Of a stretch of DNA of 58,163 nucleotides, positions 1 to 58,163 are shown piece after piece. Position 1 is the stretch's first letter, and the number at the start of each line of letters is the position of its first letter. The stretch lies in IMG/VR virus record IMGVR_UViG_3300032236_000551, positions 1-58,163 of that record. One strand, written 5' to 3'. The DNA is from a virus. The position numbers and the translations under genes were made by a program. Under the pieces are notes generated by a model. That model saw nothing but the letters and a program-made list of their open reading frames with translations, ran no database searches and was not told the DNA's origin.

Positions 1-121
1 CTTGAGTTGATGCACCAAGGGTACTGATATCAATCGTACCAGTTTCATTACTCACATCTTCAAAGTGAATAATAGTTTCTTGGTTTGTATTTCTTACCGT
101 AGTAAAATTCATTGTTGACAT
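1..121 (-). CDS. Small virion-associated protein, truncated by the window edge (N-terminal 40 aa)
   Basis: An open frame starts at ATG 121-119 and runs off the left edge with no stop, giving at least 40 residues. The start follows the stop of the upstream gene by 3 nt, and a GGGG stretch lies about 9 nt before it. A second in-frame ATG is codon 4. The sequence is polar and beta-prone (MSTMNFTTVRNTNQ at the N-terminus). In T4 the prohead core genes 67 and 68 are followed by gene 21, and this protein does not look like the gp21 protease. It is probably a small capsid or structural protein of unknown function. Only the N-terminus is visible. Confidence 0.6.
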   Translation of the reverse strand, partial: MSTMNFTTVRNTNQETIIHFEDVSNETGTIDISTLGASTQ

Positions 122-124
122 CTT

Positions 125-667
125 TTATTCCCCGAGTTCTTTTATAATTCTAATGAAGTTGTCTTTGCTTTCACGCATGTATTCAACAATCTCATTTTTG
201 TTCTCTAATACATTATTTAGTAGTTCTTGCGTAGATTCATTTATTGCAACAATAGATCCATCGTTAAGAACATACTGCAACTTTCCAGCAAATTCAGCAG
301 TCTTAGATTCTTTGATAGCTGTAACAACTGGGTCAATAGTAAACACATTGGAAGAGGCAAGTTCGATGTATGATTCGATCAAAGTATCTGTAATCTTTTC
401 GATGTTATGATATTGTCTAATATACTGTGCCACTTTTTCTTCTGGGATTGTCGTATCGATAGTATCTAATAGTTCTACATTTTCAATATATCTTTTAGCG
501 TATTCCCTTGCCTCTTCCAATGTGCTAACATTGGATTCAATGGACAAACCATTGATGTAAATCTCGTAGTCTTCCGTTACAGCCACATCGTGACCATACA
601 CCAAGAACGACGCAGTTAAACCTGCATCGCTCATTAGTCCTTTTTGGAATGACGAGAAAGATTTCAT
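125..667 (-). CDS. Prohead-region protein, 180 aa (position of T4 gp68)
   Basis: A 180-aa mostly helical, acidic protein. Its start overlaps the stop of the gp67-like gene by 4 nt, so translation is probably coupled. Gene order portal, gp67-like, this gene matches T4 20-67-68, where gp68 is a prohead scaffold-core component. I cannot claim direct similarity to gp68. Visible features are a hydrophobic N-terminal stretch (SDAGLTASFLVYGHDV), a helical middle and a charged helical C-terminus (EIVEYMRESKDNFIRIIKEL). A scaffold-associated role is inferred from position only. Confidence 0.6.
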   Translation of the reverse strand: MKSFSSFQKGLMSDAGLTASFLVYGHDVAVTEDYEIYINGLSIESNVSTLEEAREYAKRYIENVELLDTIDTTIPEEKVAQYIRQYHNIEKITDTLIESYIELASSNVFTIDPVVTAIKESKTAEFAGKLQYVLNDGSIVAINESTQELLNNVLENKNEIVEYMRESKDNFIRIIKELGE

Positions 668-1116
668 TTATTTAATTTCTTTAAAGTTAAAGCCAAACGA
701 GCACGCTTACCAGCTTTACCTGAATCATGCTCATGTTCTTTTTCATATTCAGAATTTGAAACACCTTCACGCTTAGCAGCAGCAGTCATTGATCCTGGTT
801 TTTTAATTGCGCCAGCAATCCAGTTTTTCTCATCCAACTCTTCTGCTTCTTCTTTAATCTTGCCTTCTTTTTTCTCTGCTTTTAATTCAGCAGCAAGCAA
901 CCATGCTGGTTTCTTTTTAGTTTCTGTTCCTTCTTCAACAACAGCTTCTTCATCTTCAGAAACTTCTTCTTGAGAAACAAACATACTTTGAGCCATGTCA
1001 GTACGCATTGCGTCTAACTTCTCAGAAACTTTGGAAGCCATAATTGAATTAAATGCATTATCAATTGCAGTTGCTTCGCCAGCTTCAATAGCGTCGATTA
1101 AATCACGAGTACTCAT
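664..1116 (-). CDS. Prohead core protein, gp67-like
   Basis: 150 aa. The N-terminal 45 residues (DLIDAIEAGEATAIDNAF, then MASKVSEKLDAMRTDMAQSMF) follow the pattern of the T4 gp67 N-terminus: an 'LIxAIxxxd' helix, then a lysine/alanine-rich helix ending in A-x-x-x-F. As in gp67, a Glu-rich acidic segment follows (residues 50-65). The extra C-terminal part, ending KRARLALTLKKLNK, is basic and absent from T4 gp67. In T4 this internal protein is part of the prohead scaffold and is cleaved by gp21. The gene lies directly after the portal gene with a 4-nt overlap, as in T4 (20-67). Confidence 0.65.
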   Translation of the reverse strand: MSTRDLIDAIEAGEATAIDNAFNSIMASKVSEKLDAMRTDMAQSMFVSQEEVSEDEEAVVEEGTETKKKPAWLLAAELKAEKKEGKIKEEAEELDEKNWIAGAIKKPGSMTAAAKREGVSNSEYEKEHEHDSGKAGKRARLALTLKKLNK

Positions 1117-2687
1117 TTACCTTCTCCTTGTTCTTCGCCAGTATCTAAATAACCAGCTTTATTTAATTCATCATTAGTGGCAACCTGTTGCACACCTTGC
1201 ATTTGTCCTTGTAACTGCGCATTAGTCAATTGGTATTCGCCTTCTTTCTTAATTTGGGCTTCTTCAGCTGCAATCTGATCTTCAGACATACGAAGAACAT
1301 TTTTCTTAACCCAATTAACAGAATAAAACTTACCGATATATGGTTCCATCTGAATCAATGCTTGGATACGATTATTTAAAATTTCAGTATCCTTCAACTC
1401 AGCAAACGCATTATCTTTCATAAAGTCATAGCGGATATCCTGTTTGATAGAATCCCACTCGTCTTCACGAATAATACCTTTGGCAATCAATTGAATTTTC
1501 AAAGCATCATTGAACAAATTGGTAAATCTCTTACGCAATCTGGCGATATACTTTTGAAACTTCAACTCATCACGACTAATCTCAGAAGAACGACCTAGTG
1601 TAAATCCACTGTCAGACTTCAATCGACTTGTTGGCACATTCAATGCCTGATATAATTTTTCTTGGAAATATTGGATATCTTGGATCTCGCCAAGATTTTG
1701 ACCACCTGGAAGTGTAGTAATTTCTGTTCCCTTACCACCTTCACGACGAGGCATCCAAAAATCTTCAAGCATCGAAAGGAATTTACGATCATCACGGACT
1801 TCGCCAGTGTTGGCATCGTAAACAACTTTATTGCGATAACGATTCATTAAATCATTAACATATTGCTCTGCTTTAACTTTTGGCAGATTACCCACATCAA
1901 CATAAAATATTCTGCGCTCTGGTGCACGAGAGATACGATAGATAACAACAGCATCTTCGATCATCTTTAATTGGTTGACTGGTTTAATCGCTTTATGCAA
2001 ATGCGACAACATCATACCAGTATTATTATCAACCATACCAGAACCACAGTATAACACAGAGTCTAGCGTTAAACGAATACCCTGAGTTGTTTGTTCTGAA
2101 ATCCCTTTGTCATTGTAGATATAGTATTCATCAATACCAACTACAACTTCAACACCTTTTTTATCTTTATCTTTTCTGATGTTTTTGATTTTACGAATCT
2201 TACGAGGGTCGATCGGTCTTAACTCGACGATACCATTTCTTGGATTCTTTTCATCAATCAGAATATGGAAGTATAGTCTTCCGTCAATATACCATGTGCG
2301 GAAAAGGTCGTGACCTTTATCCGAAAACTTTAACAGCTTTAAAACATTTTCATATTCTTCTCGTATCTTCTTTTTGATACTGTCAGAAACTTTAATGTCG
2401 TCAGCAATAATTTTAACTGCTTCGTGGTCTTCTTCAACCACCAGTGATTCATTTACAATATCTTCAATCGCACTATCGCAATCTGGATATTGAGAAACTT
2501 CACGATACCTACGGATCAAATCATTTTCGTTCTTAACAACACCTTCCATGTCAACAACTAGAGAGTAATACGCTCCAGCGTTGACGGAAGTTGTTACTGT
2601 TGAACCATCATCAGGTTGAGGAGCTACCACTGAAGGTAACTCCTTCTCCTGTTTGCGTTTTATTTCAAAACCGAATAATTCAGCCAT
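1113..2687 (-). CDS. gp20: Portal vertex protein
   Basis: 524 aa, the same length as T4 gp20. The portal dodecamer is the DNA entry channel at the unique capsid vertex; it initiates prohead assembly and docks the terminase. Recognisable T4-family segments include LVVDMEGVVKNENDLIRRYR near residue 45, the arginine-rich PRRE segment near 310, and QYFQEKLYQALNVPTSRL near 340. The C-terminus is Gln-rich. The TTGAGG before the start is a modest ribosome site. It follows the tail tube gene and precedes prohead core genes, the T4 order 19-20-67. Confidence 0.93.
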   Translation of the reverse strand: MAELFGFEIKRKQEKELPSVVAPQPDDGSTVTTSVNAGAYYSLVVDMEGVVKNENDLIRRYREVSQYPDCDSAIEDIVNESLVVEEDHEAVKIIADDIKVSDSIKKKIREEYENVLKLLKFSDKGHDLFRTWYIDGRLYFHILIDEKNPRNGIVELRPIDPRKIRKIKNIRKDKDKKGVEVVVGIDEYYIYNDKGISEQTTQGIRLTLDSVLYCGSGMVDNNTGMMLSHLHKAIKPVNQLKMIEDAVVIYRISRAPERRIFYVDVGNLPKVKAEQYVNDLMNRYRNKVVYDANTGEVRDDRKFLSMLEDFWMPRREGGKGTEITTLPGGQNLGEIQDIQYFQEKLYQALNVPTSRLKSDSGFTLGRSSEISRDELKFQKYIARLRKRFTNLFNDALKIQLIAKGIIREDEWDSIKQDIRYDFMKDNAFAELKDTEILNNRIQALIQMEPYIGKFYSVNWVKKNVLRMSEDQIAAEEAQIKKEGEYQLTNAQLQGQMQGVQQVATNDELNKAGYLDTGEEQGEGK

Positions 2688-2708
2688 TATATAACCTCAA
2701 GTTAAAAC

Positions 2709-2729
2709 CTAAGTCCCGAAGGAATTAAG
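2709..2729 (-). terminator. Possible weak intrinsic terminator after gp19
   Basis: Read on the minus strand, an imperfect hairpin (8 pairs, one bulge, one mismatch) is closed by a UUCG tetraloop and overlaps the gp19 stop codon; a short U-run (GUUUU) follows. This could lower read-through from the highly expressed tube gene into the portal gene. The stem is imperfect and the U-tract short, so it may be only an RNA-stability element. Confidence 0.4.
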
Positions 2730-3321
2730 TTGGAATTGGGAACGAACCAATTGGAGTATTGATAGTGGTATTAATACCAAAACCAGAACCACCAGATGAA
2801 GTATCAGAAACCCAGTAATTGTATTGGAATGTCACATCGAATGTTTCGACTTGATTTGTTGTTTCATAATCCAAACCGATTGCACTAACCGAAATTGGAT
2901 ACGCATCGATAAATTGATACGATTTAACTGTTGCGCCATTACGATCTAATTGATTAACAGCCATCTGAACTTGGTAGTCAGTTGGGTTTACACGACCCAA
3001 AGTAGTACCATTGTTCTGAATGCCGTTTGACCAAGTTTCAAAAGCATTTCTGATATTGAAGTTGGTATCATTATAGATTGTAACTGACCACTGTTCGAAA
3101 GTTCTTTCGCCAGCGATGTTTACCTGACGACCACGATATTGCAATGCAATGTTTTCGAGAGTAGATGCAGGTAGTGATGTTGCTTTGCAAAGGAATTGAC
3201 CTTGCAAACCAGCAATGCCAGCTAAAGTTACATATGATGGGAAAGCCAAATCAACACGGAATTGATTAGGACGAGCACCACCACCGATCAGTTGGGCTTT
3301 AAAATCAGCAATATTTGCCAT
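2725..3321 (-). CDS. gp19: Tail tube protein
   Basis: 198 aa, somewhat longer than T4 gp19 (163 aa). Hexamers of this protein stack to form the inner tail tube that carries DNA and is driven through the envelope when the sheath contracts. The gp19 fold is supported by the N-terminal PNQFRVDLAFPSYV strand, a central FEQWSVTIYNDTNFNIRN segment and the C-terminal ETFDVTFQYNYW strand, the last being a typical gp19 signature. A strong ribosome site (AAAGGAG) and a promoter-like CTAAATAG lie in the 29-nt gap from the sheath gene, suiting a very abundant product. Confidence 0.93.
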   Translation of the reverse strand: MANIADFKAQLIGGGARPNQFRVDLAFPSYVTLAGIAGLQGQFLCKATSLPASTLENIALQYRGRQVNIAGERTFEQWSVTIYNDTNFNIRNAFETWSNGIQNNGTTLGRVNPTDYQVQMAVNQLDRNGATVKSYQFIDAYPISVSAIGLDYETTNQVETFDVTFQYNYWVSDTSSGGSGFGINTTINTPIGSFPIPT

Positions 3322-3339
3322 TTGTTATCTCCTTTATCT

Positions 3340-3347
3340 CTATTTAG
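3340..3347 (-). promoter_or_regulatory. T4-like late promoter (CTAAATAG) for gp19
   Basis: On the minus strand CTAAATAG sits in the short sheath-tube gap, 18 nt before the gp19 start and just upstream of its AAAGGAG ribosome site. The TAAATA core matches the T4 late promoter element, which the phage sigma-like factor gp55 recognises. Related motifs recur in most gaps of this window. Confidence 0.55.
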
Positions 3348-3350
3348 GCA

Positions 3351-5534
3351 TTAACCACCGATCTCTGTAAAGTTCGCAGAAGAGCGAGCAGCAACAAAGT
3401 TCAGAGTAATGAAGTTGATAGAGCGATTTGGCTTAATGAAGATATCAGCAACGAACTGGTTAGCGTCGATAACAGCACCAGTATTATTGGTGTCATCGCA
3501 CTTAACACGGAAGTCTACGATACCACGACGACCTTGAACATCACGGAGGAATGGCTCGACTAAGTTCTTGAACTGAGCACGAGTAAATCCATCATTGAAT
3601 TCAAACAACTGGAATTTAGCAGCAGTTGCAATTGCCTTCTCAAGAACGATAAACAAGCGACGGACATTGATACGATCAAATGCGCTTGGTTTAGCTTGAA
3701 GAGTCTTGTCACCGTAAAGAACAATTCCTTGTCCTGGGAAAGAAACAACTGGGTTAACACCAGCTTTGTAGAGAGCATCTCTAGCAGTTTGATCTGGGTT
3801 GAACGCCAACTTAACGATGTTCTTGATAGTACCACGATTGTATCCACCTGGAGAATACCATGCATCATTAGTTTGATCTGTACGAGCGCACAAACCAGCG
3901 ATGTCAGCATTCAATGGAACATAACGATATCTATCGTTGTAACGATCGTACTGATATTTGTAACCAGAATCCATAACAGCGTAGCTGTGGATAGTATTCA
4001 TCATATTGCGGAAAGCAATAACTTTATCAGTTGAAGAAGAAGTGTTACCAATAATTGGATCACCAGAATCAACATCTTGTGGAGAAACGAAAGCAACGCA
4101 GTCAGCACGAGTTTGAGCGATGTCAGCGATCATTGCAGCAGTTTCAGCATCAGCTTTACCAGCGATCAATAAGCTGATATCATACAATTCAGCATTTGAG
4201 AACAAGTCGTAAGCAGATTGTTGTTGGCCAGTAGTGATTGTATAATCATCAACACCACCAGACAACTGCCAGTATGCTGGAGCAGATGCGCTAGTAAATG
4301 CAGTTGATTCAGCAGAAGTTCCCCAATCAGCATTCATACCTTGTGGTAAATCTGTCCACCATACATAGGCAGAAGAAGTATTGATTACATTCTTGTAGTA
4401 GTTGTTTGTGCCGTCTGATTTACGAGCATCAGATGCTTTAGAAGCAAAAGCAAATTTCTCAAGAACAGTTCCTGGAACACCAGTCCATTTACCAATTGAG
4501 TCAACAACAACGATATGCAATTCATCGTTTGATCCGCCAATACCAGCTGCATAAGCAGAAGTTCCTGGAGCTGAATCAAAGTTTGACATGTAATCCCAGT
4601 CAGCAAAAGTATCAGCATCAGCATAAGAAACTAACAATGAGTTACCTAATGAGCCTGGATATTTTGCAGCGAACTCGCCAATTACACCACCACCATTAAC
4701 GAATGATGCTAGGTAGTCTTCAGAGTTTTTAATTTTTACACCAGCAGTTGTAATTGCTCTGTTTAAAGTAGCAGTAACTCCTGAAGGAGGAGCAGCAACA
4801 GTAACAGTTGGAGCTTCTGCATAACCAGTACCAGCATTATCGATAACAACGCTAGCAATAGTTGAAGCAGCAATAGTTACAGTACCAGCAGAAGCTGGAG
4901 CAGTATGTGTACCAGTAATAGTAACAGTTGGAGTTGCTTTGTAACCAGTTCCTGGCTCATCGATAACGATACCAGTAATTACACCGCCAACAACAGTAGC
5001 ATGAGCAGTAGCAGTAGTATTACCATCACCACCTGGAGCAGAAATAGTAATTGATACTGAATCGTAACCTGTACCGCCAGAAGCAACTGCAATCGCAGTA
5101 ATTGAACCACCAGATAAAGTTACATGCGCAGTAGCCTGAACACCACCATCTTCATCAGGAGCACTGATGGTAACATGAGGTGCAGCAGCAGTAGAGGTAT
5201 AACCACTACCTGCGTTATTAATTGTTAGGCTAGAAAGACCGCCTGTTTTTGTTGCGACAGCATTTTTACCATTTGTTGAATCAGTACGAACTAACAAAAG
5301 ATTGTTAGCGTATGACAGGAAGTTAGCTGCTGAAAAGAAAGATTGGAAGTTGGAATCGTTTGGTTTTCCGAATTGTTGAACCAAAACATTTTCCGAAGAA
5401 ACTGTGATAGGTTGCATAACTGGACCCCAAGCAAAAGATCCCGCAAATGCACCAACAGAAGAACTAACTGCTGGAACGATTGACGAAAAGTCTTTTTCTA
5501 CGACTGCAACACCTGGACTAAGTTGAAAAGGCAT
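3351..5534 (-). CDS. gp18: Contractile tail sheath protein with inserted GxGY repeats
   Basis: 727 aa against 659 in T4 gp18. The N-terminus (PFQLSPGVAVVEKDFSSIVPAV) is the classic sheath start, and the C-terminal region (RINVRRLFIVLEKAIATA, then FEFNDGFTRAQFKNLVEPFL) is the conserved sheath core. The sheath surrounds the tube and contracts to drive infection. Residues about 100-265 are an insertion of four beta repeats, each with a G[ST]GY turn (GSGYT, GTGYD, GTGYK, GTGYA), probably decorating the outer tail surface. It has its own promoter-like motif and an AAGGAG ribosome site. Confidence 0.95.
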   Translation of the reverse strand: MPFQLSPGVAVVEKDFSSIVPAVSSSVGAFAGSFAWGPVMQPITVSSENVLVQQFGKPNDSNFQSFFSAANFLSYANNLLLVRTDSTNGKNAVATKTGGLSSLTINNAGSGYTSTAAAPHVTISAPDEDGGVQATAHVTLSGGSITAIAVASGGTGYDSVSITISAPGGDGNTTATAHATVVGGVITGIVIDEPGTGYKATPTVTITGTHTAPASAGTVTIAASTIASVVIDNAGTGYAEAPTVTVAAPPSGVTATLNRAITTAGVKIKNSEDYLASFVNGGGVIGEFAAKYPGSLGNSLLVSYADADTFADWDYMSNFDSAPGTSAYAAGIGGSNDELHIVVVDSIGKWTGVPGTVLEKFAFASKASDARKSDGTNNYYKNVINTSSAYVWWTDLPQGMNADWGTSAESTAFTSASAPAYWQLSGGVDDYTITTGQQQSAYDLFSNAELYDISLLIAGKADAETAAMIADIAQTRADCVAFVSPQDVDSGDPIIGNTSSSTDKVIAFRNMMNTIHSYAVMDSGYKYQYDRYNDRYRYVPLNADIAGLCARTDQTNDAWYSPGGYNRGTIKNIVKLAFNPDQTARDALYKAGVNPVVSFPGQGIVLYGDKTLQAKPSAFDRINVRRLFIVLEKAIATAAKFQLFEFNDGFTRAQFKNLVEPFLRDVQGRRGIVDFRVKCDDTNNTGAVIDANQFVADIFIKPNRSINFITLNFVAARSSANFTEIGG

Positions 5535-5595
5535 TGTAATTCTCCTTGTTACATTTACATGTTATTTGTTTGTGCCATCTAAGCATTCACTATAT

Positions 5596-5602
5596 TATTT
5601 AG
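5596..5602 (-). promoter_or_regulatory. T4-like late promoter (CTAAATA) for gp18
   Basis: CTAAATA on the minus strand, in the 81-nt gap between the large terminase and sheath genes, one of the longer gaps in this strand. The leader would be about 50 nt. A strongly expressed sheath gene downstream of the weakly needed terminase gene is a sensible place for a separate late promoter. Confidence 0.55.
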
Positions 5603-5615
5603 TTTTTTCCACTTT

Positions 5616-7253
5616 TTAGAAATTATGAAGCACTGGCTCTTCCGAACCTTGCCCATCAGTGATAAACCCAAATGGCGTTAATTCATCCTCAATCGCTTTA
5701 ATACGAGTTCTGTAAATCAGATCCCTGAGATTGATATCATTTAAATCTTTAAAATACGGCTGAGTAGTCAGCCACCCAAATAGAACCAAAGTCATTACTA
5801 AGTCGTCATTGTACCCATCATCAGCAGCATACGAACCTCTGTATTCTATGAAAGTTGTAATTTCTGAAATAATGTCTGCGTCTGGGATCAATAATTTTTG
5901 TTCCTCGACAAGAGCCTTCAGATTCATACAACCAATTCTTTTCACCTTTCTGTCGGTAACCACACCCAACTGGGCACGACCACCTCCGAAACCACCAGAA
6001 ACTGTTTGTCCCTGAGAATTCCTATTAACAAAAAGAAGATTATCATATTCCAACTCGTGGTGTAGAATATTAGCAACCTGCTCACTTATATTTATCTCTA
6101 CTAAAATGTAGGCATTATTATATTCTTTAGCCAGCTTATAGATGAAGTTTGGATATAGTAAGGCAGATACATCGTTTTTTCTAAATTTCGCCACAATTTT
6201 ATATGGCGCAGTTGTAATATCGATCACAGTAAAAGCAGAATAATCCTGCTCAAGACCACTAGCCACATCGGCTACGAGAACATAGGAATGTGGTGGTTTA
6301 ACAATTTTCTTACCAGTTTCTGGATCGGTTTTATTTGTATCTTCTTCGTAGACTGGTTCTTCGTAAACATCCAATCCATCTTTAGAATATAACGGATAAG
6401 AAGGTGACATCATTCCGATGACATCAGCATTAATAAGAGTAAGGGCAGAACCAAGGAATTTACAAAGAACCTCTTGATTAAATTTAAGGTCACCAAGGAT
6501 TCCCCTTTGTTCTTCAGCCCACTCTTTTGTTCTACCTGGAATTTCCCAATATGGAATAAAACAGTTTACGAAACCATTGCGACCATTTTCGGCATCGTTC
6601 CAGAATTTCCAGAAATGATTATACCCAAGAGGGGTACTGGATAACAGGATCTTTGTCGTTTCGCCAGCTGAGATTGTAGGATAAACAGAAGTAAAAAACT
6701 GGTCAGCAACAGTATTGGGAATGATTGCAGCCTCATCGACATATAAAAGATTAACAGATTTACCACGAATACCAGAAGTAGAAGTAGCAGCAGTGAATAC
6801 TTTGGATCCATTTTCTAACTCAACATCCCCTTTGTTCCATGACTTAACACCCTGTTGAAGCCATATTGGTAAACCTTCATACATTGTTTGATAACGAGCA
6901 AGAACCTCTCGAGCAGCAGTCGCTTTGTTAGCTAGAATCGCTACTGTTTTGGCTTCTTGGAATAATGTATACCAAAGAATATATGCAGCGGAGGAAGTTG
7001 TTTTACCTTGCTGACGACCTTCCATAAGAATAACTTTACGATTCTCATGGATAATTTTTAATTTCTTTTTCTGACAATCGTATAATTTAAATAACTGAAG
7101 ACCATGATCGAGAGTAACGATTTGGCAATAAGTTTCAATAAAGTAAATATAGTCAGTCCTACACTTAACAATCTCCTGTATCTGTTCTTGAGTAAACTGA
7201 ACAGGAACACCGATCGCTTTTAAGTTTGGATTTGCATTATATATTTGTGCCAT
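5616..7253 (-). CDS. gp17: Terminase large subunit
   Basis: 545 aa (T4 gp17 is 610). This is the ATP-driven packaging motor and headful nuclease that docks on the portal. N-terminal ATPase: Walker A GRQQGKTT at residues 79-86, Walker B LLYVDE at 169-174 with the catalytic Glu, coupling motif LSSTP near 204-208. C-terminal RNase H-like nuclease: acidic residues D329 (VADVASG), E386 (ILVEIN) and D483/D484 (GYNDDL). All key motifs are intact. Unlike T4, the small subunit gene is not upstream but lies about 50 kb away on the other strand at 56872. Confidence 0.96.
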   Translation of the reverse strand: MAQIYNANPNLKAIGVPVQFTQEQIQEIVKCRTDYIYFIETYCQIVTLDHGLQLFKLYDCQKKKLKIIHENRKVILMEGRQQGKTTSSAAYILWYTLFQEAKTVAILANKATAAREVLARYQTMYEGLPIWLQQGVKSWNKGDVELENGSKVFTAATSTSGIRGKSVNLLYVDEAAIIPNTVADQFFTSVYPTISAGETTKILLSSTPLGYNHFWKFWNDAENGRNGFVNCFIPYWEIPGRTKEWAEEQRGILGDLKFNQEVLCKFLGSALTLINADVIGMMSPSYPLYSKDGLDVYEEPVYEEDTNKTDPETGKKIVKPPHSYVLVADVASGLEQDYSAFTVIDITTAPYKIVAKFRKNDVSALLYPNFIYKLAKEYNNAYILVEINISEQVANILHHELEYDNLLFVNRNSQGQTVSGGFGGGRAQLGVVTDRKVKRIGCMNLKALVEEQKLLIPDADIISEITTFIEYRGSYAADDGYNDDLVMTLVLFGWLTTQPYFKDLNDINLRDLIYRTRIKAIEDELTPFGFITDGQGSEEPVLHNF

Positions 7254-7256
7254 GTT

Positions 7257-7991
7257 TTACAGTGCGTCTTGCCAAGATTGTGTAATATCACCATTACTAA
7301 AGTCGCCAACTGCATTATACTTGGTACCAAAATCAGTACCAGTTGCATTGACATAAACTGTATTGATTGGACCACCAGCGGAAATTGGACCAAAGAAATT
7401 CATTTTAAGAGTAAAAGTAATTGTATAAATTACCATGCGTCTTTCTTGAAACTCACCATCAAAGTTATCTTCGATACTAACATTATTCATAATAATAGGA
7501 ATATCAAGATCAACACTCATTCTTGGAATGGCTTTGATAACTAAAGTAAACTCTGGTGTAAAGAATGGTAATATTTGCTCAACAATCTGCAAAGCATCTT
7601 CTTGAGTCTTAGTAAGAATATACAATGAAACATCAATATTGTATGGCACTGGTGAATATTGAGTTTTCATTGTTGGCGCAGAAGGGTTGCTATTATCATA
7701 ACAAGAAATCTGAGCCATACGATTTGTTTTGCGAGAAGCGTCATACGACATACCAGTAATCTCAAAAGACATTCTTGGCATTGTAGTATAGGTATGTTTT
7801 TCTAATGATGGATCTTGTTCAACACGAACTAGCCATTTTTCTTTTGGTGCATATGTTAGTGGAATAACAATTTCTTGCCCAATAGTTCCGTCAGTTTTTT
7901 CTCTTTGAATTTTAAGATTACTGAACATCGAACCGAAAGCAACAATAACTTTACGAGTTAATCCGTGATAAAATGGAGGTACATTAAGCAT
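7257..7991 (-). CDS. gp15: Tail terminator / sheath stabiliser
   Basis: 244 aa (T4 gp15 is 272). gp15 forms the hexamer that caps the finished tail tube and sheath and joins the tail to the neck. The N-terminal MLNVPPFYHGLTRKVIVAFGSMF and the middle segment TMPRMSFEITGMSYDASRKTN are recognisable T4 gp15-family features. The start codon overlaps the gp14 stop by one base (TAATG). The order 13-14-15-17 is that of T4 with only gene 16 missing. Confidence 0.9.
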   Translation of the reverse strand: MLNVPPFYHGLTRKVIVAFGSMFSNLKIQREKTDGTIGQEIVIPLTYAPKEKWLVRVEQDPSLEKHTYTTMPRMSFEITGMSYDASRKTNRMAQISCYDNSNPSAPTMKTQYSPVPYNIDVSLYILTKTQEDALQIVEQILPFFTPEFTLVIKAIPRMSVDLDIPIIMNNVSIEDNFDGEFQERRMVIYTITFTLKMNFFGPISAGGPINTVYVNATGTDFGTKYNAVGDFSNGDITQSWQDAL

Positions 7992-8905
7992 TATTGAATA
8001 TCCCCGAACGGATTATTAACATTGAATACCAAATCTGTTGCTTCTGATTTAAACTTAACATTATCACCATAAGAGTTTGGTAAATCTGGATCTGGTTCAA
8101 TTGTGCAATAACCAGTTGCTTGATCACCAACATCTGGCGCAGCAATTTGTAATGTTGGTGCGGTATCGTATCCAGTTCCAACATCAGTAATAGTCAATTT
8201 AGTAACTGCACCACCAGAAATTGTAGCGACAACTTTAGCTGGCTTCCATGCAGCAGTTCCATTACCACCACTCAATATAACTTCAGGAACTGAAGTATAT
8301 CCAGAACCACCATAAGTTAAGAATACATGGGTAACTGCACCAGTTGCATTTCTTGCGTAATCAGTATCGTAAGATTTAAGAGTTTCGAAAACATCGATAT
8401 CTTTGAATCCAGTATCGATATGCTCGGAAGCATATTGGAAAAGTTCAACTTGAAGTTTGTAAACATATAGTTTACCAAGTTGATAAAATGGATCTTGGTG
8501 TTGAACAAACTTAATTTCAAATAAACCTTTTGTTAAAGGAAAATATAATAAATCTCCCTCACAAGGTCTATTTGGAAGTTGAGCTGCTCCGAATCTACCA
8601 ACCAACTGATCCCATCTACGACGAGCAACAGTAAGGGTTGCAGACTGTTCCATCATCAAACCAAATTTATTAATGAATGCGCCTTGTCCCTCGAATCCAT
8701 CTACAGACTCGAGATACATTTCAATACCGAATGCCTGTTTAAATTCAGACAAACGATCTTCACCCAAGATATTATCTTTTGCTACGAGAATTCTTGGAAT
8801 GTAATAGAAGTCCTGTCCATAAATCTGTAAGGACTCTATAATAATATCTTCCAGTAGGTATTGCTCGTTGCCAGTACCTTGAGAAAAGTAAACATTTCTT
8901 GCCAC
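7991..8905 (-). CDS. gp14: Neck protein with GxGY insertion
   Basis: 304 aa against 256 in T4 gp14. gp13 and gp14 form the neck that closes the filled head and binds the tail. The N-terminus (QGTGNEQYLLEDIIIESLQI, then DFYYIPRILVAKDNILGED) is strongly gp14-like. Between about residues 190 and 275 there is an insertion with at least two beta repeats (GGSGYTSVPEV, VGTGYDTAPTL) of the type also found in the sheath and gp8. The gp14 C-terminus resumes after it (DLVFNVNNPFGDIQ). Confidence 0.9.
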   Translation of the reverse strand: MARNVYFSQGTGNEQYLLEDIIIESLQIYGQDFYYIPRILVAKDNILGEDRLSEFKQAFGIEMYLESVDGFEGQGAFINKFGLMMEQSATLTVARRRWDQLVGRFGAAQLPNRPCEGDLLYFPLTKGLFEIKFVQHQDPFYQLGKLYVYKLQVELFQYASEHIDTGFKDIDVFETLKSYDTDYARNATGAVTHVFLTYGGSGYTSVPEVILSGGNGTAAWKPAKVVATISGGAVTKLTITDVGTGYDTAPTLQIAAPDVGDQATGYCTIEPDPDLPNSYGDNVKFKSEATDLVFNVNNPFGDIQ

Positions 8906-8908
8906 AAT

Positions 8909-9922
8909 TTATCCTAAGAAAAAGTCTAGTGGTGCTGCTTTGTTTTGGATTTCATCTTCCAACTCTTTTATTTCACCGATGGCTTCAGCATATAATTTAT
9001 CGCCATCTAATGTTACACCTCCAGGAAGTTGTAATCCGCTAAACTTTTTAAGGTTTGTTCCCCACTGCCTTTTAATCAGTGCGGTAGTATATCTTTTTAA
9101 CCATGGTTCATTCCAAACACGATTAAACTCATTTGGATCTAAAGCACGATATGCTTCAATAACAATATAGTTACCAACCTCAACTTTGTTTGCAGTTTTC
9201 CAATCCATATCGATATACAATCTATTTTCTAAACGATTGAAACGATAGATAGGTTTACCATTCAACACTAAATCTAGTGTCGCCAAATGTTGCATAACAG
9301 TTGAGTAGTAAATTAACGAAGTGCTTGACAAGTCATACAAATCATTTAATCTTAATTGATACTGTAAGTCAAAAATAGATTTTGAAGAAGATGTTCCTTG
9401 GTATAAATTTAATACACGAGAAACACCATATACAGCATCAGCAATCGGAATCCATCCGTTATCAATATCTCCAGCAGTAAAGTAATCGTCATCAGAAGAA
9501 ACTACTGCTGTTGGACCAGATGCACCACCAAACATTACAAGAGTTTCCCCTTTAATAAACTCTGGTGGACCAACTGGATTTACAGCCAATGAAGGTACTT
9601 TCATCAAACCAGCTAATTGTATAACGCTAGGGTTTGTAGAAGGATAACATCTAGCCATTACACCAGAAGTTTGCCCTTGAACTACCATACCATATGTAAA
9701 GTCAGTAGCATTTGTTCCTACAATTTTTAATTGAGAAGCTGTAACCTGATGTTTCAAATAGAATTTTTCAATACCATCGTAGTGATATAATCTAAAAATA
9801 TCTAAGGATTCATCAATACGATCTTCGACTTGATCATCATCCACATTTATCTCAAGTACTGGTGCACCAAGATTGCGTAGACAATAATTTTTAAAATCTG
9901 TTCTTGTTGTTGGGATCGCCAT
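8909..9922 (-). CDS. gp13: Neck protein
   Basis: 337 aa (T4 gp13 is 309). It acts with gp14 in head completion and head-tail joining. Family features: N-terminal TRTDFKNYCLRNLGAPVLEI and VEDRIDESLDIFRLYHYDG, and the C-terminal W-rich segment (ALDPNEFNRVWNEPWLKRY, then LIKRQWGTNLKKF). It sits one base after the stop of the giant fibre gene. A 20-30 residue loop around residue 85-115 is Pro/Gly-rich and probably specific to this phage group. Confidence 0.92.
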   Translation of the reverse strand: MAIPTTRTDFKNYCLRNLGAPVLEINVDDDQVEDRIDESLDIFRLYHYDGIEKFYLKHQVTASQLKIVGTNATDFTYGMVVQGQTSGVMARCYPSTNPSVIQLAGLMKVPSLAVNPVGPPEFIKGETLVMFGGASGPTAVVSSDDDYFTAGDIDNGWIPIADAVYGVSRVLNLYQGTSSSKSIFDLQYQLRLNDLYDLSSTSLIYYSTVMQHLATLDLVLNGKPIYRFNRLENRLYIDMDWKTANKVEVGNYIVIEAYRALDPNEFNRVWNEPWLKRYTTALIKRQWGTNLKKFSGLQLPGGVTLDGDKLYAEAIGEIKELEDEIQNKAAPLDFFLG

Positions 9923-9923
9923 G

Positions 9924-12900
9924 TTACATTCCTAACTTTGCTTTTAATTCTTCGATTTGTTTTTGCTGTTCTTTAATTGCTTCAACCAACAATGGAACTA
10001 AACGCTCGTAGTGGATAGTTAAATATTGTTCATCAATTGGGGCTGGAACAACAACTTGCGGAAGAACTGCCTGAACCTGCTGAGCAGATAAACCGACTTC
10101 TTCTTTAGTTCCATCATATCCCAATGCCTGAGCAGTTTCGTTTGCAGTATAGTGAAAACCATCGAGAGAAAGAACTTTCTCAAGAGCATTCTCAATATTA
10201 CCAGAACGAGTTTTAAGTCTTTCGTCTGAGTAGTAAGAAGTGATTGTTGCAATCGCACGGATCTCACCAGCAGTAGTAGATGCTGCAGTACCAACACCGA
10301 TAGAGTTAAATTGGTAATCACCAGTTGTACCAGTATGAGGTGTGGTTCCAGAAGAAGCAGCAGTCAATCGACCTTGTGCATCAACAGTAATACTTGCGTA
10401 TGTATAAGAACCAGCAGTAACAGCAGTATTGGCAAGAGCAATAGTAACTGCGCTAGAGCCATTATATGAAGTTCCAGATAAACCAGTACCAATTGTTAAT
10501 GCATTTAAGTTACTACCTAACGAAACACCAGAAATAGTAGAGTTAGATAGTTTTGAATTGGCAATAGAACCAGCCAACATAGTATTAGTAACAGTTGCAC
10601 TATCACCAGTAGTAACGATAGTACCAGTTGTAGCTGGCATAGTAAGAACAGTGCCAGTACCAGCAGTTGCAGCAGGAATTAACTGAACAGAACCAGAAGT
10701 AGATCCTGGGAATGTTACACTAGTAATACCAGTTAATGCCAAGTTAGCAGAAGCACGACTTAATGTTACTGCAGTAGTACCAATGTAATTAGTATCAGAT
10801 TGATAAGCTACTGTTCCACCAGCACCAAAGGCAACTGAAGAAGAATCAGTTCCAGTAAATGTTAGTGTATTAGAAACAGTCGCTGTTTTACCATTGGCAA
10901 TTGTTAAAGTGCCAGTGCTTGAACTAATCGTTAATCCATTGATAGATGTTGCAGTTGCAGCACCAAGAGTTGGAGTTACGAGAGTAGGACTATTGGAGAA
11001 AACTACTGATCCAGAACCAGTTTCATCTGTAAGAGCTGCAGCAAGCTGAGCAGAGGTAGTAGTTAATGTATTGTTTGCTAAGTTGATAGTCTTATTAGTA
11101 AGAGTATCAGTAGTTGCTTTACCAACTAAAGTATCAGTTGCAGCTGGTAGTGTTAATGTATTTGATCCAGCAATCGCAGTTGCTTGAACAGCAATAGAAC
11201 CTGAAGTAGAACCACTAAATGTAGCACTAGTGGTAATAGTTGGAGTAGTAATAGTTGGTGAAGTATCAAGAACAACTTTACCAGAACCAGTTTTATCGGT
11301 TAATTGTGTTCCGTTAATTTTGAACACATTACCAGAACCAGCAGTATCAAAAGTTTTATTAGTAAGAGTATCAGTAGTTGCTTTACCAACTAAAGTATCA
11401 GTTGCCAAAGGTAGTGTTACAGTATTAGAACCAGAGTTGGTTAAAATTGTAGCAATCTTTGGAGTAGTCAGAGTCTTATTAGTAAGAGTATCTGTTGTAT
11501 CACGACCAACTAAAGTATCAGTTGCTGCTGGTAGTGTTAATGTTCCAGAAGCAGCTGCAGCTGGTTGAACTAAAGTAGTACCAGAAGAAGATCCAGCAAA
11601 TGTGAACCCAGCACCTTTAAACTTACCGTATGTTCCAGAGAACACACCACCTGTTTCAGTACCATCTACATAAAACTCTATTTGTTGAGAGTCATTACCC
11701 AACAACAATGCAGCATTTTTGTCTGAAGTTTTATAGTAGTGGAAACGAAGACCGATGTCTTTACCATCATCAGATGTTAATGTACCACCATTTGTATAAT
11801 GTAGTTCTAAGATTGAGTCTGCATAAGAAGTATTTGCAGAGTTAGCTGTGATTGTTGTACCATTAACTGTTAAGTTTCCAGTAACAACAGCATTGTTATT
11901 GATTGTAGTTGTACCAGTTGAAGCACCGATAGAAACTGCAGTAGCAGCGCCACCAATATTAACTATTGTTGAATTTGTATTAACAATGTTAGCAGTACCT
12001 GCAGAAGTAGTAATACTACCACCATTAACAGCTAAGTTTCCTGTATTAGTTTGATCGCCAGTAACTGCCAATGTTCCAGCAATGCTAGCATTATCACCAA
12101 CATAAAGTTTCTTGGCAATACCAGCACCACCATCAACACGGAGAGCACCAGTAGAAGTGCTTGATGAATCGCCAGTTGTTTTAATATAGAACTGACCAGT
12201 GCTGTGGATAAAACGCATCTTTTCATTTGCGCTTAAGAAACCACCAGTTGCAAATAAAATATCGTTTGTAGTTCCTGCGCCACCAGTGGCAAGAACCATA
12301 TTTCCTGCTAATCCAGTTCCAGTTTTAGATAGAACAAAGAAATAACCATCGTTCTTACCAGTAATAGTATAGTTACTATCGCTGAAGTTAGAACCAGTCA
12401 TACCCATGTCAGCCCAACCACCAGTGTCGTCGCCATTGTCACCATAAGCAACATAGTCGGCAGAGCCAGTATTAGTTGAGTTTAATAAACCGATTTGAGT
12501 ATAAGCAGAACCAGAATTTTTAGCAACAATAATTGGAGCAGTTAAACCCAATGCATAAGCACCAGAACCAACATATAATGAACCAGCAGCTTGGATATTT
12601 TTAGCAACACCAAGACCACCAGCAAGAACTAAACCACCATTATTGGTAGTAGTAGATTCTGTTGCATTATTAATTGTTACAGTTCCAGAAGCAGCACCCA
12701 ACGAAACTGTAGTAGCTGCACCACCAATATTAAGAGTAGTTGCTACTGTATTAAATAGGTTTTGAGTCGTGTTAGAACCAACAATAGTTCCAGTTCTTTC
12801 TAACAAACGAGAATAATTCCAACCACCAATTTTAGTTGATGCTGTATTTGTAGCATCAGCAGCATAAAATTCTAGTTCATCATTAGAAGCACCTGGAGAT

Positions 12901-15224
12901 GTTTCAGGAATAATATATGTTAAACCATCAACAGATTTAACACCACCTAAAGAACCCCAAGCTGAATCTGCATAACCTTCGAAAGTATGAAGGTCAGTAT
13001 TATAACGCATTTGACCAGTAGCAGCAGTTGGTCGCTGAGAAGTTGTACCTACTGGAACTTGGATAGACTTAACGCTATTAAATACTGTTTGTGCATTATT
13101 AACAGTTAATGTTCCAGTAGAAGCACCGATAGCAATAGTAGTTGCAGCACCAAAAGCATTAACAGTAGTAGCATTGGTATTTACAATATTAAATGTAGTA
13201 GACCCAGAATCAACTGTTAAATCTCCACCTTTAATCTGCACATCACCATCAACTGTTAAATTGTGTTTAATTTCAGCATCATAACCAATAGTGGTAGTTC
13301 CGCTAGAAGTAGAACCGATATTAGTTGTAGTAGCTGCACCACCAAGATTAATAGTAGTGGCAGTTGTATTAAACAAATTCTGAGTAGTATTATAACCAAC
13401 AACAGTTCCTGGATTTACAGTTAATGTAGCAGAACCTGTAGCACCTAATGCTACAGCTGTTGCTGAATCACCGATAGTGATTGATGTTTGTCCATCAGCA
13501 AATAATTTTGTTGCTTCAAGAACTTTAGTGTTATTAATTTTAAAAGTTTTTGTAGAAGCGATATTCCAATGTTCGCTTGAAGTCCAATTAGAATTTGCAT
13601 TGTCCCAGATAATAGTTTTATCTGTATCACCTTTAAGAGTAATACCACCACCATCTGCAGTTGTATTTGTAGGAGTGGCAACTTTACCAAGTTCAATATT
13701 TTTATCATCAACTGTAACAGTAGTTGAGTGAACAGTAGTAGTTGTTCCATTTACAGTTAAATTTCCTGTAATAACTGTATTGGCATTATTGATTGTTAAT
13801 GTTCCAGTAGAAGCACCAATAGAAATTGTAGTGGCTGCACCGAAAGCATTGACAGTAGTAGCGTTTGTATTTGCAAAAGTAAATGTAGTGTTTGGAGTTG
13901 TTACTACACCAGCATTTAAATTGATTGTTCCATAAAGCGGAGTGATCGCTGTAGCCAAAGTAAATGTTAAATCATTTGTTCCATCAGATCCACCCAAAGA
14001 AGAACCCGATAATGTTACAGTATCTCCAACAATATATCCAGATCCAACATTACCGCTACTGTATGTAACAGTAGTATTGCCAGTTTGAGTAACTGCAGTT
14101 ACAGTTCCAGCAACAGGAGTTGTTCCACCAGTAACAGTATATGTGATAGTATTTGCATCTACGATTGAAGTAACAACACAAGATGATGGTGATCCGCCAT
14201 ACAAATAACCAACACTATGGGTAGCAGTAATTGGTGCACCAACAACAAATCCAGCAGTAGATGTTAATCCTGTTAAAGTTGCTGTCCATGGACCAGATCC
14301 ACTAACAGCAGTAATAGTTCCAACTGTAGCATTACCACCAACAAAATTCGCTGCATAGTATGCACCCGAACCAGTTTTAACTACATTAAATTTGGCACTA
14401 GATCCATAACCTGAACTAGATTTTTGAGAAACATTACTATATGTTGACGCAGAAGTTGTCGATACCCCAGTTGGGTATGCAAAAGTTGTGCTGGAAGAAA
14501 TAGCACCAGAGGTATTATTACCAATAGTGATAGAAGTTCCAGAACCAAATAATGTTGGAGTTGTTGGAGATTTAAAGAAATTTGTTGCGCCAATTGTAGA
14601 ATCAATTGCAGTTAAACCATTAATCGCAGAGGCAGTTGTACCAACAGTAACGGCAGTACTACCGATAGTAATATCAGAAGTAACCCATGTTGGAGCAACT
14701 CCTGCTCCAGCAGATTGTAACACATAACCAGTAGTACCAGCAGTAATAAATCCTGTACTATTAGCGTCAATTTGATATAACAACTGACCAGCAGATCCAG
14801 AAGCAATGTTACTTGCTGTTACCGCAGTAGTTGCAGTACCAACTGTTAATGATGATTGAGATAACCAAATTGGTGTTCCACTACCAGCTGAAGATAGAAC
14901 CTGTCCAGATGAACCAGCTGAAGTTAAAGCAATACCAGTACTATTAGAATAAGCAATGGCACCAGCTGTCGCAGTTAATGAAGAATTGGTACCACCATAT
15001 CCGAGAGGAATATTATTTCCGTTCCAAGTAGAACCAGAACCAAATGTTTTATTTTGAAAAGTTTGCGAACCAGTAAGAGTTGGAACCGCATTACCACCTG
15101 GAGTTACACCATCGTGAACTCTAAGGTTTTTATTATCGGTATCAACTGTGATCTCTCCCAACGCTCCAGTGAACGAATCGTTTTGAGTAGCAGTTCCTCT
15201 TCTAAATTGTACTTGTGTGGACAT
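9924..15224 (-). CDS. Giant tail fibre with C-terminal S74 intramolecular chaperone
   Basis: 1766 aa. The N-terminus (VQFRRGTATQNDSFTGALGE, then VDTDNKNLRVHDGVTPGG) is an Mtd-N-like virion-anchoring motif shared by many phage fibres. The body is Ser/Thr/Gly/Ala-rich beta sequence with recurring blocks: ATxVNAFGAATTIxIGASTGT, TTDTLTNKT, LPAATDTLVG and a central RPTAATGQMRYNTD cassette. The last ~115 residues are a peptidase S74 / endosialidase-type chaperone (ITSYYSDERLKTRSGNIENA), which folds trimeric fibres and then cleaves itself off, usually at the Ser before DERLK. A coiled coil ends the protein. A late-promoter motif and AGAGGAAA lie just upstream. Confidence 0.88.
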   Translation of the reverse strand: MSTQVQFRRGTATQNDSFTGALGEITVDTDNKNLRVHDGVTPGGNAVPTLTGSQTFQNKTFGSGSTWNGNNIPLGYGGTNSSLTATAGAIAYSNSTGIALTSAGSSGQVLSSAGSGTPIWLSQSSLTVGTATTAVTASNIASGSAGQLLYQIDANSTGFITAGTTGYVLQSAGAGVAPTWVTSDITIGSTAVTVGTTASAINGLTAIDSTIGATNFFKSPTTPTLFGSGTSITIGNNTSGAISSSTTFAYPTGVSTTSASTYSNVSQKSSSGYGSSAKFNVVKTGSGAYYAANFVGGNATVGTITAVSGSGPWTATLTGLTSTAGFVVGAPITATHSVGYLYGGSPSSCVVTSIVDANTITYTVTGGTTPVAGTVTAVTQTGNTTVTYSSGNVGSGYIVGDTVTLSGSSLGGSDGTNDLTFTLATAITPLYGTINLNAGVVTTPNTTFTFANTNATTVNAFGAATTISIGASTGTLTINNANTVITGNLTVNGTTTTVHSTTVTVDDKNIELGKVATPTNTTADGGGITLKGDTDKTIIWDNANSNWTSSEHWNIASTKTFKINNTKVLEATKLFADGQTSITIGDSATAVALGATGSATLTVNPGTVVGYNTTQNLFNTTATTINLGGAATTTNIGSTSSGTTTIGYDAEIKHNLTVDGDVQIKGGDLTVDSGSTTFNIVNTNATTVNAFGAATTIAIGASTGTLTVNNAQTVFNSVKSIQVPVGTTSQRPTAATGQMRYNTDLHTFEGYADSAWGSLGGVKSVDGLTYIIPETSPGASNDELEFYAADATNTASTKIGGWNYSRLLERTGTIVGSNTTQNLFNTVATTLNIGGAATTVSLGAASGTVTINNATESTTTNNGGLVLAGGLGVAKNIQAAGSLYVGSGAYALGLTAPIIVAKNSGSAYTQIGLLNSTNTGSADYVAYGDNGDDTGGWADMGMTGSNFSDSNYTITGKNDGYFFVLSKTGTGLAGNMVLATGGAGTTNDILFATGGFLSANEKMRFIHSTGQFYIKTTGDSSSTSTGALRVDGGAGIAKKLYVGDNASIAGTLAVTGDQTNTGNLAVNGGSITTSAGTANIVNTNSTIVNIGGAATAVSIGASTGTTTINNNAVVTGNLTVNGTTITANSANTSYADSILELHYTNGGTLTSDDGKDIGLRFHYYKTSDKNAALLLGNDSQQIEFYVDGTETGGVFSGTYGKFKGAGFTFAGSSSGTTLVQPAAAASGTLTLPAATDTLVGRDTTDTLTNKTLTTPKIATILTNSGSNTVTLPLATDTLVGKATTDTLTNKTFDTAGSGNVFKINGTQLTDKTGSGKVVLDTSPTITTPTITTSATFSGSTSGSIAVQATAIAGSNTLTLPAATDTLVGKATTDTLTNKTINLANNTLTTTSAQLAAALTDETGSGSVVFSNSPTLVTPTLGAATATSINGLTISSSTGTLTIANGKTATVSNTLTFTGTDSSSVAFGAGGTVAYQSDTNYIGTTAVTLSRASANLALTGITSVTFPGSTSGSVQLIPAATAGTGTVLTMPATTGTIVTTGDSATVTNTMLAGSIANSKLSNSTISGVSLGSNLNALTIGTGLSGTSYNGSSAVTIALANTAVTAGSYTYASITVDAQGRLTAASSGTTPHTGTTGDYQFNSIGVGTAASTTAGEIRAIATITSYYSDERLKTRSGNIENALEKVLSLDGFHYTANETAQALGYDGTKEEVGLSAQQVQAVLPQVVVPAPIDEQYLTIHYERLVPLLVEAIKEQQKQIEELKAKLGM

Positions 15225-15244
15225 TTTTTTCCTCTAATTTTATA

Positions 15245-15252
15245 TATTTATG
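15245..15252 (-). promoter_or_regulatory. T4-like late promoter (CATAAATA) for the giant fibre gene
   Basis: CATAAATA on the minus strand overlaps the stop codon of the 964-aa gene and lies 20 nt before the start of the 1766-aa fibre gene, with an AGAGGAAA ribosome site between. It has one mismatch to the T4 late consensus TATAAATA. Confidence 0.6.
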
Positions 15253-18142
15253 CCTGCGCTTCTGACCAAAATAAGTTTAAATTCACATTGGCAGTATCAG
15301 GACTTAAATTTGAAATAACTACTGCTAACACATCAGGACCATCAGGGAAATTACTATATCCACCAATTGGAGAATTTCCTAGTTCTTTCAACTGTGATAA
15401 GTCAATAGAAGCGAAGCCTCCTGGTTGACCCAATGTTGAAAAGATTTGTTCGCCTGGAAGCGCAGCTGTTGCGTTGCTTGTTGAAATTTGAGCGAAGGAA
15501 GGTTGCGAACCCAACGATGCTGTATTAACAGAACTCCATGTTAAATCTTTGGCATCAATATTTCCTGGATTCAAAATTCCATACACCTGAACAGATTTAT
15601 CAGATTGAATCTGTAACTGTTGTAACAACATTTGAGATTTATTAATTAACTCACGAACTCCAGAGTCACCAGTAATAGAGTCGGAAACTGAAGGAGCCAA
15701 TCTTAAAAAGAATGCAGTATATGTTTGGTTGGCAGTAACTTGATTATTTGTTGAAGCAAAGTTAAAGTAGTATCCACGGTCAGCATCAAACTTACCATCC
15801 ATAATATATGAAGAACCCCAGTGAGTAATAACAGGGGAAGCAGTTACGCTTACCAAACGAACAGCATTAAATCCATTACCGACAGAGTGAACTGCTGCAG
15901 ATGAACCAGTAAATGTTCTGTTTTGTCCACTGGCGAAGAAAGAATATGATGCACCACGAGTGCAACCTGTTAGCGAGTTGCTAGTTAAATCTGTTCCAGT
16001 AAAGTTTATTAATTCACCTTCGCAAATAACTGTACCACCAGTTTCTGGGAATCTTGAAACATCATGTAAATATAATGTCGTATCTGAGTTAGATGCTGAC
16101 TGAACTAAACGATCTGCAACTACATCATTAATTGCTTGGTAACGAACAACCATGTTACCAGAACGCATGTAAGCAGCATCGTTTTTATTGTTTTGTGGCA
16201 TACGATGAGCGAGAACCATGTTACCATCTGGACCACGGCACATAAAGTCAATAAAACCAGCACCATACCAAGAGAAAGAAATACCCATCATCTGCATTTT
16301 GTTCAGATTAATGTTATATCCAGATAAACCAGAACCATCTAATTTATCCACATTAAACTGAGATTGTGGATATCTTTCCTCTAATACTTTTGCAATTTTA
16401 ATAGAAGAAGCGTTTACAGAACCACGAAACTCTGGGTTAATTGTCATTGTGGTATCATTAGTAATTGAGTTTACTTTATATGTTTGCCCTTTAATAACAA
16501 TGTTATCTCCAGATTTTAACTGTTGAGTAAAACGAGTTGAAGCACCAGTTACAGCCTGTGAACCAGAATTTACTGTAATAAATCCTGACAATTGATATGT
16601 TCCTGAGCGACGAACAGCCCATAGTTGAGATCCATCATATTCCCAGAACAATCCGTTTTGGTCATCGAATGGACCAACTCTAACTGCAGCGCCATGCCAG
16701 TGAGCAAGAGTAACACGAGGAAGATCAGTAAGAACAGCAGACGCAGAACCGAGAGTAGAAGCTGCAGTTACAGTAAATGAAACTTCGCTGATAACTGCTA
16801 CCACACCATATGTTCCATTATATCCTGAAGTAACAATACCAGATAGGATAACTGTTGCTCCTGCTTGAAGACCATGTTCATACTCAGTTGTTACTGTAAT
16901 TGTTGATCCTGCAGAAGTTCCGCTTGCACTAATTTGATCCATGTTTGAAATTGGATTAAACAATACACCAGATGTCCAAAGAATACCTTTACCTGATTGG
17001 TATCGCATGTATTTTTTAGTTTGTCTTAATACTGATGCACCGTATGCAGGAGTATTCGTTCCTAATTGAACACCTCCGTCAAATGGTCTATGAGCAACGA
17101 ACGAATCAGAACGAGTATAGACAGAAGCAGTTAATCCAGAATTTGAAACTGCACCACCAGTTCGAGCAGTAAAAGTAAAAGTAGTTGGAGACGGAACTGT
17201 TTCAGCATAAAAGTCACCAGTAACTAAATTGTGATTTGTTCCATTTGAAGTTGCAATAGTAACAATTGGGGTTCCTGGAGTAAATCCATGAGCAGCAGAA
17301 GTTGTTACTGTTATAGTAGAGGGACTACCAGCATTTGATGTTACAGAATAAACTGGAATTGAGGCACCAGTATAAAATCCACCCCTACGGCAATATGTGC
17401 TACCAGTAAATAAAGATAAGGATGAAGTTCCAACAACACCTTTAGCATAGTAAGTAAATTGAGTTGTTAGTGGTGTACTTGCAACAACAAATGAACCTTC
17501 AGCACGAGGATAATTTGGAGTATTGCCTAAACCATAAACAATTACTGGTTGACCAGTAGTCACATTATGCGGTGCTGATGTTGTAACAGTAATTAAAGAA
17601 GGAGATGCTCCATCAGTTGTTACTGAAGTAACAAATAAATCTAGTCCTGGTTTTTCATAAATCCCAGGAATATTTAAAATATCTGAATATGACAACCATT
17701 TAGTTGGTTGCAATCCATATTCAAAGTCAGCATCAATTAATGACTGCGGTTCACCAACACGCATGCGTTCAATAGCATCAACACCAAAAGCATAAGGTCT
17801 AACCACATTACCAATATTGTCTGGCGCATCAGCATAAACAGCAACAGTATCAGACGAAGAATATATTGAAGTATCTGATAAAAATGTTACAGTTGTTACA
17901 CCAATTTGGTCTGAAGTTTGAGTTGGACCATTAACTTGAATTGGTTTGAATGTTGTGTCAGTTGCGTCGTAGGAAATTGTTCCATTCTTGGTTGGATCGC
18001 CAAGAGTATACATGCTAGTTTGATGTGTTTTGTTTTGAACAATCAATAACTGCGTTAAACTGATTTTTCCAGGGATCTTAAGTGTACCATTTCCCGCAGT
18101 TCCTGGGGTAAAAATATACTTTTCAACTAATCTTCTTGCCAT
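15248..18142 (-). CDS. Large virion structural protein, probably tail fibre/baseplate associated
   Basis: 964 aa. The N-terminus (MARRLVEKYIFTPGTAGNGT, then KISLTQLLIVQNKTHQTSMY) is a conserved start of a large structural protein common in marine T4-like phages. Residues ~170-480 hold several beta modules of the type 'TVTTSAxHGFxxGTPV'. A 'VTGASTRFTQQLKSGDNIVI' module near 525-580 is related to the one inserted in gp25 and the DUF4815 protein. A later segment (SRFPETGGTVICEGELINFTG) also looks like a beta module. No enzymatic motif was seen. It lies between fibre genes, and a role as a fibre or fibre-attachment protein is inferred. Confidence 0.7.
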   Translation of the reverse strand: MARRLVEKYIFTPGTAGNGTLKIPGKISLTQLLIVQNKTHQTSMYTLGDPTKNGTISYDATDTTFKPIQVNGPTQTSDQIGVTTVTFLSDTSIYSSSDTVAVYADAPDNIGNVVRPYAFGVDAIERMRVGEPQSLIDADFEYGLQPTKWLSYSDILNIPGIYEKPGLDLFVTSVTTDGASPSLITVTTSAPHNVTTGQPVIVYGLGNTPNYPRAEGSFVVASTPLTTQFTYYAKGVVGTSSLSLFTGSTYCRRGGFYTGASIPVYSVTSNAGSPSTITVTTSAAHGFTPGTPIVTIATSNGTNHNLVTGDFYAETVPSPTTFTFTARTGGAVSNSGLTASVYTRSDSFVAHRPFDGGVQLGTNTPAYGASVLRQTKKYMRYQSGKGILWTSGVLFNPISNMDQISASGTSAGSTITVTTEYEHGLQAGATVILSGIVTSGYNGTYGVVAVISEVSFTVTAASTLGSASAVLTDLPRVTLAHWHGAAVRVGPFDDQNGLFWEYDGSQLWAVRRSGTYQLSGFITVNSGSQAVTGASTRFTQQLKSGDNIVIKGQTYKVNSITNDTTMTINPEFRGSVNASSIKIAKVLEERYPQSQFNVDKLDGSGLSGYNINLNKMQMMGISFSWYGAGFIDFMCRGPDGNMVLAHRMPQNNKNDAAYMRSGNMVVRYQAINDVVADRLVQSASNSDTTLYLHDVSRFPETGGTVICEGELINFTGTDLTSNSLTGCTRGASYSFFASGQNRTFTGSSAAVHSVGNGFNAVRLVSVTASPVITHWGSSYIMDGKFDADRGYYFNFASTNNQVTANQTYTAFFLRLAPSVSDSITGDSGVRELINKSQMLLQQLQIQSDKSVQVYGILNPGNIDAKDLTWSSVNTASLGSQPSFAQISTSNATAALPGEQIFSTLGQPGGFASIDLSQLKELGNSPIGGYSNFPDGPDVLAVVISNLSPDTANVNLNLFWSEAQA

Positions 18143-18154
18143 TTTATATAATCC

Positions 18155-18784
18155 TTAGAATCCAAAAATAATTGAGTAACTGATATAGTCTGTTCTTACA
18201 GACGAATCTAAATTTGATAGAGCAACAACACCCTGAACTTGAAGAATACTTAGGTCATAGTATAAAGCAGGAGGGCTGTCAGAAATTAATCCCAAATCTT
18301 CAGAGTGAGTAACATAAAGATCAGTAACTAATCCAAGATCCGTAGATGCGCCAGCAGCAAATACTGCTGATTGAATAGTAACGCCAACTTGACCATTTAC
18401 CCATTGCGAGCCATTCCACTCTAAAACATCAGCTGTTTGTGGGTTTGATATTGCAACATCTGAAAGTGATGACAGGGTTGAACCAGTAGATGACCAAGAA
18501 ACACCACCTGAACCATTGGCTGTTAAAACTTGTCCATGTCCACCTGTTGATCCGCCAGCAGTGATTGACCCAGTAATTACTACTGAGTTTAAAGTTTTAT
18601 TTGTAAGGGTTTGAGTGCCGTTTAGAGTTGCTACCGAAACGATAGAAGAATCAGCACCAGTAGTTTTTTTGAAGAATAGGTTACCATCATATGTGTTTAA
18701 TGCTAACTCACCAAGCTGTAAGTCAGATGTAGATGGTATTTTAGATGCGACTGCTGATCGCTTGAGTTTTACTATGTTACTCAT
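18155..18784 (-). CDS. Short tail-fibre-like protein with Mtd-N-type N-terminus
   Basis: 209 aa. The N-terminus (NIVKLKRSAVASKIPSTSDL, then QLGELALNTYDGNLFFKK) is the virion-anchor pattern 'KRS/RRG...LGELAxNxxDGxLFxKK' also seen in the 1766-aa and 1306-aa fibres. Next come TQTLTNKTLNSVVITG and a 'LSSLSDVAISNPQTADVLEW' block typical of phage fibre shafts. The ~70 C-terminal residues are not recognised and could be a small tip domain. A promoter-like motif and two palindromes lie upstream, so it may be transcribed separately from its neighbours. Confidence 0.72.
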   Translation of the reverse strand: MSNIVKLKRSAVASKIPSTSDLQLGELALNTYDGNLFFKKTTGADSSIVSVATLNGTQTLTNKTLNSVVITGSITAGGSTGGHGQVLTANGSGGVSWSSTGSTLSSLSDVAISNPQTADVLEWNGSQWVNGQVGVTIQSAVFAAGASTDLGLVTDLYVTHSEDLGLISDSPPALYYDLSILQVQGVVALSNLDSSVRTDYISYSIIFGF

Positions 18785-18811
18785 TATAACCTATTCTATG
18801 TAGAACAAATA

Positions 18812-18827
18812 CTCAGTATATACTGAG
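18812..18827. repeat. Perfect 16-bp palindrome CTCAGTATATACTGAG
   Basis: An exact inverted repeat in the 76-nt gap between two fibre genes, only 3 bp from a second perfect palindrome. As DNA it could be a dimeric protein-binding site; as RNA a short hairpin in the 5' leader of the 209-aa gene. No T-run follows on either strand, so it is not a standard terminator. Confidence 0.75.
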
Positions 18828-18830
18828 AGC

Positions 18831-18846
18831 GGAGGGAATTCCCTCC
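18831..18846. repeat. Perfect 16-bp palindrome GGAGGGAATTCCCTCC
   Basis: A G/C-rich exact inverted repeat (six strong pairs around AATT), placed between a CTAAATA promoter-like motif and the second palindrome. On the minus-strand RNA it would lie at or near the predicted transcript start, so it could be a 5' stabilising hairpin. There is no U-tract after it, which argues against a terminator. Confidence 0.75.
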
Positions 18847-18848
18847 AC

Positions 18849-18855
18849 TATTTAG
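18849..18855 (-). promoter_or_regulatory. T4-like late promoter (CTAAATA) before the 209-aa fibre gene
   Basis: CTAAATA followed by GTGG on the minus strand, in the gap between two fibre genes. The same CTAAATAGTG string occurs before the 2262-aa gene. The predicted transcript would start in or next to the GGAGGG palindrome. Confidence 0.55.
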
Positions 18856-18860
18856 CATTA

Positions 18861-19547
18861 TTAATAGATGAGTTTTACTTGACCGCTAGTAACTTCATTG
18901 ATGTTTGTTCCAGCTGAGCCAGTCCATCCTAGTGCTGCAGATGGAACTGTAAAGTTGCCAGTGTAAATTTGATTACCAACTGTCCAACGGAACGAGTTAA
19001 TGTATCCACCGAAAGCAGTTTGTGTTCCACCAGCTGTAGTTTCTTCACCAATAACAAGAGTGCCACCGCTAACATCTACGATAGTTCCAGCGAACGAATT
19101 AAATTGAACACCATCAACAAACATATTTGTTGAAGTGCCATCAGACGCAAACGCAAAGTGATGCCATTGATTTGTTGTTGGTTTGCTGAATGTTCCAGCA
19201 ACACCATTATTCATCCACCAATACATTGTGCTACCTTCGATACTAATAGCAATCTTAGTTGCTGGATATGATCCAATAGAGAATAATCTTGGGAATGGAT
19301 TACTGTCAGTTTGATAGAAGAATCCTTCAACGCACCAAGGAGAACCATTAGGAACTGCCATGCCATTATTATCAACTAATGCAGATGCTCCATTATTGAC
19401 TCCATCGAATGACCAGCTTGGACCAGATCCGCCAAATGGATCAGTTGCTACAGTTGTTGGAGCAGTTAGACCACTACTACCACCACCTCCGCCACCTGGA
19501 TGTTGGAAACCTGCGATTAGTGTTCCTGGACCGAATTTAATTGTCAT
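18861..19547 (-). CDS. Laminin-G/ConA-like lectin-fold adhesin
   Basis: 228 aa. After a short N-terminus (MTIKFGPGTLIAGFQHPGGG, then GGSSGLTAPT) the protein is a single jelly-roll of the LamG_3 type: WCVEGFFYQT, PRLFSIGSY, NQWHHFAFASDGT, MFVDGV, then GGYINSFRWTVG. These are the usual signatures of concanavalin-A-like domains that bind glycans. In a phage fibre locus it is best read as a receptor-binding tip protein. The MTIK start is shared with the next gene (257 aa), suggesting a common attachment N-terminus. Confidence 0.75.
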   Translation of the reverse strand: MTIKFGPGTLIAGFQHPGGGGGGSSGLTAPTTVATDPFGGSGPSWSFDGVNNGASALVDNNGMAVPNGSPWCVEGFFYQTDSNPFPRLFSIGSYPATKIAISIEGSTMYWWMNNGVAGTFSKPTTNQWHHFAFASDGTSTNMFVDGVQFNSFAGTIVDVSGGTLVIGEETTAGGTQTAFGGYINSFRWTVGNQIYTGNFTVPSAALGWTGSAGTNINEVTSGQVKLIY

Positions 19548-19559
19548 TGTTTTCTCTCT

Positions 19560-20333
19560 TTATGCTGCCCAAATATTAGTAAAGTCAACACCGCCAAAAT
19601 TGATGATTACATTTGTTTGATCGTCAAAATTTCCTGTATATTGTATACTGATAGTATCATTAATGACATCGCTACCAGTATCATTCTTAGCATACCAAAC
19701 CTCGCAAGTTTGAAAGCGACCAGCTCCACCATTTCCTGCATCGTTGTAATATGACTTAGAAGATTTTTTAGTCCATGTTAAACCAGAAGATGAAGTGACT
19801 GAAACGATATTTCCATTAGAGTAGTCATGTCCTTCAACACCCATACATAAAACACCAAACTCAGTATTGTTTAAATTGTAACTAGAAAGAGATGATATGG
19901 AACTATAATCAGTGCCGAATGAATGATATGAACCAACTACAACAGGAGGAACTATACCAATTCCATTTAATACATGAATAACTGATACTGATCTACCGTT
20001 CAGATTATTGTTTATGGTAGAAGTTGCATTTGTAACTGCCGATGGATTTTCAATTGTAGATGCCCAAATATATTCCCACCAATTTGCGCCATTGTTTTGC
20101 GCAACTTCTTGTCCTGTCCAACCATTGATATATCCATCAGTTGAACCAGCACTAGTATTTGAGGTTACAAAAGCAATAGAAGTTGAATACGCAGGAGCAG
20201 ACCAAGTTAATGAAGGTAAACCTGCTCCACCATCATTAGTACCATCAGTGACTGCAAAATATGTTGGTGCAGTTCCGTACTGAGGAATCCCAGATGGTGC
20301 ACCTACTTGAAATCCACTAATCTTAATAGTCAT
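19560..20333 (-). CDS. Putative adhesin/fibre tip protein, 257 aa
   Basis: Not recognised to family level. The composition is typical of phage receptor-binding beta proteins (Ser, Thr, Asn, Gly, aromatic), with segments WWEYIWASTIENPSAVTNAT and GSYHSFGTDYSSISSLSSYN and a C-terminal DQTNVIINFGGVDFTNIW. It begins MTIKISGFQVG, similar to the neighbouring LamG-like protein. Its ATG overlaps the stop of a 36-aa gene by one base (TAATG), so the two are probably translated together. No catalytic motif was seen. Confidence 0.6.
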   Translation of the reverse strand: MTIKISGFQVGAPSGIPQYGTAPTYFAVTDGTNDGGAGLPSLTWSAPAYSTSIAFVTSNTSAGSTDGYINGWTGQEVAQNNGANWWEYIWASTIENPSAVTNATSTINNNLNGRSVSVIHVLNGIGIVPPVVVGSYHSFGTDYSSISSLSSYNLNNTEFGVLCMGVEGHDYSNGNIVSVTSSSGLTWTKKSSKSYYNDAGNGGAGRFQTCEVWYAKNDTGSDVINDTISIQYTGNFDDQTNVIINFGGVDFTNIWAA

Positions 20334-20443
20334 TATTTGTTCTCACTTTTTAATTGGGCAACAAATTCTTTGGCTTGTTGAATTTTCTCTTGACTGGCTG
20401 CAACATGCTCTTGCATTTTTGCTTTAATTTCTTCTTGTGTCAT
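20333..20443 (-). CDS. 36-aa helical protein between fibre genes
   Basis: ATG at 20443-20441, stop TAA at 20335-20333. The start lies one base after the stop of the 145-aa gene, and the stop overlaps the next ATG as TAATG, so it is embedded in a translationally coupled series. The peptide (MTQEEIKAKMQEHVAASQEK, then IQQAKEFVAQLKSENK) is fully charged/amphipathic helix with Ala/Ile/Val at coiled-coil-like spacing, no Gly or Pro. It could be a small oligomerisation or chaperone helix for the adjoining adhesins. It fills the only space between the 145-aa and 257-aa genes. Confidence 0.65.
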   Translation of the reverse strand: MTQEEIKAKMQEHVAASQEKIQQAKEFVAQLKSENK

Positions 20444-20444
20444 T

Positions 20445-20882
20445 TTAACCCCAATCGACTAATGTTAATGCAGTTGCTGGCCAATTCCAAGTTCCAGGAT
20501 ACACGCTGTACCCATTAAATGTTCCAGTGCCAAGAGGAATTAATACTGAATATTCCCAGTTTCCTGTTGGTAGCAGAACAAACGCTGTATTTGGAGAATG
20601 ATCAGTACTACCAACACCCCAGTTACCATCAAACGAAACATAACTTGTTGGTGGACCTGAAAGACTATTAATAAAATCTAATTGTTCTGAATTTAACTGT
20701 AATAAAACAACTGGTTCTCCATAACCATCAGGTTGGATAAATCCACTAGCAGTTAAAATACTAGGATCAATCCAATCAACTACTTGTTCTTTTTGGAAAT
20801 GTAATAAGCGTGGAGCAGCATGAACTATCACTCCACCGCTTATTGTCGTACCACCACTAAATGTAATATTTGGTGCAGTCAT
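20445..20882 (-). CDS. Small fibre-locus protein, 145 aa
   Basis: Not recognised. It starts MTAPNITFSGGTTISGGVIV, a beta-strand-type N-terminus seen in small virion proteins of marine phages, followed by a Trp-rich globular segment (NWGVGST, NWEYSVLIP, GTWNWPATALTLVDWG). Length and location suggest a small fibre-tip or attachment protein. Ten bases separate it from the 1306-aa fibre gene. Confidence 0.6.
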   Translation of the reverse strand: MTAPNITFSGGTTISGGVIVHAAPRLLHFQKEQVVDWIDPSILTASGFIQPDGYGEPVVLLQLNSEQLDFINSLSGPPTSYVSFDGNWGVGSTDHSPNTAFVLLPTGNWEYSVLIPLGTGTFNGYSVYPGTWNWPATALTLVDWG

Positions 20883-20892
20883 TATTTAATCC

Positions 20893-23800
20893 TTAGTATG
20901 TTCCACCATCAATATTGAATCCATCTAGATTGCTTGTATCTGCGCCAGCACCAACTAAATTAGAACCAACATATACTTTCTTGGCAACTGACAAACCACC
21001 TGATAAAACAACCGAAGCAGTTCCAAGAGCTGATGCTTCAGTAGCATCAGTAAATGTTACTAGATTGTTAGCAGCAAGAGTTGTAAACTTACCAGAACTA
21101 CGAGTAGTAGAACCGATTGGTGTATCATCAACAGTACCACCAGAGATAGTTAGGTCATTAGCAACATAGGTATCTGCAATCGCAGTACCTTGCCAAACAC
21201 CAGTAGTAATAGTACCAAGAGTTGTGATAGATGATTGACCAGCATAAGTTGATGCAATATCAACAGTATGAGTATTAACAGTAATACGATCAGCAGTTCC
21301 ACCAACAGTTAATGTACCAGAATCATAAGTTAAACCATCACCAGCAAGTGAAGATTTTAATCTTAGGCTGTCGCTGTTAATTTCAATACCACCATTGGCA
21401 TCAACATTAACTGCAAGAGTATAACCAGACTTAGATAAACCATCACCAGCAATTAGTGTACCAGATGTAGAGAACAATGTCCAGTTAAGAGCATCAGTTC
21501 CTAGTACTGGTTCGCCTTTGTTAGTAAGAACGAAACCAGTGTTAAGGTTTACATCACCATCTTCAACGAAAGTAAACGCACCACCAGTAACTTCTCCAGC
21601 GAGCGGAGTTGTTAAATCATTAGCGAGATTGTCGAAGTCAGTAGCACGAGTCCAAGCACCACTAGCAACAACATAGATACCGTTATTTTTGGCTAAATCT
21701 TGATCTTTAACAAGAACACGATCGCCAGTAACAGCCATTACTGTATCGATAAGTTGTTCGCCAGAAAGAGTGATGTTTTCAGTAGTTGCTAAACGAACAG
21801 ATGCTTTAACATCTAAACCAGAACGAGCAGCATCAACATAGTATTTGGTTGCTGCATCATTGTCGTCAGTTGGTTCTGCAACATGTTTAATCTGCGCATT
21901 AGAAACAGAAACATGACCAGCACCGATTGGTTCCAATACAACATCTGCGTCAGTACCAACATCAGTTGAAACAATAGTGCTTCCATAAATCTCAATATTA
22001 GTTGAGTTAAATGTAACTTCTTTAGTACTTTCATTGTATGTTAGATACGAAGCGCCAGAATTTACTTGACGAATCGGATCGATGAATAAACCAGCCTGAT
22101 CTGGATTAATACCAGTACCATCGGCAGTAGCAGTTGCTTGAAGAACAATCGAATTATCATGTTGGCTATATTCAGCAGCATGAGCACCGATAGCAATAGC
22201 ATTAACACCTTGACCAGATGTTAAACCATTCGCAGTATGGTGACCGATTGCGATCGCATAACCACTTTGATTCAAACGACCAGCTAAACGACCGATTGCA
22301 ACTGCTTTTTGTCCTTGGTATTGATCACCAGCCCAGCGACCGATGGCGATAGCGGAGAAATTTTGGTTAGTATTACCAGCATCTTCACCGATGGCGATAG
22401 CAGTTAATTGTTGATTTAAGTAACCAGCATTATTACCAATGGCAACTGCATTTTGTTGTTGACTAGTATTACCAGCATTAACACCGATCGCAACTGCATT
22501 AGTACCTTGTGAAGTATTACCAGATCCAGCACCAATAGCAACTGCGCTACTCTGTTGATTTGATTCACCAGCCTGAGCACCGATAGCAACTGCGTAGCTA
22601 CCTTGGTTTAGATAACCTGCACCACCAACTGAAGAGTTTGGTGAAGAACCGATAGCGATAGCATCAGAACCTTGACCAGAATTACCAGCACGATTACCCA
22701 TGGCAATCGCATTGTTACCTTGGCTAGTTGTACCAGCACGAGAACCGATAGCGATACCATCCCAGCTTTGTCCTGTTTGAGTGCCATCTTGATAACCGAT
22801 TGCAATTCGTTGTGAAGAACCAGTTTCTTGAACACCAAAACCAAACAATATAGAATTGTTACCAGTGTCAAGAAGATGTGCACCATTTGGTAATTGTAGA
22901 TATGGAGTACCGCTGTTAGATTTGAATTGCCATTCGTAAGTATCTTGGGCAGAAATTCTAACATCGCCATTATAGCTGTCGATTAATAAATCGTTGGTTT
23001 GCCATTCGATTAAACCAATTTCTGTACCACTGATATTATTACTATCGTAGAACTGAAGACCTTTATTTGGTAATGTTAAATATCCATCACCTTTGAATAC
23101 TAAATTTTTCTCAGTACCATTAGAAGAAGCAAGGATAACATCACCAGTAGTATCATTGGTTTCAACAACACCTGGAATTACTAAGTGACCATCAGAATTT
23201 CTGAAAGTGATAGTACCATAATCATTCTGTTGAACAATATCATTATTGTTAGTGCGCAGAATAACTTTACCATCTCGTTTTGCAAAAAGAGCAATATTAT
23301 CAGCACCATCGTAATATCCACCACTGTTACCGCCAATGTCGATATATGAATCACCACCATCGTAGTTACCAAGAGTTAAACCAGCGTTACCAGTGTTCCA
23401 AAGGTTAATTGCACTTTGGTTATCCCAGTTACCAAACTGTAGCGAAGCATTATCAGTGTTAGTATTTGGACTAAAGATAAAGACATTATTGTTTGCAGCA
23501 GAAATCTTAGAATAAGAAGTATACTGTGATCCAGGATTTGCTGAGTTTGGTAATGTTAGAGTACCATCTAAAGCAAAGTGCCAGTATTGAGCAAGACTAG
23601 AACCATTCCATGCAGCGTTTTTAATCCAAACACCATCATGCTGTGCGTCAACTTGGCTATATGCAGAAACATCATAGTCATGCCATCTTAAAGATGAACG
23701 ACCAGCAGTCGCATCGGCAGAAGTATTTTTAGTTTGTAATAGTAAGTAATTACCATCTGTTACTGGAGAGATTGCTTCTTGACCGCTGTTCCATGTCCAG

Positions 23801-24813
23801 AATTTGATAGCATCATCGCCACCATTCCATGCTAGTTGAGCAGCAGTACCTTCGTTTGATGAACCTAATCCACCAAACAATAAAGTGTCAGTGTTTAATG
23901 TAGCAGTTCCAGTTCCATTTAAATGTAGAATTTCTACATTGTTGCTGTAAAGAGATAGGATGCCGTCTGAAAGACTGAACATACCAGTATCATAACCAGT
24001 ATCGTCTTTAAAGCTGTAACCAGTTGTACCAGTACCAGTTGGATTTCCGTTAGCAGCAAGATAAGCATCAGAACTAACATCGGTAATACCGTAAAGGTTA
24101 CCACCAACATACAAGTTACCTTGAATCGCTGCACCACCAGCAACTTTTAATGCACCAGTTGTACCATCAGAAGTAGTTGCAGTAGTTGTCTTAATCTCAA
24201 GACCATCAGTAGTAACAGAAACTACATTGGTTGATGATGAATAAAAATTAATGTTACCAGTGTCTAATGCAGTTACATAGGTATTGGTATCAGGAGATCT
24301 AACACCACCGAGTGATGCCCAGTGAGTGCCATCATAACCTTCAAAAGAAGTTAAGTCTGTATTGAAACGGATCGCACCAGAAACTGCAGGTGCTTGCTGT
24401 AAAGAAGTTCCTTTTGGAATTACTAACGCATTTGTTCCACTAATCTTAACATAACCATCACCATTAGGTGTTAGAAGAATGTTACCATCAGTATCTGTTG
24501 ATGATAATGTATTGCCAGTTAGTTTTAAATTGCTAACATACAATTCATTAATCTTTTTATCAGCATCAACAATAATAGCATTGCTTGCTGTTAATGTGCC
24601 AGGAGTTGCTCCAAGCAAATCGGTAAAATATTTACCACCGATAACAATGTGGTTCGCAGCATTACCAGCAGTTTCCGTGCCCATACCAATGTATAGACGA
24701 TCGCCTCCATTTGAGCCATTGTCTGCTAATGCTGAATACGCTAACTCACCAGCACCCAGTGTTCCTGGATTTCCTGATACCGAGCTGCGTTTAATTCGGA
24801 TGATTGATGCCAT
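20893..24813 (-). CDS. Long tail fibre with YadA-head-like AIAIG repeats
   Basis: 1306 aa. The N-terminal anchor (SIIRIKRSSVSGNPGTLGAG, then ELAYSALADNG) is Mtd-N-like. A 'RFNTDLTSFEGYDGTHW' cassette follows near residue 155. Residues ~660-905 contain 13 copies of an A[IV]A[IM]G-x-x-A-G repeat spaced about 14-20 residues apart, the pattern of YadA-type heads, which fold as left-handed parallel beta-rolls in trimeric bacterial adhesins. The C-terminal third has the phage-fibre block TGDRVLVKDQDLAKNNGIYV and GTADRITVNTHTVDI. There is no S74 chaperone, so trimerisation must come from elsewhere. An ACGGAGAAG ribosome site precedes the gene downstream of a 15-nt gap. Confidence 0.85.
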   Translation of the reverse strand: MASIIRIKRSSVSGNPGTLGAGELAYSALADNGSNGGDRLYIGMGTETAGNAANHIVIGGKYFTDLLGATPGTLTASNAIIVDADKKINELYVSNLKLTGNTLSSTDTDGNILLTPNGDGYVKISGTNALVIPKGTSLQQAPAVSGAIRFNTDLTSFEGYDGTHWASLGGVRSPDTNTYVTALDTGNINFYSSSTNVVSVTTDGLEIKTTTATTSDGTTGALKVAGGAAIQGNLYVGGNLYGITDVSSDAYLAANGNPTGTGTTGYSFKDDTGYDTGMFSLSDGILSLYSNNVEILHLNGTGTATLNTDTLLFGGLGSSNEGTAAQLAWNGGDDAIKFWTWNSGQEAISPVTDGNYLLLQTKNTSADATAGRSSLRWHDYDVSAYSQVDAQHDGVWIKNAAWNGSSLAQYWHFALDGTLTLPNSANPGSQYTSYSKISAANNNVFIFSPNTNTDNASLQFGNWDNQSAINLWNTGNAGLTLGNYDGGDSYIDIGGNSGGYYDGADNIALFAKRDGKVILRTNNNDIVQQNDYGTITFRNSDGHLVIPGVVETNDTTGDVILASSNGTEKNLVFKGDGYLTLPNKGLQFYDSNNISGTEIGLIEWQTNDLLIDSYNGDVRISAQDTYEWQFKSNSGTPYLQLPNGAHLLDTGNNSILFGFGVQETGSSQRIAIGYQDGTQTGQSWDGIAIGSRAGTTSQGNNAIAMGNRAGNSGQGSDAIAIGSSPNSSVGGAGYLNQGSYAVAIGAQAGESNQQSSAVAIGAGSGNTSQGTNAVAIGVNAGNTSQQQNAVAIGNNAGYLNQQLTAIAIGEDAGNTNQNFSAIAIGRWAGDQYQGQKAVAIGRLAGRLNQSGYAIAIGHHTANGLTSGQGVNAIAIGAHAAEYSQHDNSIVLQATATADGTGINPDQAGLFIDPIRQVNSGASYLTYNESTKEVTFNSTNIEIYGSTIVSTDVGTDADVVLEPIGAGHVSVSNAQIKHVAEPTDDNDAATKYYVDAARSGLDVKASVRLATTENITLSGEQLIDTVMAVTGDRVLVKDQDLAKNNGIYVVASGAWTRATDFDNLANDLTTPLAGEVTGGAFTFVEDGDVNLNTGFVLTNKGEPVLGTDALNWTLFSTSGTLIAGDGLSKSGYTLAVNVDANGGIEINSDSLRLKSSLAGDGLTYDSGTLTVGGTADRITVNTHTVDIASTYAGQSSITTLGTITTGVWQGTAIADTYVANDLTISGGTVDDTPIGSTTRSSGKFTTLAANNLVTFTDATEASALGTASVVLSGGLSVAKKVYVGSNLVGAGADTSNLDGFNIDGGTY

Positions 24814-24828
24814 TTTTATTCTTCTCCG

Positions 24829-25098
24829 TTAAAATTCTCCACCTTCCATAATCTGGAGATCCAGATTTCTGGTGGCAGTCCATCTACTTGTGTTTGATTT
24901 GTATACTAATACCGAACCATTTTCTTTACCCGATGCATCAACATCGTCTAGATTTCCCAGCGGAACCTGCCCACCTGGAATACCCTGTGGTCCTCGTTGC
25001 CCACGAATACCAACTGCTGGTACTACTGGGATCGACGGAACATCAATTGATGCATTAATATTTGGGTTCGATAATACTGTTGCTGTTATATCTGCCAT
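24829..25098 (-). CDS. Small collagen-motif fibre protein, 89 aa
   Basis: An extended N-terminus (ITATVLSNPNINASIDVPSI) is followed by a short collagen-like Gly-X-Y stretch (GIRGQRGPQGIPGG, residues ~31-44) and then LGNLDDVDASGKENGSVLVY, a block common at the base of phage fibres ('LxDVDxSGxxDGxVLVYxxxxxxW'). It probably forms a trimeric connector. It abuts a 113-aa gene upstream (1-nt gap) and the 1306-aa fibre downstream, so it may link that fibre to the virion. Confidence 0.65.
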   Translation of the reverse strand: MADITATVLSNPNINASIDVPSIPVVPAVGIRGQRGPQGIPGGQVPLGNLDDVDASGKENGSVLVYKSNTSRWTATRNLDLQIMEGGEF

Positions 25099-25099
25099 G

Positions 25100-25441
25100 T
25101 TAAGTCTTTGTAATTTCTGGCGTTAGGATAACAAGACCTTCCAACGCACGAATCTTACTAGAGTCGGGTGCTGGTGAAGTCAACTCAATATCGTACAAGT
25201 ATCTACCTGCCTGGATATCAGTGGTGTCGCTAGGATCAAGTTTTAATTGCACCTGCCCAGCTGCTGCATCGTATATAGATGCTTGAAAATTTACTGCGGA
25301 AGACGATTGATATGATTTACGAAACTGGGATCTTACTGTAAAATCAGTCAAATCCATTGGTGTTCCGTCTTGATTTGTGAGCGAAATGATGCTACTAAAG
25401 GTAGTTCCTTGGTCGATCACTAAATTCGAAATTGTTGCCAT
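25100..25441 (-). CDS. Small virion/fibre-base protein, 113 aa
   Basis: An all-beta protein: DQGTTFSSIISLTNQDGTPM, DLTDFTVRSQFRKSYQSSSA, RYLYDIELTSP. The order 'dqGtdf...l.d.dG.p.dltgytv.aqiR' is the pattern of a small phage baseplate/fibre-base protein. It is the first gene after an intrinsic terminator and a consensus TATAAATA, and so begins a new transcript that continues into the collagen-motif and 1306-aa fibre genes. A GGAG ribosome site lies about 9 nt before the start. Confidence 0.65.
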   Translation of the reverse strand: MATISNLVIDQGTTFSSIISLTNQDGTPMDLTDFTVRSQFRKSYQSSSAVNFQASIYDAAAGQVQLKLDPSDTTDIQAGRYLYDIELTSPAPDSSKIRALEGLVILTPEITKT

Positions 25442-25464
25442 TAGAAGTCTCCAGCTTTATCTTT

Positions 25465-25472
25465 TATTTATA
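25465..25472 (-). promoter_or_regulatory. Consensus T4 late promoter (TATAAATA)
   Basis: An exact TATAAATA on the minus strand, 23 nt before the 113-aa gene and 25 nt after the U-run of the intrinsic terminator. This terminator-promoter pair makes a clear operon boundary in the fibre locus. Confidence 0.75.
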
Positions 25473-25496
25473 ATCTACGAGAGTGCTGGTTGCAAC

Positions 25497-25518
25497 AAAA
25501 AACCCTCCGAAGAGGGTT
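25497..25518 (-). terminator. Intrinsic terminator with UUCG tetraloop
   Basis: On the minus strand the RNA reads AACCCUC-UUCG-GAGGGUU followed by a run of U (six in all, including stem bases). This is a 7-bp perfect stem with a stable tetraloop, starting 5 nt after the stop of the Cys-rich 79-aa gene. It ends the upstream adhesin operon. Of all hairpins seen in the window it is by far the most convincing terminator. Confidence 0.88.
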
Positions 25519-25522
25519 TATT

Positions 25523-25762
25523 TCATTTCTCGTAGAGAGGTCGTTTATCATCGCCCATCATTTCCCACTTACCTAGTGGGCATTTTACGAAAGGCACTAA
25601 AACTTTTAACGGCATAAAACAGCTGCATTGAGCGCATGTTCTAGTTGTTTTATTATACTCATCACAAGTATTGCAAATATCCAATCTTGAACGAGTTTCA
25701 TCAGTTTCATCGTATGCCTGATAAGCACCAATATCTACATTATCTAAATGTTCGTGTTTCAT
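25523..25762 (-). CDS. Cys-rich putative zinc-binding protein, 79 aa (DUF6171-like)
   Basis: Six cysteines: CNTC, then CAQCSC, then a single C in FVKCPLGKW. The layout R-x-x-x-C-x-x-C......C-x-x-C-x-C-x-M...K....CP-x-x-KW is the pattern of a small zinc-ribbon-like family found in T4-like marine phages (DUF6171-like). The function is unknown. It is unlike the adhesins around it and is the last gene before a strong terminator. It begins 4 nt after the stop of the third glycine-rich adhesin gene, so it belongs to that operon. Confidence 0.7.
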   Translation of the reverse strand: MKHEHLDNVDIGAYQAYDETDETRSRLDICNTCDEYNKTTRTCAQCSCFMPLKVLVPFVKCPLGKWEMMGDDKRPLYEK

Positions 25763-25766
25763 TTTA

Positions 25767-27287
25767 TCATCCTATTGCTAAAGTTACATAACCACTACCA
25801 TTATTGGATCCAGCGCCAGATCCGTCATAAGACACATTAGATATATATGACGAATTATAATAGGAAGAACCTCCCCCACCCATACCACCACCTTGACCAC
25901 AATGTGAAGTCATTCCACCACCACCGAACCAGCCTGCGCCACCAGCACCACCAGCATTTCCGCAGTTACCGTTTTGGCCACCATAGAATGTAGATCCGTC
26001 ACCGCAACCATTTGAAGAACCGCCATTGTCGATTCCACCTACACCACCAGAGGATTGACTGCCACCTTGTGCAATTCGGTTGGCAGTATTTGTATTTCCT
26101 TGACCACCATTTGGATATCCAGCATTTCCAGAATCTGGAGTATCACCATCACCAGCGCCACCGCCAGCACCACCGACTATGTAGTATGTAGATCTATTAC
26201 CAGTGTTTAATGGATCACTAGTACCTGACCAGAAACCAGAGAAGCCACCACCAGTAGTTCCACCACCACCGCCTGATGGACCACCACCTGGATAGCCACC
26301 AGCCACATTACTACTGCCTTGGAAGTTACCAGTAGCACCAACCACAACATAGTAGTTAGAAGCTGCAGGAATACTAGAGTATGTGCCAGTCATAATAGCA
26401 CCATAACCTCCAGGAGTATTTGATGGACTACTATTACCACCTTTTGCACCAGCACAAGTTACTCTTAAACTATGAGCATTATAAACAGTTATTGGATAAA
26501 CAGTTCCAGCTGAAGAAAGAGTTACTGTTTGAGTAGTACCAGTATTATAGTAGGTAGTTCCGTTGACTGATAATAATCTCTTAACAGTAGTTATGCTAAA
26601 TGAACGATCAGCATAGAAGTTATTTGCAGATGCTCTAACTGTAAAAGATGCAGTCGCTGAAGTATCTGGGAATGTTCCTGTAATTACACCACTAGTGCTC
26701 AACGAGAGTCCAGAAGGTAGTGAACCAGAAACTACGCTGAATGAAATTGTATTGCCATCAGGATCAGTAGCTGATAAACTAATGTTTGCAGAAGATCCAC
26801 CATTAAATGATCCTAGCGAACCAGCTGATGTTGACCAAATTGGTTCTCTGTCCACAGTTCCAGCTGGATCTAAAATTGAAGATAGTCCTGATGGATTTTG
26901 AACTTTAATTGAAAACGCAGCACCCCCAACATAGTTGACTGATGCAGCAGCAGTTGCTGCAGTTAATTGAGCTGAATTAACATAGGTGGTAGATAATGCT
27001 CTTTGCACATTGCTAACACCAGCACCATTAATGTAAACAATAGATCCAGATTTGAATCCTGTTCCATTAATTGTTATTGTTGAATTTATATCTTGATTGA
27101 TTGTTCCAGTAAAGGATGTGATTGCAGGAGGGCTGTCTACAGCTGTCCAACCATTGGCTGTATAAATTTCCATTAAGCCAATGTCTGTGTTAAACCTCAT
27201 CATACCCTCTACGCCAGTTGGGCGATTTGCAGAACTATCTGCAGGGAGAGTAATTGCTTCTGGTCCAAGAATTGTTGGTTGACCCAT
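25767..27287 (-). CDS. Adhesin with TIG/Ig domains and ALK-like glycine-rich domain (copy C)
   Basis: 506 aa. Domain order: N-terminal GPEAITLPADSSANRP and GMMRFNTDIGLMEIYTANGW anchor cassette; IPT/TIG-like domain (~55-150, ITSFTGTINQDINSTITING); putative Ig (He_PIG-like) domain (~155-245, GSLPSGLSLSTSGVITGTFP); linker VKRLLSVNGTTYYNTGSTQT-type strand; then a ~230-residue glycine-rich domain ending GSGYVTLAIG. Conserved Cys occur at VTCAGAKGG, GCGDGS, NGNCGN and SHCGQGGG. The Gly-rich domain resembles the ALK/LTK glycine-rich fold and, functionally, the polyglycine tips of T-even adhesins. Likely receptor binding. Its Ig part is closest to copy B but its Gly-rich part to copy A. Confidence 0.75.
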   Translation of the reverse strand: MGQPTILGPEAITLPADSSANRPTGVEGMMRFNTDIGLMEIYTANGWTAVDSPPAITSFTGTINQDINSTITINGTGFKSGSIVYINGAGVSNVQRALSTTYVNSAQLTAATAAASVNYVGGAAFSIKVQNPSGLSSILDPAGTVDREPIWSTSAGSLGSFNGGSSANISLSATDPDGNTISFSVVSGSLPSGLSLSTSGVITGTFPDTSATASFTVRASANNFYADRSFSITTVKRLLSVNGTTYYNTGTTQTVTLSSAGTVYPITVYNAHSLRVTCAGAKGGNSSPSNTPGGYGAIMTGTYSSIPAASNYYVVVGATGNFQGSSNVAGGYPGGGPSGGGGGTTGGGFSGFWSGTSDPLNTGNRSTYYIVGGAGGGAGDGDTPDSGNAGYPNGGQGNTNTANRIAQGGSQSSGGVGGIDNGGSSNGCGDGSTFYGGQNGNCGNAGGAGGAGWFGGGGMTSHCGQGGGMGGGGSSYYNSSYISNVSYDGSGAGSNNGSGYVTLAIG

Positions 27288-27291
27288 TTTG

Positions 27292-28830
27292 TTATCCTAT
27301 TGCTAAAGTTACATAACCATCACCACCTCTGGCTCCATTGGAGTAGGTGAAATTGGAAATATATGAACTGTTATAGTATGAAGAGCCACCGCCACCAGCA
27401 CCTCCACCTTGTCCGCAGTGAGAATTACCACCACCACCTCCGTACCAACCACCACCGCCACTACCACCTTGTCCAGTATTATCAGGACATATACCAGCAG
27501 AGCCACCATAAAATGCAGAACCAGCGCCAGCACCTTGAGTGCCAGCATCTGTTGAAACACCAGCACTACCACCAGAGGATTGAGTACCACCACCTGGAAT
27601 TTGCATGCTAGTGTTATTTGTATTTCCATTTGAACCTGATGGATAACCAGCATCACCACCTCTAGATGCACCCAATCCATTGGTGCCTGCACCAGTATCA
27701 GATGAGTGACCACCGCCACCACCGCCAATCAAATAATATGTAGATCTATTTCCAGTATTTAATGGATCGCTAGTGCCTGACCAGAAACCAGAAAAACCAC
27801 CACCTCCGTTATTAGATGTAGTAGGATAACCACCGCCACCACCTGGATAACCACCAACATTACTATTAGGTCTTTTTCCTACAACTGCATAGTATGTTCC
27901 TGCTGGAATAGATGCATATGTTCCTTGGACATAACCACCATAACCAGAAGTAAGGTTAGTTCCGTCATAAACAGATCCACCTTGAGCACCAGCCAGCGAC
28001 ACAGTTAAATTGTGAGCAGAGTAAACAGTAATCGGATAAACAGTACCAGCACTAGATAAGGTTACTGTTTGAGTAGAACCAGTGTTATAGTATGTTGTTC
28101 CATTGACAGCCAATAATCGTTTAACTGTTGCAATACTAAATGCACGATCAGCATAAACAGTATTTGAAGATGCTCTAACTGTAAAACTGCTAGTTCCAGT
28201 TGTATCTGGGAATGTTCCAGTAATAACGCCACTAGTGCTTAGTGATAAGCCAGAAGGTAAAGAACCTGATACTACTGTATATTGGATCGCTTGCCCATCA
28301 GGATCCGTAGCAGATAAAGTAATATTTGCAGAAGATCCACCATTAAATGATCCTAGCGAACCAGCTGATGTTGACCAAATTGGTTCTCTATCAATAGATC
28401 CAGCAGCAGTAAGAACACCTGTTAATCCAGAAGGGTTTACAACTTTAACATCAAAGGACGCACCACCAACATAGTTGACTGATGCAGCAGCAGTTGCTGC
28501 AGTTAAAGATGTAGAATTTACATAGGTTGTTGACAGCACTCTTGGCACGCCACTAACACCAGCACCTTCGATCTGAACATAAGATGTAGATTTAAAATTT
28601 GTTCCAGTAACAGTAATAGTTGTATTAATGTCTTGGTTGATAATACCAGAAATACTACCAACTGTTGGAGGTGCATCAATTGCAGTCCATCCATTGGCTG
28701 TATAAATTTCAGCCAAGCTGATAGTTGTATTGTAACGAATCATACCCTCTACGCCACTCGGTCTATTTGCCGATGTGTCTGCAGGAAGGGTTATCGCCTG
28801 TGGTCCAAGAACTGTTGGTTTAGTTGCCAT
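27292..28830 (-). CDS. Adhesin with TIG/Ig domains and ALK-like glycine-rich domain (copy B)
   Basis: 512 aa, middle of three tandem paralogues with the same domain order. The anchor (MATKPTVLGPQAITLPADTS) and the FSGFWSGTSDPLNTGNRSTY core of the Gly-rich domain are nearly identical to the other copies. The tip differs: it lacks the GDGDTPNSGNAGYP and GMTSHCGQ segments of copies A and C and has YDGTNLTSGYGGYVQ, SSDTGAGTNGLGASRGG and GICPDNTG instead. This suggests divergent receptor specificity. A 65-nt block in the Ig domain (28325-28389) is identical to copy C (26785-26849). Confidence 0.75.
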   Translation of the reverse strand: MATKPTVLGPQAITLPADTSANRPSGVEGMIRYNTTISLAEIYTANGWTAIDAPPTVGSISGIINQDINTTITVTGTNFKSTSYVQIEGAGVSGVPRVLSTTYVNSTSLTAATAAASVNYVGGASFDVKVVNPSGLTGVLTAAGSIDREPIWSTSAGSLGSFNGGSSANITLSATDPDGQAIQYTVVSGSLPSGLSLSTSGVITGTFPDTTGTSSFTVRASSNTVYADRAFSIATVKRLLAVNGTTYYNTGSTQTVTLSSAGTVYPITVYSAHNLTVSLAGAQGGSVYDGTNLTSGYGGYVQGTYASIPAGTYYAVVGKRPNSNVGGYPGGGGGYPTTSNNGGGGFSGFWSGTSDPLNTGNRSTYYLIGGGGGGHSSDTGAGTNGLGASRGGDAGYPSGSNGNTNNTSMQIPGGGTQSSGGSAGVSTDAGTQGAGAGSAFYGGSAGICPDNTGQGGSGGGGWYGGGGGNSHCGQGGGAGGGGSSYYNSSYISNFTYSNGARGGDGYVTLAIG

Positions 28831-28833
28831 TTA

Positions 28834-30366
28834 TTATCCTATTGCCAATGTGACATATCCGCTACCATTATTGGATCCAGCACCAGATCCGTCGTATGAT
28901 GGGCTAGAGATGTATGAACTATTGTAGTATGATGATCCACCTCCACCCATACCACCACCTTGACCACAATGTGATGTCATACCACCGCCACCATAGTAGC
29001 CACCTCCACCAGAGCCACCACCATTTCCGCAGTTACCATTTGCACCACCATAGAATGCTGATCCGTCACCACAACCCTCTGAAGATCCGTTAATATCAAT
29101 ACCACCAACACCACCAGAAGATTGACTGCCACCTTGTGCAACTCGGTTTGCTGAATTATAATTACCTTGTCCGCCAGCAGGATATCCAGCATTTCCAGAA
29201 TTTGGAGTATCACCGTCACCAGCGCCACCGCCACCACCGCCAATCAAATAATATGTAGATCTATTACCAGTGTTTAATGGATCACTAGTACCTGACCAAA
29301 AACCAGAGAATCCACCACCAGTTTGACCACCATTACTATTTGATGGACCACCACCTGGATATCCACCAGCTACAACACCGCTACTTTGGAAAAATCCTGA
29401 AGCTCCCACAACTGCATAATATGTTCCTACTGGAATAGATGAATATGTGCCAGCCATAACAGCACCATAACCTCCAGGACTATTAGAACTACTAGAACTA
29501 CTATTTCCACCTTTGGCGCCAGCACAAGTTACTCTTAAACTATGAGTAGAGTAAACAGTTATTGGATAAACAGTTCCAGCTGAAGAAAGAGTTACAGTCT
29601 GTGTTGAACCTGTGTTATAGTATGTTGTTCCGTTGACTGCCAGTAATCTTTTAACAGTTGAAATACTAAATGCTCTTGCAACACTAATACCAGTTGTATT
29701 AGTTATAGCAGTTACAGTAAAGGAAGATGTTGCAGTTGTATCAGGAACAGTACCAGTAATAACACCAGAAGAACTCAATGAGAGTCCAGAAGGTAGTGAA
29801 CCAGATGTTACCGAGAAAGATATAGATTGTGAATCACCATCTGAAGCAGATAGCGAGATATTAGCCGATGCACCACCATACAAAGTTCCTAGAGAACCAG
29901 CAGCAGTTGACCAAACTAAAGTTCTATCAATAGTTCCAGCAGCAGTAAGAACACCAGACAAACCAGATGGATTAACTACAGTAACATCAAAAGAAGCACC
30001 ACCAACATACGATACCAATGAAGCATTAGTAACTGCAGTTAATTGAGTTGAATTTACATAGGTTGTTCCCAAAACCCTTGGGGTATTAGAAACACCAGCA
30101 CCACCGATCTGAACATAAGATCCAGATTTAAAATTTGTTCCATTAACTGTTAGTGTTGTACTAACATTCTCGTTAATGATACCGCTAATAGATGTTATTC
30201 CAGGAGGAGCGTCGATAGCAGTCCACCCAGCAGAAGTATAAACTTCAGCTAATCCAATATCTGTATTGTAACGAAGCATCCCCTGAGTAGGAGATGGTCT
30301 ATTTGCTGAACTATCAGCAGGTAACTGTATTGCTTCTGGTCCAAGAACTGTTGGTTTAGTTGCCAT
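28834..30366 (-). CDS. Adhesin with TIG/Ig domains and ALK-like glycine-rich domain (copy A)
   Basis: 510 aa, first of three tandem paralogues. The TIG-like domain (ITSISGIINENVSTTLTVNG) and Ig domain (SVTSGSLPSGLSLSSSGVIT) are the most diverged of the three, while the C-terminal glycine-rich domain (GDGDTPNSGNAGYPAGGQG, EGCGDGSAFYGG, GMTSHCGQGGGMGGGGSSYY) is very close to copy C. The start overlaps the stop of the S74 chaperone gene by one base. Being directly downstream of a stand-alone S74 protein suggests the chaperone may act on these fibres in trans, which is speculative. Confidence 0.75.
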   Translation of the reverse strand: MATKPTVLGPEAIQLPADSSANRPSPTQGMLRYNTDIGLAEVYTSAGWTAIDAPPGITSISGIINENVSTTLTVNGTNFKSGSYVQIGGAGVSNTPRVLGTTYVNSTQLTAVTNASLVSYVGGASFDVTVVNPSGLSGVLTAAGTIDRTLVWSTAAGSLGTLYGGASANISLSASDGDSQSISFSVTSGSLPSGLSLSSSGVITGTVPDTTATSSFTVTAITNTTGISVARAFSISTVKRLLAVNGTTYYNTGSTQTVTLSSAGTVYPITVYSTHSLRVTCAGAKGGNSSSSSSNSPGGYGAVMAGTYSSIPVGTYYAVVGASGFFQSSGVVAGGYPGGGPSNSNGGQTGGGFSGFWSGTSDPLNTGNRSTYYLIGGGGGGAGDGDTPNSGNAGYPAGGQGNYNSANRVAQGGSQSSGGVGGIDINGSSEGCGDGSAFYGGANGNCGNGGGSGGGGYYGGGGMTSHCGQGGGMGGGGSSYYNSSYISSPSYDGSGAGSNNGSGYVTLAIG

Positions 30367-30938
30367 TATTTAACACCCTTTAATTCTTTTACTTGGGCTT
30401 CTAATTCTTTAATTGCTTCGATTAGCAATGGAACAATTTTTTCGTATTGAACTGTTTTATAATTTTCGCCTGAACGAGACATTTCTGTATTTTCAAATAC
30501 CATAATGTCAAATGGAGCAGGTTTAACTGCCTGAGGTAAAACTTTTTCTACATCAGCTGCAAGAACTCCAACCTGAGTTTCTTTGTTTGTAAATCCAAAA
30601 GACTCAGCCAACTCATTAGCGTTATATGTAACACCTCTTAGTTGTAAGACTTTTTCCAAAGCATTTGGAATTAACTCTACATTAGTTTTTAATCTCTCGT
30701 CTGAGTAGTAAGAAGTGATTGTTGCAATCGCACGGATCTCACCAGCAGTTCCAGAAGATGCAGTGCCAACACCAAGACTAGTAAAGGAAGCAGTAATAGA
30801 ATTATTATTTACAGCTGTTACCTCTAACTTATTATCGTTAAGATTAATAAAGTTTGCGTCAATTTCCTGACTCGTTAAAGGAGAGCCTTTGGCAGTACCA
30901 CCAGTTGGATTCGTAATTCTTGTTACAATTGTAGTCAT
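30366..30938 (-). CDS. Short fibre protein with S74 (endosialidase-type) chaperone domain
   Basis: 190 aa: a ~60-residue fibre-base N-terminus (TAKGSPLTSQEIDANFINLN) joined almost directly to an S74 intramolecular chaperone (ITSYYSDERLKTNVELIPNA ... LLIEAIKELEAQVKELKG, ending in a coiled coil). Normally S74 domains cap long fibres; here there is hardly any shaft. The catalytic Ser-Asp region before ERLK is intact. A 53-nt stretch is identical to the same region of the giant fibre gene 20 kb away. It might be a fibre stripped of its body by recombination, or a chaperone for neighbours. Confidence 0.8.
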   Translation of the reverse strand: MTTIVTRITNPTGGTAKGSPLTSQEIDANFINLNDNKLEVTAVNNNSITASFTSLGVGTASSGTAGEIRAIATITSYYSDERLKTNVELIPNALEKVLQLRGVTYNANELAESFGFTNKETQVGVLAADVEKVLPQAVKPAPFDIMVFENTEMSRSGENYKTVQYEKIVPLLIEAIKELEAQVKELKGVK

Positions 30939-30957
30939 TATTGTTCCTGTGCTTTCC

Positions 30958-30964
30958 TATTTAT
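30958..30964 (-). promoter_or_regulatory. T4-like late promoter (ATAAATA) before the S74 gene
   Basis: AATAAATAGG on the minus strand overlaps the stop codon of the 536-aa collar fibre gene, 20 nt before the S74 gene start, with AGGAAC between. It is one base from the T4 consensus. A promoter here would drive the S74 protein and the three glycine-rich adhesins down to the 25.5-kb terminator. Confidence 0.5.
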
Positions 30965-32574
30965 TATGTCTTCATAATGTAGCAGAGAGCGTAGTATGGT
31001 GGTAAGTTTGCGTTTGTTCCGCTATTACCAGTAGCAGAGATAGAAGTGCTAACAGAAACGCCAGTGTTTTCTGTAGATGTAGATTCAGAACCAGTAATTG
31101 CAGGATTTGAAGTACCAGAGTTATTATTGATCGCTGTGTTTCCACCAACGCTTTGGTGACCATAAACTTGATGGTGGTGACCTGGATCGTTTACTGTTGA
31201 GGTAGCAGTGTGGGTATGAGAAACAACAATAGAATCTGCACTACCGCCAGTAGTACCAGCACTATAACCACCACCAGCACCAATAACAAATCTGTCTCTT
31301 AAGTCTGGAGTTCCGTTTGATCCATTACACAATACCCAACCAGCAGGTATATTCGTGCTATTTCCGTACCACAAACTAATCAAACCAGATGGCACTGTAT
31401 TAGGTTTGTTTATCAAATCAGCATAAGAACCACTAGTAGCAACTGCTGCTAGTGTAGGTTTATTTGATAGATCGTTATATGAACCACTGGTAGCAACTGT
31501 TGCTAGTGTAGGTTTATTCTTAATAAAATCTGCTTGCGCATTATTTGTTTGAGTCCAGTTTGACTGGATTTGTCCAACGATTGTTGGTTTATTTGATAGA
31601 TCGTTATATGAACCACTAGTAGCAACTGCTGCTAAACCAGTAACAGCAATCGTTGGATCGCCAGAAACGCCACTACTATTTGTTATAGAAATATTTGCAC
31701 CAGCTTGAAGCGTTCTTGAAGCAACAGTACCAGCACCAGTTCTAACAATAATACCAGTGGTTGCGAGTGCAGCTAATGCAGCCAAGTCAGCATCATATGC
31801 TTGAATATCAGAGCCAACATTTAAAGACAATAATGTTTTTAATGTTGAAACAGACGCTTGACCAACAAGACTTCTACCGAATGCAGTAAAATCTGTAACT
31901 GCTGCAGCAGAGGAAGTGCTAAAGTAAGAAATTTTATCTGAAGCTGGAGTAACACCAGATAAAATTGTAAGAATATTATTAAATGGTTGAACATCTGAAC
32001 CAATGTTCAATCCAAGATTAGTTCTTGCCTGAGATGCTGTTGTAGAACCTGTACCACCATCGGCAATTGCCAATGCAGTAATACCAGCAATAGAACCACC
32101 AGTAATATTTACATTGTTATAATTTTGAGTAGAAAGACTACCCAATCCAAGATTAGTTCTTGCACCACTAGCGTCTGATGCACCAGTACCACCATTATTA
32201 ACTGCAGCGATACCAGTAATATTTAACGCAGTTCCAGACACATTGCCTGTAACATTGCCTGTTAAATTACCTTCGAAATTTGAAATAACTAAAGTTGCGT
32301 GACCTGTTTCGAAGAAAATATCTCCGTTAGAATCACGACCAACTAAAGAAGATGGAGTGTTAGTTAAAGAACCAACCAATCCGTGGACTGAATCTGCGTC
32401 TAATCCTGATCCAGCACCATCAACTGTTTTAAGTTTTGTAAGGATATCAGCAGCAGTATATGTAGATGCGTCTAACTTAGCCTGAACATCTGTGTTCAAG
32501 TTATTAAAGTTATCATCTACCTCTTGATTGGTTAGTGGACTGCCTTTGACAGTTCGTAGCACTAGTGTTGCCAT
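30964..32574 (-). CDS. Tail fibre with phage tail-collar domain
   Basis: 536 aa. The N-terminal VKGSPLTNQEVDDNFNNLNT is a fibre-base motif shared with the S74 gene. The middle has repeats GGTGASDASGARTNLGLG, ADGGTGSTTASQARTNLGLN and four 'SYxDLxNKPT' units, typical of fibre shafts. The C-terminus is a tail-collar domain: GLISLWYGNSTNIPAGWVLC, GTPDLRDRFVIGAGGGYSAG, SHTHT, HHH, then LPPYYALCYIMKT. In T4 this fold is found in gp12, whose C-terminal HxH motifs bind metal, so the HTHT and HHH sites may do the same. Likely a short-tail-fibre or receptor-binding fibre. Confidence 0.85.
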   Translation of the reverse strand: MATLVLRTVKGSPLTNQEVDDNFNNLNTDVQAKLDASTYTAADILTKLKTVDGAGSGLDADSVHGLVGSLTNTPSSLVGRDSNGDIFFETGHATLVISNFEGNLTGNVTGNVSGTALNITGIAAVNNGGTGASDASGARTNLGLGSLSTQNYNNVNITGGSIAGITALAIADGGTGSTTASQARTNLGLNIGSDVQPFNNILTILSGVTPASDKISYFSTSSAAAVTDFTAFGRSLVGQASVSTLKTLLSLNVGSDIQAYDADLAALAALATTGIIVRTGAGTVASRTLQAGANISITNSSGVSGDPTIAVTGLAAVATSGSYNDLSNKPTIVGQIQSNWTQTNNAQADFIKNKPTLATVATSGSYNDLSNKPTLAAVATSGSYADLINKPNTVPSGLISLWYGNSTNIPAGWVLCNGSNGTPDLRDRFVIGAGGGYSAGTTGGSADSIVVSHTHTATSTVNDPGHHHQVYGHQSVGGNTAINNNSGTSNPAITGSESTSTENTGVSVSTSISATGNSGTNANLPPYYALCYIMKT

Positions 32575-32807
32575 TAATCTTCCTTAGTCTTTATCAACAA
32601 TTGGAGCATTTGCTTGATTTCGCTGATGTCTTGCTTTATATTATTTATCTCGTCTGTATTTCGTTCTACTTGAGATTGTTTAGTCAAAGCTGCATCACGA
32701 TTTTTTAAGTATGTTTCGTATTCCGAAACATTGGTATTTATAATTGCATTGGAACCAACCTCTCTAACAAGAGAGGGGTTTCCTTCAACTCGTAAATATT
32801 CAACCAT
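32574..32807 (-). CDS. Small coiled-coil virion protein, 77 aa
   Basis: A short N-terminus (MVEYLRVEGNPSLVREVGSN, then AIINTNVSEYETYLKNRDAA) followed by a clear coiled coil (INNIKQDISEIKQMLQLLIK). The type 'yLrVeGnpsLvRdxxtnAIiNtd...Y..Yl..r' is a conserved small gene next to the DUF4815 gene in T4-like marine phages. It shares one base with each neighbour (start at 32807 on the DUF4815 stop). It may be a linker between baseplate and fibres. Codons 10-16 include a 6-bp inverted repeat (32759-32776), noted separately. Confidence 0.75.
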   Translation of the reverse strand: MVEYLRVEGNPSLVREVGSNAIINTNVSEYETYLKNRDAALTKQSQVERNTDEINNIKQDISEIKQMLQLLIKTKED

Positions 32808-35800
32808 TATGTGCAGGCAATAACTCGTAAATCTTTAACAGAAGTAACCTCAGATCCGTTGGTAGATGTTAATACAAGTTTTACTTGCATTGCATCAAAC
32901 AGACTAGTATTGTTCAAAGTGAAACTAACATCAGTATATGTATTGTCTCCGAATTGAACCTTTGGTAATGTTGAATCTGGAGCCAACAATGTATAAGGTA
33001 GAGCATTAAACGGAGTAGCATTTCCAACTGGATTCAATTTATAGTAAACAGAAATATTTGAATTTGTTGGAGAATTTACAGAAACTGTTACCTTTAGAGT
33101 ATTCGCTGGTGTATTTAGATTGATCTTCTTAGTAACATAATTACTTAAAGTAGAACTACCATATGGAGCAATATCATCAACGAAAGTATTACCTTGAGTT
33201 ATTGTTATTGTATCGCCAGCAGATTGAGAAACAAAAGAACCACCAAGAGTAATTGAAGATCCGTCTGTAGCTACTGCCAAAACTTTGTATGTTCCATTAT
33301 TAGTAGTATGAGTAGTTACATTACTAATAGTTAAGTATGCACCAACCTTTGCAGTTAAGAACACTGCTTGTGTTGTACTGTCTGAAGTTGAAATACCAGT
33401 AGAAGTGAACGCAATTGCAGTATTTTGATTAGCAAATGCTGCATCATCAATACCACTCTGATTTGTGTAAGTATATGCAGGCGAATTAACTTTATTTGCA
33501 ACTGCAATTAAACTTAAACGAGTTGTATCTAAAACTGGAGAAACTGTATCTCTTGTTGTTGTCATAGTACACAACATTGAAACAGATTTATTTCCAGCAA
33601 GATAGAAGTTTTCATTTTGCTGTGATGCAACTAATCTTGTTGATGGATAGTAATTATTGTCACCCAAAGCGACACCAACGAATGCATCATCTGTATAGTA
33701 TGGAGCTTCCACACCATTCACAGAAGTTCCAGTAGTAGTCTTCATCGAGAACAATGAAGAAGTTTCTGAGAATGTCTGCATTTGAGCATTTGGTTGTAAT
33801 GTATTGTAAGCGATTTGTCCATTTACAGCTACAGTAGAACCACCACCATAACCATATTTCTTAGCAGTTGTAGTTGTATTGATGATGTAAGAATCAAAAT
33901 CAACAACCACTGAAACTGTTTGTGACTTGTAAATTTCAGTCGCTGGGATACCATTGACAGGTTGAACAACTTTAAACGCAGTATTTGTCGCCAAAGTTAT
34001 AGCAGAGTTTGATACAAGAGTCAACGCAGTATCACTAGAAACAGAAGCCACTACGCCAATATATCTTGGAGTTGTTTCAGCTGTGTATAGAACACAACCT
34101 TGACCAACAGTAGTAGTACCAACATCAGTAGTAAAGGCAGAAGAGTGTCCTGTAACTGTAGCACTACCAGTCGAAGTAGTGACTGCTCCAGTTGCTGTTA
34201 CACCATGGACTTTAGTATCATCAGTATTTGAAATTGTAACCAATGAGTTTGGAGTCAAACCATGGTTTGGATGGAATACCTTTAACTTTGCAGAACCAGT
34301 GTTTGTTTCGAATGGATCAGGGTCAAGATATGTTGTAGGTAATACATCGTTTACAAATTCAACATTACCAACAACTGTTGTGTCAAATTTCGCTCGATAA
34401 ATTGTAAACATCAAATCTTCATTTTGATCAGCAGACCATGTTGATCCGTTTTGCGACTTAAACAACACACCATTGTATGGCTGTTGAGATATAGTTCTTG
34501 AAGATCCTGGAATCTGATCGCCCATGCGAGCAACCCAAGCATTATATCCGTTTGAGTCTGAAGCAACAACAAGAGCGTAAGATGTCGCATCATTCAGATA
34601 AACTGGTGATGGGAATGTAAATCTTGTTGGAGTATCATATGATGGAACCTGAGAACCATCTGGTAATGTTACTTTATTTGTAGAAATATTTACCTGTTCT
34701 GGATTCAATGAAACAGAAGAGAATGGTAAAATTGTAGTTCCTGGATATCCATTAACAACTTCACGAATTTCAATATGAACAGGAATTGATTTATCTTTGG
34801 TAGCAAAGAACAAATCTACACCAGTAATGAATGCTCCACCTGGACTGCTAACTAAGAAAGTTTCAGCCAATGGATCATACCAACCAGTATCAGAAACAAC
34901 CCTTTGTTGAGTTTGAGTAATTGTTTGTGTATCGGTAACTTGGTTTTGAACGATTTGTCCATTACGAACTGCATTGTATGTTGCTTGCTTAGTTTGAAGG
35001 ACACCAGTCGCTTCATATATTGCAGAACCTTTAGACAACGCAACACTATTTGTTTGAGAATCAGTAAGAGTTAATGTTCTATTACCGCAACGGAAACGAA
35101 TAGAATCTGTTTGTGGGATATTAAACAAGAACTGACACTTACCATTAGTGTCGGTCATTATTGCATTACCAGCTACAGCTGTTGTCGGTGCAGTTTTGAT
35201 CGCTGCAGTAGCACCACTGATAGAACCAGTAATTGTTTCATTCGCTTGGAATGTTCCTTGAATATTGACAACATATAGATTTACTGATGTTATAACATTA
35301 TTGTCAAGTATGTTTTCTTTACCAACAATTACTGCAGTTGCGCCAGAAGTTCCACCAGTGATAACATCACCAGTATTTAAACAAACTTGTGTGTCACCAG
35401 AAACTTGTCTTGCTGCACCAACTGCTGCATTACCAACATTACTGTGGTCATCAAAAGTTCCAACAATTGTTGATGGTTTTAATGAAATTTGAGTTGCAGG
35501 AGTACAGAATTGATCAACACTCTGTTCATCAAAGAACGGATACATTTGTGTTAATGGTTTTAATCCAGTTGTCTGAACTAAAATATTTCTTGAACGAATA
35601 TATGGAATAACAGCAGTAGATAAGATTCTATCTGCAACTAATTGAGTATCAATTTTAGCAACAACAGAAGTTGTAACTCCAGTTCTTGATTGACCAATTT
35701 GAGTTGCAATAGTTTCTGCTTGAACGGCACGGTGAGCCCAACCACCTTGGTAAGACAAATCTCCGAACATGGCATCGATTGTTCCTGCGTCAGTATTTGA

Positions 35801-38800
35801 TGCAAGACCATCTCTCCAACCAACTACACCCAAACCTCGTTTATCACCAACATATTGAACAACACCAGTTGAAACAGGTGTTCCTGTCCACTGAGTTTGC
35901 CAAGCATTCCAAACTGTCCCAAGAACTCCAGCTTTTTGAGCAAGAGTTGAAATTGTATTAAAGTCACCTTCGACATTATTAATAATGTCTGGACGACGAT
36001 CAGTTTCAAACCAGTCATCATTTGGTGGATTGATACTAACATTACCCAAGAAAGTGAAAATAGCAAATGGGTTAATATTTTCTAATCTGGAACCATATGG
36101 TTGTTGAACCAAAACTGGTGTATCGATGATAGGTAATGTAATCAACTGCCCTGTTAATTGATAGTTTGCAGCAGCACGATCAGAATTGTTAGATACCTTT
36201 TCAATCATATTGACATTCTTCATAGAGAAGAAAGGTCTCAATACATTGTTTTGCATGTCAATAGAACACAAATAGTCAGGATTTGAAACATCACCAACTG
36301 AATGTCCACTAAAGTTATCAACTACGAAACCATTTTTATATCTTTGCAAACCAGTTGTTGAATCTAAAATTGCAGTAGATTGTGTTTCTTGTTCTAACAA
36401 TGACAATGATGTGTAGTATTCAAGAGTATTAATTCTTGATTCTAATCTTCCGATATCACGCATTGTGTATCGTTTGTTCTCAACTTTTTTCGTAACAACG
36501 CTACCAGAAGTTGTTGTAAATGTATATGGCTCTAAGTTTAGAGTATACAACAACATACCCAAATTAGGATCAGGTGGATCTGTAGGAGGAAGTCCTGGAT
36601 TACCTTTGATTTGGAAGAAATTACCTTTTCTATCAAGAGCAATTTTATCAGTTCTTGCTAGGTAATAACTAAAGTCAACTTCAAAATCAACACCTCGTTT
36701 TGGAACTAAACAAGATTGACCAGTGTTTGATGCTGATGTAAATGTTGATCCATTATCATCAATTCTTGGTCTAAAGTCGATACAATCACGGAGTGGGATA
36801 TTTCCAAAGAAAGGAATTTTCTTATAGTCGATTCCAGTATAAGAATCAACAGTAATATAGTCACCATTACCATGAGTAAAATACTCAAATGTTACCTGAA
36901 TTGGTGCATTTGGTGGTGCGAAAGAAGGAATCAAATTTATTTTCGCTAAATCATAGTAACTAGATTTCTGTCCGTCATCGAATGTATAACGATCCATAAT
37001 ATCAATTGTATAATTACCTGATGGAGCAGTAAATGTACCACTATCCATCATAACGCTAATTAATCTATATCCGTCTGCTTTGCCTAAAGAAATAATAGAA
37101 GCAGTTGCAGCAGCTTTAGATGTAAAGGTTACAGTATATGGAGCTGATAAAGTTTTTGATTTTCTAGTTAATGAAGAACCAGTTTTTACAACAGCACCAA
37201 TAATACTAAACGAACGAGAAGCGTATGTATCAGATAGCGTAAATGTAGTAGAAGATCCAGTTACATTAATATTTGATGAAGAAATAGGAACAGTCAATCC
37301 AGTTGTATTATCAACTAATTGATAGTTATCAACCTGTGCTGCAGAAATCATATTTCCACTGGTTGCAGAAATAGTTAAAGTACAGCTACCGCCTGAACCA
37401 GAGGAAGTTGTTCCACTGAATTTTTCATAGGCAGTATAATAAATTCTGTTTGTTCCGTCAGCTGCAGTAGCTGATTTTACAGCAAAGTATGGTAAACGGA
37501 ATAATGTTGTTTCATACTGTGGTTCTAAAATTTGAGTTGTAATTCTAGAAATAGTAGAACCAGTAACAGTAATAGCTGCATCAACAGTGATTGATGTTTG
37601 AGAATTTACTGCAGTTACTCTACGATATCTTCCGATTGCACCAAAATAAACATAGTTACCTACGGCTAATTGAGTTTGGAAAGAAGTACCAGAACCAGTA
37701 ATTGTTGTGCTATTGGAAGCAGTTACTGAACCGATCAACTGAGTTATTACTGGAACAATATCAGCTGTAAAGTCATATGTTGTTGCGCCAGCGGAATTAT
37801 TAAAGAAAACTGATTTAACATCAGTGGCAAAGTTATATGTGCCACTCATCTTAATATCAAATAAACCTAATTTGTAGTAAGCAGTTTGAGTTCCGATAGT
37901 TCCACTATCCCACTCAACAAAACGAACACGAGCAGTACCAACTTGAGTACCAGAAGTAGTTCCACGACCATCTTTCTTGGCAGTAGTTGCTGAAATTGCA
38001 ACTTCAGCATTTGCTACTAATACTAAGTTTGTATTGTTTGTAATTGAAGCAACAGTACCAACATAAACACCTGATGAGTTATAAATGTTAGAGCCGACAA
38101 CTAACTCAGTAGTAAATGCAGTTCCTGATCCACTAACTGCAGTAGTGTTTGTGGCAGCAGTTAAGTTTCCAGTAAGATTGGTTGTTGCTTGCATTGTAAA
38201 TTGATTATACAACGAAACGATGTCGAATGTTTCTACAGGTGGCAATCCATTGATCGCCTCAACCATAACATAATTACCAACAGTTTGCGGAGCCAATGCA
38301 GCAGTTACTTGAACTTGATGAGATGAATCACGGCACTTGTCAATGTAAACATATTCAGTTGCCACTTTAGTGATTTCATAACCCTGAACATATGCTTTTC
38401 CTGGCTCAAACCCAATAGCCAATTGATCATCACTACCATCTAATGTTATACCACGATTGAAATATGGTTTTGGTGTATATTCCCACTGAACACCAGTATT
38501 TCCAGATCCGTCATAAACTGAACCAGTAGTATGAGTAGGTGGAACTGCAGTACCAGATGTCCCACTATTTTTTGCAGTATAGTAATTACCAGCATTGGAA
38601 ACAATGTCGCCAATTAAATAAGTAGTAGGAGAAGAAGCCCATGATCCACGATCATTTGTTCTTGCTTCACGAACATCAATATTAAAAGGTGTAACTGTAT
38701 AGTTACCAGCTTCATCATATGTACGACGAGCTAAAGTATCTTCAAGAACATTGTATTGAGTTGTATTTACAATACGATTTAAACCACCGCTTGTAACTTT

Positions 38801-39595
38801 TAACAATTCAACGAAATTTGTATCATCAGTACTATCGAGAGGTAACTTGGATAAAATTAAATCGATATGATAACGATGCGCACCTGGAGCTGCAAAGTTG
38901 TAAGATGTTTGAGCATTGTCAAGAAGTGTTTCATCATCTTCTGGAACAATTAATGATTCAACGATATTAAGACCAACACGATAGGAAGGTGCATCGCTGT
39001 ACTTATCTAAAACAATAGTTTGTGCGCCACCAGTTACTGGATCAGCACAAAGGGTAAAGAATCCATTAACATAGTAAACACCCCTTTGAACTGTAGCCAA
39101 AGAGCCAACACCAGTTGGAGAAGATGCTGCTACTTGAAATGGGAAATTTGTACCATCATCAATGGTTACAGTTTCGCTTGGAGCAAATGTTTGTGTAGTA
39201 CCATCAGTGGCGGAAGAAGTATAACGAACAAAAATTGTGGTTGGATCAGAAACAGTCGCTCTTGCAACTTTAATAATTTGGGCTTTAATTCCGTTTGAAC
39301 CAGTAACAAATTTGCCTTCAAGATTCTGAACGAATGTTTCCACATTAACGCCACCATATGATGGCAACAGTTTTACATATTGAGCCTTAGTGTCAATAGA
39401 AACCTGTCCAGGGATAACCATAGCACCCTGTTTGTATAAAGAATCGCCATTTCTGGAAACTTGTTTTTGGAGAATTGTTTGTAACTGAGTTAATTCTCTT
39501 GCTTGAACCGCAAACGCAGGGCGAAAGAGGACACGATAAAATTTATTATCCTCATTATAATCGTCATTATACGGTTCGGTGTTGAAATTAAGCAT
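32807..39595 (-). CDS. Very large DUF4815-like baseplate/fibre structural protein
   Basis: 2262 aa, the largest protein here. The N-terminus (MLNFNTEPYNDDYNEDNKFY, VLFRPAFAVQARELTQLQTI, GDSLYKQGAMVIPGQVSID) is the recognisable start of the DUF4815 family of large structural proteins in T4-like phages. Inside are three copies of a beta module ('VSGSGTAFTTELVVGSNIY', 'ITGSGTSFQTQLAVGNYVY', 'VTGHSSAFTTDVG') also found in gp25. Residues ~1580-1760 hold a conserved FLVSSPGGAFITGVDLFFAT block. A position between gp8 and the fibre genes suggests that it joins fibres to the wedge, replacing T4 gp9/10/11. No homologues of those three were found in the window. Confidence 0.82.
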   Translation of the reverse strand: MLNFNTEPYNDDYNEDNKFYRVLFRPAFAVQARELTQLQTILQKQVSRNGDSLYKQGAMVIPGQVSIDTKAQYVKLLPSYGGVNVETFVQNLEGKFVTGSNGIKAQIIKVARATVSDPTTIFVRYTSSATDGTTQTFAPSETVTIDDGTNFPFQVAASSPTGVGSLATVQRGVYYVNGFFTLCADPVTGGAQTIVLDKYSDAPSYRVGLNIVESLIVPEDDETLLDNAQTSYNFAAPGAHRYHIDLILSKLPLDSTDDTNFVELLKVTSGGLNRIVNTTQYNVLEDTLARRTYDEAGNYTVTPFNIDVREARTNDRGSWASSPTTYLIGDIVSNAGNYYTAKNSGTSGTAVPPTHTTGSVYDGSGNTGVQWEYTPKPYFNRGITLDGSDDQLAIGFEPGKAYVQGYEITKVATEYVYIDKCRDSSHQVQVTAALAPQTVGNYVMVEAINGLPPVETFDIVSLYNQFTMQATTNLTGNLTAATNTTAVSGSGTAFTTELVVGSNIYNSSGVYVGTVASITNNTNLVLVANAEVAISATTAKKDGRGTTSGTQVGTARVRFVEWDSGTIGTQTAYYKLGLFDIKMSGTYNFATDVKSVFFNNSAGATTYDFTADIVPVITQLIGSVTASNSTTITGSGTSFQTQLAVGNYVYFGAIGRYRRVTAVNSQTSITVDAAITVTGSTISRITTQILEPQYETTLFRLPYFAVKSATAADGTNRIYYTAYEKFSGTTSSGSGGSCTLTISATSGNMISAAQVDNYQLVDNTTGLTVPISSSNINVTGSSTTFTLSDTYASRSFSIIGAVVKTGSSLTRKSKTLSAPYTVTFTSKAAATASIISLGKADGYRLISVMMDSGTFTAPSGNYTIDIMDRYTFDDGQKSSYYDLAKINLIPSFAPPNAPIQVTFEYFTHGNGDYITVDSYTGIDYKKIPFFGNIPLRDCIDFRPRIDDNGSTFTSASNTGQSCLVPKRGVDFEVDFSYYLARTDKIALDRKGNFFQIKGNPGLPPTDPPDPNLGMLLYTLNLEPYTFTTTSGSVVTKKVENKRYTMRDIGRLESRINTLEYYTSLSLLEQETQSTAILDSTTGLQRYKNGFVVDNFSGHSVGDVSNPDYLCSIDMQNNVLRPFFSMKNVNMIEKVSNNSDRAAANYQLTGQLITLPIIDTPVLVQQPYGSRLENINPFAIFTFLGNVSINPPNDDWFETDRRPDIINNVEGDFNTISTLAQKAGVLGTVWNAWQTQWTGTPVSTGVVQYVGDKRGLGVVGWRDGLASNTDAGTIDAMFGDLSYQGGWAHRAVQAETIATQIGQSRTGVTTSVVAKIDTQLVADRILSTAVIPYIRSRNILVQTTGLKPLTQMYPFFDEQSVDQFCTPATQISLKPSTIVGTFDDHSNVGNAAVGAARQVSGDTQVCLNTGDVITGGTSGATAVIVGKENILDNNVITSVNLYVVNIQGTFQANETITGSISGATAAIKTAPTTAVAGNAIMTDTNGKCQFLFNIPQTDSIRFRCGNRTLTLTDSQTNSVALSKGSAIYEATGVLQTKQATYNAVRNGQIVQNQVTDTQTITQTQQRVVSDTGWYDPLAETFLVSSPGGAFITGVDLFFATKDKSIPVHIEIREVVNGYPGTTILPFSSVSLNPEQVNISTNKVTLPDGSQVPSYDTPTRFTFPSPVYLNDATSYALVVASDSNGYNAWVARMGDQIPGSSRTISQQPYNGVLFKSQNGSTWSADQNEDLMFTIYRAKFDTTVVGNVEFVNDVLPTTYLDPDPFETNTGSAKLKVFHPNHGLTPNSLVTISNTDDTKVHGVTATGAVTTSTGSATVTGHSSAFTTDVGTTTVGQGCVLYTAETTPRYIGVVASVSSDTALTLVSNSAITLATNTAFKVVQPVNGIPATEIYKSQTVSVVVDFDSYIINTTTTAKKYGYGGGSTVAVNGQIAYNTLQPNAQMQTFSETSSLFSMKTTTGTSVNGVEAPYYTDDAFVGVALGDNNYYPSTRLVASQQNENFYLAGNKSVSMLCTMTTTRDTVSPVLDTTRLSLIAVANKVNSPAYTYTNQSGIDDAAFANQNTAIAFTSTGISTSDSTTQAVFLTAKVGAYLTISNVTTHTTNNGTYKVLAVATDGSSITLGGSFVSQSAGDTITITQGNTFVDDIAPYGSSTLSNYVTKKINLNTPANTLKVTVSVNSPTNSNISVYYKLNPVGNATPFNALPYTLLAPDSTLPKVQFGDNTYTDVSFTLNNTSLFDAMQVKLVLTSTNGSEVTSVKDLRVIACT

Positions 39596-39625
39596 ATTTC
39601 AGATCTTCTTTTATTGGTTATACAC

Positions 39626-39632
39626 TATTTAG
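39626..39632 (-). promoter_or_regulatory. T4-like late promoter (CTAAATA) before the 2262-aa gene
   Basis: AACTAAATAGTG on the minus strand, in the 38-nt gap after gp8, 30 nt upstream of the DUF4815-like gene. The same CTAAATAGTG core is present at 18.85 kb. Confidence 0.6.
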
Positions 39633-39633
39633 T

Positions 39634-42522
39634 TTAGAATTTGATGACAGTTCTTAAAGTAACTGTCTCATCTTTGGAAGGAGTAAATCCTGCCTTGTTA
39701 TCAATAAACAAACAGTCACCAGAATATTTATCCACAGTTGGGTTACCTACTGCAGTAACTGTAAAGAATTGGTTTGTTGGGTTTGTCATAACATCAGAAA
39801 CCTGCGGAGGATCATTATCCAACATCTGAACCAACATACCAGTTCCGCTTGCATTAACAGAAACAATTCTATAATTTCTGTAGTAAACTGTATCATTTAC
39901 TGTTCTTGGAGTTGTTATAATCATGTCTGGTAAAAATGATGCAGTATCAAAAGACCCTTCAACAACAAAACAAGCAGAACCTAATGCTGAGTCATATCTA
40001 GTTGTTACACCATAACCACGAATATTTTTGATAATACCAACTTGACGATAATCGTTATTTACATCAAATCCTTGGTTTTTATCTAAAGAAACATTCGAAT
40101 AAAACATTAATGTTCTTGCAAATAATTCTTCATAGGCATCTTTACCATGACCACCAAATGGCGAAATAATTGCTCTAGCGGAAGCTGCATATCCGTTACC
40201 AGTAATAGTAACATTTGCATATGTATAACCAGAACCATAATTTGTCATGTTTATTTTAACAACTTTACCACCAGAAAGAATTGCAGAAGCTGCAGCACCT
40301 GTGCCATCACCTTCGATAGTTACAGTAGCAGTACCATATGCATACCCCTGACTAATAACTTGGATATTGTTTATAGAACCATCAGTTGTTAAAAGTTCAT
40401 TGTTTGCTTGAAGCGTATTGATATTACCAATAGCAATATCAGCTGTAAGAAGGGCATTAGCTCCATCACCAGTAACAGTAATAGTTGCAGCACTGTAACC
40501 AATACCTGGATCATCAACTTGAACGCCATTGATTTGACCATTTTCCAATAAAGGAATCAATTTTGCTTCTGATTTGATAGAAGTAAATGCTGCTGAGAAT
40601 CCTGAACCAGTAGTTGTATTGATAGTAATAGATGGGTTACCGTTGTAACCAGCACCATATTGTAATACTGCTTCACCAGAAGCAGCAGAACCAACATATG
40701 TAAAATACGCAGTTCCGTTTTGTTCAGTAACACCCAACGAAGCTCCTGTTGGTGCAGTAGAAGAATCTGTAGTTCCAGATGTTTTTACAGTATATAAACG
40801 ATTGGCGACAAAATATTGTTCTCCAACATTAACTGTTTTTGAAGCAGTCCAAGGAGTTCCAATTGTAACTGATGGGGGTGCTGTATAATTATTTCCAGGA
40901 TCTGTAATGATAATTCTTTTAACAACACCAGTAGGAGATAAATCAGTAACTGCTGTTGGCAGTTGTAACTCATTGGATAATGTATGCGACAATCCAGTAC
41001 CAGCAGATGTTAAATTAACAGCAGTTCCATTCATAGCATTTGCGTATGTGGTAGCTAATTTAACAGCAGTAGAAGAATTTTTAATAATATAGTATGTTGT
41101 ATTATTTACTAATCCACCAATGGTAGTTCCACCACCATTAGAGTACATAACTTTATCGCCATCAGAAAACCAATGAGATCCAATTGTAATAACTTCAGAA
41201 GTTGTATTAACTCCAGTACCAGCAAATGTTATTGTTGGAGGGGTAAAGGTTACAACTGGATTTGTGTTATATCCTGATCCGAATGAAATCAAATCAACTT
41301 CACGAACTCCACCAAGAACATTGACGGTAATCGCACCAGCGTTAAATGACGGGTATGCCTTTGGAACAGAACCAATAAATTTAAATGCAGCAGTTCCATT
41401 TTCAACAGTACCAGTTTTGTGCGTTGGTTCTACTGAACCAGTAGTTCCAGCCTGAACAACTTCATAGATATTATTTTCTGAAGATAAAAGTTTAACACCG
41501 AAATAATAAGAAGTATTTGCAGTCCATGAAGCTGCAGTATCCATAGGTTTAGCAATAGTGATTGTGTCACCATCTGAATAAGAAGAACCATGGCTTGTAT
41601 ATGTGATTGAAGATAAAAATACTGGATCTGCTTCTAAGTATCCATCTCCTGAAACACTCAATGTTGCTTGAGTATAATTAACTCCTCGATTCTGAATGAT
41701 AACAGATTCAATACCACCAGCAGAATAAAATTGTTGCGATAAAGCAGTAATAACAGGAATTTGGTCTGCAGTTAAAAACTTAGTTCTTAACGCAATTGGT
41801 ACATTATACATGTATTTCCAAATGTATCCATCTGCAAGAGTAATCGGTGCAACTTGTGTTCCAATTGGTTTGTTTACAGAGAATGCACCATTATTATTGT
41901 CTAAACATTTATAGACATTGAACTCATCAGTCATTACATAAAACTGAGATTCTTCTAATTTTTGAGAATTGCTTGGTGCTTTTGATAATACACCAACAGC
42001 ATGCGCTGGATCAGCTTCAGTTCCACCACCAACAAATGTTATTGCTGGAGGGTTAGTATAACCAGAACCAGTATGCGTCATAGTGCAACCAATGATTTTA
42101 CTATTATACATGGTTGCTGTAGCTGTAGCCTGAACTCCACCAAATAAATCTGGTGGATCGATAACAACAGTTGGAGTGCTAGTGTAAGTATTTCCACCAT
42201 CAGTTATATTAATACCAATAACTTCAGTAGAATACTGATCATCATAGATATCGTAAACTGTACCAGAAACCCAATCAATCCTTGGAATAACAAAGGCAAC
42301 ATCTGAAGGTTTAATTTCCTTCAGAGTAATAATTTCATTACGAGTTGCCTTTTCATATTTGTAAGAGTCAGTTGGAAATGGTGGTGCAGTTTCATCTTCC
42401 CATTTAATTGTCTTACCAAGGAAATAGTAGTATCTCGAATTACGAGATTGAACCTCTTTAAACAAGCCATCAGCGATGGTTTTGTGTAAGAGAGTTTTTA
42501 AAAGAGAAGATGTGATTGTCAT
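39634..42522 (-). CDS. gp8: Baseplate wedge protein gp8, expanded by GxGY repeats
   Basis: 962 aa against 334 in T4 gp8. The gp8 framework is visible in pieces: YYYFLGKTIKWEDETAPPFP and VAFVIPRIDWVSGTVYDIYD (N-terminal), VYKCLDNNNGAFSVNKP and LADGYIWKYMYNVP (middle), and SGDCLFIDNKAGFTPSKDET with LRTVIKF (C-terminal end). Between and after these are about ten beta repeats with a G-x-x-Y turn (GNTYT, GSGYT, GVNYT, GSGYN, GNNYT, GAGYN, GIGYS, GYAYG, GSGYT). gp8 is a wedge dimer at the baseplate periphery; the repeats probably extend outward. No Shine-Dalgarno is evident before the start. Confidence 0.88.
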   Translation of the reverse strand: MTITSSLLKTLLHKTIADGLFKEVQSRNSRYYYFLGKTIKWEDETAPPFPTDSYKYEKATRNEIITLKEIKPSDVAFVIPRIDWVSGTVYDIYDDQYSTEVIGINITDGGNTYTSTPTVVIDPPDLFGGVQATATATMYNSKIIGCTMTHTGSGYTNPPAITFVGGGTEADPAHAVGVLSKAPSNSQKLEESQFYVMTDEFNVYKCLDNNNGAFSVNKPIGTQVAPITLADGYIWKYMYNVPIALRTKFLTADQIPVITALSQQFYSAGGIESVIIQNRGVNYTQATLSVSGDGYLEADPVFLSSITYTSHGSSYSDGDTITIAKPMDTAASWTANTSYYFGVKLLSSENNIYEVVQAGTTGSVEPTHKTGTVENGTAAFKFIGSVPKAYPSFNAGAITVNVLGGVREVDLISFGSGYNTNPVVTFTPPTITFAGTGVNTTSEVITIGSHWFSDGDKVMYSNGGGTTIGGLVNNTTYYIIKNSSTAVKLATTYANAMNGTAVNLTSAGTGLSHTLSNELQLPTAVTDLSPTGVVKRIIITDPGNNYTAPPSVTIGTPWTASKTVNVGEQYFVANRLYTVKTSGTTDSSTAPTGASLGVTEQNGTAYFTYVGSAASGEAVLQYGAGYNGNPSITINTTTGSGFSAAFTSIKSEAKLIPLLENGQINGVQVDDPGIGYSAATITVTGDGANALLTADIAIGNINTLQANNELLTTDGSINNIQVISQGYAYGTATVTIEGDGTGAAASAILSGGKVVKINMTNYGSGYTYANVTITGNGYAASARAIISPFGGHGKDAYEELFARTLMFYSNVSLDKNQGFDVNNDYRQVGIIKNIRGYGVTTRYDSALGSACFVVEGSFDTASFLPDMIITTPRTVNDTVYYRNYRIVSVNASGTGMLVQMLDNDPPQVSDVMTNPTNQFFTVTAVGNPTVDKYSGDCLFIDNKAGFTPSKDETVTLRTVIKF

Positions 42523-42528
42523 TTTTTA

Positions 42529-42978
42529 TTAGCTTACTGTAACAACCCAAGTGATAGCGATAGAGTCGCCAGACGCTTTGTTAACTGCAGAGAAAGTAGT
42601 ACGGCAAAGCATTGTGCCGTTTGAAGATGCATTAAAGATACCTGCTTCAGTAACAGCACCAGTACCAGTACCAGCTGGGAAAGTAGCAGTGTAAGTAACA
42701 GTGTTAGTAGAAACAACAGTTGCTGATAGTGATACGCGACCACCTTCAGTACCGAGAGTTGTATCACCAGCAGCTGGAGAAGTAGTACCAGTACCAATAG
42801 CCATGTGAGTCATTGAAGCTGGGCTGTTAGTAGTTGCAGCGATTTTTGCAGCGATGTGGTTTTTACCAGTAGTAACTACCAAGTTTTTAACTTTGAATTC
42901 GTTAATAACTTCACCAGCTGCATTTTTGTGGACTACAGTAACCAGTCCAGTTGGTTTTAAATTTTCTTGTACATTCAT
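42529..42978 (-). CDS. Small virion protein between gp7 and gp8, 149 aa
   Basis: N-terminal MNVQENLKPTGLVTVVHKNA, then KNLVVTTGKNHIAAKIAATT and a 'MAIGTGTTSPAAGDTTLGTE' segment followed by beta strands and VTEAGIFNAS. This order (G.v.v.v.d..G.v......NLvv..G...ia........m..maiGtG...p...dt.L......TEaGif) is common in small tail/fibre-associated proteins of many phages; function not established. A good ribosome site (AGGAGAT) and a loose TATAAAAT precede it, so it may be well expressed. It is probably a baseplate decoration or fibre-linked protein. Confidence 0.7.
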   Translation of the reverse strand: MNVQENLKPTGLVTVVHKNAAGEVINEFKVKNLVVTTGKNHIAAKIAATTNSPASMTHMAIGTGTTSPAAGDTTLGTEGGRVSLSATVVSTNTVTYTATFPAGTGTGAVTEAGIFNASSNGTMLCRTTFSAVNKASGDSIAITWVVTVS

Positions 42979-43012
42979 TTTAGGAATCTCCTATTAAGGG
43001 TTTAATTTTATA

Positions 43013-44863
43013 CTATGTGTAAGAGTTGGTGTCAACAGTTGAACCAAATTTCGCATCCACAGTATTGTCGTAAATAATCGGGTGGATGCTAAAGTAACCT
43101 CCCTGACTATATGGATTTAATGCTACATAACCATCATCGGCTGAAGACATAGTCTCTGTATCTGTAAGATATTTAGTTACATCTTTGGCGGAGATAGAAT
43201 CTGATGGAGTTGTAATAGAATCAGATAATGCCTTACCAGTGTCAATAGCAGAGATAGAATCTGATGGAGTTGTAATAGAATCAGATAATGCTTTACCAGT
43301 AAGGAAAGTTATATTACTATCTGATGGGGTATCAATTGAGTCTGCCAGTGGTTTTGTTGTAAATAATGTTGCTAAATCTGATGGGGTATCAATTGAGTCT
43401 GCCAGTGGTTTATTCATAGAGAATGTATGAAATTCACTCATTACTGGATAGTCATTGAGTGCTTTAGATACATCAAAAATTGGTCTATTTACATCAACCA
43501 TTGTTACAGTATCAGAAACCGTAACAGCAAGAATTTTGATAAGAGATTGTAAAGATACAGAAATATCAAAATTGTTTTGAATTAAGAATTCACCAAACAA
43601 AGCAGTTCCCGATGGGTGAACCATGGTTCTAACAGCAGTACGATATGTTGCTAGTCTTTCGTCAATTCTTAAAACATAAGAGAATGCTTGGTAGTATCTA
43701 CTATCTTGAATGAAAATTGCATCAGACAAGAAACCATCATTGGAAGAATAGTATCCTGGATATTTTGCAAGAGATCCAAGTTTAATACTTAATGTTGCTG
43801 GTTGGTGTAAATTGCTAACTGTAATACCACCCAATGGCTGAGCAGAGAATTCTCTTAAAACAGTACCAACATAAGTACCATCAGCATAGTTATCCGTATC
43901 TGTTCTGGCGTAATCATCACGGTTGATATAACCTTGTTCTGAAAAACCATTCATCACATCGATAATACTTAATCCACCTGGAACAGCATTGGCAGAAGAG
44001 TGTTCGCCACTTAATGGGGCATAGTAGTCTAATAGTGGGTTTACATCCACATTAAAATCTGTACCGTAATTAATACCAAACTTAATAAATTCTGCAGAAA
44101 GAATTCCACCATCTTGATCGATACGAGTTACCTTTACGATCGATCTAACACCACCACCATTCTTTAATTCAAATAGCTGACCTAATTTAAAACCAGTTCC
44201 TTTGTTTAGAACACTTAGCGTGGATGTTGTTGATACAATAGTTCCAGAAAATGTTTCCTTGTATCGGATAATATCACCAACTTGAATATTTCCAAAGAAT
44301 CTTCTATCAATAAAGATTTCAAAAACATTATTCGATAACTGAACTACTCGATCAACTTCAATCTCAACATATTGACGACGATCCACAAGAACCTTAAATG
44401 TTCTGTTTGGTTGAACAACATCAACCAATTTACCGTCAATCATATCTGGCGTACCAAGATCTACTCTAATGAATAGTGAAATATCTTGATTCCATCTACC
44501 ATCAGAAGCACGAAGCATCTGCTGACCTGGATAACCAACTTCTACGCTTTTGTTATAGAGTAAACGAAATAGAAGTTTAAAAGAACCTTCTGATCCTTTT
44601 GCTAGATACTGATCTTTGATATGTTGTAATAAAAATCTTTCATCTATTTGTATTTCTTTTGGTAACGCAGACGCTAGTTCTTTTTTAAAATATTGGATAA
44701 AGTTATCTAATGTTTTATCTAGATCTAGTGTAGATAAAAGATCAACACCTTGACTATCCAAATACTCATAATATGCTTCAACAAACGCAATGAATGTTGG
44801 ATAGTCTGACCTAACGAACTCAGGTACTTGAGAAGGAACTAAGGTTGATGTTGCTAATCTCAT
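43013..44863 (-). CDS. Baseplate wedge protein, gp7-like, with C-terminal tandem repeats
   Basis: 616 aa; T4 gp7 is 1032. It lies between gp6 and gp8 as gp7 does in T4. The N-terminus (VPEFVRSDYPTFIAFVEAYY, LDKTLDNFIQYFKKELASALP, AKGSEGSFKLLFRLLYNKSV) is the pattern annotated as gp7-type wedge initiator in marine T4-like phages; I see no long match to T4 gp7 itself. The C-terminal ~110 residues hold four to five 19-20 residue repeats (KxLxDSIxTPSD). The start overlaps the gp6 stop by one base. Confidence 0.7.
   Translation of the reverse strand: MRLATSTLVPSQVPEFVRSDYPTFIAFVEAYYEYLDSQGVDLLSTLDLDKTLDNFIQYFKKELASALPKEIQIDERFLLQHIKDQYLAKGSEGSFKLLFRLLYNKSVEVGYPGQQMLRASDGRWNQDISLFIRVDLGTPDMIDGKLVDVVQPNRTFKVLVDRRQYVEIEVDRVVQLSNNVFEIFIDRRFFGNIQVGDIIRYKETFSGTIVSTTSTLSVLNKGTGFKLGQLFELKNGGGVRSIVKVTRIDQDGGILSAEFIKFGINYGTDFNVDVNPLLDYYAPLSGEHSSANAVPGGLSIIDVMNGFSEQGYINRDDYARTDTDNYADGTYVGTVLREFSAQPLGGITVSNLHQPATLSIKLGSLAKYPGYYSSNDGFLSDAIFIQDSRYYQAFSYVLRIDERLATYRTAVRTMVHPSGTALFGEFLIQNNFDISVSLQSLIKILAVTVSDTVTMVDVNRPIFDVSKALNDYPVMSEFHTFSMNKPLADSIDTPSDLATLFTTKPLADSIDTPSDSNITFLTGKALSDSITTPSDSISAIDTGKALSDSITTPSDSISAKDVTKYLTDTETMSSADDGYVALNPYSQGGYFSIHPIIYDNTVDAKFGSTVDTNSYT
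43180..43440 (-). repeat. Tandem 57-60 bp coding repeats in the gp7-like gene
   Basis: Two nearly identical 60-bp units (phases at 43201 and 43261) and two nearly identical 57-bp units (phases at 43321 and 43378) encode K-[AP]-L-[AS]-DSI-[DT]-TPSD. The pairwise near-identity points to two recent duplications of an older repeat, so copy number is probably variable among relatives. Confidence 0.85.
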
Positions 44864-46698
44864 TATGGTCTAATCGGAGTAAATGTATAGTTGAATCCAG
44901 CACCCAAGTCACCAGAAGCAGATTTATCTGCGATAACATTAACAACCAAATGGTCACGAGCAACTTCAGCAATTTGATGTAAGGCTGATACAACATCGTT
45001 TGCTTGAGGTTTCATTGAAATCTCAAAGTCAACATCTGCTAAATCAGTAATATACAAATTGTTGATTTCAATATAACCTTTAGCGTAATTGACAGTTCCA
45101 ATTGTTGGGTCTACAATATTTTTTTGATAGTTTTCATCCAAAGTATACAAACGAATGTAACCTGCGCCATCATCGTCTAGATAGTGAACCGTATCACTAC
45201 CGTGAATATAAAAACCAGTAGAATAGATAGCACCCTCTGCGATACCAGAGTTGTATAGTGGGTTAATGATGTTTAAAATATATTGTGCGGAAACATTATA
45301 CTTTACGATCAATTTTCTACGGAGTAGAACAGTCATTGTATTGTTTACGATTGCAGGATCTGCAGTATCGATCAATCTACTTAATTTTGAGTGACGGAAA
45401 ACGCCATCAAATTTTTGTAAATCAGAATCATCATAACCAAAAATTGTATTTGTTACAATTGTTTGAATTTGGCTTGGTGTTTTATTTGTTTTAAATGGAT
45501 CATAATTTACTGTAACATTTAAAGCAATGTTAATAAATTCTGGATCAAGAATTTCTGGAGAAACTGAAACCATGTTCTTCTTGTTCAGAACTGTATTTAA
45601 AATGTAGTTCTTTTGAAGATTAGTTAGTTTATCAGCATCAGTTGGATTTACGCAAATATAGACTTTACCGTAAATAGCTGGATAGTTATCCTCACCACCC
45701 CAAACAGAAACCGATTTAGCCTGTGGGAAATTTGATGTAATAAGAACCTTGTAATCTTCAGGGGTTACAGCACGATTTTGTGCTGCATATGCTCTTGGTG
45801 CATTGTATTTAATACTCTCAATAGTTTCAGAAGCACCACCACCAGTAGCAATCAGTTTAGTGGAAATGTTTACTGCACCACCAATCAAAGTAGCACCATT
45901 ATAATTAAATAATCTTGCTCCATTTGGTGAACCTAAACTAGAAACGAAATAGTTGATTGTTACAACATTACCATTTACTAAAGATTTTCCTAAGATTCCA
46001 TCACCGAAATAAATTTCTAATAAACCATTGTCAATCTCTTTAACAAAATATGCCAAAGTGTTGGAATCTAAATTATTAACAATATTACTAGCCAATGAGT
46101 AAGTAACAAAGTTACCAGAAGATGCATTGTCTTGAACTGTTACACGAACTGTTGATAAATCAACATTAGCGTTTGGAATAACAAATCTTTGTCCTGGTGA
46201 TACAGTATACTTAAATGATAGCGGAGTACCTTCAACTAATTCAACTGCAGAAAATACATATCCGTTAGCGCCACTACCAGTCGTATAGTCAGCTAAGTTA
46301 TAAAATGTATACTGAGTTTTATTTACGATTGTCTCAAATGGTTGATATGCTGGAAGAGTGGTAACTGTTGGTGTTGATGTTGGGTTTACGATACGAACAT
46401 CAACAATAGCACGAGCACAAGTGGCAGAACGAGGAACATAACCAAGCATTTTAGCAAGAGAAACTACGCTTGCTCTTTTTGAAGCTGAATCTAAAAATGA
46501 TTCATTGATTGCTAGGTTGGTATAAAGATTGTTGTAGTGAGTATTGTACGCTAAAACATCCATCAGGACTGAAAGACCAGATCCGTCAAAATCATAATCT
46601 TTAAATTGATCTTGCCCACGGAAAAAGTTTTTAAGATTTTCCTTGATATTGTCGAAGTCTAACTCGGCTACATTTATTCTATTATTGTCGATTGCCAT
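44863..46698 (-). CDS. gp6: Baseplate wedge protein gp6 (baseplate-J-like)
   Basis: 611 aa (T4 gp6 is 660). gp6 dimers form the ring that holds the wedges together and is the core of the sheath-triggering switch. Typical segments: INVAELDFDNIKENLKNFFR, DYDFDGSGLSVLMDVLAYNT, NLAINESFLDSASKRASVVS, then RAVTPEDYKVLITSNFPQAK, the baseplate-J hallmark. The start overlaps the gp25 stop by one base, as expected for gp25-gp6, the conserved heart of contractile-tail baseplates. Confidence 0.95.
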   Translation of the reverse strand: MAIDNNRINVAELDFDNIKENLKNFFRGQDQFKDYDFDGSGLSVLMDVLAYNTHYNNLYTNLAINESFLDSASKRASVVSLAKMLGYVPRSATCARAIVDVRIVNPTSTPTVTTLPAYQPFETIVNKTQYTFYNLADYTTGSGANGYVFSAVELVEGTPLSFKYTVSPGQRFVIPNANVDLSTVRVTVQDNASSGNFVTYSLASNIVNNLDSNTLAYFVKEIDNGLLEIYFGDGILGKSLVNGNVVTINYFVSSLGSPNGARLFNYNGATLIGGAVNISTKLIATGGGASETIESIKYNAPRAYAAQNRAVTPEDYKVLITSNFPQAKSVSVWGGEDNYPAIYGKVYICVNPTDADKLTNLQKNYILNTVLNKKNMVSVSPEILDPEFINIALNVTVNYDPFKTNKTPSQIQTIVTNTIFGYDDSDLQKFDGVFRHSKLSRLIDTADPAIVNNTMTVLLRRKLIVKYNVSAQYILNIINPLYNSGIAEGAIYSTGFYIHGSDTVHYLDDDGAGYIRLYTLDENYQKNIVDPTIGTVNYAKGYIEINNLYITDLADVDFEISMKPQANDVVSALHQIAEVARDHLVVNVIADKSASGDLGAGFNYTFTPIRP

Positions 46699-47318
46699 TA
46701 TCGTGTTCTCTCTAGTACTAGATTAAGAGTTTGTGGAGTCTGCGTATTCAAAATCGTAAACATAATGGAAACCGAAGCTGCATTATTGTCAGGATTGATT
46801 TTAACAGATACATCATTTAGTGTAACTCTTGGTTCAAAGTTATCTATTGTATGTCTAATTGTTCGCTCTAAAACAGCACTCAACAATGGAGTGGCTGGTT
46901 CAAACAATAGGGAATTGACCTGTGATCCTATTTCTGGATGGAATGGTCTTTCGTAATTCATTGTCATTATTAAGTTTTTAACAGACGCTTTAATAGCATT
47001 CTCGTTAAATCTAACAACCAAATCTGCAGGGTTTGAATATCTGTAGTGTTGGGCTGTTACAGCTGCATTTGCATTTTTAAATAGCTGTAAATGAGTTGTA
47101 TCAATTGTATCTTTTACCTTGCCAATATACACCCCATTTACTAATAGGTTTCTATATAACATGTCATACTTGGCAAAGTTGGTATTTGTTCCAACTACAA
47201 TATCGCTATTTGTTGTAGTTGTGATTAATCCTATCCCCTCGTTCACGATAGAATACATAGGAGAGGGTATAAAATTCAGATCTAAGTCTGTGAATGTTCT
47301 TGTATTTCTGGTAGCCAT
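46698..47318 (-). CDS. gp25: Baseplate wedge protein gp25 with inserted beta domain
   Basis: 206 aa against 132 in T4. The first 20 residues (RTFTDLDLNFIPSP) and everything after ~95 (DLVVRFNENAIKASVKNLIM, then NYERPFHPEIGSQVNSLLFE) are standard gp25, including the EPxxxxxxxVLERTIRHTI helix that contacts gp6 and the sheath. Residues ~22-95 are an insertion (IVVGTNTNFAKYDMLYRNLL, VNGVYIGKVKDTIDTTHLQL) of a small beta module also present in the DUF4815 and 964-aa proteins. CTAAATA lies 6 nt before the ATG with no ribosome site, so the mRNA could be leaderless. Confidence 0.93.
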   Translation of the reverse strand: MATRNTRTFTDLDLNFIPSPMYSIVNEGIGLITTTTNSDIVVGTNTNFAKYDMLYRNLLVNGVYIGKVKDTIDTTHLQLFKNANAAVTAQHYRYSNPADLVVRFNENAIKASVKNLIMTMNYERPFHPEIGSQVNSLLFEPATPLLSAVLERTIRHTIDNFEPRVTLNDVSVKINPDNNAASVSIMFTILNTQTPQTLNLVLERTR

Positions 47319-47323
47319 TTAGT

Positions 47324-47330
47324 TATTTAG
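47324..47330 (-). promoter_or_regulatory. T4-like late promoter (CTAAATA) immediately before gp25
   Basis: Located on the minus strand in the 20-nt gap between the PAAR and gp25 genes. The distance to the ATG is 5 nt, so a T4-type start site would fall at about the first base of the start codon. Confidence 0.45.
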
Positions 47331-47338
47331 TATCGGTT

Positions 47339-47638
47339 TCAACCAATAAATGCATCGCCTGAACCTTCGGCGATCATATCTCCACATTGAATTTTATCAC
47401 CAATTCTTGCGACTGGTAACCCCTCCATAAAAAATGTTGAAGATCCTTCTGAGATCATTCTTAAATTTCCAGCATGAGTTGACGCTCCACAACTGTGTGG
47501 TTGATATAAAGTTCTTCCCTTTAATTGGATAGCGTTTCCGTTAAAAAATGCTGTAGATGCATATGGACCCTGAGAGTCTGTTGGAGGAAAACAACCCTCC
47601 CCAGTAGATGATGTAGAAGCTGTAGCGACTCCTGGCAT
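47339..47638 (-). CDS. PAAR-motif spike tip protein (gp5.4-like)
   Basis: 99 aa, close to T4 gp5.4 (97 aa). PAAR proteins form a sharp zinc-bound cone on the end of the central spike that first touches the cell membrane. The pattern is present: VATASTSSTGEGCFPPT (N-terminal), ALxxxG-like FFNGNAIQLKG, PHSCG with H48 and C50, H55 (STHAGN), then GLPVARIGDKIQCGDMIAEG with C85. Candidate zinc ligands are H48, H55 and one or two of C50/C85. The gene sits in the hub operon between gp5 and gp25, consistent with capping the gp5 needle. Confidence 0.88.
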   Translation of the reverse strand: MPGVATASTSSTGEGCFPPTDSQGPYASTAFFNGNAIQLKGRTLYQPHSCGASTHAGNLRMISEGSSTFFMEGLPVARIGDKIQCGDMIAEGSGDAFIG

Positions 47639-48145
47639 TTAATTTCCCTCTTTTTGATTCTGAACTGCTTGTTTTAACGCTCTTTGTCCAGCGTCCCAAA
47701 AGTTAGTCAATGTGACGATATATGTCTTTGTAACCTGTCCCTGTTGCGAATCTGGTGCTGTAGCCAGATAGCTGTAATAGTGATATAAAGTTCTGTCTGC
47801 TCTGAAAGATGTCATTGCGTACACATCAGCTTCTTGAAACAAATCCCAGATTGTTGTTGTATATTCGTCTGGTTGTGGTATTCTTTGTATCGAACTATTA
47901 TCGTTTGCTTTTTCTTTATAATGAATGACGCTACCTTCAAACAAGTACTGGTAGTATCCACTAATTGTAGCAACAGTTCCGCTAGTAAGTGTAACTGTTG
48001 GAAACGATTGAGTAATAGCAGTTAAAGTTACTGGTTGAGGATAACCATATTTCGAATCAGTATATGATATCGAATATGAGAAATTTTGCAAAACCTGCAA
48101 ATCATCTGGACCATTAATGTTACTAGAAGAAGGACTCCAAGACAT
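47639..48145 (-). CDS. Hub-operon protein of unknown function, 168 aa
   Basis: Not recognised. It starts MSWSPSSSNINGPDDLQVLQ and has beta-strand-rich segments (YGYPQPVTLTAITQSFPTV, GTVATISGYYQYLFEGSVIH) and an aromatic stretch (YHYYSYLATAPDSQQGQVTK). The C-terminus is helical (WDAGQRALKQAVQNQKEG). It lies between the needle gene (3-nt gap) and the PAAR gene (directly adjacent), so it may help assemble the spike or be part of the central hub, a place with no clear T4 counterpart. Confidence 0.65.
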   Translation of the reverse strand: MSWSPSSSNINGPDDLQVLQNFSYSISYTDSKYGYPQPVTLTAITQSFPTVTLTSGTVATISGYYQYLFEGSVIHYKEKANDNSSIQRIPQPDEYTTTIWDLFQEADVYAMTSFRADRTLYHYYSYLATAPDSQQGQVTKTYIVTLTNFWDAGQRALKQAVQNQKEGN

Positions 48146-48148
48146 TTA

Positions 48149-51118
48149 TTATACCTTGCTTGGTCTAAAGATACCAACAATACCACCACGAGAAGGACTC
48201 CAACCTGATGGCCAACTATTTGTTACATCACCATCGTTAGGGTTATTACCACCTTTACTTGGAGATTGGTTACCACCAACGAAAGTCATCTTACCATTCT
48301 TCATGTAAACAAAGTTGACATGGCTATAACTCCAAAGAACGATATCGCCTGTATCTGCATCAGCAATATCAACTTTAGTCGCTTTCCATCTTGCAGTATT
48401 ATTTGCGATCTCTTTAGCAGAAGCACTTTGAACATAACGATATCCACATTGCTTTAGTGTCCAGTTTACGAAACCCATACACCAAGCAGTTTGATCTGAT
48501 TCCCATGTTTTACCAGAAAACCCAAGATCTTCCCAAATACGGAGAATATTTGGATTACTTGGTTTACCACTTTGTCCTGTTTCCCTCCAATAACCAGAGT
48601 CTGCCAGCTGCAATTGTTTCTGTAAAAATATTCCGATGTCAGAAGCAGAGTCAGAAGATTTCAAACTCTTACCATTACCGTCATCCTTAGGTGTTCCTGG
48701 GAAATTCTGTTTAACTCCATCTGCTGCTGCATCTGGATTACTGAACTTATCTGGATTGGCAAGATAACCTTCTAATGCAGCAAAGTTTTCTTCTTCAATT
48801 TGGAATTTTTGAACGAACGGAGGAGAAGGGCGAACAGGTGTTGTTAAGAATTCTGTTGCTGCTTCTTTGTAATCGTGATGTTCTGGTGGAACCAAATCAG
48901 TACCATCTTGACCACCTTGACCATTTTCATCTGGTGGCACAGCATCAGTCGCTGTAAATCTATCTTTAACTACAACAACTCCACTTTGGGCACCAGCTGC
49001 AGAACCTTCTTGTCCATGGAATTCAGAACCCTGAACATTAACATTTCCTGCTGCGAGAAGATTTTGTGCACCAGCTGCTTGATTGAACATATCACCAGCA
49101 GTAAAGATATTAGTGTTACCTTGAGATTCAACATAGAAGTCTGCGTTAGATTTTAATCCAAGATCTTCTTTGGCTTCTGCGTAAATTCCCTTTCCAGATT
49201 TTGTAGTGATATCACTTGCTGCTTGAATGCCAATCTTAGAAGCAGACTTCATAGTGATATTACCACCAACCTGCATGTTAAGGTTTCCACCGATAGCAAT
49301 GTTAACATCCTCGTGAACACCGATGTCTGCTCCATGGTGTAAATTGACTGTTGCTTGTCCATCAACCTGAACATCAGCAGTTCCATTAACTAAAAGGTTA
49401 CAAGATTCGCCTACTGTAATATTACATCTACCACCAACATAGATACCACCATTTCGTTGAATGATATAGTATCCATCACCAACAATTTTCTGAACCATTG
49501 TTCCGTTGGCGTCAACATCAATAAATGTTCCTGCTCTGTGGTACAAACTAATCATTTCATTTGTTGGGGTATCGTCGAACACCATCAAATGTCCAGACTC
49601 AGATTCAAAAACCTTAGAGTATGGATATGTGCCACCGAATGGAGCAAGAGGTTGGCTCCAGTTTGCAACATCATTCGGTGCAATAATTTCTTTATTACGA
49701 TCAGAGTCTTTAAACTCTAATGCTGTGTCTTTTTGGATACCACGAGCAAGACGATTTGTGTCTGGTTCATCCATCAAATTTCTTAGTGGATACTTTCCTG
49801 ATGGATCAGAGAATCCAATCATAGCATTTGAAGAACGATCTTCTAGTAATGCAGCTTGAGTTGCTGGTGGAAGATCTTTAACTTGATCTGCTGTATATGT
49901 TTTCTGAGTATCAGCTGCAGGTTTATTTGTAGGATCACCACCAACAACTTCACCCAAGAAATACTCGTAGTATTTTTTCTTTTTTTCGTAACCAGTGCCA
50001 GCTGCATCCGCACCAGTTCGCTTTAACGCAGCACCAAAATATCCTGGATCATTAATATCATGAGTTACATTCATTTTATAAAATGCAGCACAAGCCAACG
50101 CAGCAGTTTTTGGATCTGAAATTAAAAGATCAGGACTACCCATCAAGTCAATATCTATTCCGTATTTCTTAAGGAATTTTTGAGTTTGATCGTATCCTGG
50201 TCTTCCTGTCAATTGGTTAAAACCACGACCATAGTATTTACCACCATCGTCTGCTTGTTTATTGCCAACTAACTTACCATTACCCTGAGGTTCGTATATT
50301 TTATTAAAGAAATCTTTTGCAGTACCAGTCCACTTTGTATATGCTTGTGCTTCAGCTGCAGATTTAAATGTTCTTGAGAAAATTTTAGCAAGCTGTTCTG
50401 CAGATTTGTAGTAGTATCCCTCTTCAATTGGAAGCCAAGAAGATTCACCACCACAAATACCAAGGATCGCAGCTTTTGCATATTTGGTAGTCAAACCCAA
50501 TTGATCGCAAGCATCAATAAGGTATTGTATGTTTTGTTTTTTCTTTGCCGTATCGCCTGTAGTTCCTGGAGGGACATTTACAGGGATTGGTTGTTTCAAC
50601 GCAGAGTCGCTAGGTTTGTTTGGCTCTTTTTGCGCAGTCAAATCAGGAGCAGTTGTTGCAGTTGAAGATGGAGCAGTCGCTGGTGCTCCACTAGATGCTT
50701 CTTGAGTTCCAACTTGAATTGGTGTAGTTCCATCACCAGCAGTAACTGGTTTACCAGAAGAATCTGTTAAAACACCACCATTGGTAGCAACAATATTGGA
50801 ATCAGATTCTTCTAATGCGATTGTCGCTGCTTTGGTTTGAGGAATTCCTGGTAGAGTACCAATCATCAATGGTTGTTGTTCATCAGTATCAGTAAAGATA
50901 ATAACAACCCAAGTTCCTGGGACTGGACCAACAGGAGTCCAACCAATACCATTCATTGCAGCAGAAGTTACTGGCGTCATTGGATATGCCCATGGCAAAT
51001 CCTCTGTTGGTATTAGCGTTTTGTTTTCGCTATGCAAACCAACAATACGAACACGACATCTACCTAATTTTAATGGATCGTCTCTGTCCTCAACACATCC
51101 TGTATAAACTTTCATCAT
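48149..51118 (-). CDS. gp5: gp5-like puncturing needle with GH19-like and CHAP-like hydrolase domains
   Basis: 989 aa (T4 gp5 is 575). Order: OB-fold hub domain, residues 1-95 (CVEDRDDPLKLGRCRVRIVG, WVVIIFTDTDEQQPLMIGTL); Pro/Thr/Ala linker 95-190; GH19-chitinase/lysozyme-like domain ~195-390 with ICGGESSW (candidate catalytic E225) and YYGRGFNQLTGRPGY at 295-309; second gp5 core 430-555 (PFGGTYPYSKVFESESGHLM); needle beta-helix ~555-700 with VGG/VNG-type octads; linker; C-terminal CHAP-like amidase/peptidase ~825-989 (TAWCMGFVNWTLKQCGY with C880, SHVNFV with H933, VGGNQS with N950). No GH24 lysozyme as in T4. It forms the trimeric spike that pierces the envelope and locally degrades peptidoglycan. 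Confidence 0.9.
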   Translation of the reverse strand: MMKVYTGCVEDRDDPLKLGRCRVRIVGLHSENKTLIPTEDLPWAYPMTPVTSAAMNGIGWTPVGPVPGTWVVIIFTDTDEQQPLMIGTLPGIPQTKAATIALEESDSNIVATNGGVLTDSSGKPVTAGDGTTPIQVGTQEASSGAPATAPSSTATTAPDLTAQKEPNKPSDSALKQPIPVNVPPGTTGDTAKKKQNIQYLIDACDQLGLTTKYAKAAILGICGGESSWLPIEEGYYYKSAEQLAKIFSRTFKSAAEAQAYTKWTGTAKDFFNKIYEPQGNGKLVGNKQADDGGKYYGRGFNQLTGRPGYDQTQKFLKKYGIDIDLMGSPDLLISDPKTAALACAAFYKMNVTHDINDPGYFGAALKRTGADAAGTGYEKKKKYYEYFLGEVVGGDPTNKPAADTQKTYTADQVKDLPPATQAALLEDRSSNAMIGFSDPSGKYPLRNLMDEPDTNRLARGIQKDTALEFKDSDRNKEIIAPNDVANWSQPLAPFGGTYPYSKVFESESGHLMVFDDTPTNEMISLYHRAGTFIDVDANGTMVQKIVGDGYYIIQRNGGIYVGGRCNITVGESCNLLVNGTADVQVDGQATVNLHHGADIGVHEDVNIAIGGNLNMQVGGNITMKSASKIGIQAASDITTKSGKGIYAEAKEDLGLKSNADFYVESQGNTNIFTAGDMFNQAAGAQNLLAAGNVNVQGSEFHGQEGSAAGAQSGVVVVKDRFTATDAVPPDENGQGGQDGTDLVPPEHHDYKEAATEFLTTPVRPSPPFVQKFQIEEENFAALEGYLANPDKFSNPDAAADGVKQNFPGTPKDDGNGKSLKSSDSASDIGIFLQKQLQLADSGYWRETGQSGKPSNPNILRIWEDLGFSGKTWESDQTAWCMGFVNWTLKQCGYRYVQSASAKEIANNTARWKATKVDIADADTGDIVLWSYSHVNFVYMKNGKMTFVGGNQSPSKGGNNPNDGDVTNSWPSGWSPSRGGIVGIFRPSKV

Positions 51119-52440
51119 GATACTTTTCCTGTTTGCAAATCAAATAATAAACTGTCTTTAATTAGTTCCATCCAACACTCGTGAGTTTCTCTATCCACAT
51201 TGTGATTAATAGCTGCGATTAAATAATTACCACTAAACATTGTATCGATTGTTTCTTGTGGAGTATCAGCATCACCTGTTGGTGCTGGTTTTGGGATATC
51301 TAGATAAACTTTCTGACCAACTGTATAGTCAGTTCTACCTTTAACTTTAATTGTGATCTTAAATGCTTCTGCCTGTTTCATTCGTGAAACACGATCTTGT
51401 ATAGATCGTACGGCAGAAGTATCTCCATAACCATTAAATACTTGGTTATTTGTTTCTGCTCTAAAAATTGTAGCATTAACACGAGCAATAACCTGTTCAG
51501 TTGTTAACGGAAATTTGTTTAATCTAGTTTCTTTACCTTCTGTAAACTTATCAAGATAATCGTAGTTTACAGTTTTATATCTTTTGGTTGTAAGGTCGTG
51601 GGTAATCATTCTAGACGCATAAGTACCAGCACGAATTCTATCGATATAATCAAATCCAACACTAACGCTCATTTCTAAAATTTTAGAAAAGTCTCTATCA
51701 ATGTTTCTTCTTGAACCACCATCATTACCTTTGTCATCAGTTGATGTTCCATAGTTGAATCGTTGTCTAGATTCTTGATCGTTCAAATAATCTAAAGAAA
51801 CAAAATTAAATCCTGCTCTATTCTCAAAGAACAAATATGTATTTGAATTGTTTGGAGTTTGTGCTTGGTCTAGACAAAAGTTAATACAACGAATTGGTGA
51901 CCAGTAGTTAGCGATGAACTTAGTTTTGTTTTTTGTTTCTTCAACAACCAATTGTTTCCAAGAATCAAATCCTGGAGGTTCTTTTACCAATTTCTTAATG
52001 ATGTCAGAAATTTTACCTTCATATGGTCTTGACAATTTCGTATTTAGATCGCTCATTGCTTCAACTGAAATAAAATGCAACTGATAGACAACCTGTTTCT
52101 CAGCAGAATATTCTCGTTCAGTCATTTTATAAATGTAGAATTTGCCTTGAATTATACCAAGGTCATCATGCAATGAATCTAGTGTTGGTGTATACGCTTT
52201 CAACTCCAGTATTTCCATTCCACTAAATGGAACACTGTTAACCAAGTCAAGAGCATCTTTAACTACAATAGATCCAGTAATAAACGGAGAGAACATATCT
52301 TCGTAGATATACAAACCAACCATTTGGTTTTTAATATCAAAGAATGTGTTATTAGCAATAGAAGTAATTCTTACATACTCTACGCTTATGTCACCTGCAA
52401 CTCGCAGTTCACCTGATGCTATGTCTCTATTTTCTGCCAT
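51115..52440 (-). CDS. gp27: Baseplate hub protein, gp27-like
   Basis: 441 aa (T4 gp27 is 391). gp27 trimers make the hub that links the gp5 needle to the tube. Supporting segments: VRITSIANNTFFDIKNQMVG, YIYEDMFSPFITGSIVVKDA, the beta-rich EILELKAYTP, YWSPIRCINFCLDQAQTP, and a C-terminal GRTDYTVGQKVYLDIPKPA with YLIAAINHNVDRETHECWME. These are the features of gp27/hub proteins in T4-like marine phages. It overlaps gp5 by 4 nt and gp53 by one base; gp53-gp27-gp5 is a hub operon. Confidence 0.85.
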   Translation of the reverse strand: MAENRDIASGELRVAGDISVEYVRITSIANNTFFDIKNQMVGLYIYEDMFSPFITGSIVVKDALDLVNSVPFSGMEILELKAYTPTLDSLHDDLGIIQGKFYIYKMTEREYSAEKQVVYQLHFISVEAMSDLNTKLSRPYEGKISDIIKKLVKEPPGFDSWKQLVVEETKNKTKFIANYWSPIRCINFCLDQAQTPNNSNTYLFFENRAGFNFVSLDYLNDQESRQRFNYGTSTDDKGNDGGSRRNIDRDFSKILEMSVSVGFDYIDRIRAGTYASRMITHDLTTKRYKTVNYDYLDKFTEGKETRLNKFPLTTEQVIARVNATIFRAETNNQVFNGYGDTSAVRSIQDRVSRMKQAEAFKITIKVKGRTDYTVGQKVYLDIPKPAPTGDADTPQETIDTMFSGNYLIAAINHNVDRETHECWMELIKDSLLFDLQTGKVS

Positions 52441-52940
52441 TATACAAACATCGCTGTGTATTGTTTAATAACTGCATCCAAAACTGGTTTTGAAACCAAT
52501 TTGATTCTTCGTTTCTTTTCATTCATTTTGTTTTCAAAATCATAATTTGAAATTGGAGTTGCAGACGGATAGTCATGATTAACAGCCAACCCTTGTGCGT
52601 TCTCATAGTGGTGTGTATGATATTCATTACCAGCACCATACTTCTGTGTAACTTTTCTGTCAAGAGCATCAAAAGTTAGTGGCCATTCAGTTCTGTAATC
52701 ATAAATTTTATTCACAAGCATAATTACCCAATGGTATTTTGCATTACCGTAAACTTTGGTGGCTACAATTTCTGGCGTCTCACCATCACGAATATCATAC
52801 AAATCATACATCGTTATATTTTCTACGACGGATTTAATTACACGAACATTCGTTGTAATATCTTTTAGAATTTTTAAAGTTGGTTTTCCATCTTTATCGA
52901 TAAAATCGTAATAGATGTTTGGCATTGTAGAGAAATACAT
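52440..52940 (-). CDS. gp53: Baseplate wedge protein gp53
   Basis: 166 aa (T4 gp53 is 196). T4-like features: MPNIYYDFIDKDGKPTLKIL, TTNVRVIKSVVENITMYDLYD, then the hallmark PEIVATKVYGNAKYHWVIML, where T4 has a similar 'ANAIYGNPQLYWVLLM', and the C-terminal KKRRIKLVSKPVLDAVIKQY. gp53 joins wedge tips and completes the wedge before hub docking. An alternative start two codons on (MPN) would shorten it by five residues; the tract before the first ATG has no strong ribosome site, so the start is uncertain. Confidence 0.9.
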   Translation of the reverse strand: MYFSTMPNIYYDFIDKDGKPTLKILKDITTNVRVIKSVVENITMYDLYDIRDGETPEIVATKVYGNAKYHWVIMLVNKIYDYRTEWPLTFDALDRKVTQKYGAGNEYHTHHYENAQGLAVNHDYPSATPISNYDFENKMNEKKRRIKLVSKPVLDAVIKQYTAMFV

Positions 52941-52941
52941 A

Positions 52942-54138
52942 TTAGAAATTGTCCTCGATTTCTTTCTTTGTAAGGATAGCCAATTCTTTAAATGTCATAG
53001 AAATATTGATTTGAGTTGGCATACCATCTCTGAAAGATGTAAATTGTGAATTTGGAGTATAATCAACATCTAAATCTGTCAATACGCAAGAGGTGTGGCG
53101 ATGTAGGTTCAAATTTTCTTTACCATCATTATAGTAAAAAATATCAAACTCAGAAGGGTAGATGAATAAAAAATTATTGCTGTCCTTATACTCAGGATGC
53201 ATGTGTAACTTAAATTCTTTAATAATGTTTCTTATGTTTTGGGCTTCATCTGCATTTCTAGGAAAGAACTGATATTCAAAACTGAATGTTCTGAAATTTA
53301 CCTGTTTAAATAAATTTTCTTTCTTGGGGTTTGCTGCGAGACCAGAAGCTGCAGAAAGGGCTGCACCTTGATCGCTTTTTGATAGTGCTAGTGAAGTCGC
53401 TGCTGCACCAGCAGAACCAGTTAAGTTAGAACCAACTCCTGGCACAATGGCTTTTAAAACTTCAGTACCGACTGTTGCAGCCATTTGAAATGCTGCAGTG
53501 CTTTCTGCTTCCCAGTCCATACTATACTTGATATTTAATTTATTTGGTATATGTAATGCGATGGCTTTTTGTAGTCGTTTTTGTTGACGAGCCATTTTAC
53601 CACCAGCTGCAATTGAGACAATTCCTGCTGCTGCAGCACCACCCAAAGCAGCAGCACCACCAGCTGCAGCTGCACCAGTTATACCACCTTTAATAACTCC
53701 AGTGATACCTTTTTTTGCGCCAGCAACAGCTCCAGCAACAGCTCCAGCTGCAATTTGACTACCATTATTAATAACATTAGCGCCAGCTGCACCAGCAACG
53801 ACTTGTGCAGAGTTATAATCTTGCCCAACCAAATCTCCTCGCAATCTTGCTGGGACTTGATTTGGATCCATTGTTGGTTCTTTAGACTCTTTAATTACAC
53901 GAGAATCTTCTGCCACATTAATGTAGAAGATTACATAATTTCCACCATATACGGTGTTATTTCTAAAGAGATCAGAAGGGTACTGGTACTGTCCAACATT
54001 ATACTGACTATTATTAACTGATCCCATTTCTGAAGGATCTAAACCAATATTTGCTTGTTGTGCTGCACCTCTTTTAGGGTTTAGGTCTTTTTTGTTGGAG
54101 TCTTGGATCCCAACTGCGTTACCGATTACATTAGACAT
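52942..54138 (-). CDS. gp48: Baseplate tail-tube cap, gp48-like, with Ala/Gly-rich segment
   Basis: 398 aa (T4 gp48 is 364). The gp48/gp19-type core is seen in NNTVYGGNYVIFYINVAEDS (residues 60-80) and the C-terminal third (FKQVNFRTFSFEYQFFPRNA, LHMHPEYKDSNNFLFIYPSE, FTSFRDGMPTQINISMTFKE). Between ~112 and 180 lies a hydrophobic, small-residue stretch (AAGAVAGAVAGAKKGI, GGITGAAAAGGAAALGG) like a glycine zipper or a pair of membrane segments. gp48 binds the baseplate hub and begins tube polymerisation with gp54. A promoter-like motif lies upstream, but there is no Shine-Dalgarno. Confidence 0.85.
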   Translation of the reverse strand: MSNVIGNAVGIQDSNKKDLNPKRGAAQQANIGLDPSEMGSVNNSQYNVGQYQYPSDLFRNNTVYGGNYVIFYINVAEDSRVIKESKEPTMDPNQVPARLRGDLVGQDYNSAQVVAGAAGANVINNGSQIAAGAVAGAVAGAKKGITGVIKGGITGAAAAGGAAALGGAAAAGIVSIAAGGKMARQQKRLQKAIALHIPNKLNIKYSMDWEAESTAAFQMAATVGTEVLKAIVPGVGSNLTGSAGAAATSLALSKSDQGAALSAASGLAANPKKENLFKQVNFRTFSFEYQFFPRNADEAQNIRNIIKEFKLHMHPEYKDSNNFLFIYPSEFDIFYYNDGKENLNLHRHTSCVLTDLDVDYTPNSQFTSFRDGMPTQINISMTFKELAILTKKEIEDNF

Positions 54139-54184
54139 GGTTGTTTTTGTTCTAAATAATAGTTAGAGGAGTTATAGTATATTT
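54139..54184. other. Divergent intergenic region between gp48 and gp4
   Basis: This 46-nt gap is where the leftward hub operon and the rightward gp4 operon meet. It has CTAAATA on the plus strand (54152-54158), an AGAGGAG ribosome site for gp4 (54165-54171, 13 nt before ATG) and CATAAATA on the minus strand overlapping the gp4 start codon (54180-54187). Both putative late promoters point into the gap, so their transcripts would overlap at their 5' ends. Confidence 0.7.
54152..54158 (+). promoter_or_regulatory. T4-like late promoter (CTAAATA) for gp4 operon
   Basis: TCTAAATAATAG on the plus strand, 26 nt before the gp4 ATG. A T4-type start would be near 54165, placing the AGAGGAG ribosome site at the very 5' end of the mRNA. 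Confidence 0.5.
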
Positions 54185-54187
54185 ATG
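54180..54187 (-). promoter_or_regulatory. T4-like late promoter (CATAAATA) for the hub operon
   Basis: CATAAATA on the minus strand, overlapping the gp4 start codon. A T4-type start would lie near 54174, giving gp48 a leader of about 36 nt. Confidence 0.55.
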
Positions 54188-54619
54188 TTCCATAAAAGAA
54201 AGTTTATTCCATCCAACCCAAATAAATACGGTGGCGATCCAACCAACATCATAATGAGGTCTTCTTGGGAGACCAGATTCGCAAATTGGTGTGATGTTAA
54301 TCCCAGCGTTATAAAGTGGAAGTCCGAGGAGACGATTATACCATATCGTTGTGGTACGGACAACAGAATACATAGGTATTATGTGGATTTTCACATCCAA
54401 ATTAAGGATAAAGCTGGAAACATAAAGACCTATTTGGTTGAGATAAAACCAGCCAAACAATGTGTCCCTCCAGTGTTTCCTGGTAAACAGACTAAAAGAT
54501 ATTTAGAGGAATCTTTCGCCTTTATCAAGAATCAGTCCAAATGGGCTGCAGCAAAAGAATATGCAAAAGTTCGTGGTTGGGAGTTCATCATTATTACTGA
54601 ACACGAATTGGGCTTATAA
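54185..54619 (+). CDS. gp4: Head completion protein gp4 (TnsA-like nuclease fold)
   Basis: 144 aa (T4 gp4 is 150). It is needed to finish filled heads before tail joining. Clear family matches: SSWETRFANWCDVNPSVIKW, HRYYVDFHIQIKDKAGNIKT, YLVEIKPAKQCVPPVFPGKQ, and NQSKWAAAKEYAKVRGWEFI. The residues E29, D68 and E86-x-K88 form a PD-(D/E)XK-type site as in TnsA-related nucleases, so it may trim or process DNA at the portal. It is the first rightward gene; the next gene follows by 9 nt, as in T4, where genes 2 and 4 are neighbours. Confidence 0.93.
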   Translation: MFHKRKFIPSNPNKYGGDPTNIIMRSSWETRFANWCDVNPSVIKWKSEETIIPYRCGTDNRIHRYYVDFHIQIKDKAGNIKTYLVEIKPAKQCVPPVFPGKQTKRYLEESFAFIKNQSKWAAAKEYAKVRGWEFIIITEHELGL

Positions 54620-54622
54620 ATA
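54615..54622 (+). promoter_or_regulatory. Consensus T4 late promoter (TATAAATA) at the gp4/gp2 junction
   Basis: An exact TATAAATA spans the gp4 stop codon and ends 6 nt before the next ATG. It matches the T4 late consensus perfectly; the predicted transcript start falls at or one base before the start codon. Confidence 0.6.
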
Positions 54623-54628
54623 TAGTTT

Positions 54629-55228
54629 ATGGCTACCAATAAAACAGAATTACAGGACATTTTCGACAAGTATCGCTACGATAAAAACGCAGTGAAGAAG
54701 TCGGCTGCATGGTTTAATCAGCAGGTTTTGTTACTTTCTAAAAAGAGAATTACACCAAACCAGATACTCCGTAATGACCCAAAAGCGATTACGACTAACA
54801 TAGTTCCTGGTAAATTATACATGTATTTTTATGACCCAAAAACTAAGGACGATTTGCCATACTACGACAAATTTCCTTTAGTGTTTCCTTTCAGAAAAAC
54901 TGAAGATGGATTCATTGGGTTGAATATGCACTATCTTCCACACAAATTGAGATTCATTTTGATGGATAGATTACTACAATTTAAGAACAACGACAAATTC
55001 GACGCAACAACAAGACTTCGTTATTCTTGGCAGTTAATTGATGGAGTTTCTAAATTTGCACTCGCCAAACCTTGCGTAAAGAGATATCTTAAAGATCATT
55101 TGAGATCACCTCTAGTTAATGTTACAGCTGATGACTGGGCAACAGCAATGATGTTACCAGTAGAAAGATTCGTTGGAGCATCCACATCACGCATTTGGGC
55201 AGAATCAAAGGCTAAGGCAAGAGTATGA
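54629..55228 (+). CDS. DNA end protector, gp2-like
   Basis: 199 aa. In T4, gp2 (274 aa) is carried on the ends of packaged DNA and shields them from host RecBCD. The core segment YMYFYDPKTKDDLPYYDKFP, LVFPFRKTEDGFIGLNMHYL and the C-terminal CVKRYLKDHLRSPLVNVTAD, DWATAMMLPVERFVGAS match the family annotated as DNA end protector in marine T4-like phages. The location next to gp4 agrees with T4 gene order 2-4-53. There is no Shine-Dalgarno before ATG; a TATAAATA is 6 nt upstream. The stop overlaps the next gene's start by 4 nt. Confidence 0.7.
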   Translation: MATNKTELQDIFDKYRYDKNAVKKSAAWFNQQVLLLSKKRITPNQILRNDPKAITTNIVPGKLYMYFYDPKTKDDLPYYDKFPLVFPFRKTEDGFIGLNMHYLPHKLRFILMDRLLQFKNNDKFDATTRLRYSWQLIDGVSKFALAKPCVKRYLKDHLRSPLVNVTADDWATAMMLPVERFVGASTSRIWAESKAKARV

Positions 55229-56145
55229 AAATTTCAGATTTCGTAACGAGTATGAGCACCACTGGCGGTTTAGCCAGAACAAATAGATATTCTATTATTA
55301 TGGATATTCCTAGTGTTGATGGGACTGGTCTTACTCCATTATCTGATTTATTGATTTACTGCGATCAGGTTCAACTTCCTGGATTGAACATAAACACAGC
55401 ACCAAATAGAACATACGGTGAAGTTAGAGAGACTCCATATGAATTTGCATATGAGCCAATCAACTTTACATTTTATGCTGATGCTGGTATGAATTTGAAC
55501 GCATATTTTAGTGCTTGGATTAAAAGTATTCAAATTAATGGAAGAAGATCTTTTAGATATTACGACCAATACATTTGCCCACAAATGCAAATATTAGTTC
55601 AAGATACTGAAGATGATACTCGTTATCAAGTAACACTATATGAATGTTTCCCAAAAAGTATTGGAGCAATTCAATTAGATTATGCATCAAAAGATGTTAT
55701 GAAAATTCCTGTTACGATGATTTACAAGTATTGGGAATATTCAGTTATTGATAAACCACAAGCACAACAAGTTGGTAGTAATCTTCTTACTAGAGGGTTG
55801 CGCCCATCTGTTGACTATTCAGATCCAGAAAACGATCCAGATATTGAAGAAACATATCCAGTTGACGATCAAAGAGATACTGATGAGTGGGGTGATATGG
55901 CTTTTGATAATACAATACCGAGCAATACAGCATCGTCTAGAAGTTTGGTAAATAATCAAGGAAACATAAATGATTCACCTGCTCTTCCTTCTCAAGGAAA
56001 TGACAGTAATCCACTTGGTGATGATTATCAAGGAGACCTTATACCGACAGGTGGAGACTCAACCACTGTTGACCAATACACTGAAGCAAACCCAGTAGAA
56101 GAAGAATTTACTGGTTATGAAGGCGACGACGAATTAGATTTTTAG
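55225..56145 (+). CDS. Baseplate-tail tube initiator, gp54-like, with acidic tail
   Basis: 306 aa (T4 gp54 is 320). The first ~185 residues have the gp19-like tube fold: TGGLARTNRYSIIMDIP, LLIYCDQVQLPGLNINTAPN, PYEFAYEPINFTFYADAGMN, then VTLYECFPKSIGAIQLDYAS and VTMIYKYWEYSV. Proteins of this fold that are not the main tube protein are usually gp54 or gp48, and gp48 is already assigned. After ~185 comes a long disordered acidic tail (DPENDPDIEETYPVDDQRDT, EEEFTGYEGDDELDF) that T4 gp54 lacks. The role, nucleating tube growth on the baseplate, is inferred from fold. Confidence 0.78.
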   Translation: MKISDFVTSMSTTGGLARTNRYSIIMDIPSVDGTGLTPLSDLLIYCDQVQLPGLNINTAPNRTYGEVRETPYEFAYEPINFTFYADAGMNLNAYFSAWIKSIQINGRRSFRYYDQYICPQMQILVQDTEDDTRYQVTLYECFPKSIGAIQLDYASKDVMKIPVTMIYKYWEYSVIDKPQAQQVGSNLLTRGLRPSVDYSDPENDPDIEETYPVDDQRDTDEWGDMAFDNTIPSNTASSRSLVNNQGNINDSPALPSQGNDSNPLGDDYQGDLIPTGGDSTTVDQYTEANPVEEEFTGYEGDDELDF

Positions 56146-56156
56146 GAGAAATAAAA

Positions 56157-56867
56157 ATGACACAGGCAGTTAAAAAAGACGAAGATTGGATGCAAAAGAA
56201 ATGGCGTCCAGCCATGGGTTGGATGTATATGGTTGTATGTTTCTTTGACATGGTCATATTCCCAATTCTTTGGGCACTGATTCAATCTCTTTCGCATCAA
56301 CAATTAGTTCAGTGGAATCCACTAACGCTACAAGGTGCTGGGTTATTCCATATCGCCATGGGTGCTGTTCTTGGTATCGCTGCATTTGGTCGCACACAAG
56401 AGAAATTAGCAGGTACTGCTGCAAACCCAACAGCAACTACACAAACAACAAATACTAACATGACTGGCGTTCCATCTGGCATGGGAATGAATAATGGTAT
56501 GGGTGGTGCAGGTGGTTTTGGTGGTTCAACTGGTGGTTTCGGAGGAGCAGGAAATGGCGGATTCGGTGGTTCATCAATGGGCAGCACTCCAGCATTTGGC
56601 GCACCTCAAACAGGAGGATTCGGAGCACCAAGTAGTTTTGGTTCACCAGCACCAACATCCAGTTTTCCAACACCACCAGCATCAGGATTTGGAGCAACCC
56701 CAGCACCTTTCAACCAAGGCGCAACTAGTCCAGCAGCAGTAGCTGCGCCAGTTACTAATCCAGCTGCAAATACTGCTGATCCATCAGTAGACTTGGGCTT
56801 ACATCCTGAAGATCCTCCAGCAAGAAATACTAGAAGTGACGGTATTGAAACTGAGGGCACAATATAA
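56157..56867 (+). CDS. Holin-like 2-TM membrane protein with FG-rich disordered tail
   Basis: 236 aa. The N-terminal part (DEDWMQKKWRPAMGWMYMVV, CFFDMVIFPILWAL, then LFHIAMGAVLGIAAFGRTQE) has two clear transmembrane segments, about residues 20-45 and 60-80, after a 'KKWRPxMGW' motif like that of the 3-TM holin family (GTA_holin_3TM-like). Holins pierce the inner membrane to time lysis. From residue ~95 on the protein is low-complexity with seven FG dipeptides (GGFGG x3, AFG, GFG, SFG, GFG) and Pro/Ser/Ala/Thr spacers, then an acidic end. A GGAG ribosome site precedes it. The position by the small terminase gene is unusual. Confidence 0.72.
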   Translation: MTQAVKKDEDWMQKKWRPAMGWMYMVVCFFDMVIFPILWALIQSLSHQQLVQWNPLTLQGAGLFHIAMGAVLGIAAFGRTQEKLAGTAANPTATTQTTNTNMTGVPSGMGMNNGMGGAGGFGGSTGGFGGAGNGGFGGSSMGSTPAFGAPQTGGFGAPSSFGSPAPTSSFPTPPASGFGATPAPFNQGATSPAAVAAPVTNPAANTADPSVDLGLHPEDPPARNTRSDGIETEGTI

Positions 56868-56871
56868 TAAA

Positions 56872-57288
56872 ATGAAAATTGATAATAATTTGAGTGAAGT
56901 TTTTAATATGAACCCAATTGAAAAGATAACAGGTGAAATTGTTGTTGCTGAAACTGGTGAAATAATACAAACTCAAGAAGGTAAGGTTGAATCTGATTAC
57001 GATAAAACAAGATCTAACCTTCTTGAATTGCTACAGAAAGGGCAGGATGCTCTTTCTCACGCTTTGGATGTAGCCAAATCTAGTGAACACCCAAGAGCAT
57101 TTGAGGTGGTTGGTAATTTGATGAAACAAGTAGCAGATATCAATACGCAGTTGATGGATCTTCATCAACAAAAACAAAAATTGGACGAGCCAAAAGGCGG
57201 AGCCAAAAATGTAACAAACAACGCTATCTTTGTAGGTAGCACCAGTGAGTTGAATAAATTGATCGATAAGATGAATAAAGGAGAGTGA
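56872..57288 (+). CDS. gp16: Terminase small subunit
   Basis: 138 aa from ATG 56872 (T4 gp16 is 164). gp16 rings bind the concatemer and regulate gp17 cutting and ATPase. Diagnostic order: acidic/aliphatic N-terminus, SDYDKTRSNLLELLQKGQDA (coiled-coil helix, like DDYGVVRRNMHF in T4), AKSSEHPRAFEVVGNLMKQV, then AIFVGSTSELNKLIDKM (T4: ATVFMGSPTELM). An upstream in-frame GTG at 56836 would overlap the holin-like gene by 32 nt; ATG 56872 keeps the T4-like N-terminal length. It lies far from gp17 and on the opposite strand. Confidence 0.9.
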   Translation: MKIDNNLSEVFNMNPIEKITGEIVVAETGEIIQTQEGKVESDYDKTRSNLLELLQKGQDALSHALDVAKSSEHPRAFEVVGNLMKQVADINTQLMDLHQQKQKLDEPKGGAKNVTNNAIFVGSTSELNKLIDKMNKGE

Positions 57289-57291
57289 GTT

Positions 57292-58002
57292 ATGGCATTG
57301 CCAAGAATGAGTACAGCATTATATAAGTTAGAAATTCCTTCTAGTGGTGAGAAGATTACATTTAGACCATTTTTGGTTAAAGAAGAAAAGTCTCTTTTGC
57401 TGGCGCAGCAAAGTGAAGATCTAGATGTTTTAATTCCTACACTAAAACAAATTGTAAAAGATTGTGTTCAAGAACCAATCGATCCAGATAAACTAGCAGT
57501 GTTTGATATTGAATATATTTTTACTCAAATCCGTGCTAAATCTGTTGGTGAAGTTGCTGAGTTAATTTTTACTTGCGGTCACTGCGATCAGGAAAAGAAT
57601 AAAGTTAAGATTCAAATTGATCTAACTCAAATACCAATTATTCGTGATCCAGACCATACGAATAAAATCCATTTGTTTGACGATTGTGGTGTAATTATGA
57701 ACTACCCAAATCTAGAAACATTTAGAAAAGCTGACGGAAAGACTACAGATATTGATGTAGTTATGGAAGTAGTTATTGATTGTATTGATGCAATCTATAC
57801 TGGTGATGAAGTGTTTTACGCTAAGGAACAAACAAAAGAAGAGTTGACAGAGTTTGTTATGAACTTAACGAAACAACAATTCGATAAATTAGAAAACTTT
57901 TTTGTCAGCATACCAAAATACAGACAGCATATTGAATTCGACTGTCCTGCCTGTGGTGCTCATAATGAAACTAATTTGGAGGGACCAGCCAGTTTTTTTT
58001 GA
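57292..58002 (+). CDS. gp26: Baseplate hub assembly protein gp26 (T4_baseplate family) with zinc cysteines
   Basis: 236 aa (T4 gp26 is 208). It begins MALPRMSTALYKLEIPSSGE and KITFRPFLVKEEKSLLLAQQ, the typical gp26 start, followed by LKQIVKDCVQEPIDPDKLAV and FDIEYIFTQIRAKSVGEVAE. Two CxxC pairs (C95/C98 in CGHC, C218/C221 in CPAC) probably bind one zinc. It is an assembly factor for the hub, not a major virion protein. The last codons are AGT TTT TTT TGA: the stop follows directly after a U-rich slippery heptamer. T4 order is 25-26-51-27; here the next frame is a small ORF in -1. Confidence 0.9.
   Translation: MALPRMSTALYKLEIPSSGEKITFRPFLVKEEKSLLLAQQSEDLDVLIPTLKQIVKDCVQEPIDPDKLAVFDIEYIFTQIRAKSVGEVAELIFTCGHCDQEKNKVKIQIDLTQIPIIRDPDHTNKIHLFDDCGVIMNYPNLETFRKADGKTTDIDVVMEVVIDCIDAIYTGDEVFYAKEQTKEELTEFVMNLTKQQFDKLENFFVSIPKYRQHIEFDCPACGAHNETNLEGPASFF
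57993..58002 (+). promoter_or_regulatory. Putative -1 ribosomal frameshift site (T TTT TTT TGA)
   Basis: A run of eight T (57993-58000) reads, in the gp26 frame, as T TTT TTT followed by the stop TGA. This fits the X XXY YYZ slippery pattern, with the stop right after it, which favours pausing and slippage. A -1 slip leads into a long open frame that has no good start of its own. A GGAGGGA at 57978-57984, 9 nt upstream, could act as a stimulatory internal Shine-Dalgarno, as in dnaX-type sites. Confidence 0.65.
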
Positions 58003-58163
58003 TTAATCTCAGTCATGAGTCGTTGGCCAACTATTATAAAACCAACTTCGCTCTGATGCAGTATCACAAATACTCTCTGACTGAGATTGAAGATATGATT
58101 CCGTTTGAAAGGGACATATATGTTGCTATGCTGGTTCAATACTTAGAAGAAGAAAAACAAAGA
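57999..58163 (+). CDS. Small hub/tail-assembly ORF in -1 frame after gp26, truncated at window edge
   Basis: Open from TTG 57999 to the window end (55 codons): INLSHESLANYYKTNFALMQ, YHKYSLTEIEDMIPFERDIY, VAMLVQYLEEEKQR. It has no ATG before codon 20, so it is read either from TTG 57999 (ribosome site 16 nt away, too far) or as a -1 extension of gp26 through the T8 run. It occupies the position of T4 gene 51, an assembly catalyst, but the motif P-[FWY]-ER-x-x-Y/W-x-x-x-L-x-x-x-L-x-x-E also looks like the 'T' part of G/GT tail-assembly chaperones. The tape measure (gp29) would be expected next. Confidence 0.7.
   Translation, partial: MINLSHESLANYYKTNFALMQYHKYSLTEIEDMIPFERDIYVAMLVQYLEEEKQR

Follow-up and report, generated by a model that had tools for sequence, protein, structure and literature searches.

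Domain I of the phage T4 tail sheath protein gp18 is a six-stranded barrel. As described in the sections of PMC3004832 on this domain, it comprises residues 98–188, is inserted in domain II and protrudes outward without inter-subunit contacts; its binding partners are the baseplate and the long tail fibres in their retracted state, and the domain I substitutions G106S, S175F and A178V inhibit fibre retraction. Extra beta domains, often Ig-like, are also found in type 2 and type 3 sheaths (Evseev et al. 2022, PMC9230969, sections on extra domains). These beta domains lie away from the tube side, as the GxGY insert that we report here probably does, and are thought to be dispensable for assembly, but they are compact, whereas our insert is made of a short repeat whose copy number varies among close relatives. 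The number of outer beta domains also varies among relatives of T4 Hoc and similar decoration proteins (PMC11821841, on decoration proteins), although these are separate capsid proteins with Ig-like folds and the GxGY array is an insert in the sheath. A variable-copy sheath repeat is not described in the extra-domain sections of PMC9230969, and the words 'Pelagibacter' and 'repeats' are absent from its main text. Searching the literature by title and abstract opening returned, among the matches listed, nothing on GxGY or on variable-copy sheath repeats, which does not prove absence.

The stretch analysed here (hereafter the window) is 58,163 nucleotides of viral DNA, IMG/VR record IMGVR_UViG_3300032236_000551. 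Its gp18 is a true T4-type contractile tail sheath. Three Pfam families were matched above their cut-offs (PF04984, 64.9 bits; PF17482, 58.1 bits; PF22671, 31.7 bits; by name Phage_sheath_1, Phage_sheath_1C and Gp18_domIII_N), the sheath family phrog_23 (E 2e-126) and the T4 gp18 chains (E 4.5e-93) were matched too, and a model of the full protein aligned to 3foa_A with Z 34.3. The features of the sheath gene are as follows.

3351..5534, minus strand: tail sheath protein gp18 (727 aa), from Pfam, PHROG and T4 gp18 matches
4743..5258, minus strand: variable insert (residues 93–264), conserved sheath on either side
4743..5240, minus strand: GxGY array (residues 99–264)
5103..5237, minus strand: GxGY unit 1 (about residues 100–144), 49.7 bits with the unit profile, boundaries approximate
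4983..5102, minus strand: GxGY unit 2 (about residues 145–184), 36.2 bits
4860..4982, minus strand: GxGY unit 3 (about residues 185–225), 32.5 bits
4743..4859, minus strand: GxGY unit 4 (about residues 226–264), 31.2 bits

The motif G[ST]GY stands at residues 109, 154, 195 and 235, and four copies were attained in 0 of 10,000 shuffles of the whole protein (mean 0.04) and again in 0 of 10,000 when the 165-residue segment was shuffled alone. The original prediction of four GxGY repeats at about residues 100–265 thus holds, both by the motif shuffles and by the unit profile (31–50 bits), and its coordinates (4739–5234) are near the array limits found here. It had also placed the repeats in the variable outer part of the sheath, and the array indeed occupies the site of T4 domain I.

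Comparison with other sheaths showed that the array is an insert between conserved flanks. In an alignment of 73 rows, which counts the window twice (as itself and as L001), column occupancy was ~1.0 in the flanks and 0.27–0.81 at residues 98–264. Among 94 distinct full-length sheaths, the array site otherwise holds 4–18 residues. Classed by number of units, 27 of these sheaths have none, 12 have two (inserts of 87–90 residues), one (L030) has three, 47 have four and seven have eight, where L046, L047 and L062 were classed as two-unit and L037 as four-unit by length, L033 as two-unit by recognised units, and the domain I site of L071 was manually assigned as empty (its 129-residue 'insert' is a misalignment); the HMM undercounts some arrays, with four of the seven eight-unit sheaths showing seven units, and L119 (543 aa) is probably missing its end. 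None of the 94 was classed as having one, five or six units. Mapped on a sheath-body tree, these classes require at least 13 changes, compared with 41.0 for shuffled labels. The eight-unit rows form one clade (SH-aLRT 99), and four empty sites (L060, L137, L142 and L150), each joined by five residues, are nested among four-unit sheaths. Our results therefore document a sheath repeat, its insertion and its variation in copy number. The even unit counts point to the pair as the body that folds, with the caveats that kinship lowers the number of independent cases and that L030, with three, tolerates an unpaired unit. The inserts also diverge faster than the sheath body: median identity to the window was 0.50 for inserts vs 0.69 for bodies, and the insert was lower in 38 of 38 comparisons.

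Additional domains occur elsewhere in these sheaths. Two GxGY units lie at residue 309 in L071, and ten further rows have other domains there, including L023, in which both sites are filled. At residue 399 (window alignment), two units are present in Xanthomonas phage X1 (L089). Counted over the 94 sheaths with kinship not removed, 66 have only the domain I site filled, 10 only site 309, one both and 17 neither. We also observed a third module of about 85–97 residues, nested in the array in L020, L021, L024, L027 and L033 and at residue 309 instead in L061 and L063. In Synechococcus phage S-ShM2 (L103, GU071096.1), the annotation divides gp18 between two overlapping genes.

Modelled alone, the window insert was predicted with a mean pLDDT of 93.5 and 12 strands, three per unit. 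When this model was compared with 797 solved chains by VIA-align, the best match was T4 gp18M (3foa) 99..186, nearly all of domain I, at rmsd 3.2 over 71 aligned residues (20% identity) and at Z 5.0, which is in a range where a shared beta arrangement alone can yield a match; the next best was an R1 pyocin fibre (Z 2.9), and antibody chains matched weakly (Z 2.0–2.4), which in itself is no evidence against an Ig fold. The aligned stretch starts at unit 2, with model residue 54 paired to T4 residue 99, and if this start is ungapped the G-x-x-Y motifs are in register. A Foldseek search of the PDB with the model returned no match with E below 1. Among predicted viral proteins, 35 matches reached E 0.001, several of them in cyanophage structural proteins. 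At the sequence level, the unit HMM scored T4 gp18 at 4.1 bits (i-E 0.055, not significant), and the insert profile recovered no related chain among PDB sequences, with the best hit (E 0.089) being the unrelated HPr, a chance match. Comparing the unit profile with the first unit of domain I from ten T4-type sheaths gave a score of 18.9 at a weak probability of 31%, above the best of 28 control segments (11.6) and of 100 column shuffles (14.4). When both flanks are aligned, the start and end of the array are the limits of T4 domain I.

A Z of this size is unsafe alone, and support is added by the position, the near-full cover of domain I, the motif register and a profile score above its controls. 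The model thus supports a T4-domain-I-like fold, and the insert may well share an ancestor with T4 domain I. Both are placed in the same gene at the same insertion point in domain II, T4 domain I (~90 residues) is the size of the two-unit inserts, and, like the repeat units, it has a G-x-x-Y turn with strands after it. Under a numbering without the start Met, G106 would correspond to the first glycine in the GSNY motif of T4, a numbering that we adopt because residue 106 counted with Met is a proline. Unlike the window, with its two pairs, T4 has a single pair with a diverged second half and no recognisable tandem repeat, and its charge is higher (24% vs 6.6% in the window insert). By this likeness, the GxGY array probably lies on the outer face of the contractile sheath.

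We ran a single-unit profile, derived from 123 distinct units in relatives (window and T4 excluded), on the 107 window open frames of at least 80 codons. Strong scores were obtained in three frames only, namely gp18, gp14 and gp8; one further frame had a 13-position match at E 0.0046. The gp14 gene (7991–8905) encodes a neck protein (T4_neck-protein, PF11649, on residues 12–166), and gp8 (gene 39634–42522) has ten units at or above 5.8 bits among 12 listed. The units in these two proteins are as follows.

8093..8347, minus strand: two GxGY units in gp14 (residues 187–271), 31.2 and 32.7 bits
42007..42219, minus strand: GxGY units in gp8 (residues 102–172), 39.6 and 20.1 bits
41506..41709, minus strand: two weaker GxGY-like units in gp8 (residues 272–339), 5.8 and 10.8 bits
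41191..41304, minus strand: GxGY unit in gp8 (residues 407–444), 15.9 bits
40825..40920, minus strand: GxGY unit in gp8 (residues 535–566), 20.6 bits
40579..40665, minus strand: GxGY unit in gp8 (residues 620–648), 12.6 bits
40159..40530, minus strand: three GxGY units in gp8 (residues 665–788), 22.7, 19.1 and 20.2 bits

These profile scores agree with the earlier expectation that one repeat type is common to sheath, neck and baseplate proteins, with two units in gp14 (31–33 bits) and ten in gp8, and one repeat fold could by extension coat the whole tail surface. The copy numbers of gp14 and gp18 showed no link across 103 gp14 matches: 97 have two units (some matches are clipped at contig ends), and two are present even in L137, L142 and L150, whose sheaths have no units. 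Among PHROG families, the window repeat segment matched phrog_460 (head closure Hc2), phrog_438 (baseplate wedge), phrog_5342 (tail fibre) and phrog_701 (virion structural protein) at E 1.5e-16 to 5.9e-07. The array is probably absent from the phrog_23 profile, because its 496 columns suffice to cover the 727-residue window sheath from one end to the other. A tblastn search of the insert in a phage collection recovered seven records, where the matched proteins were hypothetical or had other structural roles, and the BLAST low-complexity filter probably hides more relatives there. Between the GxGY units of gp8, at 41371–41526 and 40681–40815 (residues 333–384 and 570–614), we noted another segment type of the form W..t.Y..g..v..g..Y....aGt....P.h..g....G.., which is also found in L025, L029 and L034.

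We consider it probable that the repeats form an exterior decoration module at the T4 gp18 domain I site that serves as a docking or interaction surface. Each unit would contribute three beta-strands and two units would make one domain-I-like body, so that the four units of the window would give two such bodies per sheath subunit. The module would hang from a domain II loop outside the contractile core, be dispensable for contraction, and be lost, gained or doubled with the sheath body kept. Like T4 domain I, it would most likely work as an outward surface touching other tail parts or the surroundings; docking is our first choice because the T4 domain attaches to the baseplate and fibres and its mutants inhibit retraction, and the function is thus argued by analogy. 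The outward domain of T4 would then become one point in a natural series of 0, 2, 4 and 8 units, and close relatives with empty sites are natural deletion controls that make the role of sheath domain I testable. It also appears that a contractile machine can bear a variable surface load, which is relevant to the study and building of contractile tails. A more specific form, which we regard as very unlikely, is that the repeat is a docking rail for the long tail fibres, with gp8, gp18 and gp14 as stations on the path of T4's retracted fibres; if so, phages would tune fibre retention, and hence adsorption, by doubling or losing pairs of sheath units.

Rather unlikely, in our estimate, is that a mobile beta module landed in a tolerant loop at the domain I site and is not homologous to T4 domain I. 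Two-unit modules do occur at residue 309 (L071), at residue 399 (X1), in gp14 and in gp8, different domains are found at site 309 in other phages, and the sequence support for homology is weak; however, T4 domain I ranks first among 797 chains, is matched at near full length and has its motif in register, and none of the 28 segment controls or 100 shuffles attains the profile score. The original prediction had raised glycan binding or shielding, and the first of these is not upheld in its classical form. Exposed aromatic binding residues are typical of carbohydrate-binding modules, and the window insert has zero aromatics outside the GxGY motif; over 67 inserts, the median was 1.2% vs 11.5% in the sheath body. 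Charged residues were likewise few (median 2.9% in inserts vs 18.8% in bodies), and a Pfam search with the window sheath, taken to E 1, returned sheath families only, with no Ig and no CBM. The composition speaks against classical carbohydrate binding, and a classical carbohydrate-binding module was rejected on the few aromatics, the low charge and the lack of a CBM Pfam match. An adhesion module that, like phage Ig-like domains, weakly binds host or environmental polysaccharide along the whole tail is quite unlikely on the same data, even though the extra sheath domains elsewhere are often Ig-like with weak carbohydrate binding proposed (PMC9230969, sections on extra domains). The segment of the W..t.Y form noted above that is nested in the array of one relative (L025) resembles CBM_5_12 (E 0.0021), at 18.5 bits below the 26.2 cut-off, but three of the four nested segments tested have no CBM match.

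Low charge, few aromatics and fast divergence fit an exposed surface under little contractile-core constraint, and a shielding role is possible given the low charge. That the array is a passive coat, an uncharged Gly/Ala/Ser/Thr-rich surface against sticking, aggregation and proteases, we hold to be highly improbable. It would accord with the low charge, with a Gly+Ala+Ser+Thr content of 64% in inserts vs 34% in bodies and with the tolerated losses of the array, but composition says nothing direct on function, and unit identity across relatives is kept by position (0.47–0.54 between units at the same position and 0.39 between those at different ones), a pattern that inheritance alone would also give.

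Elsewhere in the window, three paralogous proteins of 506–512 aa with glycine-rich C-terminal parts (25767–30366) are perhaps fibre or adhesin variants. A baseplate-wedge-like protein (43013–44863) has C-terminal tandem short Asp-Ser-Ile-Thr/Asp-Thr-Pro-Ser-Asp copies. Two genes (9924–15224 and 30366–30938) share YYSDERLKT near the C-terminus, a segment that we take to be typical of intramolecular chaperones of fibres.

Follow-up and report, generated by a model that had tools for sequence, protein, structure and literature searches.

Comparative evidence for a programmed −1 frameshift joining gp26 to a gp51-like domain in relatives of phage T4

The window analysed here, a virus record of 58,163 bases taken at its full length, ends in a gene that is probably translated in two ways. 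Comparison of sequences makes it very likely (probability roughly 0.93) that a conserved programmed −1 frameshift at the end of gp26 makes a short chaperone, gp26, as well as a long one, gp26-T. The contig end falls inside the T domain. The features concerned are the following.

57292–58002, plus strand: gp26, the short chaperone (G/TAC-N-like), 236 amino acids; PF12322 (T4_baseplate) and phrog_150
57978–57984, plus strand: Shine-Dalgarno-like GGAGGGA, 8 nt 5' of the heptamer; read from the sequence
57993–57999, plus strand: slippery heptamer T_TTT_TTT; heptamer in 91/91 and in 34/34 further loci
58000–58002, plus strand: zero-frame stop TGA, immediately 3' of the heptamer; read from the sequence
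57999–58163, plus strand: −1 frame ORF (putative T domain, matching the C-terminal domain of gp51), truncated where the contig stops; phrog_634 and the end of phrog_150
58003–58015, plus strand: 5' arm of a predicted 13-bp long-range RNA stem; minimum free energy (MFE), synonymous-codon shuffles and covariation
58078–58090, plus strand: 3' arm of the same predicted stem; MFE fold and covariation

The two frames at the end of gp26

The gp26 frame ends with AGT (57991–57993) TTT TTT TGA (58000–58002) inside a run of eight T (57993–58000), and the −1 frame offers 55 open codons (57999–58163) up to the contig end. Both observations, the latter as at least 55 codons, had been made in a sequence-only reading of this DNA and were confirmed. 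The GGAGGGA to which that reading drew attention is present as well, at a spacing of 8 nt and not of 9 nt. In a scan of both strands of the window, gp26 was the sole ORF of at least 100 codons to combine an X_XXY_YYZ heptamer within the final four codons with a −1 extension of at least 40 codons. The predicted gp26-T fusion would contain the junction peptide ...SFFLINLSHESL... A near-identity DNA search among phages gave no match.

The window gp26 matched PF12322 with E=2.4e-59 and 201 bits (gathering cut-off 24.5) and phrog_150 with E=3e-62. Its −1 frame matched positions 59–111 of 121 of phrog_634 ('baseplate hub assembly catalyst', E=3.1e-26) and also covers the end of phrog_150 (positions 236–277 of 282). 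These matches identify the zero frame as T4 gp26 and the −1 frame as the C-terminal part of T4 gp51; the earlier suggestion that the downstream ORF is the T-part was thus borne out. In T4 itself gp51 holds both parts in a single frame (phrog_150 13–280 plus phrog_634) and gp26 the first part only (PF12322 only), and the two proteins show a weak but significant likeness (E=2e-6 in a single comparison). Because gp51 spans both parts and gp26 only the first, and the two are alike, T4 gp26 is the counterpart of the short form and T4 gp51 that of the long one. The match of HTVC008M gp26 to PF06896 (Phage_TAC_3) reached E=0.018 only, which is below the cut-off.

Structure models were made with AlphaFold2, for which a Tevenvirinae gp51 (L099, Acinetobacter-phage-type) was folded as a natural fusion in place of the window fusion. 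Both models are of high confidence. The pLDDT was 95 for this gp51, in the model of which the T domain forms the C-terminal helices after the gp26-like part, and 88 for the window gp26, which is predicted to be mixed alpha/beta. Foldseek found no similar solved structure, and searches of the PDB by sequence and by fold returned no clear relative. The window gp26 model did match gp26-type proteins from many myoviruses, and in BFVD the named best matches were gp26-type or uncharacterised proteins.

Two observations on neighbouring subjects may be recorded here. The window gp26 contains two CxxC motifs (CGHC at residues 95–98 and CPAC at 219–222), which suggest that the short chaperone has a zinc-binding site; CxxC also occurs in T4 gp26 and gp51. 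Further upstream, at 48149–51118 on the minus strand, the window encodes a gp5-like hub protein with GH19-like and CHAP-like matches, possibly two cell-wall hydrolases in one tail lysozyme.

Conservation of the slip site and its flanking signals

The best 80 relatives in IMG/VR (37–74% identity) all have T_TTT_TTN, a stop 0–3 codons on and an open −1 frame, which encodes the same protein (LSHxSLxNYY...YSLxEIExMIPxERxIY). When isolates were included the heptamer was present in 91/91 loci (60 TTTTTTC, 29 TTTTTTT and 2 TTTTTTG), in all of which a stop follows 0–3 codons later, and a second scan yielded 34 further loci absent from the first, all of them with a T_TTT_TTN heptamer. The isolates with a heptamer include S-PM2, HTVC008M, P-HM1, Caulobacter phage Cr30, the rhizobial phages phiM9 and N34, Vibrio phage KVP40, Stenotrophomonas phage Marzo, Aeromonas phages Aeh1, 65 and AsFcp_2, and Cronobacter phage S13. 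The sequence-only reading had proposed a −1 frameshift producing a G/GT-like chaperone pair, to be checked in the gp26 3' regions of relatives. This comparison, in which the slippery run and the −1 ORF were conserved throughout (80/80, 34/34 and these isolates of several families), strongly supports that proposal. The signal is kept in nearly all relatives examined and is absent from the T4 group itself. Among 60 phage records taken across a tblastn ranking, all cyanophages matched in two pieces and gp51 of the T4 group in one. In the Ackermannviridae Det7 and Menlow and in Vibrio phage K452 a −1 ORF follows gp26, and no canonical heptamer was found there.

The same comparison bears on the possibility that one T more or fewer, through a sequencing or assembly error, has split a single ORF. 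The slip site is indeed the only A/T run of at least eight within the 58 kb window, and the earlier reading had pointed out that with nine T the two frames would form one plain ORF. However, independent contigs and isolate genomes share the change of frame, mostly at TTTTTTC where there is no long homopolymer. The relatives, most of which have T_TTT_TTC, lead us to reject this alternative, and an error of this kind is now scarcely credible.

The T ORF could instead be a separate gene, translated from its own start or by termination-reinitiation without any fusion. In GenBank, gp51 appears as a short CDS of its own in S-PM2, HTVC008M, P-HM1, KVP40 and others, and an ATG overlaps the gp26 stop (TAATG or TGATG) in five isolates (KVP40, Cr30, phiM9, N34 and Marzo). 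Yet 43 of the 82 non-redundant loci lack any ATG, GTG or TTG up to and including codon +5 of the −1 frame, possible starts being found in the others. The annotated starts remove conserved residues (HTVC008M), a separate gene leaves the conservation of the heptamer without a reason, and in T4 both parts are one protein, gp51. The earlier statement that the −1 ORF lacks a credible start needs one qualification: in the window a TTG is present at 57999, but it is not conserved, relatives having mostly TTA. In several loci (L016, L020, L022, L078 and L092) the −1 frame is blocked at the heptamer itself and no standard start follows just after it, so that a slip would be the simplest entry into the T frame. 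Taken with these points, a separate T gene is very unlikely.

A stop-overlapping ATG (TAATG or TGATG) was observed alongside the slippery heptamer in five loci (L085, L086, L087, L088 and L091). Such loci could produce the fusion and, by a coupled start, free T protein as well.

Constraint on the slip site exceeds what the protein asks for, although related loci were counted as independent in these statistics, so that the P values overstate significance. The codon in which the heptamer starts has T as its third base in 82/82 non-redundant loci, where codon use would give 52 (P=5e-17), and TTT follows it in 82/82, where 57 would be expected (P=2e-13); at the second slip codon TTC is favoured over TTT (54/82). 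An SD-like match within 20 nt upstream of the heptamer was found in 76/82 loci, mostly at 8–10 nt, against a background of 15%. An upstream Glu codon is GAG in 51 of 63 loci, as compared with 25% in gp26 bodies (P=1.6e-20), and this choice creates GAGG or GGAGG about 10 nt ahead of the heptamer.

A selected RNA fold is present just 3' of the slip site. Folding of 99 nt from the heptamer was compared with synonymous-codon shuffles that kept the protein fixed, which gave a mean z of −2.4 in 81 loci versus −0.59 in control windows taken from gp26 (P=2e-23); a stricter set of 37 representatives still showed the effect (mean z −2.3). The excess pairing begins 7–8 nt past the heptamer. At the window site z was about −5.4 to −6.1, as against −1.4 to 1.1 along gp26, and the MFE structure (−27.2 kcal/mol) contains the 13-bp stem 58003–58015/58078–58090. 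Four of the 13 stem pairs changed on both sides among 15 phages able to form the stem, and sliding the stem partners destroyed the pairing (87% of cells paired versus 25–42%); this set was picked partly for pairing ability, which makes it supportive and not independent evidence. RNAalifold detected no consensus structure in 14 relatives. The 3' fold differs between lineages, some others having compact hairpins at about the same distance.

The SD-like site and the 3' fold point to ribosomes and thereby argue against transcriptional slippage as the source of mRNAs encoding the fusion. A run of eight T could permit some slippage of the polymerase in the window's own clade, whereas most relatives have just six T followed by C. 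Such slippage is a highly unlikely explanation, and ribosomal frameshifting remains the preferred one.

Proposed mechanism, gene order and known systems

In relatives a large ORF begins within a few bases of the T stop. In Cr30 the large ORF annotated as the tape measure lies one small gene further on, and in HTVC008M a tape-measure-like ORF is the second after gp51. Matches to tape-measure families were obtained in three other loci (phrog_4372 with E=2.7e-17 in L009, phrog_794 in L002 and L003). The profiles named no tape measure for the downstream ORF of phiM9, KVP40 or AsFcp_2, and in Kyanoviridae-like loci its matches are mixed with peptidases. In several relatives a tape-measure-like gene thus lies where the earlier reading expected it, just downstream, while in other lineages the profile matches are weak; the window ends before this position.

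The scheme that follows combines the slip site, its constraint, the homology and the relatives' gene order, all read from the sequences, with a chaperone action taken by analogy from lambda and T4. Most ribosomes would stop at the TGA and release gp26, the short form. A minority, detained by the SD-like site on the 5' side and the RNA stem on the 3' side, would slip back one base on T_TTT_TTT and make the gp26-T fusion, the tail of which would be the C-terminal domain of T4 gp51; we infer both the slippage and its rate. As in lambda G/GT, the short form may coat the tape-measure protein and the T domain may recruit tail tube subunits.

Like lambda G/G-T (Xu, Hendrix & Duda, 2004; reviewed in PMC5009743), the proposed arrangement has two ORFs with a −1 slip towards the end of the first, gives one short and one long product, and lies just upstream of the tape measure, here seen in relatives. 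It differs in that no sequence relation was detected and gp26 is larger (236 amino acids, predicted mixed alpha/beta, with two CxxC motifs).

Tail assembly chaperone genes of T4-like phages have reportedly been identified by Vladimirov, Gautam and Davidson (Virology, 2022). Passages citing that work mention T4-like phages of which some have a short gene together with a fused long one (PMC10885494), and signals for slippage on polyT within T4-like TAC-N genes (PMC12846349), apparently the same genes and the same idea as here. Going by these passages the core finding, that some T4-like phages use a frameshift and others have one gene for each of the two forms, is already known, and the novelty that the sequence-only reading saw, in knowing of no established equivalent in T4 gp26/gp51, does not hold. 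The TAC of Vandenendeviridae and Andersonviridae, as far as the description in PMC12846349 allows comparison, likewise has a polyT slip at the TAC-N end and an open −1 frame in all genomes; it differs in its GTTTTT motif and in belonging to other phage families. In the open papers searched, neither the SD-like site nor the 3' fold nor the Aeh1 case treated below was described, which is weak evidence of absence. What is added here is a new member of the family, the layout of the cassette in three parts, and the location in the −1 frame of the Aeh1 gp51 that had seemed 'missing'.

The T4 group and the meaning of the two arrangements

A recoding review of 2016 described G-T frameshifting as widely conserved 'except T4' (PMC5009743). 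T4 shares the division of domains, gp26 having PF12322 only and gp51 PF12322 and the T domain in one frame. It differs in that gp26 and gp51 are two genes on opposite strands, and the end of T4 gp26 (GAG TTC TTT GAG) has no slippery heptamer. In a tree of the shared domain the Tevenvirinae gp26 form one supported group (98/97) and gp51 another (100/100), apart from the frameshift group (85/83). These separate groups fit a duplication in the Tevenvirinae line; the tree lacks a fixed root, and the order in which this happened is therefore inferred. From these comparisons gene duplication appears to have replaced the frameshift in T4, leaving gp26 and gp51 as paralogues without a slippery site.

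A broader proposal, which we consider reasonably likely, is that the T4 superfamily ancestrally had the three-part cassette (SD-like site, T_TTT_TTN and an RNA structure under selection on the 3' side, which in the window's clade is a long-range stem with covariation) and that the Tevenvirinae swapped it for the gp26/gp51 duplication. If true, this would explain why T4 is the G-T exception, why T4 has an essential gp51 to which no function had been assigned, and why gp51 seemed to be 'missing' from Aeh1. In Aeh1 an unannotated T domain lies in the −1 frame after gp26 (L106, about 2268–2450), as it does in AsFcp_2, phage 65 and S13 (L093, L107 and L108). A comparison in 2010 reported that gp51 is missing solely from Aeh1 and that cyanophage gp51 has only some 20% of the length (PMC3037559); both reports fit the frameshift, the T domain of Aeh1 being located in the −1 frame. 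T4 gp51 is required but absent from the particle, and PMC3004832 counts both it and gp26 among the hub assembly chaperones.

The frameshift would remove an artificial gene boundary from hundreds of genomes of cyanophages and related phages, in which gp51 is annotated as separate and short or was missed. It would also link T4 gp26 and gp51, which have long gone by the name of hub assembly catalyst or chaperone with no known action, to the tail assembly chaperone pair found in phages generally. A comparison of the T4 group with its relatives may then serve as a natural test of what sets the ratio of short to long form once a duplication has taken the place of the frameshift.
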